DNA from: Ricordea florida | Lineage: Eukaryota > Cnidaria > Anthozoa > Corallimorpharia > Ricordeidae | DNA: 64,000 bases | Assembly (NCBI GenBank): GCA_949710005.1 | Contig: OX453275.1 | Span: 3,980,973-4,044,972, forward strand | Direction: 5' to 3' | Shown: in pieces, positions 1-64,000 of the stretch | How positions within the stretch are numbered: position 1 is the stretch's first letter | Layout of the letters: each line of letters opens with the position of its first letter | Notes under the pieces: model-generated | What the model was told of the DNA's origin: nothing | The model's input: only the letters and a program-made list of their open reading frames with translations | The model's database searches: none | Program-made: the position numbers and the translations under genes

Positions 1-18
1 TACTTGCTTTATTGTGTA

Positions 19-195
19 ATGACATTAATTGATCATCGCAGTTATGTACACAACTTAAGAAGTAGTGAAATTAAAGCCTGAAAAAAACTCAGGCCTGAAT
101 GGGATTCGAACCCATGACCTCTGCGATACCGGCTTTAATTTCACAGCTGCTTAAGTTGTGTACATAACTGCGATGATAATTAATGTCATTACATA
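19..195 (-). repeat. tRNA-derived SINE, fold-back pair
   Basis: On the minus strand this reads a B-box-like GGTTCGAATCC (about 108-118) followed by a body with GTTGTGTACATAACTGCGATGAT. The 3' part of the same body is repeated in the opposite orientation directly beside it (135-195), giving a hairpin. A related copy lies at 34455-34590 on the plus strand. The RNA polymerase III B box and the dispersed copies point to a tRNA-derived SINE. I see no complete tRNA cloverleaf, so I do not call a tRNA gene. Confidence 0.6.
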
Positions 196-471
196 TTGCT
201 CCGCAGTTCAAATAATTTATAGGGTCTTTCATATATTCATTTGGATCATTGCTTTATTGTGTTTGACACAGTGGATTATTGACCTAATCTTGTGTTGTGT
301 TGTTCTGTTGGGTGTCCTGTGCAATACGGGTGAAATTACTTGAGTGTCCTGTTTCTGTTGTTGACGCAAATTCTGCATTGCCTCCCCTCCTTCCCTAAAA
401 ATTTTTTCAAGGGCTACAGCCTCACTTATTTAGTTAGTTTTTGTTTAAGAGTAGTTTCCTTTCTTGTACAG

Positions 472-3400
472 ATGCCACATTGATTGGAAAAAAGGCAAAA
501 ATGTAACACAGAAAGTTGTCAAGAAAAAGCAAAAGAAAAAGGGTGCTGGTAAGCCGGATATTCAGAACAGAAGCAGCATATCTAACAATGTTATGAATGA
601 CTATCCCACTAACTTCTTTGTAGGCAATCTTACCTTAAAGCTTCTATTAAGCTGCCCTCATTAAATATGCAGGCTCCTCCTAATGAACCACTCTTGTCTA
701 GGGAAAAAGTCTTTTAAGATTATTTTGTAATGGGTGTTTTTGTACTTGAGGGTCCTTGTTGCACCAAAATGAGGATGAAGAAACTCTCAAAACCTGAAAT
801 TGCGATTTTTGAGAAAGCTTTCATAACACATGTCTCCATGATGCTGCATTTAGCTAAATCAGTTTTAAGCCATTCCCCAAAGACTCCTTGAATAACCAAG
901 CCACACAGGTGGCTTGACAGTATATTAATTCCAGTAGTTATTTAGATGCTGAACCAGCTCAAGTTTGACATTGGGAAATTACTGGAAAGTGGTCCATTTG
1001 AAGCATCACCTTTGTATATCACTCTACTGACTACCAAATCTGTTTTTTGTTTCTGGAGGAAAAGGACAGACACGATTTGTTAGCAAGACAGTGAAAAATG
1101 ATTCATTTTTCAATTTCTTTGTTCCTCCTGAAGGTGAGTAGCGTTGCGTTGTTATCTGGTAATAACACAATTAAACTTCTGATCACTTGACACAAGATAC
1201 TTTTTTTCACCACATATCAAACACTGAGAAGAAAGTGGAAAAATATTTTTTTTTTCAAGGGCATAGCTAGGATTTTCCAAAGAGGGGATCACACTCTGTC
1301 AAACCCAGGGTACTTACCAGATTGGCAGGTCAACATCCCCGTAGTGTTTTTCTTAAAGTGAAATTTGTAGAATGAGCATTGAGTGTGGGGGAGGAAAAGA
1401 TTTATTGCATGTTGTTTCTTCGGATTCGCATGTTTTCACCACCTGAATTCTAGGGACACAAAACAATTATCTCGGTGGGGGGGGGGGTGGGGGTGGGTTT
1501 GGGCATTGTGTTGCCCAATAGCGCTGTAGTTTGTCAACTTCCTCCATTGTGACCCGTCTTGGAAAAAAACTCCACTATTTTTTTTTTCTTTCAACACCAT
1601 TTTGAATTTTTTCACCAAAACTCACTTACTCAAAAGCCCAGCATTATTCACCTCCTAGGGGGTGGATAGTGTTGAATATCCTGAGGTGGAAAGTCAATCA
1701 GATTGCTCAAGTTGAGTTGGTATATACTAATACAGTTATTGTCAACTGTCAACAGTAACATTTTCGTGAATTAAGATCAGTGTTGTTTTCTTTTTGCATG
1801 AATTAGTTCCAGAGGATGAGGCTGATATGGTGAGTGCAAAAGTTTGTTTTACACTGTCTTTTTTCATGAATAATATTACCAAGTTAATTTTTGGTTGTTA
1901 AACGAATACTAAAGCTGCAAATTCAACTGTGATCTTTTTTTGTTCTCCGCATAGGACGAAGAAACGGAGAGTCTCTTGTCTGCTGATTTTGAGATCGGTC
2001 ACTTTTTCAGGGAAAGACTGATTCCTAAGGTAATGCTTGTAGTATAACAAAAAAATTAATCCTGTTTTGTGCATGGTGACAAATTCATTTAGAAAATAGG
2101 AAGTCTGGAAGTTAGGAAGTCAAAGACGATTAACTGTGATTAAGGATGCTATTGTAGGTTTTGAGATCAAGAGCATAACTAGAACAAAAAAATCTTTTGC
2201 TTAACCACAGGTAGCCCAAGCTCAGGTTTGTTACCAAGTATTATATGACCCGTCCTGCCCCGCTCGCGCAGTCCCATAGAAAACTATAGTAAAAGCTCAA
2301 GAAACTGGATAAATCAAACGAGTTGATTAAGTAAGTTATACTACCGTAAGGTAAAAGGGAGGTGCTGACGTTTGGAGCGTTAGCCCTTTGTCGGAGCGAA
2401 ATTCGGATTCGCTCCGACGAAGAGCTAACGCTCGAAACGTCAGCACCTTCCTTTTACCTTGCGGTAGTATAACTTGCTTAATCAACTCGTCTGATTTATC
2501 CAATTTCTTGTGTTTAAATTTCCCACCGACGCAGCACCAGTTTCTTTAGAAACTATTCCCACAATATAGTTAAAGCTGACGTGTGTAGGGCTGAACGGGT
2601 TGACATGTGCCGGTCCAGGAAAAGCCGTCATGCCCTAGTGTACTTGTACGGCTTTGTTGCGTTGCGAAAAAGGAACATTGAAAGAAAACAGAAATGAAAG
2701 AATAAGTCACGCAATTCGATGAATTGCCAATTTCTTGTTCTGACTCGAAAAAAGGAAAGAAAATTTTTTATTGTAGAATCTTTTTTTGTGATTTTGTCCG
2801 TGCGCGCCAGGCTGCCGCTTCCTATTTGTAATAAAAGCAAATTTTCGTAATTTCCAAAACTTAGTCAATGCTCATATGATAAAATACTTATTGACTGTTA
2901 GGTCGAGCCGGACGGGAAAATATTTGGCTCTCGTTTATGACGCACGGACCTCGCTGTGCTCGGTCCTCACGTCATGACCTCGAGCCAAATATTTTCCCGT
3001 CCAGCCCTCCCACTTAGTCAATAAGCATATATTATTACGGTGTGTATGGGGAATCTAACGATAGTTGTTTGGGAGTCGAACGTGGGTGTCCTTTGCATTT
3101 TATTTCGTTCCATAGCAATTTATGTGAGTTTTTCTTTGACAAGAAGTTACCTCCCCATTGTCTCTCAACCCTGGTCGATAAATTGGTACCAGCAAGATAA
3201 TGGTGGTGTTGTTATAGAAACTTTTTCACTTGTCTCACGACTTTGTCACTTTGATGTGGATCGCGACGCTTCGACCGCTTTCTACTGCTCTTCTTCAGGC
3301 GATGGGGGCAACTAGTTACTGTTACGGTATATAATTCATGGTAGGCCACCATATAGTCACCATATACAGTGTTTACAGGGGTATACAAGGGTTTACAAGG

Positions 3401-6400
3401 ATATACCTTTGTTAACCCTTGTATACCCCTGTAAAAACTGTATATGGTGGCCTACCATGAATTTATATGCCCTTGTTACTGTAGGTTTGGTGGTACACTC
3501 TGATAGGTGCATTTCGACCCTGCGAAAGTTGGTGCTGAATATAATCATGCGATGCACTAACATCCCCTCCAGGGTAGGGGGAAATAGCTATTCTCTTAGA
3601 ACGTCATATTAAACAAACAGGGATACGTTCTGGTTGGGTAATCATTATAGTTGGTACGTGCCTCTACGTGTGCCCACCATTTGTATCGGTAATCAATGGT
3701 GTCGAGTGCAGTTTGCAACAGATAAGCACAAGTGAATTAGCCAAAGACAGAGAAAATGACACGAGCCTGTAGGGCGAGTGCAATTTGTTGTAATCGAAAA
3801 CTGTACGATTGCTTATTCATACAAAATCGCACCTCGAAGTCACTCAGTTACTTGTCAATAATATATATATATGCAAAAAATTTCATTTTAAGTTTCTGCA
3901 CTTAATATACAAATTCGGCTAACTCACAAGCGAAGGTCACGTGACTTGAAATGGGTTCTAGATTAAAAAAAACACTTCGTTTTGCATGCCACATTTTTGC
4001 CTCTGAGAATGTGAAAATCGCTCGAAAAAGCGAAAAGATCTTTCGTTCCATAAATTTTCAATTGATGGCAAGCCTTTATTGATCATGTGGATCACGAAAA
4101 TGTACAGGGAATCCAGGTATTTCAATGTAAACGAAGACGTGAAAATTTCTAGCCTACACTTTCGACCCGAAAACTTTCATTTTAAAATTTTGGGCCAGGA
4201 ACACCATCATCTTGCGTAAGAACGGTCAAAGTTCGAAGCGAACTGCTCGCGAACGACACACTTTTGACTCATTGCTCTAGTAGAAATGGCACATGGAGTA
4301 GTTTTTTTGTCCGAGTCAAGTGGAGGTCTAAAATCTGGTGACGTCATTTGTGCGCGACGCTAATCATGTATATTATTAATTACAATTATAGCATTGCTTA
4401 CTTTGCATGCTTGCTTACCAGACTTGTAAAATTCAGTGCCTTTTTCATATGCAATGTCCAAACTCTCAGTTTAATTCAATACTTGAAGTCTAGTTGGTGG
4501 TGATATTTTCTTGACTATTGCTTTTTTTAGGCGGTGTTGTACTTCACAGGAGAAGCCCTAGAAGATGAGGTGATATTAAAGAGAATTTCTGCATTGATCG
4601 TTACTTAAGAAAAAGCTGTGGAAACACTCACCTGCGGCTCGTGTTCCTACGGCATTTCTCGTTCTCCCAAACTTCGATTCGTGTTTCGAGAGCGAATAAT
4701 CTAATTGCTTTAGTATAAATCTACTAGTCGTTCAAAATTTTGTCTTTTCTGGAACAGTGTCGACCAGTAAACTGTCTAAATCTTCTTCACGGACACTTCG
4801 AAAACGTGAAGAAGCGGCCGCCAATTTGTTAGCAAGGGCACACTGCTACGCTACTCACTATCTATCACAGAATAGATAGTGGGTAGCGTAGCCAATCAGA
4901 GCGCGGCATTTGTGATAGAACGCTAGTAGATTTATACTAAAACTCGATAAAAATCTCGAGCTCATAATCTTATTGTTGAATAGAAACATGACTTCTAACC
5001 AATCAGCGCGCGTATTTTCTTAGGACTGTCCTAATATAGTTTATAAACTGTAAAAGATGTAACGCACCTTTTGATTGGCCAAGTTGCGTTCATTGTAACA
5101 CCGTAATGCACGCACCTTGTGTCACACAACAGACCGCTGGCTGTCTTGTTTCCCTGTTTCTTTGTGCACGAAGCGGATGTGGGAACTTCTGCGTGGAGGG
5201 TCTGAGGCAAAAATACGCGCTGCTCGTGACCTATGTCATGCAGTCGACCGCGAGCAGTCTCTTGGGTTTCTTTTTGGTGATGGTATGTTCACTGTCCTGT
5301 CATCCTGTGTTGAGAATGTCATTGTCCCGTTGTCATGTGTCTATGATATGGCGACTGTTGTTTTGGGCTGTATCGGTGGTCTGTCGAATGTAGCGTCTGC
5401 ATGTGTTGGTAATGTATCGACCCGTCGACCTTTGTCAGGGATATGTCGATTGTCGCGTCGGGCCTTGTTGGTGATGTGTCGACTGTCACATCGTGCTGTG
5501 TCGGCGATACGTCGACTGTCGCATCGGCGTGTGTCAGTGATCCGCAGACTGCCGATGAGATGACATTTTTTGTCCTCCCTGTTTTTGTTTCGTCAGTCGA
5601 AGTCGGCGTTAAGTCATTCTTTAGAACCAATTTCTTTTTTCTAATTGCAGTTCGAAGAGGAAGAAGACGGAGATGAAGTAGAGGTAGGGACAATGTTAAT
5701 TACTAAGATCGATTCTTCATCGTGTAGGTGATGTTCCTTTGTTCTAACTGCCAGCGTATTCATTACTCGCTAACTTTCACAGAACAAACAGTCAGTAGGA
5801 AAGCAATTCGGATTTCGAATAATAAACTAGACGCATTACTGCCTAAACAGGGGCTTCCCTATTTTAAAGCAATAGTATAATACTTAGGACTTAGTTACGC
5901 TGAAGAGGATTAGTCCTTTTGAGGCTACGTTCACATTAAAACGGATCCGTTTTTGATCCGTTATAAAATTTGCCCGGATAGGCCTCCGTTGACATTGTAG
6001 GTACGATGCGGACAGTTTTTGTACCGCCCATCCGTGCAAGTTTTGTACGTGCTCTAGGAGCAGGTACAGTTTTGGATCCGTAACGGTCGTCAAGTTTTGC
6101 ACCAGCAAGTGTAAGAGTAGGCTAGTTCTTAAGTTTCATGAATTCTGCGCATGGGAAAAATAACGAAATCACCTAACCGCTATCTTCTAGCGATTGTGGA
6201 CCGGTATATCTTAACACATGATAAAACGAAAAACGCTTCAATGTGAACAGGTGTAAAACGTGCACGGAACCAAACTGTACCTGCACGAATCCACTTTATA
6301 CCGGTGCAGCAGTCACAGTGTTGTTGAAGCCTGATATTTACGGGTGTGATGCTGCATTGATTATGAAAAACCGTGGCTTCAATCGACGCAAGATGGAGCT

Positions 6401-7209
6401 TTGTTTGTCAAAAAAATAAAAATGATTTTATGATGGTGTTTTTGTAATTAGAATTCGACACCTGTTTCAGTTGAATGTCCTCTGGAACTCACTCATGTGC
6501 CTTACAGACAAGAGGGAGATTTGAGACTGAAAATCAAAAACCAAGCCCATTTTTAAACTCGGGTATTACTTAAGAAGACCCAGTAATAACTGAGAAATCT
6601 ATATTATCAAGTTATGAATAGACAGCAACAAACCGAATCTAGTTATTCTCTAATGAAACACGTAAAACAAGAGAAGCCAGTAACAGTATACTGTCTGTCT
6701 GTCTGTCTGTCTGTCTGCCAGGAAGGAGAAGATGATGATGATGACGACGATGATGATGATCCAGACTTCAAACCTCCTCCGGTTAGTCACGTGATCTGTT
6801 GATTACAATTTTCACGCGAAAAGTTTACATATCAAATGTGAGTTTTCTACCCCTCCCCCACCCCACCCCACCCCCTTGTTGAAAGCAATGTGATTGATTT
6901 GGTGTTGCATAGCTAAGATAGGTGATTGGCTAAAAATCTGGCGCAACTTTATGAACCAATCAGAAGTAAAACTAAATGATTTGTCGACACGGTCGCCCAC
7001 ATTTTCCCGCGCTTGATGCTGATGACATGCGTTTGCTTTCCGTTCTTATTGGTTCATTGGACTGTGTACCTTTGTTGTGATTGGTTAAATTAATTGCTTT
7101 GGTTTTGTATTTACTGGAGCCAATTGAAAACTGCACTAAAATAAAAAGATTCGCTTTTTCCTTGACCTTGCAGGATGGCGACAAACCTCAAGAGTGCAAA
7201 AATCAGTGA
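472..7209 (+). CDS. NAP1L1: Nucleosome assembly protein 1-like, 3' part (8 exons)
   Basis: Histone H2A/H2B chaperone of the NAP1/SET family; the 5' exons lie upstream of the window. Coding exons by GT-AG borders and continuous phase: 472-548, 1059-1133, 1807-1829, 1955-2029, 4531-4569, 5651-5683, 6722-6781 and 7174-7209 (stop TGA). They encode in order the CHIDWKKGKNVT segment, NDSFFNFF followed by VPPE, a LSADFEIGHFFRERLIPK block, AVLYFTGEALEDE, an acidic tail (FEEEEDGDEVE, then EGEDDDD...DDPDFKPPP) and an end PQECKNQ. This is the order and C-terminus of vertebrate NAP1L1/NAP1L4. The 23-bp exon at 1807-1829 is a microexon. Introns hold several palindromic repeats. Family assignment is secure; which vertebrate paralogue is closest is not decidable here, so the symbol is approximate. 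Confidence 0.88.
2298..2510. repeat. Fold-back MITE-like repeat in NAP1L intron
   Basis: Two arms of about 100 bp are near-perfect reverse complements around a short centre near 2402. Both arms contain ACTGGATAAATCA, a TTATACTACCG-type segment and GAGCGTTAGC. No coding potential is seen. It fits a miniature inverted-repeat or fold-back element. Confidence 0.75.
2880..3030. repeat. Inverted repeat in NAP1L intron
   Basis: Left arm (about 2884-2935) with GACGGGAAAATATTTGGCTC and right arm (about 2980-3025) with GAGCCAAATATTTTCCCGTC form a long hairpin with a loop of about 45 bp. The outer parts, which include TTGACTNTTAG on one side and TTAGTCAATAAG on the other, also pair imperfectly. Confidence 0.75.
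3329..3467. repeat. Palindromic MITE-like repeat
   Basis: The ends TATAATTCATGGTAGGCCAC and GGTGGCCTACCATGAATTTATA are reverse complements but for one base. The arms continue through ATATACAGTGTTTACAGGGG and its complement to a centre near 3400. Confidence 0.75.
4709..4943. repeat. Inverted-repeat element with nested hairpin
   Basis: The outer ends TTTAGTATAAATCTACTAG and CTAGTAGATTTATACTAAA pair. Inside, GCTACGCTACTCACTATCTA and its complement form a second hairpin around 4870. The right arm carries CCAATCAGAGCGCGG, a module shared with other repeats in the window. Confidence 0.7.
5340..5560. repeat. Degenerate GTCGACTGTCGCATC-type minisatellite
   Basis: Several imperfect copies of a unit of about 30 bp centred on TGTCGACTGTC(G/A)CATC lie just upstream of the NAP1L exon at 5651. 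Open frames on both strands here are products of the repeat, not genes. Confidence 0.5.
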
Positions 7210-9215
7210 AAATTGTACGTCAGATGTCGTAAAAGATACGATGGATGTTCTTTAGTTGACAGAGCAAACTGGACTTTTATTACCTTTTATTACCAAGGAG
7301 AGTTATTTTTAATTCTCCAGCACAGGTTATAAGGACATTTTGAAATATCTACCCTCTTTCTTTTGCGTTTGAATTTTGGTTCTTTACTTCATGTGGACAA
7401 CATTTTACGCACGCGTAAACGTACAGTAGATAGTGCACGGAAAATACGGCTGTAACATTTGTTCCAAGCAAACGAAAAGGGCAGTCGAAGTCAGTGGCAC
7501 TGGTAAAGCCCACCATGGAATAAGCGTCTAACGCTGTAATGCAGAAAACCTCGAAGATTTTGGACGAAGTTTAGAACAGTAGTCAGTAGTCATTGAAGTT
7601 CAACTGAAAAGACTTGAATACTTGCACGCTCTTAACACAACCATAGTTGCGACAGGAAGAGTTTAGGACATTTGCAAAGCTATGGACATTAATTGTTAAG
7701 AATGTATTTATCCTGAGCACACTCGCAGTTCTCGTGGACTGTGTTATTGTAACGCGCTCAGATTTGACAGTTCTGATGTGGTCTCATCATTTGGCTGACG
7801 TACCCTCAATTTGCCTTTCCTTTGTAACTTTTGGTTTGTACACATACACACCATTCACAGTAATAAAAAGGAAATTGACTGTTTTGGAAAATTTATTTCT
7901 TCATTCTGAATGTGTTGCATTTGCCATTATAAATAATGAAATGGTGTTAAGGGTGATTTGGAATAAATAAGGAACAGCCTGTAGCAGTAGTGTAACTTGC
8001 TCTCTATGGAAACTTTACGAGTTCATATTTTCCAAATGACACTTGAAAACATTTGATTTCGTGGTAATGATATACGTTCAAAAATTTAATTTCAAATTTT
8101 TGCGGTCAATTTCAAAATTTTGCACTCAATTTTAACTTTCTGCTCTGTTTGCGATTCACTCACGTGTTATTAACCAATCCTCGCGTTTACATTTTTGCCT
8201 GAATATCATTAGTACAAGTAATCAAATGGTTTCGAGTACATTTTGAAATAAATGAGCACTTAGTAAATTTTAAAGACATTGAAAAAATTGCAGGAGCATG
8301 TAGGGCGAGTACAGTATGTTGTATTTGAAAAAATTATTTATACAAAATTGCACTCGAAACATTTGATTATTACATTACATACAATGGGACTCGTGGTGGA
8401 CTTATGCATGAGATCTCTGCCTCTTTTAAGATTCCTAACTGGATTTCTCAGGCTTTTGTTTTTCTCTTTCTGCTTTTTTTTCTTTGTTGTCCCATGAAGA
8501 GGGAATGTATAATGTTTAATTTTGGGTTTCACGGATCTCACGTTCCTTGTTCAAACCAACGTGATTTGTACTATAATCATTAGCCTTGAAACAAGTTCCT
8601 TCAATATCTTGTTCACGCTCCCTGATGAGGTCTGTGTGATAAGATGAGACCGGTAGGAGAAAATAAAGAAGTTGCAAGATCTGTTGCTGGGTGCGCTGCT
8701 CACCAGAGTTTGTTCAAAAATTGTTCATCAGAATAGAGGTCCGCACACAACGAGTGAACTAAAACAAAGCAGTGTCTTCATAGTTAGTATAGGGGACTGG
8801 ACAGTCCCCTCCACTAACTATAGTGCGGGTGTGTGTGTTTTCTACCCTCGCCAGGAAATTAGCCGCCATTTGTGGAAGCTGACAACGCAAAAGACTCCGG
8901 GAAGCCATTCACTCGTCTTCTGGCCAAGGTTGAACCATGAACACTATCTAAAGGGCAGATAACGAAACTGTGTCATGAGTTAAGAAGAGCAGTTTTAAAC
9001 GGAAGCGGAAAATAGCACTAAATTTGCCACTGGAAATAAAAACTACATGGGAGCTGAGCAAAAAATTAAATTTAAGACGCCAGGGGTTGGGCCATGGCAA
9101 CATTTTCACCCACACGGGGACAAAATTTCGCTACAATCCTCTCGTAGTTATGACCATTTCCTAAATGAATATCTACTTCGCTGCGTTTCTACCCTTCGTG
9201 AGTAATTGTCCTTTA
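7210..9215. other. NAP1L 3' untranslated and intergenic stretch
   Basis: No gene is supported. AATAAA at about 7961-7966 is a plausible polyadenylation signal for the NAP1L transcript. A short palindrome with GGGGACTGGACAGTCCCC lies near 8791. The open frame at 7647-7970 falls in this untranslated stretch and shows no recognisable protein. Confidence 0.45.
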
Positions 9216-10058
9216 CAGGCCCCGAAATGATCCCCGGACCTGAAATGATCCCCAAGTAATTCTTGAAATAACATCTGGAATCGGGGATATAGGTCATGAC
9301 GCCGAGGACATTATCATAAAACATCATAGTCAAGACTATGCGTGCGAGCCATTAGCGAAGGATGCTATGGAGAGGTATGGGGAAGATACAATAACGGAGG
9401 GAATTTGCTCAAATTGCAGTAAGAAATTCGTTCCAGTGCCTCTCAGCCGGAGTGTTTGCAATTGAAAGCGGCTCAGTTCAGTACTACTGCGAAGAAAGTT
9501 ATCTTGCTGTCAACTGTAACAACGAGGAAGTATGGTAGATCTACTGAGTGTGTCTACTCAGACGTCTGTTGTTGAAATAAGTCTTTCGCTAGTTCGCTAT
9601 CTCCTTTATGTTACCTCGTGCGTTGTGAGTAACGGAGCTGTTCCTGATCGTGCTCCAACACAATTCAGATTCTATCTTTTGTCCACAAGAAAGTAAGAAT
9701 GATTAATATTCATACTTTCTATTCAAGTTATTCATACATTTTTAAAAGGAGAGACTTTCACAGCATTTTTCAGTAATGACTGTTTTATTACGTGTCGCAG
9801 TTTTTGGAACTGTTGAGTTCTAGTTATTTGATTTACACTTTCACCATTTCCAAAAAAATTGAAAATGTAAGTGAAGATGCCAGTTGATTGAAACAATGGG
9901 CTCCTGATTGAAATGAATAAACTTTTAAAATTTACGGCCTTCATTTAACTTGCCAAATTCCAAAATTCCAAAATCCCCGATTCCAAATGTTATTCCAAGA
10001 ATTACTGGGATCGTTTCCGGTCCACCGTGGAAAAAATTTAGGATCATTTCAGGGCCTG
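9216..10058. mobile_element. TA-flanked non-autonomous DNA transposon
   Basis: The ends are CAGGCCCCGAAATGATCC and GGATCATTTCAGGGCCTG, which match as terminal inverted repeats. The imperfect arms continue for about 75 bp and include ATTCTTGAAATAACAT against ATGTTATTCCAAGAAT. The element is bordered by TA on each side, as expected for the Tc1/mariner/pogo superfamily. About 840 bp long; no transposase frame is seen. Confidence 0.75.
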
Positions 10059-10061
10059 TAC

Positions 10062-10150
10062 AGCCCCCGTAGGGTTTTGGCCTAGACTTGCCCCCGCAGG
10101 GTTTTGGTCCTGATGGCCAAAACCCTGCGGGGGCCCCCTAGAAGCCCCCG
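10062..10150. repeat. GC-rich hairpin of CCCGCAGGGTTTTGG repeats
   Basis: CCCCCGCAGGGTTTTGG(T/C)C occurs twice directly and once as its complement (GGCCAAAACCCTGCGGGGGC), forming a strong hairpin immediately outside the preceding transposon. Confidence 0.65.
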
Positions 10151-10285
10151 CGTATAGGGTGTTTCTGTCCAAAAGATGTTTTTCCCCTATTGATTTGACT
10201 TAGTCTTGACAAGCAAGAAGATGTAACACTTGTTATATGTTCATTAAAGCTCAATGTAGAAGGTCTCAATGGGGTGATGACTTTT

Positions 10286-10356
10286 TCGGCTAACGGTTAA
10301 TATTTTTTACTGTTTTACGGCTAACGGTTAATATTTTTGACTGTTTTACGGCTAAC
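10286..10356 (+). repeat. 31-bp satellite, left flank of Polinton
   Basis: A little over two copies of a 31-bp unit beginning GGCTAACGGTTAATATTTTT and ending CTGTTTTAC. The array is broken by the Polinton after CTAAC (10352-10356) and resumes on the right side at 27226. Confidence 0.8.
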
Positions 10357-10580
10357 AGTAGTAGGGAAAAGCCGGTTCTAGCGCAGTTCACTTTTTAAAT
10401 GAGAAAAAAAAAAATCCTTCGCAAAATTTATCAGAAATTTACCAAAACCGTTGCAAAGCCGTCGCTAATTCTTGCGAAAAATTTTACTAGAAATTTATCA
10501 GAAATTTACCAAAGCCGCTGCAAAGCCCTCACTGATTCCGGCGCAAAAAAATCCAGCGTAAAATTTATCAGAAATTTACC

Positions 10581-11162
10581 AAGCCGATGCCAAGCCGATG
10601 CCAAGCCGATGCCAAGCCGATGCCAAGCCTGTGCCAAGCCGATGCCAAGCCGATGCCAAGCCGATGCCAAGCCGATGCCAAGCCGATGCCAAGCCGATGC
10701 CAAGCCGATGCCAAGCCGATGCCAAGCCGATGCCAAGCCGATGCCAAGCCGATGCCAAGCCGATGCCAAGCCGATGCCAAGCCGATGCCAAGCCGATGCC
10801 AAGCCGATGCCAAGCCTGTGCCAAGCCGATGCCAAGCCGATGCCAAGCCGATGCCAAGCCGATGCCAAGCCGATGCCAAGCCGATGCCAAGCCGATGCCA
10901 AGCCGATGCCAAGCCGATGCCAAGCCGATGCCAAGCCGATGCCAAGCCGATGCCAAGCCGATGCCAAGCCTGTGCCAAGCCGATGCCAAGCCTGTGCCAA
11001 GCCGATGCCAAGCCTGTGCCAAGCCGATGCCAAGCCTGTGCCAAGCCTGTGCCAAGCCGATGCCAAGCCGATACTAAGCCGATGCCAAGCCTGTGCCAAG
11101 CCGATACTAAGCCGATACTAAGCCGATGCCAAGCCTGTGCCAAGCCGATGCCAAGCCTGTGC
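10581..11162 (+). repeat. 11-bp tandem array in left TIR (~53 units)
   Basis: The unit is AAGCCGATGCC, with variant units AAGCCTGTGCC and AAGCCGATACT. Variants are scattered, and concentrated toward the inner end. The unit contains no stop codon in any frame of either strand, so it creates long spurious open frames. Confidence 0.95.
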
Positions 11163-11213
11163 TAGAATTAAATTAATACAATAAAATAAAAAAAAAATGA
11201 TAAATAAATGTGG

Positions 11214-11221
11214 TTTAAAAA
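11214..11221 (+). promoter_or_regulatory. TTTAAAAA promoter-like box, left TIR
   Basis: Ends 20 nt before the start codon at 11242. An identical copy lies in the right TIR ahead of the polymerase. Confidence 0.5.
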
Positions 11222-11241
11222 GATGATTAATGAAATATTAA

Positions 11242-11691
11242 ATGGAGAATTTAGAAAGATTATATGTACCGCAATTGAGAAATATTGCAAGAAATCTGAA
11301 AATTAAAGGTTGTTATATAATGAATAAAAAAAATTTAATCAAAGAGATTGAAAAATTTACAGATGAAGAGAGTATTAAAATAATTTCAAAAGTTATTATT
11401 AATGATAAATATATTTGTGTTCATGGAAAGCGTAAATATTTTTGTAAAGAATGCGGGGGATCACAAATATGTGAACATGATAGAATTAAGTATTTTTGCA
11501 AAAAGTGTAAAGGGTCACAAATATGCAAACATGATAGAGTTAAGTATAATTGCAAAGAATGCGGAGGATCACAAATATGCGAACATGGTAAACAAAAACA
11601 ACAATGTAAAGAGTGTGGGGGATCGCAAATATGTGAACACGGCAAACAAAAAGCTTCTTGTAAAGATTGCCGAAAAAAATTAAAAAAATGA
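11242..11691 (+). CDS. SAP/HeH-like protein with five Cys-His repeats
   Basis: 149 aa. The first 16 residues (MENLERLYVPQLRNIA) are encoded inside the TIR and are identical to those of the polymerase at the other end. Residues 1-40 look like a small helix-extension-helix (SAP/HeH/Rho-N type) nucleic-acid-binding domain. Residues from about 55 onward carry five modules C-x-H-x6-C-x2-C spaced 18 residues apart and linked by GGSQI-like segments, a pattern that suggests zinc binding. As I recall, similar CEHG...CKECGG repeats occur in algae and large DNA viruses. Function unknown; a DNA-binding or regulatory role is inference. Confidence 0.7.
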   Translation: MENLERLYVPQLRNIARNLKIKGCYIMNKKNLIKEIEKFTDEESIKIISKVIINDKYICVHGKRKYFCKECGGSQICEHDRIKYFCKKCKGSQICKHDRVKYNCKECGGSQICEHGKQKQQCKECGGSQICEHGKQKASCKDCRKKLKK

Positions 11692-11698
11692 ATTATCA

Positions 11699-11706
11699 TT
11701 TAAAGA
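11699..11706 (+). promoter_or_regulatory. TTTAAAGA box, 225-aa gene
   Basis: Ends 22 nt upstream of the start codon at 11728. This is the only exact TTTAAAGA copy on the plus strand that precedes a Polinton gene. Confidence 0.5.
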
Positions 11707-11727
11707 TAAAAATTAAATTATTAAAAG

Positions 11728-12405
11728 ATGGTGAGAACTAAAATTTTTGAAAGATACTCTAATGATGAAAAAATGAATTTTTGCGATTTTATAGTGTCAA
11801 TTAAAGAAGATTTGTTAAAAAACATATCAGAAAATCGTGAGTTTATTGATTATTATCATTATGTTGAAGATGAAGATGAAAATCCTTATGGCTATCTTGA
11901 TAAATATGATAATAAGTTTATTAAATTTGAAATTACTTATTCTAATTATTATGAAGAAGATTATGATATTATTTTTTATGACGGCCGGTGGATTAATTTT
12001 AAATCTGGTATAAATTTTGATATTGATGGAATGGATGTTGATAATTTTGTAAAATCAGCATTAAATTGTGCTAGTACAAGGTTAAAAGATTGTGTTGGAG
12101 GCGATTATGGGCCATATTATCATTGTTTTGATCAATATTATGATGATTGTTTTGAATATTATATGGGTGGAGATGCTTATTATAATAAGCAATGTAATAT
12201 TAATAATTTCGATGAAAAGTTTTTTGTTAAAGAACTGGATTTTATTATATACTTAAATCAAGAAAAAATAAACCATAAAAATAAATTTTACAAAGATTTA
12301 CATAGTGATTTAATTGTTAAAGCATGGCATCCATCTAGGTATTTAGATTGGTGTGTTGATATAGAGGAGTTAAAGTTTTTGAAAGAGTTATGGGGAGAAG
12401 ATTAG
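11728..12405 (+). CDS. Polinton hypothetical protein, 225 aa
   Basis: Acidic and rich in Tyr, Asp and Asn, with no membrane segment. The last 45 residues contain a segment AWHPSRYLDWCVDIEE. As I remember, W-H-P-x-R-x3-W-C-x-D segments recur at the ends of proteins of large DNA viruses, but I cannot verify this here. Otherwise not recognised. It lies between the zinc-motif gene (+) and converges on the minus-strand structural block, 52 bp from its last gene. Confidence 0.6.
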   Translation: MVRTKIFERYSNDEKMNFCDFIVSIKEDLLKNISENREFIDYYHYVEDEDENPYGYLDKYDNKFIKFEITYSNYYEEDYDIIFYDGRWINFKSGINFDIDGMDVDNFVKSALNCASTRLKDCVGGDYGPYYHCFDQYYDDCFEYYMGGDAYYNKQCNINNFDEKFFVKELDFIIYLNQEKINHKNKFYKDLHSDLIVKAWHPSRYLDWCVDIEELKFLKELWGED

Positions 12406-12457
12406 TTAAAAATAATTATGTTATATAACCTAAAAGTGGTTACATAACAAAAAAAAT

Positions 12458-13093
12458 TTATCTAAATCTTAAACTAAAAGTTAAGGGAGAACCCATCAGA
12501 TCAAGTTTTTTCCATTCAACATCTAAGATGGTTAAATCAAAGTGGTTTATAACGCTATCATATTTTCGAATTGGAATTGTCGGATAATCTTTTGAGGGTA
12601 TGTTTGCAAGCAGGTTTGATGGCGAGAGTTTCACAAGTTCACCATATTTTGTTTTATTCATATATGACGACTTATTATCCACTATACTACACATAAGTCT
12701 CAACGGCTCCTTAATCTGTATATTTATAGGGTATAATTTACCAGGATTTATAACTCTGGGTATACCTAAACCAACCGCCAACCCTCTCGTAAGTTTAATG
12801 TTAAAGTTCTTATTTGAATATAGATAGTCAACAGTGTCTGTCTCAATGATTGTTATCTTTGCCTTTTCGGTATCATTAAGAAAGGTCGACTGAATATCAC
12901 GCAACGAATATGTACCGGGTTGTATTATTATTAGAGGCTGATTCTCATCATTAAACAATATCTGCTGATCCTTGAAATTAATTAATCTTTTGGTTTGTAT
13001 ATTGCAATCAAGGAGTTGTATCTCCCGAAGATTTTTCAGCGGCGGATCTAAATAAATCCTTGTTTCAGACTCATACATGGTAATGCTCAACAT
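12458..13093 (-). CDS. Candidate minor capsid (penton-like) protein
   Basis: 211 aa, predicted mostly beta-strand, without membrane segments. It has a C-terminal strand pattern (FDLTILDVEWKKLDLMGSPL, then FSLRFR) of the kind seen at the end of jelly-roll capsid proteins. Polintons normally encode a single-jelly-roll minor capsid protein beside the double-jelly-roll major one, and this is the best candidate. It is the last gene of the minus-strand block. A second methionine at codon 6 is possible, but the box spacing favours the first. The assignment is inference; a structure-based search would decide. Confidence 0.5.
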   Translation of the reverse strand: MLSITMYESETRIYLDPPLKNLREIQLLDCNIQTKRLINFKDQQILFNDENQPLIIIQPGTYSLRDIQSTFLNDTEKAKITIIETDTVDYLYSNKNFNIKLTRGLAVGLGIPRVINPGKLYPINIQIKEPLRLMCSIVDNKSSYMNKTKYGELVKLSPSNLLANIPSKDYPTIPIRKYDSVINHFDLTILDVEWKKLDLMGSPLTFSLRFR

Positions 13094-13114
13094 TTTTGTT
13101 TTCTGCGAAGCTGG

Positions 13115-13122
13115 TCTTTAGA
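13115..13122 (-). promoter_or_regulatory. TCTAAAGA box, 211-aa gene
   Basis: Begins 22 nt before the start codon at 13093, within a non-coding gap of about 230 bp. Confidence 0.5.
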
Positions 13123-13321
13123 TCTGATTACATCATTGACGTAATCACATTCCTGAGCGACGTTAGAAACCAGCCTTTAAAAAGTAAACATAAAATCTAC
13201 TTTTCGATTTCAAAACCACTTTACGTTTTGCTTGTTGCTATGTCGTAAAAGTATGCAATCTATTGTTCTACACGTGAACGCTAATCCAAAAACAATGATA
13301 ATCACGTGAAATGGCCATGAA
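13123..13321. other. Intergenic gap inside Polinton
   Basis: About 200 bp without a gene, the longest gap within the structural block. It contains CACGTGAA-type segments near 13273 and 13305 and no repeat that I recognise. Confidence 0.4.
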
Positions 13322-14893
13322 CTACCGAAATAGATACCACGCCAACCCTCCACTGATAATTATAAATGCTAATATACGCACTTCATGCTCGCTTTGTGGA
13401 TTGGTTTCATGTTGCATAGTCACGTCCTGACCTTTGGTTGACTTTTCATTTTGCTTTGGAGGGATTTTTGTTTTCGGATTTGTCTCAACTATTGAATGAG
13501 GTAATTTTAACTTTGAAGATCCTAAGTTATGACTTATTCCAACCGGTTTTGATTCCATGTTTAGCGAATTATTCACCCCAAATTTCATATCACCAGTCGC
13601 TTTCATAAGTTTGTTATTATATCCAACCACGCTCTCTGTATTTATGATCATATTACTTGGCATCAACCACAAACCAGGAGCAATAGCTAAATCAAGCCGC
13701 AATTTCGCTTCTTGTACGGCTAATTGATAATTTTTAACAGAATTCGAAATGTCATTTTCAATCACACTACTTTCAAATAAAGCCAAGAATTCTTGTTGTG
13801 TCTCGATTGCTCCGCCGCCATTACCATAAATCGGGTTTCTAGTGTTAACTTGTGCACCCAATATACAGTAAACAAAAGCTTCGGCGGATCGATTCAATCT
13901 ACCAAGCCCTGCTTTAGTGAGTCCATGTCCACTTGTTGGAATAAACCATGCATATCTGTAATCACCAAAGACATCATTACGAATAAATGAAATTAATTTA
14001 ACGTGATTATAGTCTGCGTCCTTTTTAAAAAATTTTTGTAATCCTTTAGCAACAGTTTTTTCTCTCTCAGTTAGGTCATCTGAAAATTTATTATCACCAC
14101 CAGGATATTGGCTTTCTTTGGGTGAACTTTCATCGTATTTATAAAATATATCTCCCAATCCATTGTTTGTTCCAATTTTAAACCTAAAATCTTCTGTATT
14201 ACTAATTCCAAACTCTTTACACAAACGTTGATATGCTACTTTACTATATGGATTGTTGTTTATTACAAATGGTTGCTCATCGGGTAGGGGTAGGCTTAAT
14301 TCATATAATATCCGTCTTATTGTGAAATATATATGAAACTTAATGAAGCCATTCACTACTTTGGGGTAATTTAGACTTTCAAAAGGACTAATCCCACAAC
14401 CAGATGTTGCACACCAAACTGCAAAGTTAAGTTGCTGAGGCCAATAGTTCATATCGGATCCATTCAACCATTTTCTACTTTGTTTTCCTGATTTGAAAGT
14501 TACAATTTGATTTGTAAATATGTTTCTCATTGGAGCTGTGAATTTCTTTGTATTTGAAACATATATATCTAGTGAGGTTAGCATTTTTGTTATATCACTT
14601 GTAAAGTCACCAAAGTTAATAGCCGGTATAGGATAACTTTGGTTAGTCATGGTTAAACTCTTTGGGAATGAACTCTGGTTAATCGATTCACTTAACCCTA
14701 AATCCTTCCATAAAAGTTTTTTCAAATTAGGAGAAAGATCATCAGTCCATGTTTTTCCAGTAGGATCATCATTAGACATGACAGTCATATCATTAACTTT
14801 CCACTTAATATATCCTCCAAATGAATCATTCACAAATGTAAATTTATCAAGATTAGCGCTTGGATATCTATTTTTGAAGTCGTTTAATAACAT
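13322..14893 (-). CDS. Polinton structural-type protein with C-terminal anchor, 523 aa
   Basis: The largest product of the structural block after the polymerase. Most of the chain is soluble, with a Cys-containing core NYWPQQLNFAVWCATSGCGI near residues 150-170. A Pro/Lys/Gln-rich linker follows near 470-500, then a hydrophobic C-terminal helix at about 505-523 ending in WYLFR. The tail anchor suggests a membrane-attached virion or assembly protein. Similar proteins accompany capsid genes in cnidarian Polintons as far as I recall, but I know no function. Its size is also close to that of an adenovirus penton, so it competes with the 211-aa protein for that role. Confidence 0.65.
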   Translation of the reverse strand: MLLNDFKNRYPSANLDKFTFVNDSFGGYIKWKVNDMTVMSNDDPTGKTWTDDLSPNLKKLLWKDLGLSESINQSSFPKSLTMTNQSYPIPAINFGDFTSDITKMLTSLDIYVSNTKKFTAPMRNIFTNQIVTFKSGKQSRKWLNGSDMNYWPQQLNFAVWCATSGCGISPFESLNYPKVVNGFIKFHIYFTIRRILYELSLPLPDEQPFVINNNPYSKVAYQRLCKEFGISNTEDFRFKIGTNNGLGDIFYKYDESSPKESQYPGGDNKFSDDLTEREKTVAKGLQKFFKKDADYNHVKLISFIRNDVFGDYRYAWFIPTSGHGLTKAGLGRLNRSAEAFVYCILGAQVNTRNPIYGNGGGAIETQQEFLALFESSVIENDISNSVKNYQLAVQEAKLRLDLAIAPGLWLMPSNMIINTESVVGYNNKLMKATGDMKFGVNNSLNMESKPVGISHNLGSSKLKLPHSIVETNPKTKIPPKQNEKSTKGQDVTMQHETNPQSEHEVRILAFIIISGGLAWYLFR

Positions 14894-14921
14894 CTTATTC
14901 TTTGTGTTTCAGATAATATGG

Positions 14922-14929
14922 TCTTTAGA
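14922..14929 (-). promoter_or_regulatory. TCTAAAGA box, 523-aa gene
   Basis: Spacing to the start codon at 14893 is 28 nt. Confidence 0.5.
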
Positions 14930-15021
14930 TTAAGAATAAGATGTAAATTGTTATCAATTAATTTCTTTTCTGATACCTGCAAAACAATTGCAACCCACAT
15001 CAGTTCTTTCATATGAAATTT

Positions 15022-15618
15022 TTAATGAGTGGGAGTGGTTAACTCTTTTAATAGATCTGCGCGAACTTCTCTTCTTATCTGAGACATGTTTAAGTTTTTT
15101 TCTGTATCTCTCCTAAATTTTTGACGGATTTCTAGTTTTAGTTTTTGAAACTTTTCCAACTCTGCTAAAATTATGGAAAATTCTTGATCGGATACAACAT
15201 TATCTTTCAAAGCCTTTGAAACCAAGTCGTTAATGGTGTTTAATTTTGATTTTGCAATTGCGGTGGTTTGTTCGTGTTTGCTAACTTTATGAGAAAGTTT
15301 TTTAGCAGCAATACCAAATCCAACCGATAATCCGCCAAAAACTCCACCTACAACACCCAAAGGCACACCAACAACAGCACCAAAACCAGTAAGAGAAGTT
15401 CCTAAACCGCTTGCAGATAGAATAACTGAAATCATACCGCCACAAACACTTATTTTTGTAAATATTCCTCTAGCTCTATTATATTTTTTTCTTACTTCTT
15501 CGTAATGTCTAATTTCTTTCTCAAGATTTTGTAATACTTCGCTTGATTTTTGCAGTCTGAAATTAATAGGATCAGGATTATTAGGCAATCCAGGGTAAAT
15601 TCTATTGTATTCATCCAT
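15022..15618 (-). CDS. Polinton protein with glycine-rich hydrophobic hairpin, 198 aa
   Basis: The frame is open from 15717, but I choose the ATG at 15618. It lies 26 nt after a TTTAAAGA box and avoids overlap with the preceding gene. A charged coiled-coil-like start is followed by a long Gly/Val-rich hydrophobic stretch (about residues 51-106), then a helical Lys/Glu-rich C-terminal half. This could be a double-spanning membrane protein or a membrane-active virion component. No enzyme motif is seen. Function unknown. Confidence 0.65.
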   Translation of the reverse strand: MDEYNRIYPGLPNNPDPINFRLQKSSEVLQNLEKEIRHYEEVRKKYNRARGIFTKISVCGGMISVILSASGLGTSLTGFGAVVGVPLGVVGGVFGGLSVGFGIAAKKLSHKVSKHEQTTAIAKSKLNTINDLVSKALKDNVVSDQEFSIILAELEKFQKLKLEIRQKFRRDTEKNLNMSQIRREVRADLLKELTTPTH

Positions 15619-15644
15619 ATTGTATTTTACTGAACAGCATGATA

Positions 15645-15652
15645 TCTTTAAA
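15645..15652 (-). promoter_or_regulatory. TTTAAAGA box, 198-aa gene
   Basis: Its position, 26 nt ahead of 15618, argues for the internal start of that gene, because the longer frame would start upstream of the box. Confidence 0.5.
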
Positions 15653-15656
15653 TTTG

Positions 15657-16607
15657 TTACTTTCTCTTTTTTATACTTTCCACAAAATATAGAACCACGG
15701 CCATTATCAATAACCAAGCATTCTTACCTAAAAATCCAATAACCTCACCGGCTGTTTTAAATAGAAAGCTCACGATAGCTCCAACCATTCCCGGCAATAT
15801 TTCACCCAGTTTTTTACCTAAAGTTTTCAACCCGTTACCAACACCTTTCCCTAAAGTAGATAATCCTTTTGAAAGATTAGAAACTATAACACCAATTATA
15901 ACACCAACAGAGCTAACAACAGCAAAAACTGTAAAACCATACTTTTTGAAGATTGCTTTAATTCGCTCTCGTAATGACATTTTATTTTGTATTTTTTCTT
16001 CCTCATCTTCTAAACTAGCTAAATCTTCTTCATTATTAACAATTTCTCTCTCATCGGCTTCAATTTGACTACTTTCCTCAGGTGTAATATTTGGTTTATC
16101 TCTTTTGATTTTTATATTTTCTTTTAGTTTAGCAATTAAACCTTTTTTCTTTGTTTTTTCATTTCTAATTGATTCCAAAATCTCTTCAGGCGGGGGGCCA
16201 AGAGCCCTTTTTATTTGTTTTGGCAAGTTTTTGTTAACATTTCCATATCTATCATAAAAATTATACCACGTAATTTCTTCAGGATTATCACGAGTTATTC
16301 CAACTTGTAATTTATTATATTCATTATACCTATGATCAAAATTTGCTATCGCTCTTGGCCGTTTACTTTTAATCTCTTCCCAAGATTCTTGTAACTCATC
16401 ATTATCTACATATACTTTTGTTTTGGGTCTTGCCCCACCAAATGAAGTTTCTGCCTCCGCCCTCCTCTCATCATCTTGGTTAATTAAAGGAGTGGTTGAC
16501 GATATTGTATTGAATTCCATATTTTGTTCATCATTATCATCATCTTTTGGTTCATTTAGTTCAGTTGGATCTAAATCCTCTAATGGTAAATATCCTCCTT
16601 CTGCCAT
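15657..16607 (-). CDS. Polinton multi-span membrane protein, 316 aa
   Basis: An acidic N-terminal third and a charged, probably coiled-coil middle (about 155-215) precede a hydrophobic C-terminal third. The last part has likely membrane helices near 226-246, 270-290 and 295-312, separated by Gly/Lys-rich amphipathic turns, and ends in a basic KKRK tail. The form fits a late membrane or membrane-lytic virion protein. No catalytic motif is visible, and the function is not known to me. Confidence 0.65.
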   Translation of the reverse strand: MAEGGYLPLEDLDPTELNEPKDDDNDEQNMEFNTISSTTPLINQDDERRAEAETSFGGARPKTKVYVDNDELQESWEEIKSKRPRAIANFDHRYNEYNKLQVGITRDNPEEITWYNFYDRYGNVNKNLPKQIKRALGPPPEEILESIRNEKTKKKGLIAKLKENIKIKRDKPNITPEESSQIEADEREIVNNEEDLASLEDEEEKIQNKMSLRERIKAIFKKYGFTVFAVVSSVGVIIGVIVSNLSKGLSTLGKGVGNGLKTLGKKLGEILPGMVGAIVSFLFKTAGEVIGFLGKNAWLLIMAVVLYFVESIKKRK

Positions 16608-16636
16608 ATTTAGATTTTTTACTCAACAGTAAGAAA

Positions 16637-16644
16637 TCTTTAAA
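16637..16644 (-). promoter_or_regulatory. TTTAAAGA box, 316-aa gene
   Basis: 29 nt before the start codon, the largest spacing of the set. The leader that follows (TTCTTACTGTTGAGTAAAAA) resembles that of the 72-aa gene. Confidence 0.5.
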
Positions 16645-16662
16645 TCGTACACTGTGAAGTAT

Positions 16663-17055
16663 TTATAAAAATTTACTAGCCATATAACCTAAGGCTAACA
16701 TACCACCACCTACATATACCATTTCACCCATCTTTTGATTATCGCTGGGTCTATAATAATCAGAGAATTTAGGTTCTTGCATTTGTTCATATAATGCAAA
16801 TTGTTCATTTGTAGTTGAAATATTTTTTGATGCTTGATATTTTTCATCTTTTTTCTTAATTTTCCAATCCATTAGTTTTTGTCTTTTTTCCTGATATTCT
16901 GCATAATCTCTTTGATATTTTTCCATTGCTTTATCGTGTCTTATTTTTTCTGTATCAGTTTTATTTCCTGATAAATATTTTGCGAGATATGAACCGCCAA
17001 CAAATGCAGTTGCATTTAATACAGCTCCTCCAATCATAAATGCTATTGATGCCAT
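16663..17055 (-). CDS. Polinton protein with hydrophobic ends, 130 aa
   Basis: A hydrophobic N-terminus (about 4-29, Gly/Ala-rich) and a hydrophobic C-terminal segment (about 112-130) flank a strongly charged helical middle. It starts 10 bp after the stop codon of the 72-aa gene and has no promoter-like box of its own, so the two are probably expressed together. Small proteins of this type are common in cnidarian Polintons as I recall. Function unknown. Confidence 0.65.
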   Translation of the reverse strand: MASIAFMIGGAVLNATAFVGGSYLAKYLSGNKTDTEKIRHDKAMEKYQRDYAEYQEKRQKLMDWKIKKKDEKYQASKNISTTNEQFALYEQMQEPKFSDYYRPSDNQKMGEMVYVGGGMLALGYMASKFL

Positions 17056-17065
17056 TTTATATTCG

Positions 17066-17284
17066 TTAATTTGGAAGTATCTTTTGTTCCTCTAAATATG
17101 TTTTTAGATACATACTACCCGATAATACAGCAACCCATTTTGCATAATTTGTAATACTTGAGGATGGATCGTTCATAAATGATTCTTTAATCATCTTTTT
17201 AGCTACATAACCAACTCCAGCTGCTAATCCGATAAGGACTGCTGAATCAGTAACAGTTTTCACAAGTTTATTTTCGTTTGACAT
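17066..17284 (-). CDS. Polinton small membrane protein, 72 aa
   Basis: One clear hydrophobic segment near 12-28 (AVLIGLAAGVGYVAKK) and a weaker one near 48-60. It stands directly upstream of the 130-aa gene with a 10-bp gap. No known function. Confidence 0.6.
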   Translation of the reverse strand: MSNENKLVKTVTDSAVLIGLAAGVGYVAKKMIKESFMNDPSSSITNYAKWVAVLSGSMYLKTYLEEQKILPN

Positions 17285-17309
17285 AATTTTTTACTACAAC
17301 AGTAATAAA

Positions 17310-17317
17310 CTTTTAAA
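17310..17317 (-). promoter_or_regulatory. TTTAAAAG box, 72-aa gene
   Basis: 25 nt ahead of the start codon; the presumed single promoter for the 72-aa and 130-aa pair. Confidence 0.45.
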
Positions 17318-17347
17318 TGGTTTTATGTAGTAAAAAATAATTTATAA

Positions 17348-17776
17348 TTACATCATCCCAATTTTTGGGCGATCAAGAGGCGGCGCTTGAGTATTTGTTT
17401 GCGGATTATGAACCTTTATTGGTGGGGCTTGAAAAGGTTGCGGTATTTGAGATAAATCAGGTATTCTATTTTTGTATCTCATAAAAAGATCAAATGCTGT
17501 AAAACCTATTCCAACAATAGATAAAACAGTAGTAAAAGATAACTCAGGCATCCATGATTTTGATTCACTATATGTATTTTCATTTTGCTCTTCTTCCTGT
17601 TTCATTTTTTCTTCACGTTTCATTTCCCTGGCTAATGCTTCTTTTGCTTTTTTATTATATTCTGCCAATTTTTTACCAGACGCAACCTTTTTAGGATCTT
17701 TTGCCTTTTTTCCTGTAGTTTTTTCCTCTTCTTTTGGAGGATCTCTTGTAATTTGTTCAACAACTTCTTCAGACAT
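17348..17776 (-). CDS. Polinton single-span protein, 142 aa
   Basis: Start taken at the second ATG (17776) because the box ends 22 nt before it. A Lys/Glu-rich N-terminal region (residues 1-75) is followed by one membrane helix (about 81-99) and a Pro/Gln-rich tail. Its first part was duplicated to build the neighbouring chimeric gene. Function unknown. Confidence 0.65.
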   Translation of the reverse strand: MSEEVVEQITRDPPKEEEKTTGKKAKDPKKVASGKKLAEYNKKAKEALAREMKREEKMKQEEEQNENTYSESKSWMPELSFTTVLSIVGIGFTAFDLFMRYKNRIPDLSQIPQPFQAPPIKVHNPQTNTQAPPLDRPKIGMM

Positions 17777-17798
17777 TATTTTACATATCATTAAGAAA

Positions 17799-17806
17799 TC
17801 TTTAGA
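17799..17806 (-). promoter_or_regulatory. TCTAAAGA box, 142-aa gene
   Basis: Part of the 485-bp duplicated unit; the same leader precedes the chimeric gene. Confidence 0.5.
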
Positions 17807-17844
17807 CCACTTAGGAATGATATGTAAATAAAATAATAGTATGC

Positions 17845-18261
17845 TTAGTAGACAGTATCAGTACCGCTAGCATCTTGCTCAGTTTTGTTAGAATCATCTG
17901 TATTAGTACTTGTAACTTGTTGTATTTTACCTATTTTAACATGTTTAACAACCTGGAATAGCCCGCTAGCGCCGCTATCTCCCATATTGTGAATTTTGAG
18001 ATAAATCAGGTATTCATCTCCAGCTTTTTCCTTGCGTCTCATAAAAAGATCAAATACTGTAAAACCTAATCCAACAATAGATAAAACAGTAGTAAAAGAT
18101 AACTCAGGCATCCATGATTTTGATTCGCCATATGTATTTTCATTTTGCTCTTCTTCCTGTTTCATTTCCCTGGCTAATGCTTCTTTTGCCTTTTTTCCTG
18201 TAGTTTTTTCCTCTTCTTTTGGAGGATCTCTTGTAATTTGTTCAACAACTTCTTCAGACAT
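17845..18261 (-). CDS. Chimeric Polinton gene, 138 aa
   Basis: The N-terminal part is a copy of the 142-aa protein: the same MSEEVVEQITRDPPKEEEKT start and membrane helix, with two internal deletions. The C-terminal 40 or so residues, from SGLFQVVKHVKIG on, copy the end of the 179-aa protein encoded just upstream. The start at 18261 follows the duplicated box. The gene thus joins the head of one neighbour to the tail of the other, through a tandem duplication with 485-bp spacing. The frame is open throughout. It may be functional or a by-product. Confidence 0.65.
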   Translation of the reverse strand: MSEEVVEQITRDPPKEEEKTTGKKAKEALAREMKQEEEQNENTYGESKSWMPELSFTTVLSIVGLGFTVFDLFMRRKEKAGDEYLIYLKIHNMGDSGASGLFQVVKHVKIGKIQQVTSTNTDDSNKTEQDASGTDTVY

Positions 18262-18283
18262 TATTTTACATATCATTAAGAAA

Positions 18284-18291
18284 TCTTTAGA
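18284..18291 (-). promoter_or_regulatory. TCTAAAGA box, chimeric gene
   Basis: Exactly 485 bp from its twin at 17799, with the same spacing of 22 nt. Confidence 0.5.
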
Positions 18292-18329
18292 CCACTTAGG
18301 AATGATATGTAAATAAAATAATAGTATGC

Positions 18330-18869
18330 TTAGTAGACAGTATCAGTACCGCTAGCATCTTGCTCAGTTTTGTTAGAATCATCTGTATTAGTACTTGTAA
18401 CTTGTTGTATTTTACCTATTTTAACATGTTTAACAACCTGGAATAGCCCGCTAGCAAGTGCTGCCAATCTTCCTGCTTTCAATGCTAAGAGCCCTACAAT
18501 GTTTGTCAATTCACGATTAACCAAATCATCATTCTTCAAATCCACACAAAGAGCTTCTATATCATCAACCGGAACTAAATATGAAATAAGTTTGGAAACT
18601 AATTGAAGGGATGAATCAACCAATCCGCCATTAATTTTTTTACCCATTACCGCTTGATATCGATTAAAATATTTTTCTACATCTTTTTCTGATAATTTTT
18701 TTATATCACCCAAACTCATTTCAACTCCTAAATATTCCTTTGTGGTTCCAAGAGCTGCGAGAATGGCCAGCGATTCTTGTTTGATTTCAATTTCATTATC
18801 ATCATTATCTTTTACCTCGGTCTTTCCTACAGTCTTTTCTTCTTCAATATAATCTTCTACGCTTGTCAT
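18330..18869 (-). CDS. Polinton hypothetical protein, 179 aa
   Basis: I place the start at the internal ATG 18869, 23 nt after a TTTAAAAA box; the frame extends upstream to 18914. Acidic N-terminus, helical middle, and a moderately hydrophobic segment near residues 115-140 (IVGLLALKAGRLAALASGLF). The last 40 residues are duplicated in the chimeric gene. Not an adenain-like protease by inspection. Function unknown. Confidence 0.6.
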   Translation of the reverse strand: MTSVEDYIEEEKTVGKTEVKDNDDNEIEIKQESLAILAALGTTKEYLGVEMSLGDIKKLSEKDVEKYFNRYQAVMGKKINGGLVDSSLQLVSKLISYLVPVDDIEALCVDLKNDDLVNRELTNIVGLLALKAGRLAALASGLFQVVKHVKIGKIQQVTSTNTDDSNKTEQDASGTDTVY

Positions 18870-18892
18870 CTTTTGTGATAATACATGGATTA

Positions 18893-18900
18893 TTTTTAAA
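18893..18900 (-). promoter_or_regulatory. TTTAAAAA box, 179-aa gene
   Basis: Lies 4 bp before the end of the ATPase gene and supports the downstream start at 18869. Confidence 0.45.
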
Positions 18901-18903
18901 TCG

Positions 18904-19530
18904 TTATTCACCATTCGGAACTTCCAAATAGCAGTTAAATGGATGTCGTAAAGATAAACAAAGTCTAGAATATTTTTCAGTTTTCAGGAGTTGAACAAAC
19001 TTTTTACTAGTTTCAGAGTCTAAATCACCCCCATAATCTTCGAAAAACATCTTCATACCTTTCTGCGACGGATTATGAAATGAGACCACACAAGCCACAT
19101 TTTCTCGGAAAGGTTTTGCAATTGATGTTAATTGCTGAGTGAGAACCCAAACTGATAATCCGTGATGCCTTCCAGAGAATGCTAAATCTATAAACTTGTT
19201 TGATCTTTTCTTCAGATCATTAGATACAGCGCAATCATCTAAAATTATCAGTGTATTTGTACCAGAGAATAAAGTTTGACAATCAGTTAATAACTCATTA
19301 ATCTCATCAATGTTACTAGCATCTGGTGATAATACAAAGAAACGTTTATCTCCTCGAGCAAAATTATGATAAGTTTTATTCTTAGAATAAGTTGGACATA
19401 TTAAAACAATGTAATCAAAAATTTTTCGGAATGGCCCTCTTAGCTGATTGATGAGGTACTTTGTTTTTCCACAATTTGTTGGGCCGGTTATGATACAATG
19501 GAATGGTATTTTTTCTCGTAGTTCTTCCAT
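18904..19530 (-). CDS. A32-like packaging ATPase
   Basis: FtsK/HerA-superfamily ATPase that drives genome packaging in Polintons and related viruses. With the start at 19530 (208 aa) the Walker A motif GPTNCGKT is at residues 16-23. Walker B TLIILDD is near 93-99, and a sensor-like SVWVLTQQ is near 126-133. An upstream ATG at 19545 is in frame, but the promoter-like box is only 11 nt from it and 26 nt from 19530. The gene sits directly before the major capsid gene in transcription order, as is usual. No damaged motif is seen. Confidence 0.88.
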   Translation of the reverse strand: MEELREKIPFHCIITGPTNCGKTKYLINQLRGPFRKIFDYIVLICPTYSKNKTYHNFARGDKRFFVLSPDASNIDEINELLTDCQTLFSGTNTLIILDDCAVSNDLKKRSNKFIDLAFSGRHHGLSVWVLTQQLTSIAKPFRENVACVVSFHNPSQKGMKMFFEDYGGDLDSETSKKFVQLLKTEKYSRLCLSLRHPFNCYLEVPNGE

Positions 19531-19556
19531 GATTTTTTGTATCATAACATAATATT

Positions 19557-19564
19557 TTTTTAAA
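19557..19564 (-). promoter_or_regulatory. TTTAAAAA box, ATPase gene
   Basis: The 26-nt spacing to the second in-frame ATG favours 19530 as the start. Confidence 0.45.
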
Positions 19565-19618
19565 TTCGCTTCCAGCTTCGCTGGGGAGGGCTCCGCCCGA
19601 TCGCGGGCCCAGAGGGTT

Positions 19619-20845
19619 TTAGTACTTAATTGATCTCAAACCTGAATTCATAATCTCCATCATTGCATCAGCTACAACAAACATATGACAGGTTATAGTG
19701 CCAGATCCACTTTGTTTTCTTTTAATTTCTAGTTTTACACCATCTTGTGTATTGTTTAATGCTAGACCACCTCCATGAATACCATTATCTGGGTGAGTTC
19801 TCATATCAACCCAAAGAGCAAACTTATCAGCATAAAAATCCTTTTCCTTTACGCCATCTCTTCCGAAACGTTTCTTTACCGACTCCCATAGATCTGATGG
19901 TATCATCCCCTTAGAGTATAATCGATTTGGAACACCATCAACATCTATATTAATCGAGGTTATACCTGGATTGTAAAAATTCTCAGAGTTACGTGCTCCT
20001 GCTGTGAATGGTAATGTAAACAAACATAATATCCCTGTCATTGATCTTCTAGGTAGATTAATATGCTGATTGATAACACCATCACCGCCTATGGAAAAGG
20101 TAAAAGTTTTATGGAGAGTTACATTTTCATAAAAGAAGCCTTTGCCGACTTGATAAGCTGCTTGTGCCTCGCGAGCCAAATATTCGCTTGAAATGGAAGA
20201 ATATTCTAACTCAAGGTTTTTTATTGAATAAGATGGAGTCTTAGTAGTGTCGGAATAAACAACAATATCATTAATTGGAGCAAGTGTAATCTCAAATATT
20301 AGATGATGATCTAGAGCTTTTGGGTAAAAAACCCCATGATCGTTTAGAATAGGATGGTTTATTGGTATGCGATATTTGGTGTTATGTACTTTTGAAAGAG
20401 CCTCTTCCTTAACATCTTGTGTTTTCTTATCACCTGCATTTGTCCTGAGCTTCCTCATGTTTACAGAAGAAATACCTTGTTTTAATCTATCTTCACGTTC
20501 TTCATCTGTTAAGAATAAGTCATGATATGTTTGAAATAGATCATATCTTTGAGTATCCTGTAATGTTTCACCTCCAAAAAGAACTTTAAGTCTAGATACA
20601 AGATTCCTTCCCACATTATTCACAAGTGTATTATTAGCGTGTCCATCTACATCCAAGTCAAATAGTAGAGATACACTTCCAGGCACAATCACTAAATTCT
20701 CAGAAAGTTTTGGAATATTTATATATAATGTTTCTCCGGGGCTAGCAGATGATGGATTGAGAGTAATTCGGTTCATTGTTGATTCTGCTTTCAAACCAAA
20801 TGGCTCTCTAGGAATTCTATTTGGATTAATTTTTTCAGATGTCAT
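19619..20845 (-). CDS. Major capsid protein, double jelly-roll type
   Basis: 408 aa, beta-rich, no membrane segments. Features typical of Polinton/adintovirus hexon-like capsid proteins include an early segment IVPGSVSLLFDLDVDG, then NVGRNLVSRLKVLFGGE, YDLFQTYHDLFLT, and a later INIDVDGVPNRLYSKGM. The family forms trimeric capsomers of icosahedral shells. The gene stands between the ATPase and a 75-aa gene. Its promoter-like box lies inside the end of that upstream gene. The frame is uninterrupted. Family assignment comes from recalled similarity plus position next to the packaging ATPase. Confidence 0.82.
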   Translation of the reverse strand: MTSEKINPNRIPREPFGLKAESTMNRITLNPSSASPGETLYINIPKLSENLVIVPGSVSLLFDLDVDGHANNTLVNNVGRNLVSRLKVLFGGETLQDTQRYDLFQTYHDLFLTDEEREDRLKQGISSVNMRKLRTNAGDKKTQDVKEEALSKVHNTKYRIPINHPILNDHGVFYPKALDHHLIFEITLAPINDIVVYSDTTKTPSYSIKNLELEYSSISSEYLAREAQAAYQVGKGFFYENVTLHKTFTFSIGGDGVINQHINLPRRSMTGILCLFTLPFTAGARNSENFYNPGITSINIDVDGVPNRLYSKGMIPSDLWESVKKRFGRDGVKEKDFYADKFALWVDMRTHPDNGIHGGGLALNNTQDGVKLEIKRKQSGSGTITCHMFVVADAMMEIMNSGLRSIKY

Positions 20846-20851
20846 TGTAAT

Positions 20852-21079
20852 TTATAAGATACTTTGGTTAATCTTTAAACCTCTTGGGCGGCTGAATTGG
20901 TATTTTTTTTTATTCTCTAATTCTTCAATATGTTTTACTAAACTTTCTCTTACTCCCTCAATTACAAGCATTACATTAAAAAGTTCATCACCATATTCCA
21001 TATTTTGAATTTTTTGGATGATAATTTTTTTCATAAGCTTAATTTGATATTCGCTAAAATTTATTTTTTCTTCCTCCAT
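20852..21079 (-). CDS. Polinton hypothetical protein, 75 aa
   Basis: A short, Lys/Glu-rich, probably helical protein (starts MEEEKINFSEYQIKLMKKII). It ends 6 bp before the capsid gene starts. Its leader of about 26 bp is nearly identical to that of the capsid gene, so one leader was probably copied from the other. Not recognised. Confidence 0.5.
   Translation of the reverse strand: MEEEKINFSEYQIKLMKKIIIQKIQNMEYGDELFNVMLVIEGVRESLVKHIEELENKKKYQFSRPRGLKINQSIL
20872..20879 (-). promoter_or_regulatory. TTTAAAGA box, major capsid gene
   Basis: Lies within the coding end of the 75-aa gene, 26 nt from the capsid start codon. Confidence 0.5.
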
Positions 21080-21105
21080 TATAATTTATAAGATACTTTG
21101 GTTAA

Positions 21106-21113
21106 TCCTTAAA
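21106..21113 (-). promoter_or_regulatory. TTTAAGGA box, 75-aa gene
   Basis: 26 nt from the start codon of the 75-aa gene; its first base pair overlaps the integrase start codon on the other strand. Confidence 0.45.
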
Positions 21114-22135
21114 TGAGTAACGAAAAGATATCAAAAATATCGGCGGAGCCGGGCCCGACTTTGAGTCGGATATATTATTCAACTGAAGGATATTGGAAAG
21201 GATATTCCGCAATCTCCAAATTATCACAAAAAGCAAAAATAAGTCAAGATGTAGCGAAACAATGGTTAGAGAAACAAGCAATATGGCAAATATATCTACC
21301 ACCACCAAAATATATTCCAAGACCACACTGGACTGTAGATAAACCAAATCATATTCACCAAGCAGATTTATTATTTTTACCGCATGATAGAGTTGGAAGA
21401 AAAACATATAAATACGCATTAGTCGTGGTTGATATCGCCTCGAGATATAAAGATGCGGAGCCATTAACCACAAAAGAAAGTCGAGAAATATCAAATGCTT
21501 TTGAAAAAATATATTCTAGAAGATTGAAATACCCTAAAACATTAATGGTTGATCCCGGAAAAGAATTTATGGGCGAGGTTACAAAACTTATGAATTATCA
21601 TAATGTGAAAATACAGAGAAGTGAAGCAGGAAATCATAGAGCTCAAGCATTTGTGGAAAACGCAAACAGAATATTAGGTGAAAAATTATTTAGCCATCAA
21701 TATGCGCAAGAAATGGTAAGTGATGCCCGATCTAGATTATGGGTGAAACGATTACCTGATATTTTGAAAACTTTGAATAATACACCAACGAGAATAACTG
21801 GTAAAGAGCCCGTTAAATCTATAAAACAGAAGGAGGTTGATATTGAACCTAAAAAGTATAATCGAGTTGTTGGTCTTGACGAGGTTAGATTGCCACCTTA
21901 TGTTAACGTTAGATATTTATTATTTCCTGGCGAACTTGAAGGTGGTGAAAAAAGGAGGGCTACAGATCCTATTTGGAGTATCAAAGTTTATGATATTTCT
22001 AAAAGTATGATTACACCTAATCAACCGGTTTTATATTATTTAACTGATGGGCCAAGACGTGGTTTTGTTAGGGAAGAATTACAAGTTATACCTTATGATA
22101 CGCAGTTACCTCCTAATTCTGTTTTGATAAGATAA
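21113..22135 (+). CDS. Retroviral-type integrase (rve family)
   Basis: 340 aa. Residues 27-60 form a small helix-turn-helix-like N-terminal domain (SKLSQKAKISQDVAKQWL). The catalytic core has D85 (HQADLLFLP), D147 (LMVDPGKEF) and E182 (AFVENANR), the DDE triad of retroviral and Polinton integrases. The C-terminal part is a basic, beta-rich, SH3/chromo-like tail. It inserts the element's DNA into the host genome, consistent with the short target duplication at the ends. It is divergent from the 75-aa gene (33-bp gap) and its 3' end overlaps that of the polymerase by 43 bp. No TTTAAAGA-type box precedes it on the plus strand. Confidence 0.92.
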   Translation: MSNEKISKISAEPGPTLSRIYYSTEGYWKGYSAISKLSQKAKISQDVAKQWLEKQAIWQIYLPPPKYIPRPHWTVDKPNHIHQADLLFLPHDRVGRKTYKYALVVVDIASRYKDAEPLTTKESREISNAFEKIYSRRLKYPKTLMVDPGKEFMGEVTKLMNYHNVKIQRSEAGNHRAQAFVENANRILGEKLFSHQYAQEMVSDARSRLWVKRLPDILKTLNNTPTRITGKEPVKSIKQKEVDIEPKKYNRVVGLDEVRLPPYVNVRYLLFPGELEGGEKRRATDPIWSIKVYDISKSMITPNQPVLYYLTDGPRRGFVREELQVIPYDTQLPPNSVLIR

Positions 22136-25100
22136 TGACCATATGCAAAAGTATGTATTCCATCTTTACAAATGATTCTCTTATCATCATCAGCAGATAG
22201 TGCAACTTTATTAATTGTTTCTGAAAAAACGTCGTGCTTATGACTTCTTAATACATTCATCCGCCTCATCTGTGGCTTTTTATTGAAAAGGCAATCCTTA
22301 TAATCATTAAATCTTATGGTCTTTTTCACGATTGCCTTCTTTACTCCCTTACATTTCTTTTCTTCTTCGCCCTCATCCATCTTGTAGGAGTAAAGCTTTG
22401 CTCGTAGTCCTACAAATTCAGTTATCTGCTTACCGCCAGCTTCATCTTTAAACATATTAACAACTTTCTTATTCACACCAGTCTCAATACCAGACGGATG
22501 GTCTTTAGGAAAATTGCTGGTATCGAACATTTTTCTCACATCGGGGCTAATATCTTTATAGAAATCTTCTGTTTCTATTTCATATGCAAGGCTGTCCGTA
22601 TCTGTAAACAACAATTTTGCTTTTTCTCCATATTTAGGTTTAATATAATTATAGTGAAATTTGTACATTATTGTTTTACTTAGATCCAGAATGCACATAC
22701 CCAAGTAAACAGGTTTATTGAATACTAGCTTTGTTTTCTTCATGTGGATAGCCACAAGATTTTCACAAAAGATAGTACGATGATTATAGTTAGGTTTTGA
22801 TATTAATTTTTTTGCATCTTTTTCATTAGTAACCAATTGCACATCCACCCTTTTTCTAATGTTTTCCATTGTTTTACCAAATACGGAGTTATTCATAAGT
22901 TTGAAGAAATCTTTCTCAAAATCGTTATTTCCTTTAGCTCTTAGGTTTGTATTCAAGTCAATGTATGGTTTTAACCAAGCCGACTCTTTAAATGTAATGC
23001 CTCTATGAATTTTTGTAACTTTTAATCCAAGACTTTCGTAAAGTTTTAGTGTTTCATGATGAACAACATACTTTACCTTATTGTTTAGGTTTGGAATCAA
23101 TTTCTCAACCTTATTAATGATAAGTCTCTCTGGAGCGAGGGGGTAATCATTATGCAAATCATGAAGGTTAGTTGGGTATTCCAAATCAACCTCTATTATA
23201 CAGGAGATATTTTTCCAGTTTTTAAGATCTTCTTCACTCATCCATCTAAAACCGTGTGTAGGTAGTTTTTCACTCATTCCCCCGCCATATAGATTGTTTG
23301 CGTCGAGATATGAAATATACTTTGTAGGTAGTTTTGGATCATATTCGTTCATGTAGGGGTTGTTAGCTTTCCCATATCTAGTAGATATCATGGATACACC
23401 ACCCCGCACACCTTTTTCAATCATAAGTAGCATGTCAATGTCGGTCAGCAACTCTAAATTAACCTTTGTTATCTTTAATGTTGCATCCCAAGCTAGTCCC
23501 GGCGCTGTATAATACCAGGCGGGATCCAATCCATAGTTTTTACTACAAACATCTCTAAAGTTCTCGAATACATCCGCTAAAAGTAACACATCAGATTTTA
23601 GATATAGATCATGATATTCTCTCATTGTTTTCATATTGAAGGTTTCCCACACCTTTTTAGCGTGTTTATAATCATTATCTGATATATTTTCATCGCTTAG
23701 TTTTGAATAGAACGCTTCTTTAGGTGGAAGTTGAGTTGCGTTAAGTTTATCGAAGCTATCAAACCAATCATATGGAAAAACTCCTTTTCTCAACAATGAA
23801 TTTAATTCTTCGCCTTCAAAATACTTTGTAATTTCATGTAAGTTTTTATCTGTTGGATTAAGACACCTACCTTTTATTACACCTTTACAAACATCACACT
23901 TTCCACATTTAGTAAGATTACTAGATAAATTATCTAGACTTGATGCCATAAATTTAAATGAATCTATGAATCTAATATCTCGTTTTACCTCAACCCGATT
24001 GCCTTCTTTATTTGTAAATGTATCAACCACAATCTTTTTTGCGAAAGAAATATACTTTTCCTCATTATTAGGTATGCAGTTTATATTACCTTTTGTTGTA
24101 CCAAGATTCTTGATAAAAAGATGCGCGTCATATCCAGATAGGTTGTGAAATATTACGGGAAAGAACTTTGGAATCTTGTAATTTAAGTTGCATTCATTAT
24201 GAGCTGCTCCTCTATACTTTCCTGTAAGATGACAGTGATCTAATACCTTATATTCCCCCAATTCTTTCTCGCAGATGTGGCAGTGAGTAGCATTTTCATA
24301 TTCTTTTTTATCCATTTCTGTCATAAATCCCACCCTCTTATGGTATTTTGTCTTATTGTAAATTTTTTTAATATCCTGCTCCAAATTATCTACAAATATC
24401 TGCGGGATATCATCATCTGGGAATTCGGCGGTGTATTGCACAAGCTCGGGTGGAAATATTTTATCATCAAAAGATTTTATGAGATAGCAGAATCCTGATG
24501 GTTTGTGTTTTTGGTATTGATTAGTAAAACTTTCACTTTCATATGGTGAGCAGGTGTGTATTTTCTCTGGGTAACACTCAAAGTCCGCATATACAACAAA
24601 TGGTACACGCATTTTTCTATTGAAGTTCTTAAAATCAATAAACTTAGGATTTCCATCTTTATCCATAGGCATAACAATCTTTACTTCTTCATTTGTAGCG
24701 CAATATTCAAGATGTTTTTCCAATGAAGTTTCTGTAGGAAATGAATTGTAGCATCTACGACAAAATTCGCGTTTGTGTTGTTTATTATTTATTTGTGACG
24801 AAACAAGTCTACTAAAATTCTTTATCCAACAGTAATGACTATTTCCCTCCTCATTAGTTAATAGAAGTAATTCAATCATATAACCACTTTGTTTCTTACT
24901 TATTCTCATAGGATATACTTCGCCCTTATCTTTATCAAATCCGTGGACGTTAATCGTATAATAAGGATTTTGTTTTTCAAACTTATCAATATCTTTCAAT
25001 TTAGCAGGGAACTCTATTCCTTTCCAGTTAAACTTCTCAGAGTTCTCTCTCATTTGTTTATTTAGTCTTTGTGGGTCTTTCTCTTTAGGAAACACGGCGG

Positions 25101-26241
25101 AAGTTACTGCCCACTTAAAACACTCTTGATCATTTTCATTCTTAACATTTATAATTGCCTTTTTTTCTGCTAATTTTTGTGGTAATTCAATATAGGAGCT
25201 TCCAGAAAGAGGTTCGAAAGGGTCTATGTTAATATCAAAGTATATCACACTATCAAAAAACCAACCGCTGCCGTTTTGTGAAAAATTTTCAGAAAGTTCA
25301 AGCAAATAGTTGCGCATCACGTCAAATAAGTTGGATAAATCTGTAGCCTCTGTTACAACCTCCGGTTTTTTGCTATGAAATATTGGTTCTACTATTTCAC
25401 CTTTTGTTGTATTAAAAAATCTACTACAAAGTGTAAATTTTAACTTTAGTGGCTTCTTTTGTTTATTAATTAGATCTAAAAATTTTGGTTTTATTTTATT
25501 GATAAATGTTTTTTCATCATATCCTTTATTTCCATCTATTCTATATGTTTTCAAATACCCTTTTAATGCTGTTTTTTGTTCTTTTATATTGAATTTTCCC
25601 TTGTCTTGATTCAATTCATCTCTCGCACTATCAGATATATTTACCCGCCTTTGTGGTTTTGTTGGGTTATCATTAGTAAATTTTATTATATTTTCATTGG
25701 TTAAATCTGCAAGCTTTTTAGAAAACTCATCTTTATCCATAACCTTAAATGAATAATTTCCCCAATTAAAAGTTTTGTTTGGCGATTTTTGTGGTTTTAT
25801 AAAAGTAGGTGCAAGTTTTCTTTTTGTAATATTTTTTCTAGGCGGGGGCGAGCCTGGGGGTTCTTTTACCCAAGATCTATCCGGCGAACCTGGCGGTGGT
25901 GTTTCTGCATTAAATGTTTGTGGTGGGTTTTGTATATCATTTCTGGGGGCTGGATTGGGTCTTTGTTGTTGGTTCGGCGGATTTTCAATATTATTAATTG
26001 CATTAATAAGTTCTTGTTTACGCAACCTATAATAGCGGGGAATGCCACGATCTCTGGCAAGATTTTTAAGTTGTTGTACATTTAATCTTTGAAATCGGTT
26101 TTGTGTATTATTTCTTGGTGGATTAATATTATTAATAGCATCAATAAGTTCAGGTTTACGCAGCCTGAAATAATTGGTAACATTAAGATCTTTGGCAATA
26201 TTTCTCAATTGCGGTACATATAATCTTTCTAAATTCTCCAT
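22093..26241 (-). CDS. DNA polymerase B, protein-primed type
   Basis: 1382 aa, replicating the element. Two SAP/HeH-like modules (about 1-38 and 50-87) are followed by a Pro/Asn-rich linker and a C2H2-like zinc site (about 490-511, CRRC...HLEYC). The exonuclease motifs are DFE near 553, HNLSGYDAHLF near 700 and Y-x-KSDVLLLADVFE near 884. Between the first two is an HNH/endonuclease-VII-like insert near 645-680 (CHIC...DHCHLTGKYRG). Polymerase motif A is YLDANNLYG near 979, motif B KLMNNSVFGK near 1117, and motif C FTDTDS near 1212. All key residues are present. The start codon and first 16 codons lie in the right TIR. It is convergent with the integrase. Confidence 0.94.
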   Translation of the reverse strand: MENLERLYVPQLRNIAKDLNVTNYFRLRKPELIDAINNINPPRNNTQNRFQRLNVQQLKNLARDRGIPRYYRLRKQELINAINNIENPPNQQQRPNPAPRNDIQNPPQTFNAETPPPGSPDRSWVKEPPGSPPPRKNITKRKLAPTFIKPQKSPNKTFNWGNYSFKVMDKDEFSKKLADLTNENIIKFTNDNPTKPQRRVNISDSARDELNQDKGKFNIKEQKTALKGYLKTYRIDGNKGYDEKTFINKIKPKFLDLINKQKKPLKLKFTLCSRFFNTTKGEIVEPIFHSKKPEVVTEATDLSNLFDVMRNYLLELSENFSQNGSGWFFDSVIYFDINIDPFEPLSGSSYIELPQKLAEKKAIINVKNENDQECFKWAVTSAVFPKEKDPQRLNKQMRENSEKFNWKGIEFPAKLKDIDKFEKQNPYYTINVHGFDKDKGEVYPMRISKKQSGYMIELLLLTNEEGNSHYCWIKNFSRLVSSQINNKQHKREFCRRCYNSFPTETSLEKHLEYCATNEEVKIVMPMDKDGNPKFIDFKNFNRKMRVPFVVYADFECYPEKIHTCSPYESESFTNQYQKHKPSGFCYLIKSFDDKIFPPELVQYTAEFPDDDIPQIFVDNLEQDIKKIYNKTKYHKRVGFMTEMDKKEYENATHCHICEKELGEYKVLDHCHLTGKYRGAAHNECNLNYKIPKFFPVIFHNLSGYDAHLFIKNLGTTKGNINCIPNNEEKYISFAKKIVVDTFTNKEGNRVEVKRDIRFIDSFKFMASSLDNLSSNLTKCGKCDVCKGVIKGRCLNPTDKNLHEITKYFEGEELNSLLRKGVFPYDWFDSFDKLNATQLPPKEAFYSKLSDENISDNDYKHAKKVWETFNMKTMREYHDLYLKSDVLLLADVFENFRDVCSKNYGLDPAWYYTAPGLAWDATLKITKVNLELLTDIDMLLMIEKGVRGGVSMISTRYGKANNPYMNEYDPKLPTKYISYLDANNLYGGGMSEKLPTHGFRWMSEEDLKNWKNISCIIEVDLEYPTNLHDLHNDYPLAPERLIINKVEKLIPNLNNKVKYVVHHETLKLYESLGLKVTKIHRGITFKESAWLKPYIDLNTNLRAKGNNDFEKDFFKLMNNSVFGKTMENIRKRVDVQLVTNEKDAKKLISKPNYNHRTIFCENLVAIHMKKTKLVFNKPVYLGMCILDLSKTIMYKFHYNYIKPKYGEKAKLLFTDTDSLAYEIETEDFYKDISPDVRKMFDTSNFPKDHPSGIETGVNKKVVNMFKDEAGGKQITEFVGLRAKLYSYKMDEGEEEKKCKGVKKAIVKKTIRFNDYKDCLFNKKPQMRRMNVLRSHKHDVFSETINKVALSADDDKRIICKDGIHTFAYGHYLIKTELGGNCVS

Positions 26242-26261
26242 TTAATATTTCATTAATCATC

Positions 26262-26269
26262 TTTTTAAA
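26262..26269 (-). promoter_or_regulatory. TTTAAAAA box, polymerase gene
   Basis: 20 nt ahead of the polymerase start codon; identical mirror copy of the box at 11214. Confidence 0.5.
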
Positions 26270-26320
26270 CCACATTTATTTATCATTTTTTTTTTATTTT
26301 ATTGTATTAATTTAATTCTA

Positions 26321-27001
26321 GCACAGGCTTGGCATCGGCTTGGCACAGGCTTGGCATCGGCTTAGTATCGGCTTAGTATCGGCTTGGCACAGGCTTGGCA
26401 TCGGCTTGGCATCGGCTTGGCATCGGCTTGGCATCGGCTTGGCATCGGCTTGGCATCGGCTTGGCATCGGCTTGGCATCGGCTTGGCATCGGCTTGGCAT
26501 CGGCTTGGCACAGGCTTGGCATCGGCTTGGCATCGGCTTGGCATCGGCTTGGCATCGGCTTGGCATCGGCTTGGCATCGGCTTGGCATCGGCTTGGCATC
26601 GGCTTGGCATCGGCTTGGCATCGGCTTGGCATCGGCTTGGCACAGGCTTGGCATCGGCTTGGCATCGGCTTGGCATCGGCTTGGCATCGGCTTGGCATCG
26701 GCTTGGCATCGGCTTGGCATCGGCTTGGCATCGGCTTGGCATCGGCTTGGCATCGGCTTGGCATCGGCTTGGCATCGGCTTGGCATCGGCTTGGCATCGG
26801 CTTGGCATCGGCTTGGCATCGGCTTGGCATCGGCTTGGCATCGGCTTGGCATCGGCTTGGCATCGGCTTGGCATCGGCTTGGCATCGGCTTGGCATCGGC
26901 TTGGCATCGGCTTGGCACAGGCTTGGCATCGGCTTGGCATCGGCTTGGCACAGGCTTGGCATCGGCTTGGCATCGGCTTGGCATCGGCTTGGCATCGGCT
27001 T
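26321..27001 (-). repeat. 11-bp tandem array in right TIR (~62 units)
   Basis: 681 bp of the same AAGCCGATGCC unit. The variant units are distributed differently from those on the left, so the array evolves by unit gain and loss rather than by whole-TIR copying alone. Confidence 0.95.
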
Positions 27002-27225
27002 GGTAAATTTCTGATAAATTTTACGCTGGATTTTTTTGCGCCGGAATCAGTGAGGGCTTTGCAGCGGCTTTGGTAAATTTCTGATAAATTTCTAGTAAAA
27101 TTTTTCGCAAGAATTAGCGACGGCTTTGCAACGGTTTTGGTAAATTTCTGATAAATTTTGCGAAGGATTTTTTTTTTTCTCATTTAAAAAGTGAACTGCG
27201 CTAGAACCGGCTTTTCCCTACTACT

Positions 27226-27360
27226 CTAACGGTTAATATTTTTGGCTGTTTTACGGCTAACGGTTAATACTTTTTACGGCTAACGGCTAAAATTTTTCAA
27301 TATTCATGTTATTTACGCCTAAGGGCTAATTTTTTTGCCCGTTTTACGGCTAACGGTTAA
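27226..27360 (+). repeat. 31-bp satellite, right flank of Polinton
   Basis: Starts with the duplicated target CTAAC and continues the GGTTAATATTTTTGGCTG-type unit interrupted at 10356. Later units are degenerate. Confidence 0.7.
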
Positions 27361-27369
27361 ACACATCGA

Positions 27370-27740
27370 GACCCTCATTGTGTCCATATATACACCCCGA
27401 GGTCCTTCGCTGAAACAACCGGACGCAAATTTTTCCCCAGTAAAGTAACATTAAATCCAGATCTGTAGGCGTATTTTGAAGCATTTGACGGGTGCCAATT
27501 AAGAGCAGTTTCGTCTTATCGACTATTTTGACAGCACCATGCGGTCACTTTCCTCAGGTCTTCGGTTATTTGTCGAGCTGCACCATCGATACTGCTTTAA
27601 CTAAGAATGACATATGTAATTTTGAATCATCCACCTAGGATTCTATTAGGAGCTGTAATCTGGAACGCCCGGCAAAAAGTTTATGTAAACATTAAATCAT
27701 GCCGGCCCCAGGATAGATCCTTGTGTGTATACATTCCTGA
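27370..27740 (-). pseudogene. LINE reverse transcriptase relic
   Basis: On the minus strand, 27738 to 27700 reads TQGSILGPA followed by a stop and then FNVYIN, the QGSxLGP...YIN motif of non-LTR reverse transcriptases. Farther along come a segment like FNVTLLGKNLRPVVSAKDLGV (near 27400-27460) and several stops. It is a decayed fragment without its 5' part. Confidence 0.65.
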
Positions 27741-27859
27741 CATTTCAGAGCCCGGCACTGCTGCCGATCATGTATGTATCTCCTGAACCATATTAGTGCT
27801 GAACTAGACACCCCCAACGAGCTCAATTTGACTAAAAGTTTCGCATGGTCTATACTACT

Positions 27860-28001
27860 AAACTATCGGCTGATAGTTGCCCCTTGGAAATTTGATGTTC
27901 TTATAACTAGCATATTTGCCCACGAAGCTTCGCTTCTCGGGAAAACTGATTTGTTCTACTGAACATCAAATTTCCGCGGGGCAACTATCAGCCGATAGTT
28001 T
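27860..28001. repeat. Inverted repeat (MITE-like)
   Basis: AAACTATCGGCTGATAGTTG at the left end and CAACTATCAGCCGATAGTTT at the right end; the arms extend through GGAAATTTGATGTTC. The loop is about 50 bp. Confidence 0.75.
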
Positions 28002-28074
28002 CTCAACAGGAACACTATATTGTTTAAATAGGAAAAGTTACCCGGCAGGCACTATACATTGGCACTATTTATTT

Positions 28075-28298
28075 AACAATTATTCTCCTCAGACGAAGTG
28101 ATTATTGGTGAATAATACAAAGGTGATTATTTCAAAAAAAAGAAAAGAAAAAGCATTGTACAACACGAAAAAAATTTATTTCATCAAAAGCGCGCGAACG
28201 ACTGGCAGTCATTTTGTTCGTCTGGGTGATTATTGACTGATAATCCGAGATAGCGAACCAATCAGAGCGCGCGATTTTGTGACATGAGTATTTATACT
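28075..28298 (-). mobile_element. MITE family A, copy 1
   Basis: Shares about 200 bp with the reverse complement of 46966-47190. Common parts are GTGATTATTTCAAAA, GTACAACACGAAAAAA, GCGAACGACTGGCAG, GATAATCCGAGATAGCGAACC and GAGTATTTATACTA. Contains the CCAATCAGAGCGCGC module at 28258. Confidence 0.7.
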
Positions 28299-28299
28299 A

Positions 28300-28469
28300 A
28301 GGGACGGACCATTAGAAAAGTGATGCGGGGGGGGGGGGGTGGGGAATTTTCAGCTTGCACGAATTGTTTTTTTCACTCACTGCTTGTGCAGGATTTTTTT
28401 TTTTGATGAACCCCTCTGCACGAATTTTTTCCCCCACCCCCCCCATCACTTTTCTAATGGTCCGTCCCT
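28300..28469. mobile_element. G-rich fold-back MITE
   Basis: Terminal inverted repeats AGGGACGGACCATTAGAAAA and its exact complement enclose a poly-G tract on one side and a poly-C tract on the other, with GCACGAATT repeated inside. About 170 bp, non-coding. Confidence 0.8.
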
Positions 28470-28488
28470 AAAGGCACTTTTGAACTAG

Positions 28489-28598
28489 ACTGCGAGCAGT
28501 CTCTCTTTTGCTCTAAATCTGTGGAACGAACACGATATGAGAGCGGGGAGTCCGCGAGCCGGTAGTTTCGTGGGCGCCACCTACGAGCGAAAAGAGAA
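28489..28598 (+). repeat. Dispersed repeat B, copy 1
   Basis: Almost identical over about 105 bp to the reverse complement of 32068-32177, including GAGCGGGGAGTCCGCGAGCC and GGGCGCCACCTACGAGCGAA. Confidence 0.75.
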
Positions 28599-28673
28599 TT
28601 GTTGCTGGGGAAAGGGGTTTCAAAACAAGACACCTGTGGAAAGTTAAAAATATCTAATGGTACAGCAGTAGCC

Positions 28674-29502
28674 TCAAGAACTATCACTATCAGATTCACC
28701 TTCAGACTGTTCTGTAAAGGAAAATAAGTCAAAATTTGGTAAATCACAGGTATTTTCATTGTCAAAGTATTTTAGTATTTCTAAAAGATCCTCAACTCCA
28801 GGAATGTCTTCAAAAAGCTCATCTAAAATTTCCAAGACAGCAACACCATGAGCTACACTATACAGAGGAAAGTCCTCCATAAGGTTTCTGAGAGTAAATA
28901 TGTACTCACAATTACACACTAATGAGTCAATGAGTGATTCTGAAAATCCATGTGTGCTTACAGGGTCAAAAACTGAAAGCTGTCCCTTGTCAAACTGACT
29001 TTTCAAATTCACAAGAGCATCTCGCAGTACCTGTTTAGATTCAGGGGAGACATTCCTTTTCAAAGAATGTGGCTTGTCAACAATATTTCCACAAGGTTTG
29101 CTAAAGGGTAGTTGACCATTGCAATCGGGTAGGCCACAAGAACATTGTGGGGCACAGTTAGAACAGCAATCATGAAGTGGTTCAAGTGGCTCTGTAGCAC
29201 TGTGAAATTCACCATAGATCTTCACACGCAAGCAATCATTTGCTTTCGCAAAATCCTTTACCCTCATTTCACATTGAGACAGTTGCTGACCATGGTAAAT
29301 TGTGACATCATGGGCCTTGTTGCCATTTCGTCCAGCCCTTCCTGCTTCCTGTATGTGGTCAACTAATGCTCTGGGTGGTCCTGGATGTACCACATACACT
29401 ACGTCCAGGAAATTGACACCCATACTCAAGGCTGAAGTAGCAACAACTACACGCGTGTTTCCATTGCTGTACTTAACCCTTTCACTCCCGAGGGGTCTCC
29501 AT

Positions 29503-29547
<45 letters not shown>

Positions 29548-31035
29548 AGTCACTCTTGGGAGTGAAAGGGTTAAATGCATCAACCACTCTCTCCTTATAT
29601 TTTTGCAGAATGTGTGAGTGATAAATTCCGACAAGCCTGTTTACTGGTAATTCTGGCTTTCCTGGAGGATACAGTTTAGATCCTAATTTCTCAAACAAAA
29701 AGCTCACCATAAGGGCAACATCTCTCAATGAATTACAGAAAATGATTGTTTTTGGAGTCTGGAGACCATTCTCAATGATCATATCTACTATCCACTGAAA
29801 GTGGCTCAGGTAATTCAGTCGAGGTGATTTTATTATTGCATGCCGAATGTTTAACCGTTCTGGGGAAACAACTATTGACAAACAATCCTTTTGAAAAGCC
29901 AGCTGCTGCTTAATTATTTTGGCCATCTTTGAGTCAGCAGTACCAGTCAAACCTAGAATTGGTATACCTGGAAAAGAAAACAGCAAAATTGTAAATAATT
30001 TTAAATTTTCAGAATGTACAGCTATTCTTTGACTCAAAGGCCATATCTGTTCGGCAAACATCTTTTCCATGATTTTCATTAAAATAAGCAAACGATATGT
30101 CACCTTTGAACAGTTATTTACAAGATATAAATTGTACTGTTATGAGGATTTTCGTTAATAATTACAGTTTCCAATGATTTCAAAGCATTTTTTCATTGTC
30201 ATAGAGAGAGATTAAGGGTTATAGGCTTAGAAGTGTACTACGAAAAAGACCTACAACTTGTTTTATACACATTTCAGATTAATGACTTACCACTGCAAAA
30301 AGATCTCAATCTTGAGAGGGCTCCATATTTTTCTCTGAACGGTTTCACAGATGTTTTACCTTTCTTGCTCTCCTTTCCCCTGGAAAGACAGTAGTTTGGC
30401 AGAGTATTAGAAAAACTGACACCCCAGGCCCGAACTTTCTAATTCTAAGGGTTTTAATACGGACGCAGTGAGCTTACACGAGCGCTTTTGGAAAGCTCGT
30501 CGTTGTCTCTACCAAAACTGAGATGTAAGTTTAAATATAAACGAGGCACAAGGCTAATAGAAACGATCAAAGCACTCAATTCTTACCAAGTATAGACCGT
30601 GTGCGATTCATCCACAACAATCAACGACAGATTCTGCCGAAAAAGGCTGTCCTGCTTCAAAATGTCGATGAACAAATCATCAAGCACCTCTTCGGCGGAA
30701 GCATATAGAACTTGGACTTCCCCGGAAGACACAACGCGAAGGTTTTGTTTGTCCAGGGACAACTGCGTCGCTTCGAGGTCAAATTCACTGCTTCTCGCTT
30801 GCTCCTCGGCAATGCTACGTAGCGGGACTACAACAATCACAGATGGTTTAACATCATCGATCATACTTTTCGCAAAATAATAGGTTTGGTAAATAAGGCT
30901 TTTGCCAAAACCGGTCGGCAAAACCGCAAAAACGTCTTTCTTCTCAAGAAGTGCTATAACAGCTTGCTCTTGTTCCTTTTTTAACTTCACTTTCCCCATT
31001 TTCTCCTCGCATACACGTTGTACAACGGCAGCCAT
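28674..31035 (-). pseudogene. RecQ-like DNA helicase, last exon broken by a MITE
   Basis: Superfamily-2 helicase of the RecQ type, 3' to 5' DNA unwinding. Three exons: 30587-31035 (start chosen at a Kozak-like AAGATGG), 30291-30379 and 28674-29967. Exon 1 has motif I LPTGFGKS and the DESH box VDESHTVYTW. Exon 3 has LGLTGTA, KTIIFCNS and QEAGRAGRNG, then a Cys-rich segment and an acidic tail. At 29477-29570 a TTAA-flanked MITE adds 98 bp with its duplication and shifts the frame, with a stop soon after. Without that insertion the coding length is 1734 nt, an exact multiple of three (577 aa). The gene may be inactive, or the insert may be spliced or absent in other alleles. Confidence 0.82.
29477..29570. 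mobile_element. 94-bp piggyBac-like MITE in helicase exon
   Basis: Flanked by TTAA on both sides (29473-29476 and 29571-29574). Terminal inverted repeats start CCCTTTCACTCCC. TTAA duplication is the hallmark of the piggyBac superfamily. No coding capacity. Confidence 0.85.
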
Positions 31036-31194
31036 CTTGTTTTTGAAAAATTGGCGCGAACTCCAGGTCTTCAACTTTAGATTGATTGACGTTTATAAGT
31101 GCCGATGACAGTTAGCGTCATCGTTTCATATACCGACCAATCAAAACACTCCGTCACCAGAGTGCCGGGATTCAGAAATGTTGTATGAAACCCT

Positions 31195-32060
31195 TGCAGT
31201 AGGAGTGTAACGATACATCGAAATATCGATGTATCGCGATAGCGAGTGTCCCGATAGCGACGCATCGATTGCAAATCCAACTATCGATAACAATTGCGAT
31301 AGTTTCGACAACTATCGATAGTTTCGATAGTTTTGGAATGAATAAATTAAAATAGTCCACTGTAGCCTTCTTCTTTAACAGAGAAACACGTCAGAATCCA
31401 TGTTCGCTGCTTGTTTGCGCTGTCAGAACAAAAGGAGCACGAAACACATAAACTTTAAACTTCTCCGCCATGTTTGTCTTGAAGACAACAAGATGCTGTA
31501 CCCCCTCTAGGATAATTGACTGCTTAAATGACGTCATTCTCCTATTTCATAAAGGGGGTACATAGTAATGATTGTTGCTGTTCTACAAAGATGGCGGATA
31601 AGAGCCAACCGGAGTGTTTTGAAATCGTTCCTAACAGAAAGGGAAAGGCAAACATATGGGAACATTTCGGGTTTATAAAGGAGCCTGACAAGCCCCTTGA
31701 TAAAACCAGAGTTGGATGCAAGTTGTGCAGAATGGTACTCAAGTATTGCGGAAACACTACAAATCTAACTGACCACGTGCGACGGAAACACGCAACGTAT
31801 TTGCAGCAGCCATCGACTGATTCGACTTTAGCAGAGTCTACAAAGTCAATTTATTTCTCAACTTAATTGGAGAGATTGGTGGTGTTAAATATAACATATA
31901 CTTTAGCTACTACTGTTGAGTGATTAAAAAATTCTGACCAGTACTATCGCAATAGTATCGCAATAGTATCCCTACTATCGCAATACTATCGCAATAGTGT
32001 TTCAACTATCGCAATACTATTGCAATAGTCAAAATGACCTCAATAGTCACCTCTACCTTG
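31195..32060 (+). mobile_element. Probable hAT-like element relic
   Basis: Two regions rich in ATCGATA and GCAATAGTAT repeats (31205-31335 and 31940-32035) bracket a BED zinc-finger frame. The left border AGTAGGAGTGTAACGATACA resembles hAT-type ends, but I find no clean 8-bp target duplication, so the borders are approximate. Confidence 0.4.
31591..31866 (+). CDS. Solitary BED zinc-finger protein
   Basis: From the ATG at 31591 (AAGATGG context) the frame encodes 91 aa. It begins MADKSQPECFEIVP and has the BED pattern: aromatic WEHFGF, then CKLC about 20 residues later and HVRRKH at the end. BED fingers are the DNA-binding heads of hAT transposases and of ZBED proteins. No transposase core follows before the stop, so it is either a truncated transposase or a small domesticated DNA-binding protein. 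It overlaps the minus-strand repeats of a probable hAT relic. Confidence 0.5.
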   Translation: MADKSQPECFEIVPNRKGKANIWEHFGFIKEPDKPLDKTRVGCKLCRMVLKYCGNTTNLTDHVRRKHATYLQQPSTDSTLAESTKSIYFST

Positions 32061-32067
32061 GAGTCTC

Positions 32068-32177
32068 TCTTTTCGCTCGTAGGTGGCGCCCACGAAACTA
32101 CCGGCTCGCGGACTCCCCGCTCTCATATCGTGTTCGTTCCACAGATTTAGAGCAAAAGAGAGACTGCTCGCAGTCTA
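32068..32177 (-). repeat. Dispersed repeat B, copy 2
   Basis: Reverse-oriented copy of 28489-28598. It adjoins the palindrome at 32181 and supplies part of its target duplication. Confidence 0.75.
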
Positions 32178-32180
32178 CTT

Positions 32181-32287
32181 TAGTCTCCTCCGCAGCCGTT
32201 ATTAGGATCGTCACGCAACGCTTCTCCCCCACTAAGTGGGGGAGAAGCGTTGCGTGACGATCCTAATAACGGCTGCGGAGGAGACTA
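32181..32287. mobile_element. 107-bp perfect palindrome with 9-bp target duplication
   Basis: Two 53-bp arms (32181-32233 and 32235-32287) are exact reverse complements around one base. Ends are TAGTCTCCTCCGCAGCCGTT and its complement. The flanks AGTCTACTT (32172-32180 and 32288-32296) are a perfect 9-bp direct repeat, as made by Mutator-like elements. It lies 126 bp before the TRAF6 start codon. A decayed relative of the arm sequence occurs near 48645-48685. Confidence 0.85.
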
Positions 32288-32412
32288 AGTCTACTTATAC
32301 TGGTTCAAAAGTCCATTTCCGGTTTTTGTTGTTTTCGACGGGGCTTGCACGGAACTGTGGGATGCGGGACTTTCCCATGCGAACTGTGGCGCGATGAGTT
32401 TCGTGGGCGACT

Positions 32413-35400
32413 ATGAGCTTTTCTTTTCCATCGTTCTCCTCACGAGAAAGTTCTCTCGACCCAAATTGGGAGGGTTTGCTTAGTTGGTCTGCACCGTACA
32501 ACGAGCCAAGGTCTGAGGGATATGACGAGTACTTTGATCCGCCACTTGAAAGCAAATACGAATGCCCTATCTGTCTTTTGGGGCTGCGACTACCTGTACA
32601 GACATCTTGCGGACACAGGTTCTGTCGAGGATGTATTTTACGTTCCATAAGGTACGAGCGTATGTATGTTTTAAATTGTAATTTTATAGACTTTCAAGAT
32701 TGTCGAGCGGTCTTAAACCGAACCAGATATGTGCCATTTTTGGTACATGGTCAGGTGAAGTATATTTATTGTATATTCTCTTTACTATTTAATTTCGCTT
32801 TTCCTAGTTGAGGTAATGTCCCCGGCCTCGAAGAGTTTGCAAGGGAAATCACTAATGTTTAAAATACGCCAAAAATAATTGTTTCATCCTACCGCTGCAA
32901 CTACTGAAAAAAGCGAAATGTAAGAGTTAATCAGAAGAAAAGAATTGAACTATGATATGCTTTGTCAGCATCTTTCGCATTTCTTTCAGTTTCGGATCGT
33001 ATAATCAACAATTACGTTGTGAGCTCGAGATTTCTATGGGGTGACTGTTGAAGAGGCCTAAGGCCGAATGGAATGACTTCCGCACGGGTCCCTACTCATT
33101 ATGTATGGTAGTCATGCCGGAAATCATTCCGGCCAAATCAACTATCACCTCATAGAAATCGAGAAAGAATAATCTAATTGTTTTAGTTAAAATCATAATA
33201 AACAAATCATATGTTGGTGAAAAAATCACCAAAATACTCAATCTTCCTGTGAAACTTCCTGCACCCATGCGTCACCATTTTGAAAATGATCGTCAACCAT
33301 AGTTAGTAGAGGGGACTGTTTATGAAACCCGGCAAACTTCAAAGAGAAAAACAAGAGGCCTGTTCTCAATGTTGAATTTGTCGGTTATGTGATCACGAGA
33401 GTGCACACAAGACGCACCAAAAAGTTGAGAGTTAACGAAAGGATGTGATAAATCTGAGAACAATTATCCTTACAAAATTAGCATGCAAACCAAAGCGAAA
33501 AGTCACACATTTAATGATATATGTAAAAACAAAAGCTAAAAGTTCACACCTGTAATGATAAACATAAAACACATACACGTTTATTTGAACCTTCCTGCAT
33601 TCGCATCATAAGCAGTCAGAGTTTAACTTCAACTTCTTGCTCGATTGTTAATATGCCAAGCACTCGTATGACCTCAACTTCAAGTTGAAATCGTTGCAGA
33701 AGCCAGGGCAGTCAACAACAATCGTGAAATTGCCTGCAAATATGGTATTTCTGAATCCATGGTGAGGAACTGGCACAACCAGCAAGATGTCCTTTTTTCC
33801 GGTGAGCTGCGGATGACAGCGAAGTGTGCATCAATGGGACGCTACTGTCCGAAGGATCCTGAGTTCGGTCAAAAGTTAGCCGACTGGTCCAGCGATCCAC
33901 GATTTCAAGGTAAGCATTGTTTTGTTATCGTTTTTGTTTCATCTAGCATTTAACCTGGATTTAAACTGGCGAATTGTTATAAACGTGTCAGAACCGCGAT
34001 TACTTCAATGTTTACATTCATTGATTGGTTTCAATCACTAAAGCAAGTTTTGTTGTTACACAGGTCTGTCGGTCAACGGCATTATGCTTCAAGTGAAGGC
34101 CAACTGGAAGCGTCATCACTCCATCTCCATGAGAACAAAGACCAGTCTTGCTCAGCATCTCCCAGCGGACATGGAAGACAAGGTCGTCAAGTTTCATTGA
34201 TTCGTCCTAAGATCTCGCCAGTGCTGGAGCTATGATGTAAGTCACATCCTCAATATGGATGAAAGACCAATGCGGTTTGAGCTGCCGGCCACCAGAACCT
34301 TGGAGTTTACCGGGAACAGTACAACCAGTCTCAGTGTTGTCATGCGGCGCTGACAAGCAAAGTTTCACTGTTCTAAGCGAACGGTGAAAAACTCCCACCG
34401 AAAGTCATGTTTAAAGGTGTTTGACAGCTGAATATCAACACGCCACCAAGGATGCAAATTTCAGTGCACATCGCAGAGGTCATGGGTTCAAATCCAGTTC
34501 AGGCCTGAATCTTTCCCAGGCTTCATTTTCACAGCTGCTTAAGTTTTGTACATAACTGCAATGATCAATCGATGCCATTACAAACTGTGGAATGTTGGGG
34601 AGGGATGTTGCATCACATGTAACTTTGCACGCATTCTGTACCTATATTAGGTGATGTTTACCATTAAAAACAGGTTTTCTAACTATTATGACAGTGTGTG
34701 CGTAGTGGATATTACAAATATGTGAAGATACATTCAAATAAATCCATGAAACAAAACTTAGATATTTTTTTTCACGCCAACAGTCTGCAAATCCTATTGT
34801 AGTTCAAAGCCTTGACTTGTCATTACAATGGAGATCAGGTTGCAGTTCTTGTTGTTATCAGTTATAACCTATTCTTATTGTCATCTTCCTGTCACCATTT
34901 TACGCGGAAAGATAATGTATTGGCTGCTAAATAGAGGTAAAATAGCAAAAAATAATGACCTTGCAACAACAAAAAGGTGGCCATGCCCATTTAATGGTGG
35001 TGGCCGTTGAATAGAGGTAATGAATACAGCCTTTTTGGTGACAAATAATTCATTACTTTTGAAAGTGGCCGTTTAATGGAGAGTAGCCATTGAATAGGTG
35101 GCCGCTTAAATTAATAGAGGCTGCCCTGTAAGATTAAAAGTTACTTGCAACGCATACCTGTTCAAAGTGGCTTACATGTTTTTTTTTATACCGTATTTTC
35201 CGTTGTATAAGTTGACCTTTTAAGTCTTGAAAATCAGTCCAAAAAATCGACTTCGACTTATACACCGGCCAAAAATTGCCGGCTGAAAAACATAACACTT
35301 CATCAGCATAACAATAGACTCCAAAGTGAAAACAAGTAAAAGCAACTACACAAATAACATGGAGAAGAACATTTAATAGTAAATAGCATGATAATGAATA

Positions 35401-36188
35401 AAGGAAATGTTTAAAAATGTGTGGTTTCTTCCCTGATTTGTCTCATTTGTAACCTTGCTACTTTAATACGTGTACGCTACATTCGGTCTTTCCAACTGAC
35501 ATCACACTTAACCTCTTCGTTCCATCACATACCGTCCCTTAAGCTTGATATCTTCGCAGAAATCATCGCTTTTCCTTTAAGTCCATTCGGTCTACTTTGT
35601 GATGTTATAAGTGAGAGACATTTGTAAATAAACTTGATCAAATCCACAGTGAACATCGAATTCTTCGATCGAACAGAAACAGGTCCATGCTTGCTTGGTA
35701 ACCTCTCAGCGACGAAGTGGTTACATCGTGACACGAAATCTGATCAGGATAAAGGCTAAAGCGATGGCGAGCGACCGGAAAATAACGGACTTCCAAGCTA
35801 CAAACAGCTGGTGCACAAGATTCCTTCAAAGAAAGAACTTTGTGCTGCGGCAGAAAACCAAGATCGCACACACAAACAAGATTCATTTTTCAACATTATC
35901 TTAAACAATTTTTTACTCCACTTTTACTCCTGAAATCAAGAAAATCTTAATTTTAAGACTCAAAAAGTAGGGTCGACTTATACACCGGTTCGACTTATAC
36001 ACCGGAAAATACGGTAGTTTTTGCTCCTTCTTGTGTTTGATCTTGTGCCATCTTGTCTGTAGGGATGCTGGGCCAAAGTGTCCTGTAGATAATGAACCAT
36101 TAGTGGAATCACAGGTAAGACCTAACACAACTCTGTCCATATATTAATAATAATGATAATTATAATAATAATAATAATAATAATAGTA

Positions 36189-36228
<40 letters not shown>

Positions 36229-39200
36229 GAAGTTTATTTTCTAATATTGTAGCAGAAGCTAAATTACAAAAGAGGTCAGATTAAACGATAGTACAAAACA
36301 AGAAGCAAAAACAGATGTTCCTGGGAGTGCGCAAGTTATAGTTATGACAGGCACCTGCACTAATGGGAAGCAAGCTCAACATAGACAGTGATGACGAGCC
36401 AGAGAGAGACTATACATACATACATACATTACTTTATTTACCCTCGGATTTTTAGAGTAGCTTTATGCAGCTAATTTCTTCGAGCATTTAACCATCATAT
36501 AAGAGATAGACCACAACACCGGGAACTACGTCCCCTACTCTTTTCTAACAGTGTGTGGGTTCTTTTACGTCCCACGGAATCAATTATGAAGAGTTGTGAG
36601 ACGGGGCCTAGGGTTTATCGTCCTTATCTGAGAAGACTAGAAAGTCTAACCATTTGCAGATGTCATTACAAAGGCAGCACTTTCTCCTGAAATATTTTAA
36701 GACCCTGAGTGTTGGTCCGGCCGGGGTTTGAACCCACGACCTACCGCACGCTAGTCCAACGCTCTACCAACTGAGCTAAACGGTCGGCCTGGTCATAACT
36801 AAGGTGAGGATGAATGATGCGGAGAGCTTCATTCAAGCACAATCACAATGTAGGTCACAGGAAGATTCTCTTGTTTTGGGATTCTGGATATCCTTTGCCA
36901 TTGCTTTCAGTTCAAAACAGGTTATTATAACTTTACAGTGAAACCTATATTAAGTGGACAGCCTTAGGATCTTCCCGAGTGTCTGCTTAATGGAAGGTGT
37001 TTGTGTAGTAAGTGTTTGCAAAAATTGTGCAGTATTTGTCAACAGTTAACATTAATTGATTTCTCCATGCTGTAACAAGAATTCCACGGTAGGTAAACTC
37101 TTATCGCAGATGATATTTGACATTTCAATGACAGCTGAATCTATGGACTTATCACCATACAATCTCATCTTTCTATAGCACAATTATACTAAATTGCAAT
37201 TCAATGCATCTTCCAGATCAACCCATGTTGAGCATTTGGCCCTGTATTTTGAATTAAATGAAGGTACCAACACTCTTGTCACGTTTTTTCTCTAGCTTTA
37301 CCCTGACAACTTTGCCAAGCGTGAAATGATGGCTTTAAACGTCTTCTGCCAATTATCTAAGGAACGTGGTTGCACATGGAAAGGCCCCCTAGGTAGCTTA
37401 GAGGTAAGTTAACGCTTACGCATGGTGTTAGCCCTTTATGTCCCTGCAGTGACCAATATCCAATTTCTCATTACAATATTCACTGTTCATCAACCATTCA
37501 TCTTACGAGAATAACGAAAATGATGACCAAAAAAAAGAGTTGTTTTGATATTTAAACAAATTCTCCTCATTAGTACCATAACAAATATATGAGAACAGTT
37601 AGAAGAAAATGAATATTGATACTTGGGCGTAACGACTTAATGAGACTTAAAGTTTTAAGTTACCGGGAAACATTGTGTGACACATTTCTGGCACTTTGTA
37701 ATTTTGTATTTTCTCTTAGGATCACTTAAAGGAATGCCTCTTTGTAGATGTCGACTGTCCTAATGAGTGCAATACAAAGTTAAGAAGAAAAGATCTTAGG
37801 GCCCACATGGAAAACGATTGTCCCTATAGAAAAATACCTTGTCAATACTGCCAGTTACCTGTGTTATGGAGTGAATTACAGGTATGTTTGACATCACTTT
37901 GTGTCATACCGCAAATCCTCTGTTAAGTCACTAGGGTGGCGTATTTATTCAAGGTGCCTTTGAAGGGTGGATTATTAGAGAAGAGGGGCTTAATGATTCA
38001 GCTAACGACAGCATCAGTTATTGGAACGTGATATCATTATAATAAAAAATTACAGTCTAAACGTCAATGTTACAGTTGCATTTCTCCCTTATAGTTGTTT
38101 GTGTTTCTGGCTGGTGTATAGTGATGGTGCTATAAATCACTCAACAACTGCTCAATAATATTGGTATAAATCACTCTACAACTGCTCAATAATATTGGTA
38201 TAAATCACTCTACAACTGCTCAATAATATTGGTATAAATCACTCAACAACTGCTCAATAATATTGGTATAAATCACTCTACAACTGCTCAATAATATTGG
38301 TATAAATCACTCAACAACTGCTCAATAATATTGGTATAAATCACTCTACAACTGCTCAATAATATTGGTATAAATCACTCAACAACTGCTCAATAATATT
38401 GGTATAAATCACTCAACAACTGCTCAATAATATTGGTATAAATCACTCAACAACTGCTCAATAATATTGGTATAAATCACTCTACAACTGCTCAATAATA
38501 TTGGTATAAATCACTCTACAACTGCTCAATAATATTGGTATAAATCACTCTACAACTGCTCAATAATAATGGTATAAATCACTCTACAACTGCTCAAGAA
38601 TGTTGGTATAAATCACTCAACAACTGCTCAATAATATTGGTATAAATAACTCTACAACTGCTCAATAATATTGGTATAAATCACTCTACAACGGCTCAAG
38701 AATATTGGTATAAATCACTCTACAACTGCTCAAGAATATTGGGATAAATCACTCTACAACTGCTCAAGAATATTGGTATAAATCACTCAACAACTGCTCA
38801 ATAATATTGGTATAAATAATTCTACAACTGCTCAAGAATATTGGTATAAATCATTCTACAACTGCTCAAGAATATTGGGATAAATTACTCTACAACTGCT
38901 CAATAATATTGGTATAAATCACTCAACAACTGCTCAATAATATTGGTATAAATCACTCAACAACTGCTCAATAATATTGGTATAAATCACACTACAACTG
39001 CTCAATAATATTGGTATAAATCACTCTACAACTGCTCAATAATATTGGTATAAATCACTCTACAACTGCTCAATAATATTGGTATAAATCACTCAACAAC
39101 TGCTCAATAATATGGGTATAAATCACTCTACAACTGCTCAAGAATATTGGGATAAATCACTCTACAACTTCTCAATAATATTGGTATAAATCACTCTACA

Positions 39201-42200
39201 ACTGCTAGAGAATATTGGTATAAATCACTCTACAACTGCTCAATAATATTGGTATAAATCACTCTACAACTGCTCAAGAATATTGGGATAAATCACTCTA
39301 CAACTGCTCAATAATATTGGTATAAATCACTCTACAACTGCTAGAGAATATTGGTATAAATCACTCTACAACTGCTCAAGAATATTGGTATAAATCACTC
39401 GACAACTGCTCAATAATATTGTTATAAATCACTCTACAACTGCTCAATAATATTGGTATAAATCACTCTACAACTGCTCAATAATATTGGTATAAATCAC
39501 TCTACAACTGCTAGAGAATATTGGTATAAATCACTCAACAACTGCTCAATAATATTGGTATAAATAATTCTACAACTGCTCAAGAATATTGGTATAAATC
39601 ATTCTACAACTGCTCAAGAATATTGGGATAAATCACTCTACAACTGCTCAAGAATATTGGGATAAATCACTCTACAACTGCTCAAGAATATTGGTATAAA
39701 TCACTCAACAACTGCTCAATAATATTGGTATAAATAACTCTACAACTGCTCAATGATATTGGTATAAATCACTCTACAACTGCTCAATAACATTGGTATA
39801 AATCACTCTACAACTGCTCAATAATATTGGTATAAATCACTCTACAACTGCTCAATAATATTGGTATAAATCACTCTACAACTGCTCAATAATATTGGTA
39901 TAAATCACTCTACAACTGCTCAAGAATATTGGGATAAATCACTCTACAACTGCTCAAGAATATTGGTATAAATCACTCTACAACTGCTCAAGAATATTGG
40001 GATAAATCACTCTACAACTGCTCAAGAATATTAGTATAAATCACTCAACAACTGCTCAAGAATATTGGTATAAATAACTCTACAACTGCTCAAGAATATT
40101 GGTATAAATCACTCGACAACTGCTCAATAATATTGTTATAAATCACTCTACAACTGCTCAATAATATTGGTATAAATCACTCTACAACTGCTCAAGAATA
40201 TTGGTATAAATCACTCTACAACTGCTCAATAATAATGGTATAAATCACTCTACAACTGCTCAAGAATATTGGTATAAATCACTCTACAACTGCTCAATAA
40301 TATTGGTATAAATCACTCTACAACTGCTCAATAACATTGGTATAAATCACTCTACAACTGCTCAATAATATTGGTATAAATCACTCTACAACTGCTCAAT
40401 AATATTGGTATAAATCACTCTACAACTGCTCAATAATATTGGTATAAATCACTCTACAACTGCTCAATAATATTGGTATAAATCACTCTACAACTGCTCA
40501 ATAATATTGGTATAAATCACTCTACAACTGCTCAATAACATTGGTATAAATCACTCTACAACTGCTCAATAATATTGGTATAAATCACTCTACAACTGCT
40601 CAATAATATTGGTATAAATCACTCTACAACTGCTCAATAATATTGGTATAAATCACTCTACAACTGCTCAATAATATTGGTATAAATCACTCTACAACTG
40701 CTCAAGAATATTGGTATAAATCACTCAACAACTGCTCAATAATATTGGTTAATCTAAGATTATCTACAAAGCTCAAATAACAGAAGCATTCAACGATTTC
40801 ATTCATTTGGTCAATCAAATTGAGTGATATTAACTTCATGCAGAGGTCCAAGCTCAGATTTTTTGTAAGTCACCTTTTGGCGACCTTGACTTCTAAAAAG
40901 AAGACTTTTAAAAAAGAAAAAACGGTTTTCATTTTTCTGATGCACATTGTGCTGTATTAAATGAGGAGAAACCGCTGACGATATATTCTGTCCAAATATT
41001 TTTTTGCTTGTAAAACTTACTTTGAACTTGTGAGGGGTGGCACATAGGGGTAGTCCGTTGACCAGGAGTCCATGTTTTGAATACTTCCCTGGTAACACGT
41101 CGAAGTCATGTCCACCCAACGGGTGGTGAGTAATATTTGTAGTCTGCGGATCCTAGTTTCCCCTCTTCCTTTATATCAAAATGGCCGCTGTGCAAGCAAA
41201 TAACTTGGCAAAAAACGATGTGTTGTTAAAGTCTTTAAAGAGCCGGAAATTACGAAAGGAGACACTGAACAGTTTTGTGGGCGTACGTTCTTATTAGGTC
41301 TGGATATCGAAACAAATCGTGTGGCCAGGAAAAAGGTTGTAAAATTGGCAACCTTCCTGGGAGTTTTGGTCGCCAAAAAATGGTCGCAGCTTGGAGCACT
41401 GTCATGTCATATTTTTTTCAGGGAAGAGGGAATATATGTTATATTTTTTTCAGGAAAGAGGGAATATATGTTATATTTTTTTCAGGGAAGAGGGAATATA
41501 TGTTATATTTTTTTCAGGGAAGAGGGAAAATATGTTATATTTTTTTCAGGGAAGAGGGAATATATGTTATATTTTTTTCAGGGAAGAGGGAATATATGTT
41601 ATATTTTTTTCAGGGAAGAGGGAATATATGTTATATTTTTTTCAGGGAAGAGGGAATATATGTTATATTTTTTTCAGGGAAGAGGGAATATATGTTATAT
41701 TTTTTTCAGGGAACTTTCTTGTAAAGAAGGGTAGCTCATTAGGAGAGTGGTCTATATTTGGAGGGGTGGGGGGTGGCTGAATAGAGGATTTACAGTGTTT
41801 GCATAAATAATGCTACTGAATGTTTATATACTGTGTTTGGTAAGCAGAGATTACGCATCCTGAAGCATCATATTTACTATGTGTACTGATCTCTATTGAG
41901 CAGTAAAGGTCCAACAGGAATATGTTTTTTTGTCATCAGAGTCATGTTGCTGCTTGTCCTAAGTACCCACTGGAGTGCGAAAAATGTCACGAGGATGGCA
42001 TCTTAAGGGAAAAAGTAAGTTGAACCTTCACAGAGTCATGAAGAATTCTGTATCAGTACTACCAAGTTCCATTCCCAAACCTCATTCTTACAGCAGCTGT
42101 TTCTCTTTTTGCTCTAATTGTGACTATGTATTGTTGGAAGTCTCTATTTAATTGTCTTCTTTAATTAAAAGCTCTTAGAAGTGGCACTTTCTAATAATAA

Positions 42201-45200
42201 TAATAAGAAGAAGAAAAAGGAGGAGGAGGAGGAGGAGGAGGAGAAGAAGGAGGAGAAGGAGAAGGAGAAGGCACTTTCTAATAATAATAATAATAATAAT
42301 AAGAAGAAGAAGGAGGAGGAGGAGAAGGAGAAGGAGAAGGGGAAGGCACTTTCTAATAATAATAATAAGAAGAAGAAGAAGAAGGAGGAGGAGGAGGAAG
42401 AGGAGAAGGAGGAGGAGGGGAAGAAGAAGGGGAAGGGGAAGGGGAGAAGGAGAAGGAGAAGAAAAGGAAGGTATTGATTGGGATAGAACTTGGCTGTGGA
42501 TTGCGAAAGGAGATTTGAAAGGATGTACTGAGGCCCTGATATGCAGCGCTCGGGAACAATCTTTGAGAACAAATTATACGAGATTTCATATTGATCACAC
42601 AGCAGAATCCCCTTTGTGTATAATGTGCGGTAGTAAGGGAGAAACGGTGGCCCATGCGGTGAGTGAATGCAGTAAGTTGGCGCAGACAGAATATAAAGGC
42701 AGGCATGATATCGTGGCACGGCATATCCACTGGCAACTTTGTGGTAAATGTGGATTGGAAAGAACTAATTGCTGGTATGAAAGAAACCGGAGGGAGTGGT
42801 GGAGAGTGAAAATTTCAAAATACTGTGGGACTTCGCAATCCAGTGTGATCGGAAAATCGAGGCTAGAAAACCAGACGTTGTCTTAATTGATAAGAAGGAG
42901 AGAGAGGTTGTTGTGATTGATGTTGCCATCCCAGGTTATGACAGGGTGAAAGAGAAGGAACTTGAGAAGGTAGAGAAATACCAACTATTGAAAGATGAAA
43001 TTGCAAAAGTCTGGCCCATGCGAAAAGTCATCGTAGTGCCTGTTGTCATTGGGACTCTTGGAACCGTATCAGTCAACTTTAAGGAGTACATGAAGCGAAT
43101 CGGCGTGAACGTGAGGCTGGAAGTTATCCAGAAAACAGCATTGTTGGGGACAGCAAAGATACTAAGGAAAGTACTGACTCTAAAAAAGAAGGAAAAGAGA
43201 GTCCTGGGACCTGTGGTGACTTGTTGTAACCCGCTCCAAAGGACTATATACCAGGCCGAACATCCTAGTTTAGCCTGAGTCTACAAGGAATGGACATGAT
43301 AATAATAATAATAATAATGAAGTCCATCACAGGAGGCCAGACATTGTGATTCAGAAAAAGAAGGCAAAGGAAACAATCGTTGTGGACATAGCTGTTCCCG
43401 GAGATAGCAACGTACTGCTGAAAGAAAGTGAAAAGTAAGGAATGTACCAACACCTGGCTAGAGAAATTAAAAGGATCTGGAAATCAGGGACAAAAGTGGT
43501 GTCAGTGGTAGTAGGTGCATTGGGTTCAGTGTCAAAGAAGCTGGCAGGCCACTTGGAGCAACTAGGAATTAAGGACGGAACAAGAACGATGCAAAAGTCG
43601 GCACTCCTCGGATCGGCACATGTCCAGAAAAGTGCTGGAATTCTGTGGTCTTAGGACTGGATATTTCTCCCCAGGGAAAAACCCTGTGCTTAATGTAGCG
43701 TCTAGCTCACTGCGACTGTCGAAAGCGTAGCGTCACTTGCTAAGGACGTGTCGCGGTGAACTTGGACGGGCGGGAAATGCTTTACTAATCGAATAAGGCC
43801 AGGTATCACGGAGAATCAGGTGTGATTGACGGTGATTTATTGGCGATAATCAAATGTAAACTGAAATACAATGCAGCGAAAACCAATTACTATTTAGTAG
43901 CTAATTGCGGAAAGCGGGAGCACGCGATGGTGGTCACGATACAAGAATGCTTGCGTGAGCGCAGTTGCAAGCCTATAAGCGATATTGATAATTTAAAGAC
44001 GTAAAAAAAACCTTCTTAAAACGTGTAACTTAACGAAACTTAAATTATACGAACTAGATGTGACGCACTAACAAAACTCGAAAGTAAACTAGTGAAGCTG
44101 GGGCGTCACCATATGGCTTGTAAACTTAAATAATATTGCGAAGAAAGTCACACTTAAGAATTCTCATACATATTTTTTAAGTGTCGTATAATGTAAGGAT
44201 ATCACAGTACTTACACATCGGTTCCCGCTTGCACTCTAAAGGCCAGAGGTAACTTTAGGATCAAAAGGCTAAGTGGCTTATGCTCCGAAATCTAGAACAG
44301 ATACTGAGAAAAACTGAAGAGAGGTCGCTGTGCTGGCTCTTTATATCCTTACGTGGGAAACTAATGACGTCACTTAAAGGCGGGCAAAAATTGGCGAATC
44401 AAAGGGAATCACTTATTAATAATTAAAAACTGGTTAAGAAAGGGGAATCTGTTACATGGCTCCCCTGAAATGTTCACATTTCATTAATCCCTGTGTATAC
44501 GCCTTGTACCTAATATGTCTAAACTAAACTAGCTAAGTGTTTATGAGGCGAGCGCCTTACAATTTCTTGTCGTTTAATTGCTTTGTCACGAGAATCCCGC
44601 ATCCCGCACTTTTTGGTTTGATTAGTGTTAACCTGGCCGATTCGCTTTCGCTGCTGGTTCGTTTATTTTGGGTCGTGAAGATTTCCTGAATAACCGACAG
44701 ACAGGCAAAAAATCACGTATCCCGTTTAATTTTGGGGAATCCCGCTACCCAAGGAGCAGTCAATTCCCGAATCCCGTCAATACATTTTGCATTTTCTCGA
44801 ATCCCACGCCATATTTTGACAAGAGGGCTCCTGATGAAATCCCAGATCCCGGGAATACCCTACCAGACCCTGATCATAGGCATCTGCTTCTTGTTTCCTA
44901 AGCCCATAAGGCTTCAGTTTAGAGATGTTGGGAAACTGTTGGTTAGAGTCATAGTGGACAGCAGTATGCCTTTGATAGTGAGCTTATATTCTGGTATAGC
45001 ATTATTCCTAAATGTAGTACAAGCACTGAAGTACTATAAAGACCTACGTATTTACAAGTCCAAAGCTCTTGTTTCGGATACACGTTTTTGCAAGCCCCAT
45101 AGGCTTCCAGATATGGCACTATAGAAATACTTTATCATTATTAGTATTATTAGTATTTTTGTTATTATTATTAAGTAATTATATTCTATTGGTTCATTGT

Positions 45201-48200
45201 TTTATGAATTTTGAGAGACTAAAGTAACAATTGTAATAGTTTTCTTTTTAATCTTAGCTGGATGAGCATTTGAAAAAATACTGTCCTCAAGTTGAAATCA
45301 AGTGCCCCTTTATCATTGTAGGATGCCTGTTCAAGGTGAGAAATGCCATGGATGATGGTGCTGTTAATATCAATATTGTTTTTTGTTTTATGGCTGGTTC
45401 CTTGAGCAGGCAAGATGACCCAGATCCTGTGTTCTGATCCTGTGTTCTGATCCTGTGTTCTGATTCTGTGTTTTCCTACGTTCTTGGCCTTTTCCAATTT
45501 GCATCCTTTGAGCTGTATCCCAAGTATCCGGTCCTCATTAAGGAATGCCCGAGGTATAAATTCGGATTCGTTTTCTCTTTTCTACGTTTAGTCACAAATC
45601 GCCCAAGTGTTTACAGCGCATGTGTGTTCATTATGCGCACGCGTAGAATGAGTCATAAGAGCACATGGTCAAGATCATTTTCTTGCGAAGCGTTAAGTTC
45701 TTTGGTGGCCCCATGAATACTTCGATTAATTTATTTGGGAGAAGCTCAAACGACTTACAGACGCACACGCCGTTCGCGGTAAACTCACCTTAAAATATGT
45801 CAAGCGTTTTCGGAACGGGTCGGTTCGGGTTTTTGACGCAAACAGTTCGTGAAGAAAATCCCGTACGTCGCACTTTCTGTGACGTAAACTTGCACAAAGA
45901 ATGTATGATACAGCGAATATACACCTCGTTCTTTAAGCGTGAAATCGAAAATTTCACGTTTACAAAATGAGATAGCTTGAATCCAATTTGCACTGCGTAC
46001 CACGAATCGCGTAGCCAGCTTCTAGGAGACCTCAAATTCTTGTATTTATTGTGTAAAGCGTCCCGCGTAGCCATCTTCTGAAGACATGCAAGTCTTGGAA
46101 TATATTTTGCACGGCGTATTGCGTAGCCACAGTTTTCAGTAACGCGGTCAAAATGTGGCAGGGTATTCTGCAGTTACCGAAGATCTCTCCAAAGTGTAAA
46201 TAAGATAAAATATCGAGCTAGTAGCTGGAAGGGTTATCAATCATGTCACGCAACAACTCGCAAACTAAAATGTCTGCTGATAAAATACCAATAATAAATC
46301 ATTTAACAGGCTAGAAAAAACACCCAAATATTGCCATAGATCAAGAGTGCATGAAATATCAGCATGATAAAGTGTTAATAAACCATTATCTTGACTAACG
46401 AAAAGCATTTCGAGATGTGTACTCGATGACGATTGGACATCGACAGAGAGAAGTTCAATTTCATGACCGCAATGTTCTGCGCGCCGTGTCCAACCTCCTG
46501 TAGATATGTTGTTCACACTCAAGAAACAAAACAGAGGAATTCCAGTCTAGTGAGACAGTTTTCATTAACTCCTGAGATACATTTTCAGAATCAAAGAAGG
46601 AGGTCTTGAAGAAGTACAAAGTACGCTTTCATGCGCTAAGTTGCAAAGATGACCAGCGTTTCTAATGAAAGGAAGCCCGAGTTCACGCAGATATGCGTCT
46701 AGTTACTTTAACGTTACAATATGCAGCCATCTTGAACTCATGTTTGCTCAATAACGCAACTATTCGTTAACTATTTGTGTACAGGAAACTTTCTATTTTA
46801 CTTGGTGATTATGACATTTTTGTACCTGTCAACTCTCACACAGTATGCTTGAGTCCCGCGCTTGTGGACTTAAGAAATCGATCTCACGATTTGAGGACAT
46901 TTTCTCACGCTGGACTTACAGATGCGGACGAATTGTTTTTTAACTCATTAATAACAGACATTAGTATAAATACTCAGGTGATTATACAAAACCGCGCGCT
47001 CTGATTGGTTCGCTATCTCGGATTATCAGCCGATAATCACCTCGACGAACAAAATGGCTGCCAGTCGTTCGCGCGCATTTGGTGAAATATAATTTTTTCG
47101 TGTTGTACAATACTTTTTTTTCTTATTTTGAAATAATCACCTATGTATTTATACTAAAACAATTATTCGCCTCAGGCTCAGTGATTATCGATGAATATTC
47201 ACCTCGACTTCGTCTCGGTGAATATTCCCCGATAATCACTTCGCCTTCGGCGAATAATTGTTAATTAATTTCAATTTCCCCGAAAAATATCCCCCAATAG
47301 TCGCTTAATATAAACTAACCGTTACGTAGCACCCTAAAATTGTCGCGTTTCAAAGGTTGCCGGAACGTTTTTGGAAATTTTTGGTAACGTGCGGAAAATC
47401 TTGGGTAGTCTTCTTTATGTTTTTTGTTGTCTGATTATTTGTTCTTTTGAATCTTGCCTCTGGAGGGCTTGAGACGTGAAGTCGACAGACACGTGAAAGA
47501 ACAGCTTCAAAGTCATGTTATGGATCTAGCTGAGAAAGTTAAGACTTTGACTCCGAGCTGGTCAGAACCCATGGCAGCAGAAGAGCAGGGTGTTGCAGCG
47601 CGCACTAGAGGCGGGTTTGAAGCCCAACCACGTGAGCAGTTCAGTGAAGAAGGTTTCATGGGAGCTATGACTGAGGTAACAGCCAACTGTTCTAACCAAC
47701 AGAGGGAGGTGGACGGACTGCGACAACTTGTTGGAGACCAGGCAGCCATGTTGGATCACCTTGAACGCAGATTAGAGGACTCAAGGGGAAGGCACGAACG
47801 ACAAATACAGGACCTGAGCCTCAGGTAGATAATTGTTTATGGCTGTTTATGGCATTTAAGTATGGATGTCATTATATAGATATGAGTGTTTGTTACTAGA
47901 AAATACATCAGTCTTATATTTATACGTAACTACATCCGGGGAGAGAGTGACGTATTTTCCATATCCTTGCACTTGAAGATGTCGATGACGTCATGACCTA
48001 GGTTTTCCTGATCAATTTTGCAATGGCGATTGGAAGATTTGCCAAAGTCAGCGATTATGTATTTTTTTGAGATATGATAGAAAAAGAAAGTACTCTTCCA
48101 CTTGAAGATTTATGCGTTTTTTATTTGGCGTGAGGTCAAGATGGCTGCATTTTGGCCGAGTTAATTTTTGCGTTTTTACTGACAGAGACGTAAAAAGGAA

Positions 48201-48322
48201 CTCGGCCAATGTCAGCCATCTTGACCAAACAAGCTTGGTCAATAAAGAATTTATTATATGGTCATTTTGCTCTTTTTTGTTTCGCGGGACAACGCGGGAA
48301 ATCCCGAGCGGGTCAGATAGGC

Positions 48323-48354
<32 letters not shown>

Positions 48355-51352
48355 TCAGAGTTCGCCTCATCTTGCCCCCTTCGCGGAACCAGCCCTGTAA
48401 TGAATGGAGTTGATAAAGTTCGTATCTTCGCCCCGCCGTGTGATATCCACAGAATGGCTGTTGAACAAAGTACTTGGAACTGTAACTTGTAGTCTTAAAT
48501 TCTCCTTAACGTTCTCTTATGTTTCTACCAGTTAGGTAAACGCGGACACCATTTTTAACTTAAATACTGGTATAAAAGCTTATTTACCTTTTCTGTTATT
48601 AGTAAATATTTCTCGTGCAAGCTCCTTGTGAGATGTGACCAAGCGTTGCGTGACGAGCAAGACGATAACGGCTGCGAAGGAGAGTTCTTTTGACATAGAT
48701 TTCGAGCAATCTCGTTTTTTAACTCGTGGATACGCGAAGCGTATTTGCGAGTTTTTGTGGGGACTCCGATATGCAAATTGTCACTCACTCACTCACTCAC
48801 TCACTCGCTCGCTCACTCACTCACTCACTCACTCACTCACTCCAGTGTAGACACACTTCGTAATTAGTCGGATAGAACTCGGGGGCACCGATATGAAGAC
48901 GACAATTGTCGTGACCGAAGTCACGGAAGTCTGTTGATGAAAGTTCACGCTGAAAGTGTATCGTACCGTTGCCAGAGTTTGTAATGATTTTGTAGCTTAA
49001 GAGGACGATTAGCGAGGCCCTGTTAGGGGTAAATTTCGACAAGCAACATGGCCTTGAAACGGCGACATAAAGGACCTGAAATGGCGACGAACGACGAGCC
49101 GCTCACGGGAAATTACGACAGCGACCTTCGACCTTCCGAAATTGCGACGTGAAAAGGTTTGAAACTCAGACGCGCGACATAAAGAACCTCACTAACAGGG
49201 CCTCATTAGCGGTCTTACTAAAATCAAAAGGAGTTTAAATGTTCCCAGTTAGAACAGTGACCAACTTGGAGACTGAATTTCATGAGCCTTTTACTCGGCC
49301 AGGCGCTAAACGTGAACAGATGATAACTACTCGCTTTTCCGACATCGACCGCCATCGACCGCCCCCAAGATTACAAGCAGTATATGAATTTCAGTTGGCT
49401 CGAAAGTGATCTGAAGATGAGAAAATCTCTTGCTAATGTAGTAAGCTTTGGTGAGAACTCATAGAGCGAAATTAGCACTTGAATGAGAACTTATATGAGC
49501 GAAATGAGTACTCGTTATTGAATGAAACTACTACTGAAAACAGAATAAATTGACGAATCCATGATGTGAAACCGAAGAACTTCTGTGGCCAACCTGGATA
49601 AGAAACATCGCATGTAGGACTTTTCTACTGATTTAAGTGTTAGTACTAACAGGAATGGAGTTGTAGAAGTATTGGGACGGCCAAGAAGTATGTCAACATT
49701 TACTTGTAAATATGGAGGCGTCTGCCGTGACGGAGAACCACGAAGGTTACAATGTAAGAAAGTCATTAAAGGGTTCGAAAACAGTAAGTCATGTAGAAAA
49801 TGTATTAAGCGTTATATTATATACAATACACCACAAGCCGTTACAATGAAAAGTTTTCTGTGTATTGATTTCCGAATTTACCTTGAAGTGAACTAGATTG
49901 TGTTGAAGTAGACATGTTGGAAAAATAGGCTTACCTGTTTTGCTTACTGTTGTGTGACTCATATTTACATTGTAAAAACAAGAAGTTATAAGGATAAAAA
50001 CAAATATGTATTGCTGTATTAATGATGGCAAGTGTGATTTTTTTTAAGTGCAACGCTGAATATATATACCACTGATAACCTAAAATGAGATGGTAATGTA
50101 AATAAACTAATTCAACTTGATAATTAGGATTGAGAGTCTTAAGGATTTTAAGATCATCACTAACATACTTTGCAAAAATGCAAGAAAGACTTGTTTGGTA
50201 TGATTCGTCAGCTGGGCTATCCTACATGGTTTTGTTCATTATCAGCTGCAGAATCAAGGTGGATATTTTTGTTGAATACATTGAATAGACTTGTAGACAA
50301 CAAAAACTATAATGATGATAAAATTGACAATGTCATGGCAACAAAATTCAGACCTTATTCAGAAGGACCCTGTTACATGTGTTTGAACTCACAGACAGTG
50401 AGCAGCAGGATACCAGAACTACATTTGGTTTCGGTGCCATTTAATCCTGTACCCTTATGTTAAGTTATCAAATTTTTTAACAACTGTATGCTTGCCACCT
50501 GCCTTATAACTGATGCCTAGTGTAGTCAAATGATTGGCGTCATGTACTCACTGCATGTTTATTTCAAAAAGCTACTCAGCTCCCTGGTCACTTTTATGTT
50601 GTGATTATAGATTATTAAAATTATCTTCAAGTTCATTCAATCACAACTCTGAAAAAACACCTTGGTAATTTTTAAATTATTTCTTTTTTCTCTGTTTTGT
50701 AAACATATCCACGAGTTCACCATAGTCCTACTTTGATTCTATGTTTTATACTCTGATAAAACATGGGTTTTTGACCAATCAGAGCGCACGCAGAGCGTGA
50801 TTAAGGAGTGTGTTGACTGTTACAAATTGTTTTTTTTTCGGCAGGTTAAGTCGCTACGAGACTAAGTTGTCTGAGTTTGAGGGGCGAGTGTGCAATGGCT
50901 CATACATCTGGAGAATTGAAAACTACCGCCAATGCCGCCAGGATGCTATTAGAGGAATAACGACAGCTATTCACAGCCCTCCTTTCCATACAAGTCTGTA
51001 TGGGTACAAGCTATGCATGAGAGTCAACCTGAATGGTGTGGATAGTGGAGTCAACAGACACATCGCTCTTTTTGTACACATGATGCAGGGTGATTATGAT
51101 GACATCCTAGACTGGCCATTTACTGGTAGAATTGCCCTCTCCATCTTGGACCAAAGAGATGGCGTGGAGTTTCGACATCATATCAGCGAAACGCTGGTGG
51201 CGAAACCCAATCTTTTGGCATTTCAAAGGCCCACCTCAGCACGTAATTACAAAGGGTATGGGTATGTTGAGTTTGCCCCTATTGAGCAAATTTCTGAGCC
51301 GCAATATGTAAAGAACAATATCATGTTGGTTCGAATACAGCTGTTTCCTTAG
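32413..51352 (+). CDS. TRAF6: TRAF6-like E3 ubiquitin ligase adaptor (8 coding exons)
   Basis: Signal adaptor acting downstream of Toll/IL-1 and TNF-type receptors, as an E3 ubiquitin ligase that activates NF-kB and MAPK pathways. Coding exons: 32413-32651, 36063-36114, 37296-37403, 37720-37881, 41940-42014, 45258-45335, 47466-47824 and 50845-51352. All have GT-AG borders and continuous phase; total 1581 nt, 526 aa, close to vertebrate TRAF6. Exons 1-2: RING finger, with [19 protein letters not shown] and KCPVDNEPL. Exons 3-6: TRAF-type zinc fingers with Cys/His pairs. Exon 7: coiled coil, less conserved. Exon 8: MATH/TRAF-C domain, with [26 protein letters not shown] and [18 protein letters not shown]. 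The [14 protein letters not shown] start is typical of TRAF6. Exon 7's 5' border is the least certain; it has a TTCTTTTGAATCTTGCCTCTGGAG acceptor and no alternative that keeps frame was noticed. Confidence 0.92.
33022..33168. repeat. Inverted repeat in TRAF6 intron 1
   Basis: CTCGAGATTTCTATGGGGTGA pairs imperfectly with TCACCTCATAGAAATCGAG. The arms also include GGAATGACTTCCG against CGGAAATCATTCC, with a palindromic fold around 33110. Confidence 0.6.
33640..34420 (+). pseudogene. pogo/Tigger-like transposase relic
   Basis: A broken frame reads [20 protein letters not shown], then [20 protein letters not shown], a CENP-B/HTH-type DNA-binding region. Later comes [15 protein letters not shown] (near 34063-34107), and then [20 protein letters not shown] (near 34250-34310), the start of the DDE core. 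Frames change several times, so it is not functional. It lies in TRAF6 intron 1. Confidence 0.7.
34455..34590 (+). repeat. tRNA-derived SINE, second copy
   Basis: B-box-like GGTTCAAATCC at about 34493 and the body GCTTAAGTTTTGTACATAAC match the SINE at the left end of the window. The A box is not evident. Confidence 0.6.
35191..36014. mobile_element. Tigger/pogo-like non-autonomous transposon
   Basis: Ends CCGTATTTTCCGTTGTATAAG and (complement) CCGGAAAATACGG, bordered by TA on both sides; 824 bp. The right terminus carries the motif TCGACTTATACACCGG twice in tandem. No transposase frame. It ends 49 bp before TRAF6 exon 2. Confidence 0.8.
36146..36230. repeat. AAT microsatellite
   Basis: About 28 imperfect AAT triplets just after TRAF6 exon 2. 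Confidence 0.9.
36505..36789 (-). repeat. tRNA-derived SINE, type 2, copy 1
   Basis: On the minus strand it begins GGCCGACCGTTTAGCTCAGT, with A box TAGCTCAGTTGGTAGAGC and B box GGTTCAAACCC. A body with GGATAAGGACGATAAACC-type sequence and CCGGTGTTGTGGTC follows. It shares this whole body with 62738-63015. The tRNA-like part does not fold into a proper acceptor stem. Confidence 0.8.
38130..40750 (+). repeat. 34-bp minisatellite in TRAF6 intron 4 (~77 copies)
   Basis: The unit begins TATAAATCACTCTACAACTG and ends CTCAATAATATTGG. Variants alternate at a few positions (CTCTAC/CTCAAC, AATAAT/AAGAAT, GGTA/GGGA), and some blocks repeat in longer order. There are no unique spacers, so it is not a CRISPR-like array. 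Confidence 0.97.
41405..41711 (+). repeat. 32-bp tandem repeat resembling splice acceptors (~9.5 copies)
   Basis: The unit has GTTATATTTTTTTCAGGGAA and GAGGGAATATAT. Each copy has a pyrimidine tract followed by CAG|G, the form of a 3' splice site. It sits 228 bp before the real acceptor of TRAF6 exon 5. Open frames through it are produced by the repeat. Confidence 0.9.
42184..42470 (+). repeat. Purine-rich compound microsatellite
   Basis: Three successive blocks, each GCACTTTCTAATAATAATAA followed by AAG/GAGG runs. The polylysine/polyglutamate frames here are artefacts. Confidence 0.85.
42480..43260 (+). pseudogene. LINE C-terminal relic: CCHC and restriction-like endonuclease
   Basis: The first part has [18 protein letters not shown], a CCHC-type zinc motif following the reverse transcriptase in site-specific LINEs. 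After a frame change near 42800 the second part reads [20 protein letters not shown], the PD...(D/E)xK-type core of the restriction-like endonuclease. It ends with [15 protein letters not shown]. The reverse transcriptase is missing. It is located in TRAF6 intron 5. Confidence 0.65.
43310..43655 (+). pseudogene. Second LINE endonuclease relic
   Basis: [20 protein letters not shown], a stop, then [20 protein letters not shown] and [10 protein letters not shown] parallel the preceding relic but differ in sequence, so this is a separate insertion or an older copy of the same family. Confidence 0.6.
44460..45257. other. TRAF6 intron 5, no gene seen
   Basis: Contains several ATCCCG-rich segments (44590-44860, for example AATCCCGCATCCCGCA) that look like a degenerate dispersed repeat. 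No supported coding region. Confidence 0.4.
45425..45475 (+). repeat. GATCCTGTGTTCT tandem repeat
   Basis: Four copies of a 13-bp unit, the last degenerate, in TRAF6 intron 6. Confidence 0.8.
46966..47190 (+). mobile_element. MITE family A, copy 2
   Basis: Inverse counterpart of 28075-28298. It is followed by a hairpin of GTGATTATCGATGAATATTC against GAATATTCCCCGATAATCAC (47180-47240), which may be part of the same element. Confidence 0.65.
48779..48843 (+). repeat. ACTC tetranucleotide microsatellite
   Basis: About 16 CACT units with two CGCT interruptions, in TRAF6 intron 7. Confidence 0.95.
49005..49208. repeat. Inverted repeat with GGCGAC-rich centre
   Basis: The ends TTAGCGAGGCCCTGTTAG and CTAACAGGGCCTCATTAG pair. 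The inside has several GGCGAC/AATTGCGAC variants and GACATAAAG(A/G)ACCT twice. Confidence 0.55.
50150..50463 (+). pseudogene. Helitron-like Rep/helicase relic
   Basis: Reads [20 protein letters not shown] followed by [16 protein letters not shown], resembling the conserved MIRQLGxPTxFxTLSxAxxRW segment of the Helitron N-terminal domain. Truncated on both sides, in TRAF6 intron 7. Confidence 0.6.
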
Positions 51353-52419
51353 TGTTTTTTTTTTTCTCACTCAGGGCTGTTATTCACTATTCTGTTAAAA
51401 TGCTTATTGAAGATTTAAACATCAAATGCCAATAACAATGGGACCCAACCACAAGACTATTGACCATTTGCTCTGCTATCACTTGTGCGAGCGTATTGTG
51501 TATAGTATGGGGCGCCGTTTATATATTTATAAATGATCTATTTTGGGAGGATTTTCTTATGATTTACTTCTTTTATTTATGACAAGTTAGCTCAGCAGTT
51601 AAATTATCATAAATAACCATTCTTACTCAAATTGTTAAATAACCAATTTTGTTTCCATTGGTTATTTGATAAAACCTATCTTGTTTCCCACTTGTTATTT
51701 GATAAAAGCAATATTACGTTTTTGGTTATTTGGAAAAAAACATTTTTGTGTTTTTGATTATTTGATATAACCAACGCGGCCACATTTGGTTATTTGATGA
51801 AACCATTTTATGCGCCGTTTCATGAAACTGGTTATTTGAAATAACCAAAGTGTCAGGATGTTTGACACTATCCAGATTTATCACTAGCATTCGTGACTTT
51901 GTTGACCCGCATACCGATCATGCAACTTTGAAACAATGTATTATTCAAGATCTTGGCGGGAATTCCTTAGTTTTCATCAGTAGCTCTCCGCGGCATCGTT
52001 ACTTCTGCAATATCGGCTTCAAGTACATTTTAGTAACAACGACGACCTCGCAATATCCGGCTACAGCAGTTTCATTTCACCAAAATAAAACTCCTATCCC
52101 CACACCGCTAGTCGAACAAGAGCTAAGGCTAATCCTACAGAAAACTCATTTGAATTCAACGGAAAGAATTATCTCCAGATCTCCAACAGATACGTGGTAC
52201 TGCTATTGGGACCAAAATGGCAGTCTCTTTCGCCGCGACAAACATCTTTATGGGAAAAGTTGACACAGACATTCTAAGCCAAAGCGCAACAAAACCCGGC
52301 ACTCGTTTGGTAAAGTTTCTAAGACGGCGGCGTTTCAGTCTCACTCTGGGACTTTAACAGAGAAAAAATAATAAAAGTTCATTGAACAAGCCAGCAAACA
52401 TCACCCTACAATCAGATTC

Positions 52420-52990
52420 ACGGCCGAAATGTCAGATGCAGAAACAACATTCATGGATACTAATGTGAGCAAAGGCGAAAGATTCAAAAGGGAAGCAGTA
52501 CGAGGTCTACGCACTCCTTTCAAGCCGACAGAAACATTCCAATACACGCATCACTATTCATGTCACCCCCCAGGCGTCAAAAAAGGTTTTATCAAGGGAG
52601 AGGGCCTTGAGGCTGTTGAGAATAAACTCCTCTAATATTCAATTTGAAGAGTGAGATAGAAACTATAGACAACACCTCAGAGATCACCCAGAGAGTGTGT
52701 TTCTAAAAACACTCTATGAAGTGAAGTTTGAAAACAGAGAGCAAACCCTCTAACAAAAACACAAACAAATCTTGCCTTTTGTACCACAATATAAACCATC
52801 CAGGTGAAAGACTGGCATTTGATTGTAAGCCAATCATTGCAAAAACAAATTTTTGATTTATATAAGAAAGGACGTTCTTTGCAAGACATACTCGTGAGGG
52901 CAAAGCTGCGAGAATGGCTAAAACACGAATATTGGCAGTCGCACAGGCCTGTCAACATATAATGGATGTCGTAAAACTAAAATTTCCGCC
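52420..52990 (+). pseudogene. Penelope-like retroelement fragment, copy 1
   Basis: The frame at 52429-52635 has DAETTFMDTNVSKGERF and SCHPPGVKKGFIKGEGLEAV, a segment I associate with the region after the reverse transcriptase core of Penelope-like elements. Later frames contain HLRDHPES, YEVKFENREQTL and ILPFVPQY with stops between. It lies inside the long palindromic element and is non-functional. Confidence 0.55.
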
Positions 52991-53550
52991 AAGATCTTGA
53001 ATAATCCTTTGTTCCAAAGTTGCGTGATCAGTGTGCGGGTCAACAAAGTCACGAATGCTAGTGATAAATCTGGATAGTGTCAAACATCCTGACACTTTGG
53101 TTATTTCATATAACCAGTTTCATGAAATGGCGCATAAAATGGTTTTATTAAATAACCAAATGTGGCCGCGTTGGTTATATCAAATAACCAAAAACACAAG
53201 AATGGTTTTACTATATACCAGGATTTTTCCTTTTACGAAAAAATCATGTCTTCATCGCGCGCAGTGAAGATATCATTTTTATCTTTCACGTGTGAGGATA
53301 TTGGTTTCACCATGGTTACCATCATGATTAGCCAATTACAAGAGAGCTTCCCGTTCAGACGCGCGGCTGGTTCTTTTGAAATGTCATTCAAAACATGGCT
53401 TCGAGGTGCGAAGGCGGTACGGTTACCGGTGACTCTCTCGATGAGCTGCCAAATTTTCACATCGATATTTTTTCCGAGCTGGTACAACATCCAGGAAGAT
53501 TTGCCGAAGTTGTTTTATGTGGAAATTTCACCTGTATCTATAAAATAAAC

Positions 53551-53650
53551 AGAACATTACATGGCCGCTTGGAGATACGAAATTTCTCTTCTCGTGTTGA
53601 AAAAATATTTCACTCGAAGAGAAATCTCGTATCTCCGCGCGGCCATGTAA
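53551..53650. repeat. Hairpin nested in the palindromic element
   Basis: TTACATGGCCGCTTGGAGATA and TATCTCCGCGCGGCCATGTAA, then GAAATTTCTCTTC and its near complement, form a 100-bp fold-back. It is absent from the second copy of the host element. Confidence 0.75.
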
Positions 53651-54009
53651 TATCCTCTATATATCAAATAACCAAAAACACAAAAATGGTTTTATCAAAT
53701 AACCAAAAACACAGTATTGGTTTTATGAAATAATCAGTGGGAAACAAGATCGATTTTATCAAATAACCAATGGAAACAAAATTTATTTATGATAATTTAA
53801 CCGCTGAGCTAAAGTAAATCATAAGGAAATCCTCCCAAAATAGGTCAAATAATAAATTAACAAACGGCGCCCCATAATTGTGTTGCTGAGGCGCATTCCA
53901 ACATTCCAGGTGACTGTTCTTAAAAATCCGATTTGTACTAACCCAGTATTAACCCTTTTCTTTCAGAAAGGTTGAAACTTTTTCCATACTATACCAAGAC
54001 GGATCATGT

Positions 54010-54350
54010 TTACTGTAGGTAGTGTCGGTCGACAATATCGGTCGACACTATCGGTCGACACTCGGTCGATACGTCGGCTGAGTAGCGCTCGACACTCGCT
54101 CGACATATCGGGCGAGTGTTGGTCGAATATCGGCCGAGTGCCGGTCGAGTATCGGTCGAGTATCGGTCGATATATCGACCAATAGTCGACCCATACTCGG
54201 TCGATATGTTTCTTTTGAGCGTCCATGTATCGGCCGATAATGCCGGTGATCTGTTGGTAAACTATTGATGAACTATCGGCGAGCTACCGGTCGACTATCG
54301 GCGAGCTATCGGTCGACTATCGGTGAACTATCGACGAGCTTTCTTCGATG
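54010..54350 (+). repeat. TCGGTCGA-type minisatellite, array 1
   Basis: Degenerate units around CGGTCGA(C/G)TATCGG, preceded by TTTACTGTAGGTAGTGTCGG. Inverted partner at 58632-58965. Confidence 0.8.
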
Positions 54351-54869
54351 TAGCGTTGTGGTGGTACAGTAAAACAGGTAGTAACTGGTGGTTTTAAATG
54401 ATTCTTAACTTTTATCCAGTGCCCTATCTCCGCCAACGTACTTACCTCTATTTCAAGTATTTGATAGAATATTTTTGCTTAATCGAATCTATCTGTGATA
54501 GTTATTCAAACGTAGGAAAAAACAAATCCAAATTCCCTTTTCCTTCTCTGTGTTTTTGCCGTCCAAAAAAGAGAATTTTCACTTCCAGTTGGGTTCAAAA
54601 CTGCCCACGCTGGAGACCTAGGGCGAGTCAAGCAGTGAAATCAAAAGCAGAAAGTACAAAAAGAACTCACATAAGAAATAAACCAATGGAACAGGGAATT
54701 TACTTACGAAAATTACGGCTGGGTCGCATGGAAACCAGAAAACAATTAAGACGGCTGCAAGGATGCAATCTCAATTGTTTATTTTCTAGAGGTTTGATAA
54801 TTCGTCTAGCAGTAAGATCAAATGGCCTCTGGGCAGGTTTTGTGTTGCTTTCTCGCGCCTTTTTTAGAC

Positions 54870-56856
54870 GTTGACGTAATCGTCTGGTATGAAACGGGTG
54901 AACACTGGTTTGAAAGCTATATTACATTTGTTGTACACAACTTTATAATACTGACATCTAAACTCACATATCGTAGTGTAATCAAGTTAAAGGGTTGAAA
55001 AAACTAACAATACTTAATCGCTTATTATGGTGCACATAGAGCAATGTTAATGAGATAAATAAATAGCTTTTAATGCACAAATGACCTGATTAAGGTTAAA
55101 TAGGACATTATAAAAAACGAGTTTTTTAAACAAAAATGGATGAATTTGTTCTGATTGATTTTTCTTTTTATTACCGCATTTCGTTTTTAATTTTCGTTTT
55201 CTTTTTCATTTTCATTTTTAGTATACGACATATACCCTTATATTGATTTCGACCGAAGTTTTTAAACACGCCGTCTGTTTATCGTTGCCAACCTTGATTT
55301 CCTTTGGTTAAAATGACAATTAAGATACAATTACATTGAATAACACGTCCGCTTAATAATGGTAATTGAACTGAGTGGAGTGCAATTTGGTCTGAAATCA
55401 TACGCGTGATTTCAAATATCGAACGAGCGCATAGCGCGAGTTTGATATGAAATCACAAGTATGATTTCAGACCAAAATTGCACGACACAAAGTTCAATTA
55501 CCACTTTATTACACTCATTTTGAAATCACAGTTTTTTCTCAATACTACTTATTTATTTTTCCACTTCTGGAAGCCCGGTTTTTGAAGAAAAGTAACTTTT
55601 TAAAAATGATGCGATTTAGAGCAAAAAATGGTGCAATTTATGAATAAATCACCCTGCTGTGAGCCAATCAAATTGCAGGGATCACCGGTGATTTCAAAAT
55701 GGGTGTAATAAATGGTCAAATATAACTTTACTATCGACGTGTATCTAAAGATAAAGTACTGTCAATAAAAGAACTCTATTAAAGATGTTAATCAACGCGA
55801 GTTCACACTTAACTGTACAATATAATTATTTGTCAAATCAAATGAGTGCATGAAGAATTTGAGCGTTCAAGCACGTACACAAAATTTTGCCAAAGGTAGT
55901 GGAAAGTTTTATCATTGAAATTTACCATTAAATAGAAAAAAAAGTATTTTTAAAGTCATCCCAAGATATGGTCATACAGTTTACTATAACCTTTTCAAGC
56001 TATTGAATATATTCACATTACTTAAGAAAACCATAGAGACAATTTCAAGTCAATGATTATATTCGTGTTTCTTGTAAAAAGACAAATATTGATTTATTGC
56101 TTGGTAGCAATAGAACCTTTTCTCATTATCGATTGCTGACGTTTATTGCCTTATCGATTAACCACGCCTGGTCCACTAGGAAGAGAGACACCCATCCCAT
56201 AAAATAGAAACATGACAAATTATACTCGCAATTATGCTGGATTTTCATAGTTTTCACAATTTTAAAAGTTCAAAAATTCCCGGGAAAATGTGTTCTCAGT
56301 TCTTATTTTTCACCATCGAGAGAAGATCTGGCTAGTCTATACAGAGCCATTTATATTTACAGCGGATACTCCGGGGTCCTGCTGGAAACTGTTGCAATGC
56401 ACCTAAAAATAAGGCGTGTTCTCATTACATTGTCCTTTAGGGTAGAAGTCGACTTTGTTGGATAAAATAATCTCAAAACACAGGCAAAAAAAATCACACT
56501 TCTTCGTTGTATTCGTTATATGTTCATGTTGGTAAGTAAAATTATCTGTCCATAATATATAGCATAAGAGTTTGAATGGAAAATTAGGACTGGAGAGTTC
56601 ATGGTATTATTTTCTTTCAAGCCGAGAGTCTTGTATGTGAACTGGAAATTCTAGTCTTCCTTGGCTCTTACCATTTATTTGCTGTTGGGGTAAATGAACT
56701 AAAATCGCTCAAATTACGTTTAATTAATGATTTCATTGTTTTTTTTAGGTCGAACGTGCAGTCCGGAACTGCCATAATTTTTTTTTAAAAAGTCTTACAT
56801 TACGCTTGGACTACCTATGATTTTGAGAGATCTCGAAAGCCATCGGTCGTTCTATA
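54870..56856. other. Intergenic stretch without a recognised gene
   Basis: AT-rich. The only structure seen is the inverted repeat at 55361-55512. Confidence 0.4.
55361..55512. repeat. Inverted repeat
   Basis: GGTAATTGAACT, GTGCAATTTGGTCTGAAATC and ATCATACGCGTGATTTCA pair with the mirrored right half (GATTTCAGACCAAAATTGCAC, AGTTCAATTACC). Confidence 0.75.
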
Positions 56857-58510
56857 TGGGGCGCCGTTTGTAAATTTATTATTTGACCTATTTTGGGAGA
56901 ATTTTCTTATGATTTACTTCATTATTTATGATAATTTAGCTCAGTGGTTAAATTATCATAAATAACCATTTTTACTCAGATTGGTTATTTCATATAACCA
57001 ATTTTGTTTCCATTGGTTATTTGATAAAACCGATCTTGTTTCCCACTGGTTATTTGATAAAACCATTGTTGTGTTTTTGGTTATTTGATAAAACCATTTT
57101 TGAGTTTTTGGTTATATGATATAACCAACGCGGCCACATTTGGTTATTTGATAAAACCATTTTATGCGCCGTTTCATGAAACTGGTTATATGAAATAACC
57201 AAAGTGTCAGGATGTTTGACGCTATCCAGATTTATCACTAGCATTCGTGACTTTGTTGACCCGCATACCGATCATGCAACTTTGAAACAAAGGGTTATTC
57301 AAGATCTTGGCGGGAATTTTAGTTTTACGACATCCATTCTATGTTGTCATCCATTCTATGGTGACACGCCTGCGCGACTGCCAAGTTCGTGTTTTAGCCA
57401 TTCTCGCAGCTTTGCCCTCACCAGTATGACTATGTCTTGTAAAGAACGTCCTTTCTTATATAATTAAAACTTGTTTTTGCAATGGTTGGCTTTCAATTAA
57501 ATGCCAGTCTTTCACACGGATGAGTTGGTATTGTGAAACAAAAGGCAAGATTTGTTTGTTTTTCTTTGTGTTTGTTACAGGGCTTGCTCTCTGTTTCTAA
57601 ACTTCACGTCATAAAGTGTTTTCCGTATCAAACTCTCTGGGTGATCTCTGAGGTGTTTTCTGAAGTTTTTATCTCTCTCTTCAAACTGAATATTAGAGGA
57701 GTTTATTCTCAACAGCCTCAAGGCCTTCTCCCTTGATAAAACCTTTTTTGACACATGGGGCGGTGACATGAAGAGTGATGCGTGTATTGGACGTTTCTGT
57801 CGGTTTTAAAGGAGTTGGAGATCTGTAGATAATTCTTTCCGTTGAATTCAAATGAGTTTCCTGTAGTATTAGCCTTAACTCTTGCTCGACTAGTGGTGTG
57901 GGGATAGGAGTTTTATTTTGGTGAAATGAAACTGCTGTAGCCGGATATTACGAGGTCGTCGTTGTTGGCCACGGTAATACTAAAATGTGCTTGAAGTCGA
58001 TACCGCAGAAGTAACGATGCCGCGGAGAGCTGTTCATGAAAACTAAGGAATTCCCGCCAAGATCTTGAATAACCCTTTGTTTCAAAGTTGCATGATCGGT
58101 ATGCGGGTCAACAAAGTCACGAATGCTAGTGATAAATCTGGATAGCGTTAAACATCCTGACACTTTGGTTATTTCATATAACCAGTTTCATGAAACGGCT
58201 CATAAAATGGTTTTATCATATAACCAAATGTGGCCGCGTTGGTTATATCATATAACCAAAAACTCAAAAATGGTTTTATCAAATAACCAAAAGCACAACA
58301 ATGGTTTTATCAAATAACCAGTGGGAAACAAGATCGGTTTTATCAAATAACCAATGGAAACAAAATTGGTTATATGAAATAACCAATCTGAGTAAAAATG
58401 GTTATTTATGATAATTTAACCACTGAGCTAAATTATCATAAATAATGAAGTAAATCATAAGAAAATTGTCCCAAAATAGGTCAAATAATAAATTTACAAA
58501 CGGCGCCCCA
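56857..58510 (-). mobile_element. Long palindromic TA-flanked element, copy 2
   Basis: Same termini as copy 1 (TGGGGCGCCG... and ...CGGCGCCCCA between TA dinucleotides). The centre is in the opposite orientation and lacks about 240 bp present in copy 1 at 52187-52430. The arms are cleaner, without the nested insertion. Confidence 0.78.
57310..57850 (-). pseudogene. Penelope-like fragment, copy 2
   Basis: Reverse-oriented counterpart of 52420-52990: LRLLRINSSNIQFEERDKNF, RKHLRDHPESLIRKTLYDVK and RNREQAL. This copy preserves a longer continuous frame (57575-57769) than copy 1. Confidence 0.55.
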
Positions 58511-58631
58511 TAGTTCTAGGTTATGGATCAATGTCGGTAGACTAAATTTAAAGCAGCCATATCACGTTATTTTATAAGTAAGTTTCATGTAATTTACTGT
58601 AAAACTAAAGAAAAACCTCCAAAAAATAGTA

Positions 58632-58965
58632 TGACAATATTGGTCGGCCAAGTATCGAACGACACTTGGTCGACCACCGAGACCGAGTTTCGACCGCGTA
58701 TCGGTAAGGTATCGGCAGAGTATCGGTAAAGTATCGATAAGGTATCGGCCGAGTGTCGACGAGACTAAAATGGTATCGGCCGACACACATATCGGCCGAA
58801 ATATCGGCCGATAAACGACCAGCACTCGATTGATACTCGACTGATGCTCGACCGACACTCGGTCGATATGTCGACCGAGTGGCGACCGCTACTCGGCCGA
58901 TATATCGACCGAGTGTTGGTCGATATATCGACCGATAGTGTCGACCGACACTACCTACAGTAAAC
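58632..58965 (-). repeat. TCGGTCGA-type minisatellite, array 2
   Basis: Ends CCGACACTACCTACAGTAAA then CATGAT, the complement of the start of array 1. Confidence 0.8.
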
Positions 58966-59049
58966 ATGATCCACCAAGACTTCATTAAGCAAACAGTATA
59001 CAAGCCTGTTTCGCAGACGTGACCTGACCCCGATTAATGTTGCCTGCGG

Positions 59050-59338
59050 CGCAGAGTAAATACCTCTTACTAACCGAGTTCGAGGTCCATACTGTAAGTT
59101 ATGGACCGAGTCTTTCCGCTCGGATTTAATATGGCCCAAGCGCGAAGCACGCGGGCCATGAATCCAAGCGGACAAAACGAGAATCCGTAACTTACATACG
59201 GACCGAGAAAACGAGGTTTGTAAGATATTTATTATATCTCAAAACAAACTTTTAAATTTCGCGGGCCGTACAGTGAAGGACGGCCCGCTAAATTGACCAA
59301 CCACAGCGCGCGTACTAACTGAGAGATATAATAGTAGT
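59050..59338. repeat. MITE family C, copy 1
   Basis: Shared with 61246-61474: TACCTCTTACTAACCGAGTT, GTAAGATATTTATTATATCT and GGGCCGTACAGTGAA. It contains a GTCCATACTGTAAGTTA hairpin and is followed by GCGCGCGTACTAACTGAGAG. Confidence 0.75.
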
Positions 59339-59339
59339 A

Positions 59340-61245
59340 GATAAAAACTTTATAAATGATTAACCTAAGGTTATCAAATCTTTGTTCCCTCAATTTCTCC
59401 CTACTAACCTAGAAGGAAACGGTTAGCATTCACTAAGTATGATTAATACTAAAAGGGGTAAACAGATCAAAACCTCACTGCTTAGCCATGGGTTTAAATC
59501 GGGTTAACTGTCCGGGTATATTAATATAACTTATTAATGTCTAGTTCAATACCACTCACCAAGTCATGAAGTATCAAACACAAGAAGTTTTTAACGTCCG
59601 TTAACTTTGTAACCGCGCAAATAGCTGAACTATTAAGCTGACAGTGATCAAACGCAGTTGGAATGTTGCGTAATGCAAGGCGCCTTCGCTTTAACGTGAC
59701 CAGTTCCTCGCGTGCGTGACAGCGATTTAGAGGGATCAAGAAAAGTAGGTTGTATTTGATGTCCCTGGTCAAACTTAAAAGTCTATTCTTTTAACGTTGT
59801 TGCAATAGTCCAGTCTCGATTTTTGTCTGCAAGTCTATGTCGTATACTAAGGGCCTTTGGTATATGTGGGATAGCGAGGTATGACAAAAAAAGCAATAAT
59901 TGAGAGTAAACCGACGTGATAATTTACCTGGTGTGTCCATAATGACCTGTTTCTTAAGGGCAGCGGTTATTTTGAGCCCAGTCTTCTTGGACATGTGGTC
60001 ATCTTTATTTCAACTTCCGCCCAGAAAAGATCATCCTGCCATTAGTTGAGAAAAAAAATATGTAAGGCCTGTTGATAACAGAAACCCGTAAGACTTGAAA
60101 CGAGTAGCTGCCTCTGAAGGTCTCAAACCACGCACAGCTTCTCCACATGCAATCTACAAAGTACCATATTTGGAAAACAATATAAAACTAATTAACCAAT
60201 CAAACTCACACAAGTTTGGTAGGACTGCAGCTAGCAAAAGCTAATCTAGACGGGAAATACCTTTTAAAAGAGAAAAAAAAGGATACTATATATCTATACA
60301 TCATTAGATATTACAAGCCATTACTGAAGTTACACTGAACATTAATGTAAAGTTACAGTCCAAGAAAGGAAAAGGGAAATAAAGAAATCGACAATGATAA
60401 AATTAATTTTTCGAAGAAATATTACAGGCTTTTAATTCATCAATGGTCTCTGGCGAGCATAAAGTTGAAAAGTTGAAGATAAAGTTTGTTTAATCTTTTT
60501 CTTAAATGAACTTTTGGTGAGATTTCTTATTTCTAGAGGTATTCCAAGCCATGACACCTATTCGACAAAACGAGTTTGCTTGAGTTGATAAATTTGCGGA
60601 TTGTGTATAAAGATTATTAGAGGCAGAGGATCGCGTACTATAGAAATGAACATTAGACAAATGAATGAATGAAAATTAGACAAATGAATGAATGAACATT
60701 AAACTGGCTTCGTAGTGTGACGCATTTACTTGGAACTACCCACCTGAGCTCAAAACATGGCGTGCCCGTCGTTGTAAATGCGTGTTTACGACGCGCCATG
60801 GAAGCGGGACAGTGCCAACCAGCTCAAAGACTGGGCAAAGTAGTTTCCAAATATGGTACTTGAGCAATATTGAATCTGGACAAGCTGTGAACGTATTTTA
60901 CACTTGTCAAGCTTTATGGGCTGATGTCTGTAACCAGTAACGGTATCAGAGAAAGTCAAACCACGTTTCATAATTGTTTATTTTCAAGTCTAGTTTGCGT
61001 CGCGATATATGACCCCATTCCCTCCCAGGCTTCTGGCAGCTCAACCATGAAACGGAAACAAATGTTTCTAGCGCTCAAATAAGGTCATTCGCGCATTGAG
61101 TACAGTCTATTTCGCAATGATCTTGCAGAGAAAACCACGTAAAAGTAACGCCAGGTTAAGGAAGTGCGATTCAGTCTGAAAAGGAGTTTTAACGGGACTC
61201 GGACCCAAGGTTCTTGCTTTCCCGATGCCTTGTTCTACCAGTTGA
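59340..61245. other. Intergenic stretch without a recognised gene
   Basis: No supported coding region, RNA gene or strong repeat; only a duplicated AATTAGACAAATGAATGAAT motif near 60650-60695. Confidence 0.4.
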
Positions 61246-61474
61246 GACATGAATACCTCTTACTAACCGAGTTCTCGGTCCGTACTGTAAGTTACGGGCC
61301 GAGCGGGAAAAAATGAGGATCCGTAACTTACAGTACGGACCGAGAAAACTAGGTTTGTAAGATATTTATTATATCTCAAAACAAACTTTTGAATTTAGCG
61401 GGCCGTACAGTGAAGTACGGCCCGCTAAATTGACCAATTACAGCGCGCGTACTAACTGAGAGATACAATAAATC
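61246..61474. repeat. MITE family C, copy 2
   Basis: Shorter than copy 1 but with a cleaner hairpin: CTCGGTCCGTACTGTAAGTT against AACTTACAGTACGGACCGAG. Confidence 0.75.
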
Positions 61475-61758
61475 CATTTATGCTTATAAGCAGGCTAGAA
61501 AACAAACGGGAAATAGGGTAAAACTTACCATTTTATTAGCGTGCAGAGAACAGAATTCGACCCATTGTTCTTTAGCAAAGCCATGCTCTACCAGTAGAAA
61601 TATCAAGCCAATCAGGCTTTATCCCGGTCAAGAAAAATACTTAAAACTACCTGAAATTTACGCCAGTTTAAGTTTTGCTGCCACGCTTTGCTAGTTGAGA
61701 TGTAACGCCATTCATGCTTGAAGTAGACCTGTTTTATTATCATCCGTAGATCAAGTAT

Positions 61759-61861
61759 TAGCCTGTGTACAGCCGTCCTCTCCCCTCAAAAAAATTAATA
61801 AATAAAAAGATTGGGAAAAGATAGATTTTTGGTAGGGGAGGGACGGCTGTACACAGGCTCG
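61759..61861. mobile_element. 103-bp fold-back MITE with 8-bp target duplication
   Basis: Ends AGCCTGTGTACAGCCGTCC and its complement. TCAAGTAT directly repeated at 61751-61758 and 61862-61869. An 8-bp duplication fits hAT-type or related transposases. Confidence 0.8.
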
Positions 61862-62140
61862 TCAAGTATATGATTTTTTTCGAGGGTTGTCCAATACTCC
61901 GACAAATTTATGCACAGCATTGTATTGTATTACATGGCCATAGCAATAGTTCAATAATGCATTATAGAACGACTCAGTACATAATTAATAATAATAATGA
62001 TCTTTTTAATAATTTTTTATTCCTCTCTTATTTAAAAATTCATGTACAATAATAAGATAAAGAATCAGTATGGCTTAAAGGTGCTATCAAAATCGATAAA
62101 AACTGATAAAACGTGATAAAACGATGAAAATAATTAACAA

Positions 62141-62314
62141 ATAAAGAAGCCTAAGCCGTGTATTACACTGTGATAAAACACGACGGGCATTTGAGAACAC
62201 GAGTGAAATGTAGAAAACATGAGCCGCAGGCGAGTGTTTTCTACATTTCTCGAGTGTTCTCAAATGCCTGGAGTGTTTTAATCACAGTGTAATATACGGC
62301 TTAGGCTTCTTTAT
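62141..62314. repeat. Inverted repeat (MITE-like)
   Basis: ATAAAGAAGCCTAAGCCGTG pairs with the right end CGGCTTAGGCTTCTTTAT. The arms continue through ACACTGTGAT and CATTTGAGAACAC to a centre near 62228. Confidence 0.8.
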
Positions 62315-62737
62315 TCGCTTTTTGATATAGATTTTACATGCCGCGAGTAGAAACAACAAAGCACACAGATCGACAAACCGACGCCATTTAATACCAAATT
62401 CTCGACTTTTTTCGCTTCTTCTTTATTTGTTTTATTATTCTCGGCTTCAAAACTTTCTGCTGCTTCGCAGAGAATTCCATGATGAATTTCTTCAAAGAAA
62501 AATGTTTTTCGCCATCTCTTAGAGAATTGTCGAGGGGAGGTAATGTGGCGAAAAACAATAAAACACGCTTTTTCTGTTTTATACTCTGATAAAACATAGG
62601 TTTTTGACCAATCAGAGCGCGCGTAAGAACGTAGCTATATTATAAATAATAATAATGGCTGTATTTATACAGGGTGGCACGTAATAGTCATAGGGTAATA
62701 AACTTGTGGCCCTGATTAAATCAACTTATTATTGAAA

Positions 62738-63015
62738 GGTCGACCACAACACCGGGGTCTACATCCCCTACTCTTTTCAAACAGTGTTGTGGGATCTTTA
62801 ACGTCCCACAAGAACAGTGCTGTCAGACGGGGCCTACGGTTTATCGTCCTCATCCGAGAAGACTAGAATGTCTGACCACTTGCAGATGTTATAACAAAGG
62901 CAGCACATTCTCCTCAGTTATTTTAAGAACCTTGAGTGTTGGTCCGACCGAGGTTTGAACTCACGACCTCCCGCTCGACAGGCCGGCGCTCAACCAACTG
63001 AGCTAATCGGGCGGC
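62738..63015 (-). repeat. tRNA-derived SINE, type 2, copy 2
   Basis: A box TAGCTCAGTTGGTTGAGC and B box GGTTTGAAC-complement region (GTTCAAACC), followed by the body shared with 36505-36789. Confidence 0.8.
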
Positions 63016-64000
63016 GGTAACACAACACAATGCATTTCAATACAGCGCCATGCATAAATTTGGCAGAGCATTGGACAAGTGTGGTTAAAACTCATGAAAG
63101 ACTACTGTAAAGTCAGAGTGGAATATTTTACGTTTATTCGATAAAACCTACTTGCAGTCTTGATAGTAGTAAATAAAATTAGCACCTCTAAGGAATGACG
63201 TAACTGACGTAAATGAGTTACAACTCATGTGTTATATCAACTCCAATAAACCACATAGTTGTTTTCTTTTCGGTAGAATAATTGTTATATTAGAAAGTCG
63301 CAGGCTATCTGGGGGGTGGGGGGGGGGGGGTGGAAGCTCACCCCCTGCAACCCTCCCCTAGATCCGCTCCTTTGCTAGTCGCCCAAAAGCCAATTTAAAG
63401 AATCTTAAAATCAGAGTTTTATTTAGTATTTGCGTTATTGATAGTTCATTGATAGTTGTTGATATTAGTTCATTGATAGTTGTTGATATTAGTTCATTGA
63501 TAGTTGTTGATATTTTCCTTCCTTAAATCATAACTGCATAACTTTTTTCTCCCTTTTCTTGTCCTATTTTATTTTCCGTCCAAGTGTTTGACTGTGCACA
63601 TGTATGGCATCTATCTTTCCTTTACTTCTGTTGTCCTTTTTGACATCAATTTTGAAGTTTTCAAAAGTCTCGCCTGCAGTGGTGTGTAGTGCATGTGTGC
63701 CATAGTGTAAATACTTTTGATGTTATAGTACGGTAAGTAATTGCTAGTAACTGAATAAATATTGTATTTAAGTCTGCATCGCAAATACTGCTATAAAATA
63801 CTGCTAGTATTGTAAGCGGGTTTCGGCTCTCTAAGAAATGTATGTAAGAAGAACATCGTTTTTTGTATCAAGTTGTGTAAGTACAATTCGTAAAAAGGAA
63901 GGGTAAGCAAGCACGTCATTGACAGTGAAGTAATTCTGTAAGTTCGTTTTCCTGCGGTATTTTTGGTGGAAGAGTGGTTTTATTTCGTTTTAATTTTCTT
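63016..64000. other. Window end, no gene seen
   Basis: A poly-G tract (63313-63332) and a short tandem repeat at 63428-63510 are the only features found. Confidence 0.4.
63428..63510 (+). repeat. 24-bp tandem repeat (~3.4 copies)
   Basis: Unit ATTAGTTCATTGATAGTTGT followed by TGAT. Confidence 0.85.

Follow-up and report, generated by a model that had tools for sequence, protein, structure and literature searches.

Polintons have been proposed to be related to virophages, giant viruses and cytoplasmic plasmids. Promoters of several such systems have been described. The intermediate promoter of poxviruses (vaccinia) consists of two parts, an AT-rich core near -20 and TAAA at positions -1 to +3 (PMC12917281), and the vaccinia late promoter motif is given as TAAAT(G/A) (PMC5294985). 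In the yeast cytoplasmic virus-like element pGKL, a conserved box precedes every gene at 20-40 nt from the start codon, sequence farther upstream is without effect, and a TAAAN initiator is found together with 5' poly(A) leaders (PMC6211774). The late promoter of Mavirus and CroV, like other EMALE motifs, is represented by TCTA between A/T-rich stretches (PMC8547959). In the literature searched, as far as its texts were available, no account of the signal reported below or of Polinton transcription was found.

The window, that is the whole analysed stretch of 64,000 nt from Ricordea florida, carries an element with long inverted ends, flanked by a 5-bp target-site duplication CTAAC (10352-10356 and 27226-27230); in Polintons this duplication is usually 6 bp long. 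Retroviral-type integrase, packaging ATPase and capsid genes are all present over curated Pfam cut-offs (rve 8.4e-9; Pox_A32 4.4e-12; Capsid_N 1.6e-5), features that, like the termini, are characteristic of Polintons. The left and right TIR copies are one sequence, and orf147 and orf143 are duplicates. As a candidate for the protein-primed PolB of Polintons, a protein of 1382 aa contains what we take, by eye, to be PolB-like motifs; it matches no Pfam polymerase model and no polymerase structure, and the named relatives, from Nematostella and Stylophora, are either uncharacterized or derived from transposons. Pfam scans covered 14 of the 16 window genes and recognised no RNA polymerase gene among them. 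A canonical poly(A) signal (AATAAA or ATTAAA) lies in the interval from 40 nt upstream to 80 nt downstream of the gene end for 3 of the 16 genes, a raw count on which no claim is based.

Nearly every gene of the element is preceded by a box, T(T/C)TAAA(G/A)(A/G). Features are listed below, with spacing counted from box end to ATG and starts set where homologues start.

10357..27225, no strand: Polinton element, 16,869 bp, inverted ends AGTAGTAGGG.../...CCCTACTACT
11214..11221, + strand: left TIR gene box TTTAAAAA; ATG 11242; spacing 20 nt; A-run 11240-11242 includes the A of ATG
11699..11706, + strand: orf225 box TTTAAAGA; ATG 11728; spacing 21 nt; A-run from 11723
13115..13122, - strand: orf211 box TCTAAAGA; ATG 13093; spacing 21 nt; A-runs at +20 and +25
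14922..14929, - strand: orf523 box TCTAAAGA; ATG 14893; spacing 28 nt; A-runs at +20 and +26
15645..15652, - strand: orf198 box TTTAAAGA; ATG 15618; spacing 26 nt; A-run from 15628 downwards
16637..16644, - strand: orf316 box TTTAAAGA; ATG 16607; spacing 29 nt; A-run from 16620 downwards
17080..17087, - strand: orf130, no box counted; ATG 17055; best site ACAAAAGA, two mismatches
17310..17317, - strand: box TTTAAAAG of the 72-aa gene; ATG 17284; spacing 25 nt; A-run from 17292 downwards
17799..17806, - strand: orf147 box TCTAAAGA; ATG 17776; spacing 22 nt; A-run from 17782 downwards
18284..18291, - strand: box TCTAAAGA of orf143, the orf147 duplicate; ATG 18261; spacing 22 nt; A-run from 18267 downwards
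18893..18900, - strand: orf194 box TTTAAAAA; ATG 18869; spacing 23 nt; A-run from 18874 downwards
19557..19564, - strand: packaging ATPase (Pox_A32) box TTTAAAAA; ATG 19530; spacing 26 nt; A-run from 19538 downwards
20872..20879, - strand: major capsid gene box TTTAAAGA; ATG 20845; spacing 26 nt; A-run from 20853 downwards
21085..21113, no strand: putative compact divergent promoter of the 75-aa gene and INT
21106-21113, - strand: box TTTAAGGA of the 75-aa gene, one mismatch; ATG 21079; spacing 26 nt; overlaps TAAATG of INT
21085-21092, + strand: INT box TTTATAAG, one mismatch; ATG 21113; spacing 20 nt; overlaps the A-run of the 75-aa gene
26262..26269, - strand: box TTTAAAAA of the PolB-like/right TIR gene; ATG 26241; spacing 20 nt; A-run includes the A of ATG

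At 20-29 nt, the box is exact in 13 of 16 window genes and has one mismatch in two; orf130 has none. The earlier note had claimed such a box before 14 starts, on both strands and including both TIR genes, and this number is reached with the 13 exact boxes and the one-mismatch box of the 75-aa gene. Its range, 11214..21113, is shorter than the element, which reaches 27225, and the right TIR gene box lies beyond that range. Among non-redundant window starts, 11 of 14 have an exact box. If only longest-ORF starts are considered (14 genes, as these counts predate recognition of the two small ones), the box is found within 40 nt in 11 genes (shuffle mean 0.61, maximum 4 of 2000) and at exactly 20-29 nt in 8 (mean 0.19, maximum 3). 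Other ATGs with a box at 20-29 nt number 7 of 568 within the element, some of them later in-frame starts of orf147, orf194 and the ATPase gene, and 10 of 1514 outside it. The box was proposed to choose start codons for five genes; this is supported for three (orf147, orf194 and ATPase), where it fits a later in-frame ATG and the homologues in the diverged element L102 start at that very codon. Two small genes of 72 aa (ATG 17284, - strand) and 75 aa (ATG 21079, - strand) are indicated by the box. As a sharp promoter signature, it would make both gene starts and small genes callable.

Further, we analysed 116 gene starts, non-redundant after collapse to less than 70% identity, that came from the window and from further Polintons of this 538-Mb genome. 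Ten of 126 representatives were dropped as alternative in-frame starts of listed genes or as doubtful starts, the wider start set excludes L001, a pattern match due to chance, and L003, which is the copy in the window itself, and some starts, including those behind TTTATAAA and TTTATAAG variants, were picked by eye from the reading frame. The exact box precedes 63 of the 116 starts at 20-29 nt, with a mean of 1.49 and a maximum of 7 in 500 shuffle runs, so the enrichment over shuffled sequence that the earlier note anticipated is present. Control counts on these starts were 0 for the reverse complement, 0 for a box at 0-14 nt and 1 at 33-52 nt. Without a prior motif, the top enriched 7-mers are TAAAGAT (27 against 1.2) and TTAAAGA (28 against 1.5). 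Fifty starts lack an exact box at 15-32 nt; at 19-29 nt, 30 of them have a box with one mismatch (300 shuffle runs gave a mean of 4.9 and at most 12), and 20 of the 116 have neither. Among 66 exact boxes, TTTAAA makes up about 80% and TCTAAA about one fifth. Variants TTTATAAA and TTTATAAG occur upstream of capsid and INT genes. Across 30 capsid gene copies, one of them the window's, the box does not vary and the leader hardly does, in contrast to the sequence upstream of the box.

A second element follows the box. In 50 of the 66 box genes, an A-run (first AAA after +20) starts 24-26 nt past the first base of the box; permuted anchors gave a mean of 19 and a maximum of 30 in 5000 runs. The A fraction at +26..+27 is 0.94, compared to 0.62 with permuted anchors (p<=0.00005), and 0.97 compared to 0.69 in the 53 genes with ATG at +30 or later; with one sequence per gene name, the median p is 0.005. 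The run is fixed relative to the box while the ATG ranges from +27 to +37, 27 nt being its minimum distance from box start among the 66 genes. For example, in 44 copies of orf194 the ATG lies at +31 (30 copies) or +36 (11 copies), and the A-run at +26 in 32. The box centre is 21-22 nt upstream of the first A, and 16-18 nt separate box end and A-run. The preceding base is T in 33, C in 19 and G in 10 of 62 cases, thus not a strict TAAA. An ATG at 27-28 nt from box start is found in INT and TIR/PolB genes and in single copies of orf198, ATPase, orf130 and sml74b (sml74 and sml74b are labels, not lengths). Fusion of the run with the start codon, as TAAATG, is seen in INT and TIR/PolB and also in some further genes. 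Both parts, in the same strand orientation and at fixed spacing, recur before mutually unrelated genes. The A-run as a second part of the signal is absent from the earlier note.

ATG triplets are distributed unevenly in the 66 leaders: they start at 46 of 1056 positions between +8 and +23 and at 1 of 419 between +24 and the start codon. Because the sequence past +24 is rich in A, fewer ATGs are expected there in any case; in the last 13 nt before the start, ATG is more depleted than other words made of these letters. Of the 66 leaders, 34, representing 10 of 15 gene names, have an ATG that lies past the box but ahead of the A-run; ATPase, orf147 and orf194, each with leaders that are related to one another, supply 23 of the 34. 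In a count of 48 upstream ATGs, 34 were out of frame.

An element-specific promoter is the best reading of the box, because it is strand-specific, position-specific and common to diverged elements and unrelated genes. Box and A-run probably constitute a compact two-part core promoter of most genes in one Polinton clade, and from their layout we infer transcription start at the A-run and short leaders. An initiation factor would bind the box (its commonest form being GATTTAAAGATT) and the polymerase would start on the A-run, which is usually (T/C)AAA and has its first A 24-26 nt past the base that opens the box. The messenger would then begin 0-12 nt ahead of the start codon; where run and ATG are fused (INT, TIR/PolB, others), it would have no leader, barring polymerase slippage that adds A's.

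With an ordinary TATA box, host Pol II begins transcription about 30 nt beyond the first T. That TTTAAAGA or TTTATAAA is such a TBP site and the A-run a plain A-rich leader is possible, though doubtful. The capsid and INT variants TTTATAAA and TTTATAAG do resemble TATA sequences, and host Pol II is the default reader, no polymerase gene having been recognised in the genes scanned; however, a start at +30/+31 would remove the start codon of genes whose ATG is 27-28 nt from box start, the A-run lies at a constant distance from the box rather than from the ATG, and none of four tested starts of L046, likewise a Polinton of this genome, has an exact box. Transcription beginning within the box itself, one of two suggestions of the earlier note, would give a leader of ordinary length (20-29 nt). 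We consider this improbable, since such messengers would carry the upstream ATGs between box and A-run, mostly out of frame, the divergent pair at 21085-21113 would have overlapping leaders, and the box is tied to the downstream element, not to ATG. The term "initiator" was thus probably misapplied to the box, and fits the A-run at +24..+26 better. Pol III was ruled out, with runs of at least 4 T on the coding strand in 15 of 16 window genes.

The box might have another function, such as DNA binding in replication, packaging or silencing, or an RNA element for translation. Its occurrence usually once per gene start and in gene orientation makes a non-promoter site quite unlikely, and a translation signal is disfavoured by spacing that is fixed to the A-run and not to ATG. 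Chance or shared descent has some basis in the base composition of the element, whose coding part is 68% A+T and could often yield TTTAAA, and in the relatedness of the copies, many being more than 95% identical. Yet the reverse complement gives zero, counts stay far above dinucleotide shuffles after collapse to less than 70% identity, and the box stands before unrelated genes with strand and position specificity, so that this explanation is hardly credible.

The box is not universal among these Polintons. Exact boxes precede 17 of 20 starts in L102 and L106, 6 of 24 in the diverged L103-L105, and 0 of 4 in L046, whose starts are less certain (placed 3 to 21 nt off the extrapolated start). Being weak in L103-L105 and missing from L046, the box is the property of one clade. 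"Element-specific promoter", as the earlier note put it, stands as to specificity and unrelated genes; exceptions to the box are orf130, L103-L105 and L046, and the conservation in related Polintons that it proposed to check holds in part. Two TTGAACAC-like sites in L046 are too few to claim a version of its own. No relatives outside this genome were found in four viral-contig scans (capsid alignment, PolB, INT, ATPase), so conservation was tested within one genome.

Virophages in protists use giant-virus polymerase in trans. It is conceivable, though we think it unlikely, that the Polinton promoter code is read in this manner by a poxvirus-like polymerase from a giant virus and not by host Pol II, with messengers starting at (T/C)AAA and bearing 5' poly(A) leaders made by slippage, as would account for the fusion of start codons with the initiator. 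The genome also has four Pox_VLTF3-like matches, two of them with internal stops, but these show only that such viruses may have met this lineage. At two of these loci, none of five ORFs of at least 60 aa has the box in the upstream sequence read (12 nt for one of them), too small a sample for a judgement on giant-virus remnants. The signature offers a route to ask which enzyme reads Polintons, as host-polymerase and helper-virus models are separable.

The Pol II TATA box is of the same sequence class as the Polinton box. "TATA-like", as proposed earlier, is thus apt for the sequence, with its TTTATAAA and TTTATAAG variants, but less so for the geometry, the Pol II distance being about 5 bp longer than that from box to inferred start. 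Mavirus and CroV share with this element a short motif upstream of genes in an integrating relative, and TCTAAA forms one fifth of the 66 boxes; unlike in these viruses, the main motif here is TTTAAA (about 80%) and not TCTA, and a fixed-spacing A-run is not described for Mavirus, CroV or EMALE promoters in that text (PMC8547959). The pGKL signal is similar in having a box ahead of genes and an initiator resembling the A-run, but its box reads ATNTGA and the median distance from extended box to start is 11 nt, whereas the enriched Polinton words are TAAAGAT, TTAAAGA and neighbouring ones; pGKL is thought to use its own polymerase. Poxviruses also encode their own polymerase, unlike the 14 of 16 window genes scanned, where none was recognised. 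In the poxvirus promoter, the core lacks a sequence consensus and the spacer is 12 bp, while the Polinton core is a sharp TTTAAAGA and 16-18 nt separate box end and A-run. On the other hand, the centre of the Polinton box lies 21-22 nt ahead of the first A, in keeping with the core distance of about 20 nt in intermediate promoters, and the fused TAAATG of INT and TIR genes recalls the vaccinia late TAAAT(G/A) (PMC5294985). The layout appears to resemble poxvirus intermediate promoters more closely than it does a canonical TATA box of Pol II. If confirmed, this geometry would point to a common design among virophage, giant-virus and plasmid relatives, or to striking convergence.

The exact box T(T/C)TAAA(G/A)(A/G) was found 20-29 nt (box end to ATG) before start codons placed by homology in 13 of 16 genes of the window's Polinton, and two further genes carry a one-mismatch box. 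The location of the box before nearly every gene, as proposed in the earlier note, is thus retained with the exception of orf130, which alone among the 16 genes has no box. Enrichment over shuffled sequence was confirmed on 14 genes using longest-ORF starts only: the box occurs at 20-29 nt in 8 of them (shuffles: mean 0.19, maximum 3) and within 40 nt in 11 (mean 0.61, maximum 4 among 2000 shuffles). Before other ATGs it is present at this distance in 7/568 cases within the element and 10/1514 outside. The box had also been said to help choose the starts of five genes. This holds for orf147, orf194 and ATPase: their best fit is a later in-frame ATG, picked with the box in view, and homologous frames in the diverged Polinton L102 open exactly at those later ATGs.

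Features of the element are listed below; A-run denotes a run of A's starting at +24 to +26, counted from the first base of the box.

Features of the window's Polinton (window coordinates)
10357-27225: Polinton with inverted ends and 5-bp duplication
10352-10356 and 27226-27230: CTAAC, the 5-bp duplication flanking the element
right terminal inverted end (TIR): PolB-like protein, 1382 aa
17284, (-) strand: small gene, 72 aa, preceded by box
21079, (-) strand: small gene, 75 aa, preceded by one-mismatch box
21085-21092, (+) strand: box of integrase gene (INT), covers A-run of the 75-aa gene
21106-21113, (-) strand: box of the 75-aa gene, covers TAAATG start of INT

The element codes for capsid protein, packaging ATPase and integrase. 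Its PolB-like protein reached no Pfam polymerase model; named relatives among 120 matches listed are from Nematostella and Stylophora, which points to a probable anthozoan host. The insertion site of the element lies in a 31-nt tandem repeat of the host, present as two copies at 10282-10343, and the long TIRs of the element consist mostly of an 11-nt tandem repeat. The left TIR gene contains, at 11433-11648, three 54-nt repeats (18 aa, cysteine-rich), gives a weak, sub-threshold match to a TFIIB-type zinc ribbon (E 0.0087) and shares a Rho_N-like start with the PolB-like protein. Region 17472-18455 is a recent duplication joining orf147/orf143 and the orf194 tail, its two 274-nt copies (17697-17970, 18182-18455) being 100% identical. 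A hairpin at 12420-12448 (GTTATATAACC...GGTTACATAAC), located between convergent ends of orf225 and orf211, is possibly a bidirectional transcript end; L102 has similar arms at 7646 and 7666.

We examined conservation of the box in other Polintons of the same genome (538 Mb, 48 contigs). Homology search placed 457 starts, reduced to 126 by collapsing upstreams at 70% identity and to 116 by removing 10 alternative or doubtful starts. The box lies at 20-29 nt in 63/116 non-redundant starts (shuffles: mean 1.49, maximum 7) and, outside the window, in 52/102. Its reverse complement is found at this distance in 0/116, and the box itself occurs once at 33-52 nt and never at 0-14 nt. Of the 116 starts, 50 lack an exact box at 15-32 nt. 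A one-mismatch box at 19-29 nt precedes 30 of them (shuffles: mean 4.9, maximum 12), so that 20/116 have neither. Conservation in related Polintons extends to the nearer elements L102 and L106 (exact boxes at 17/20 starts), whereas the more diverged L103-L105 have exact boxes at 6/24 and the distant L046 (54% identity in ATPase, 50% G+C) at 0/4. The box is therefore a property of a clade and not common to every Polinton in this genome. All sequences compared belong to this single genome; no relatives turned up in scans of viral contigs.

At least 102 capsid genes are present at 95-100% identity (best 102 of 6206 candidates scored), and a second query, P0096, matched at least 100 genes at 65-70% identity. 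The Polinton load of the genome is heavy, and many capsid frames are intact. Comparison of 30 near copies, including that of the window, shows an invariant box and an almost invariant leader, with variable sequence upstream of the box. Some element copies (window ~19568-19615, L106, L089) carry a short, palindrome-like, G+C-rich stretch immediately 5' of the box that resembles a small inserted hairpin. Diverged capsid upstreams contain TTTAAAG or TTTAAAAG in each of 20 (of 100 P0096 places, 20 were fetched). Of 84 places in a Pfam-ranked list, 20 more capsid starts were read: TTTAAAG is present in 9, and in the remaining 11, which belong to a more diverged group, its position is taken by TTTATAAA, TTTACAAA or TTTACAAC.

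When 66 box-bearing leaders were aligned on the box, A was found in 94% at +26 and +27. Since leaders are A-rich near the ATG, box-ATG distances were permuted among sequences: the observed 0.94 compares with 0.62 permuted (0 of 20,000 permutations as high), and 53 leaders with ATG at +30 or later give 0.97 versus 0.69. When each gene name is represented by a single sequence, median p is 0.005. The first AAA after +20 begins at +24 to +26 in 50/66 leaders (permuted mean 19, maximum 30). Among orf194 copies the ATG is at +31 in 30/44 and at +36 in 11/44, and the A-run is at +26 in 32/44. As read from leaders in the window, AAA begins at +24 to +26 in 15/16 genes, as the first run in 13 and as the second, after one at +20, in orf211 and orf523; orf130 has none there.

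Start codons come as close to the box as +27, where the A-run lies. ATG triplets occur between box end and +23 at 46/1056 positions (34/66 leaders, 10/15 gene names) and from +24 to the start codon at 1/419. This asymmetry is support and not proof, because 23 of these 34 leaders come from ATPase, orf147 and orf194 and are related within each gene, and because fewer ATGs are expected in the A-rich stretch after +24. The ATG distribution fits putative transcription starts at the A-run, which would give leaders 0-12 nt long. At INT, which faces the 75-aa gene in the window and the capsid gene in other copies, the TTTAAA-like start region of each gene, on the opposite strand, overlaps the box of the other. 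INT and the 75-aa gene therefore share about 29 bp. A corresponding divergent arrangement is readable in diverged capsid upstreams.

The motif was thought to be without earlier description for Polintons, and none was found among matches listed in open full-text literature on Polinton/Maverick/adintovirus promoters, upstream motifs, TATA and transcription start, nor in the matched portions of PMC8547959, PMC12220804, PMC11071308, PMC8097293, PMC10328495, PMC11464507, PMC10945749 and PMC6211774. Four Pox_VLTF3-like matches in the genome (C15:18661274, C8:15643102, C12:7234181, C6:16806129), two with internal stops, suggest old giant-virus DNA.

Poxvirus intermediate promoters combine an AT-rich core around -20 with TAAA at -1 to +3, the two separated by a 12-bp spacer (PMC12917281), and the vaccinia late promoter motif is TAAAT(G/A) (PMC5294985). 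In yeast virus-like elements each start codon is preceded by a box at a distance of 20-40 nt, and a TAAAN initiator yields 5' poly(A) leaders (PMC6211774). Mavirus has a TCTA motif linked to a giant virus (PMC8547959, PMC10945749). The candidate Polinton promoter is similar to these in layout, but its box sequence and the length of its spacer are different.
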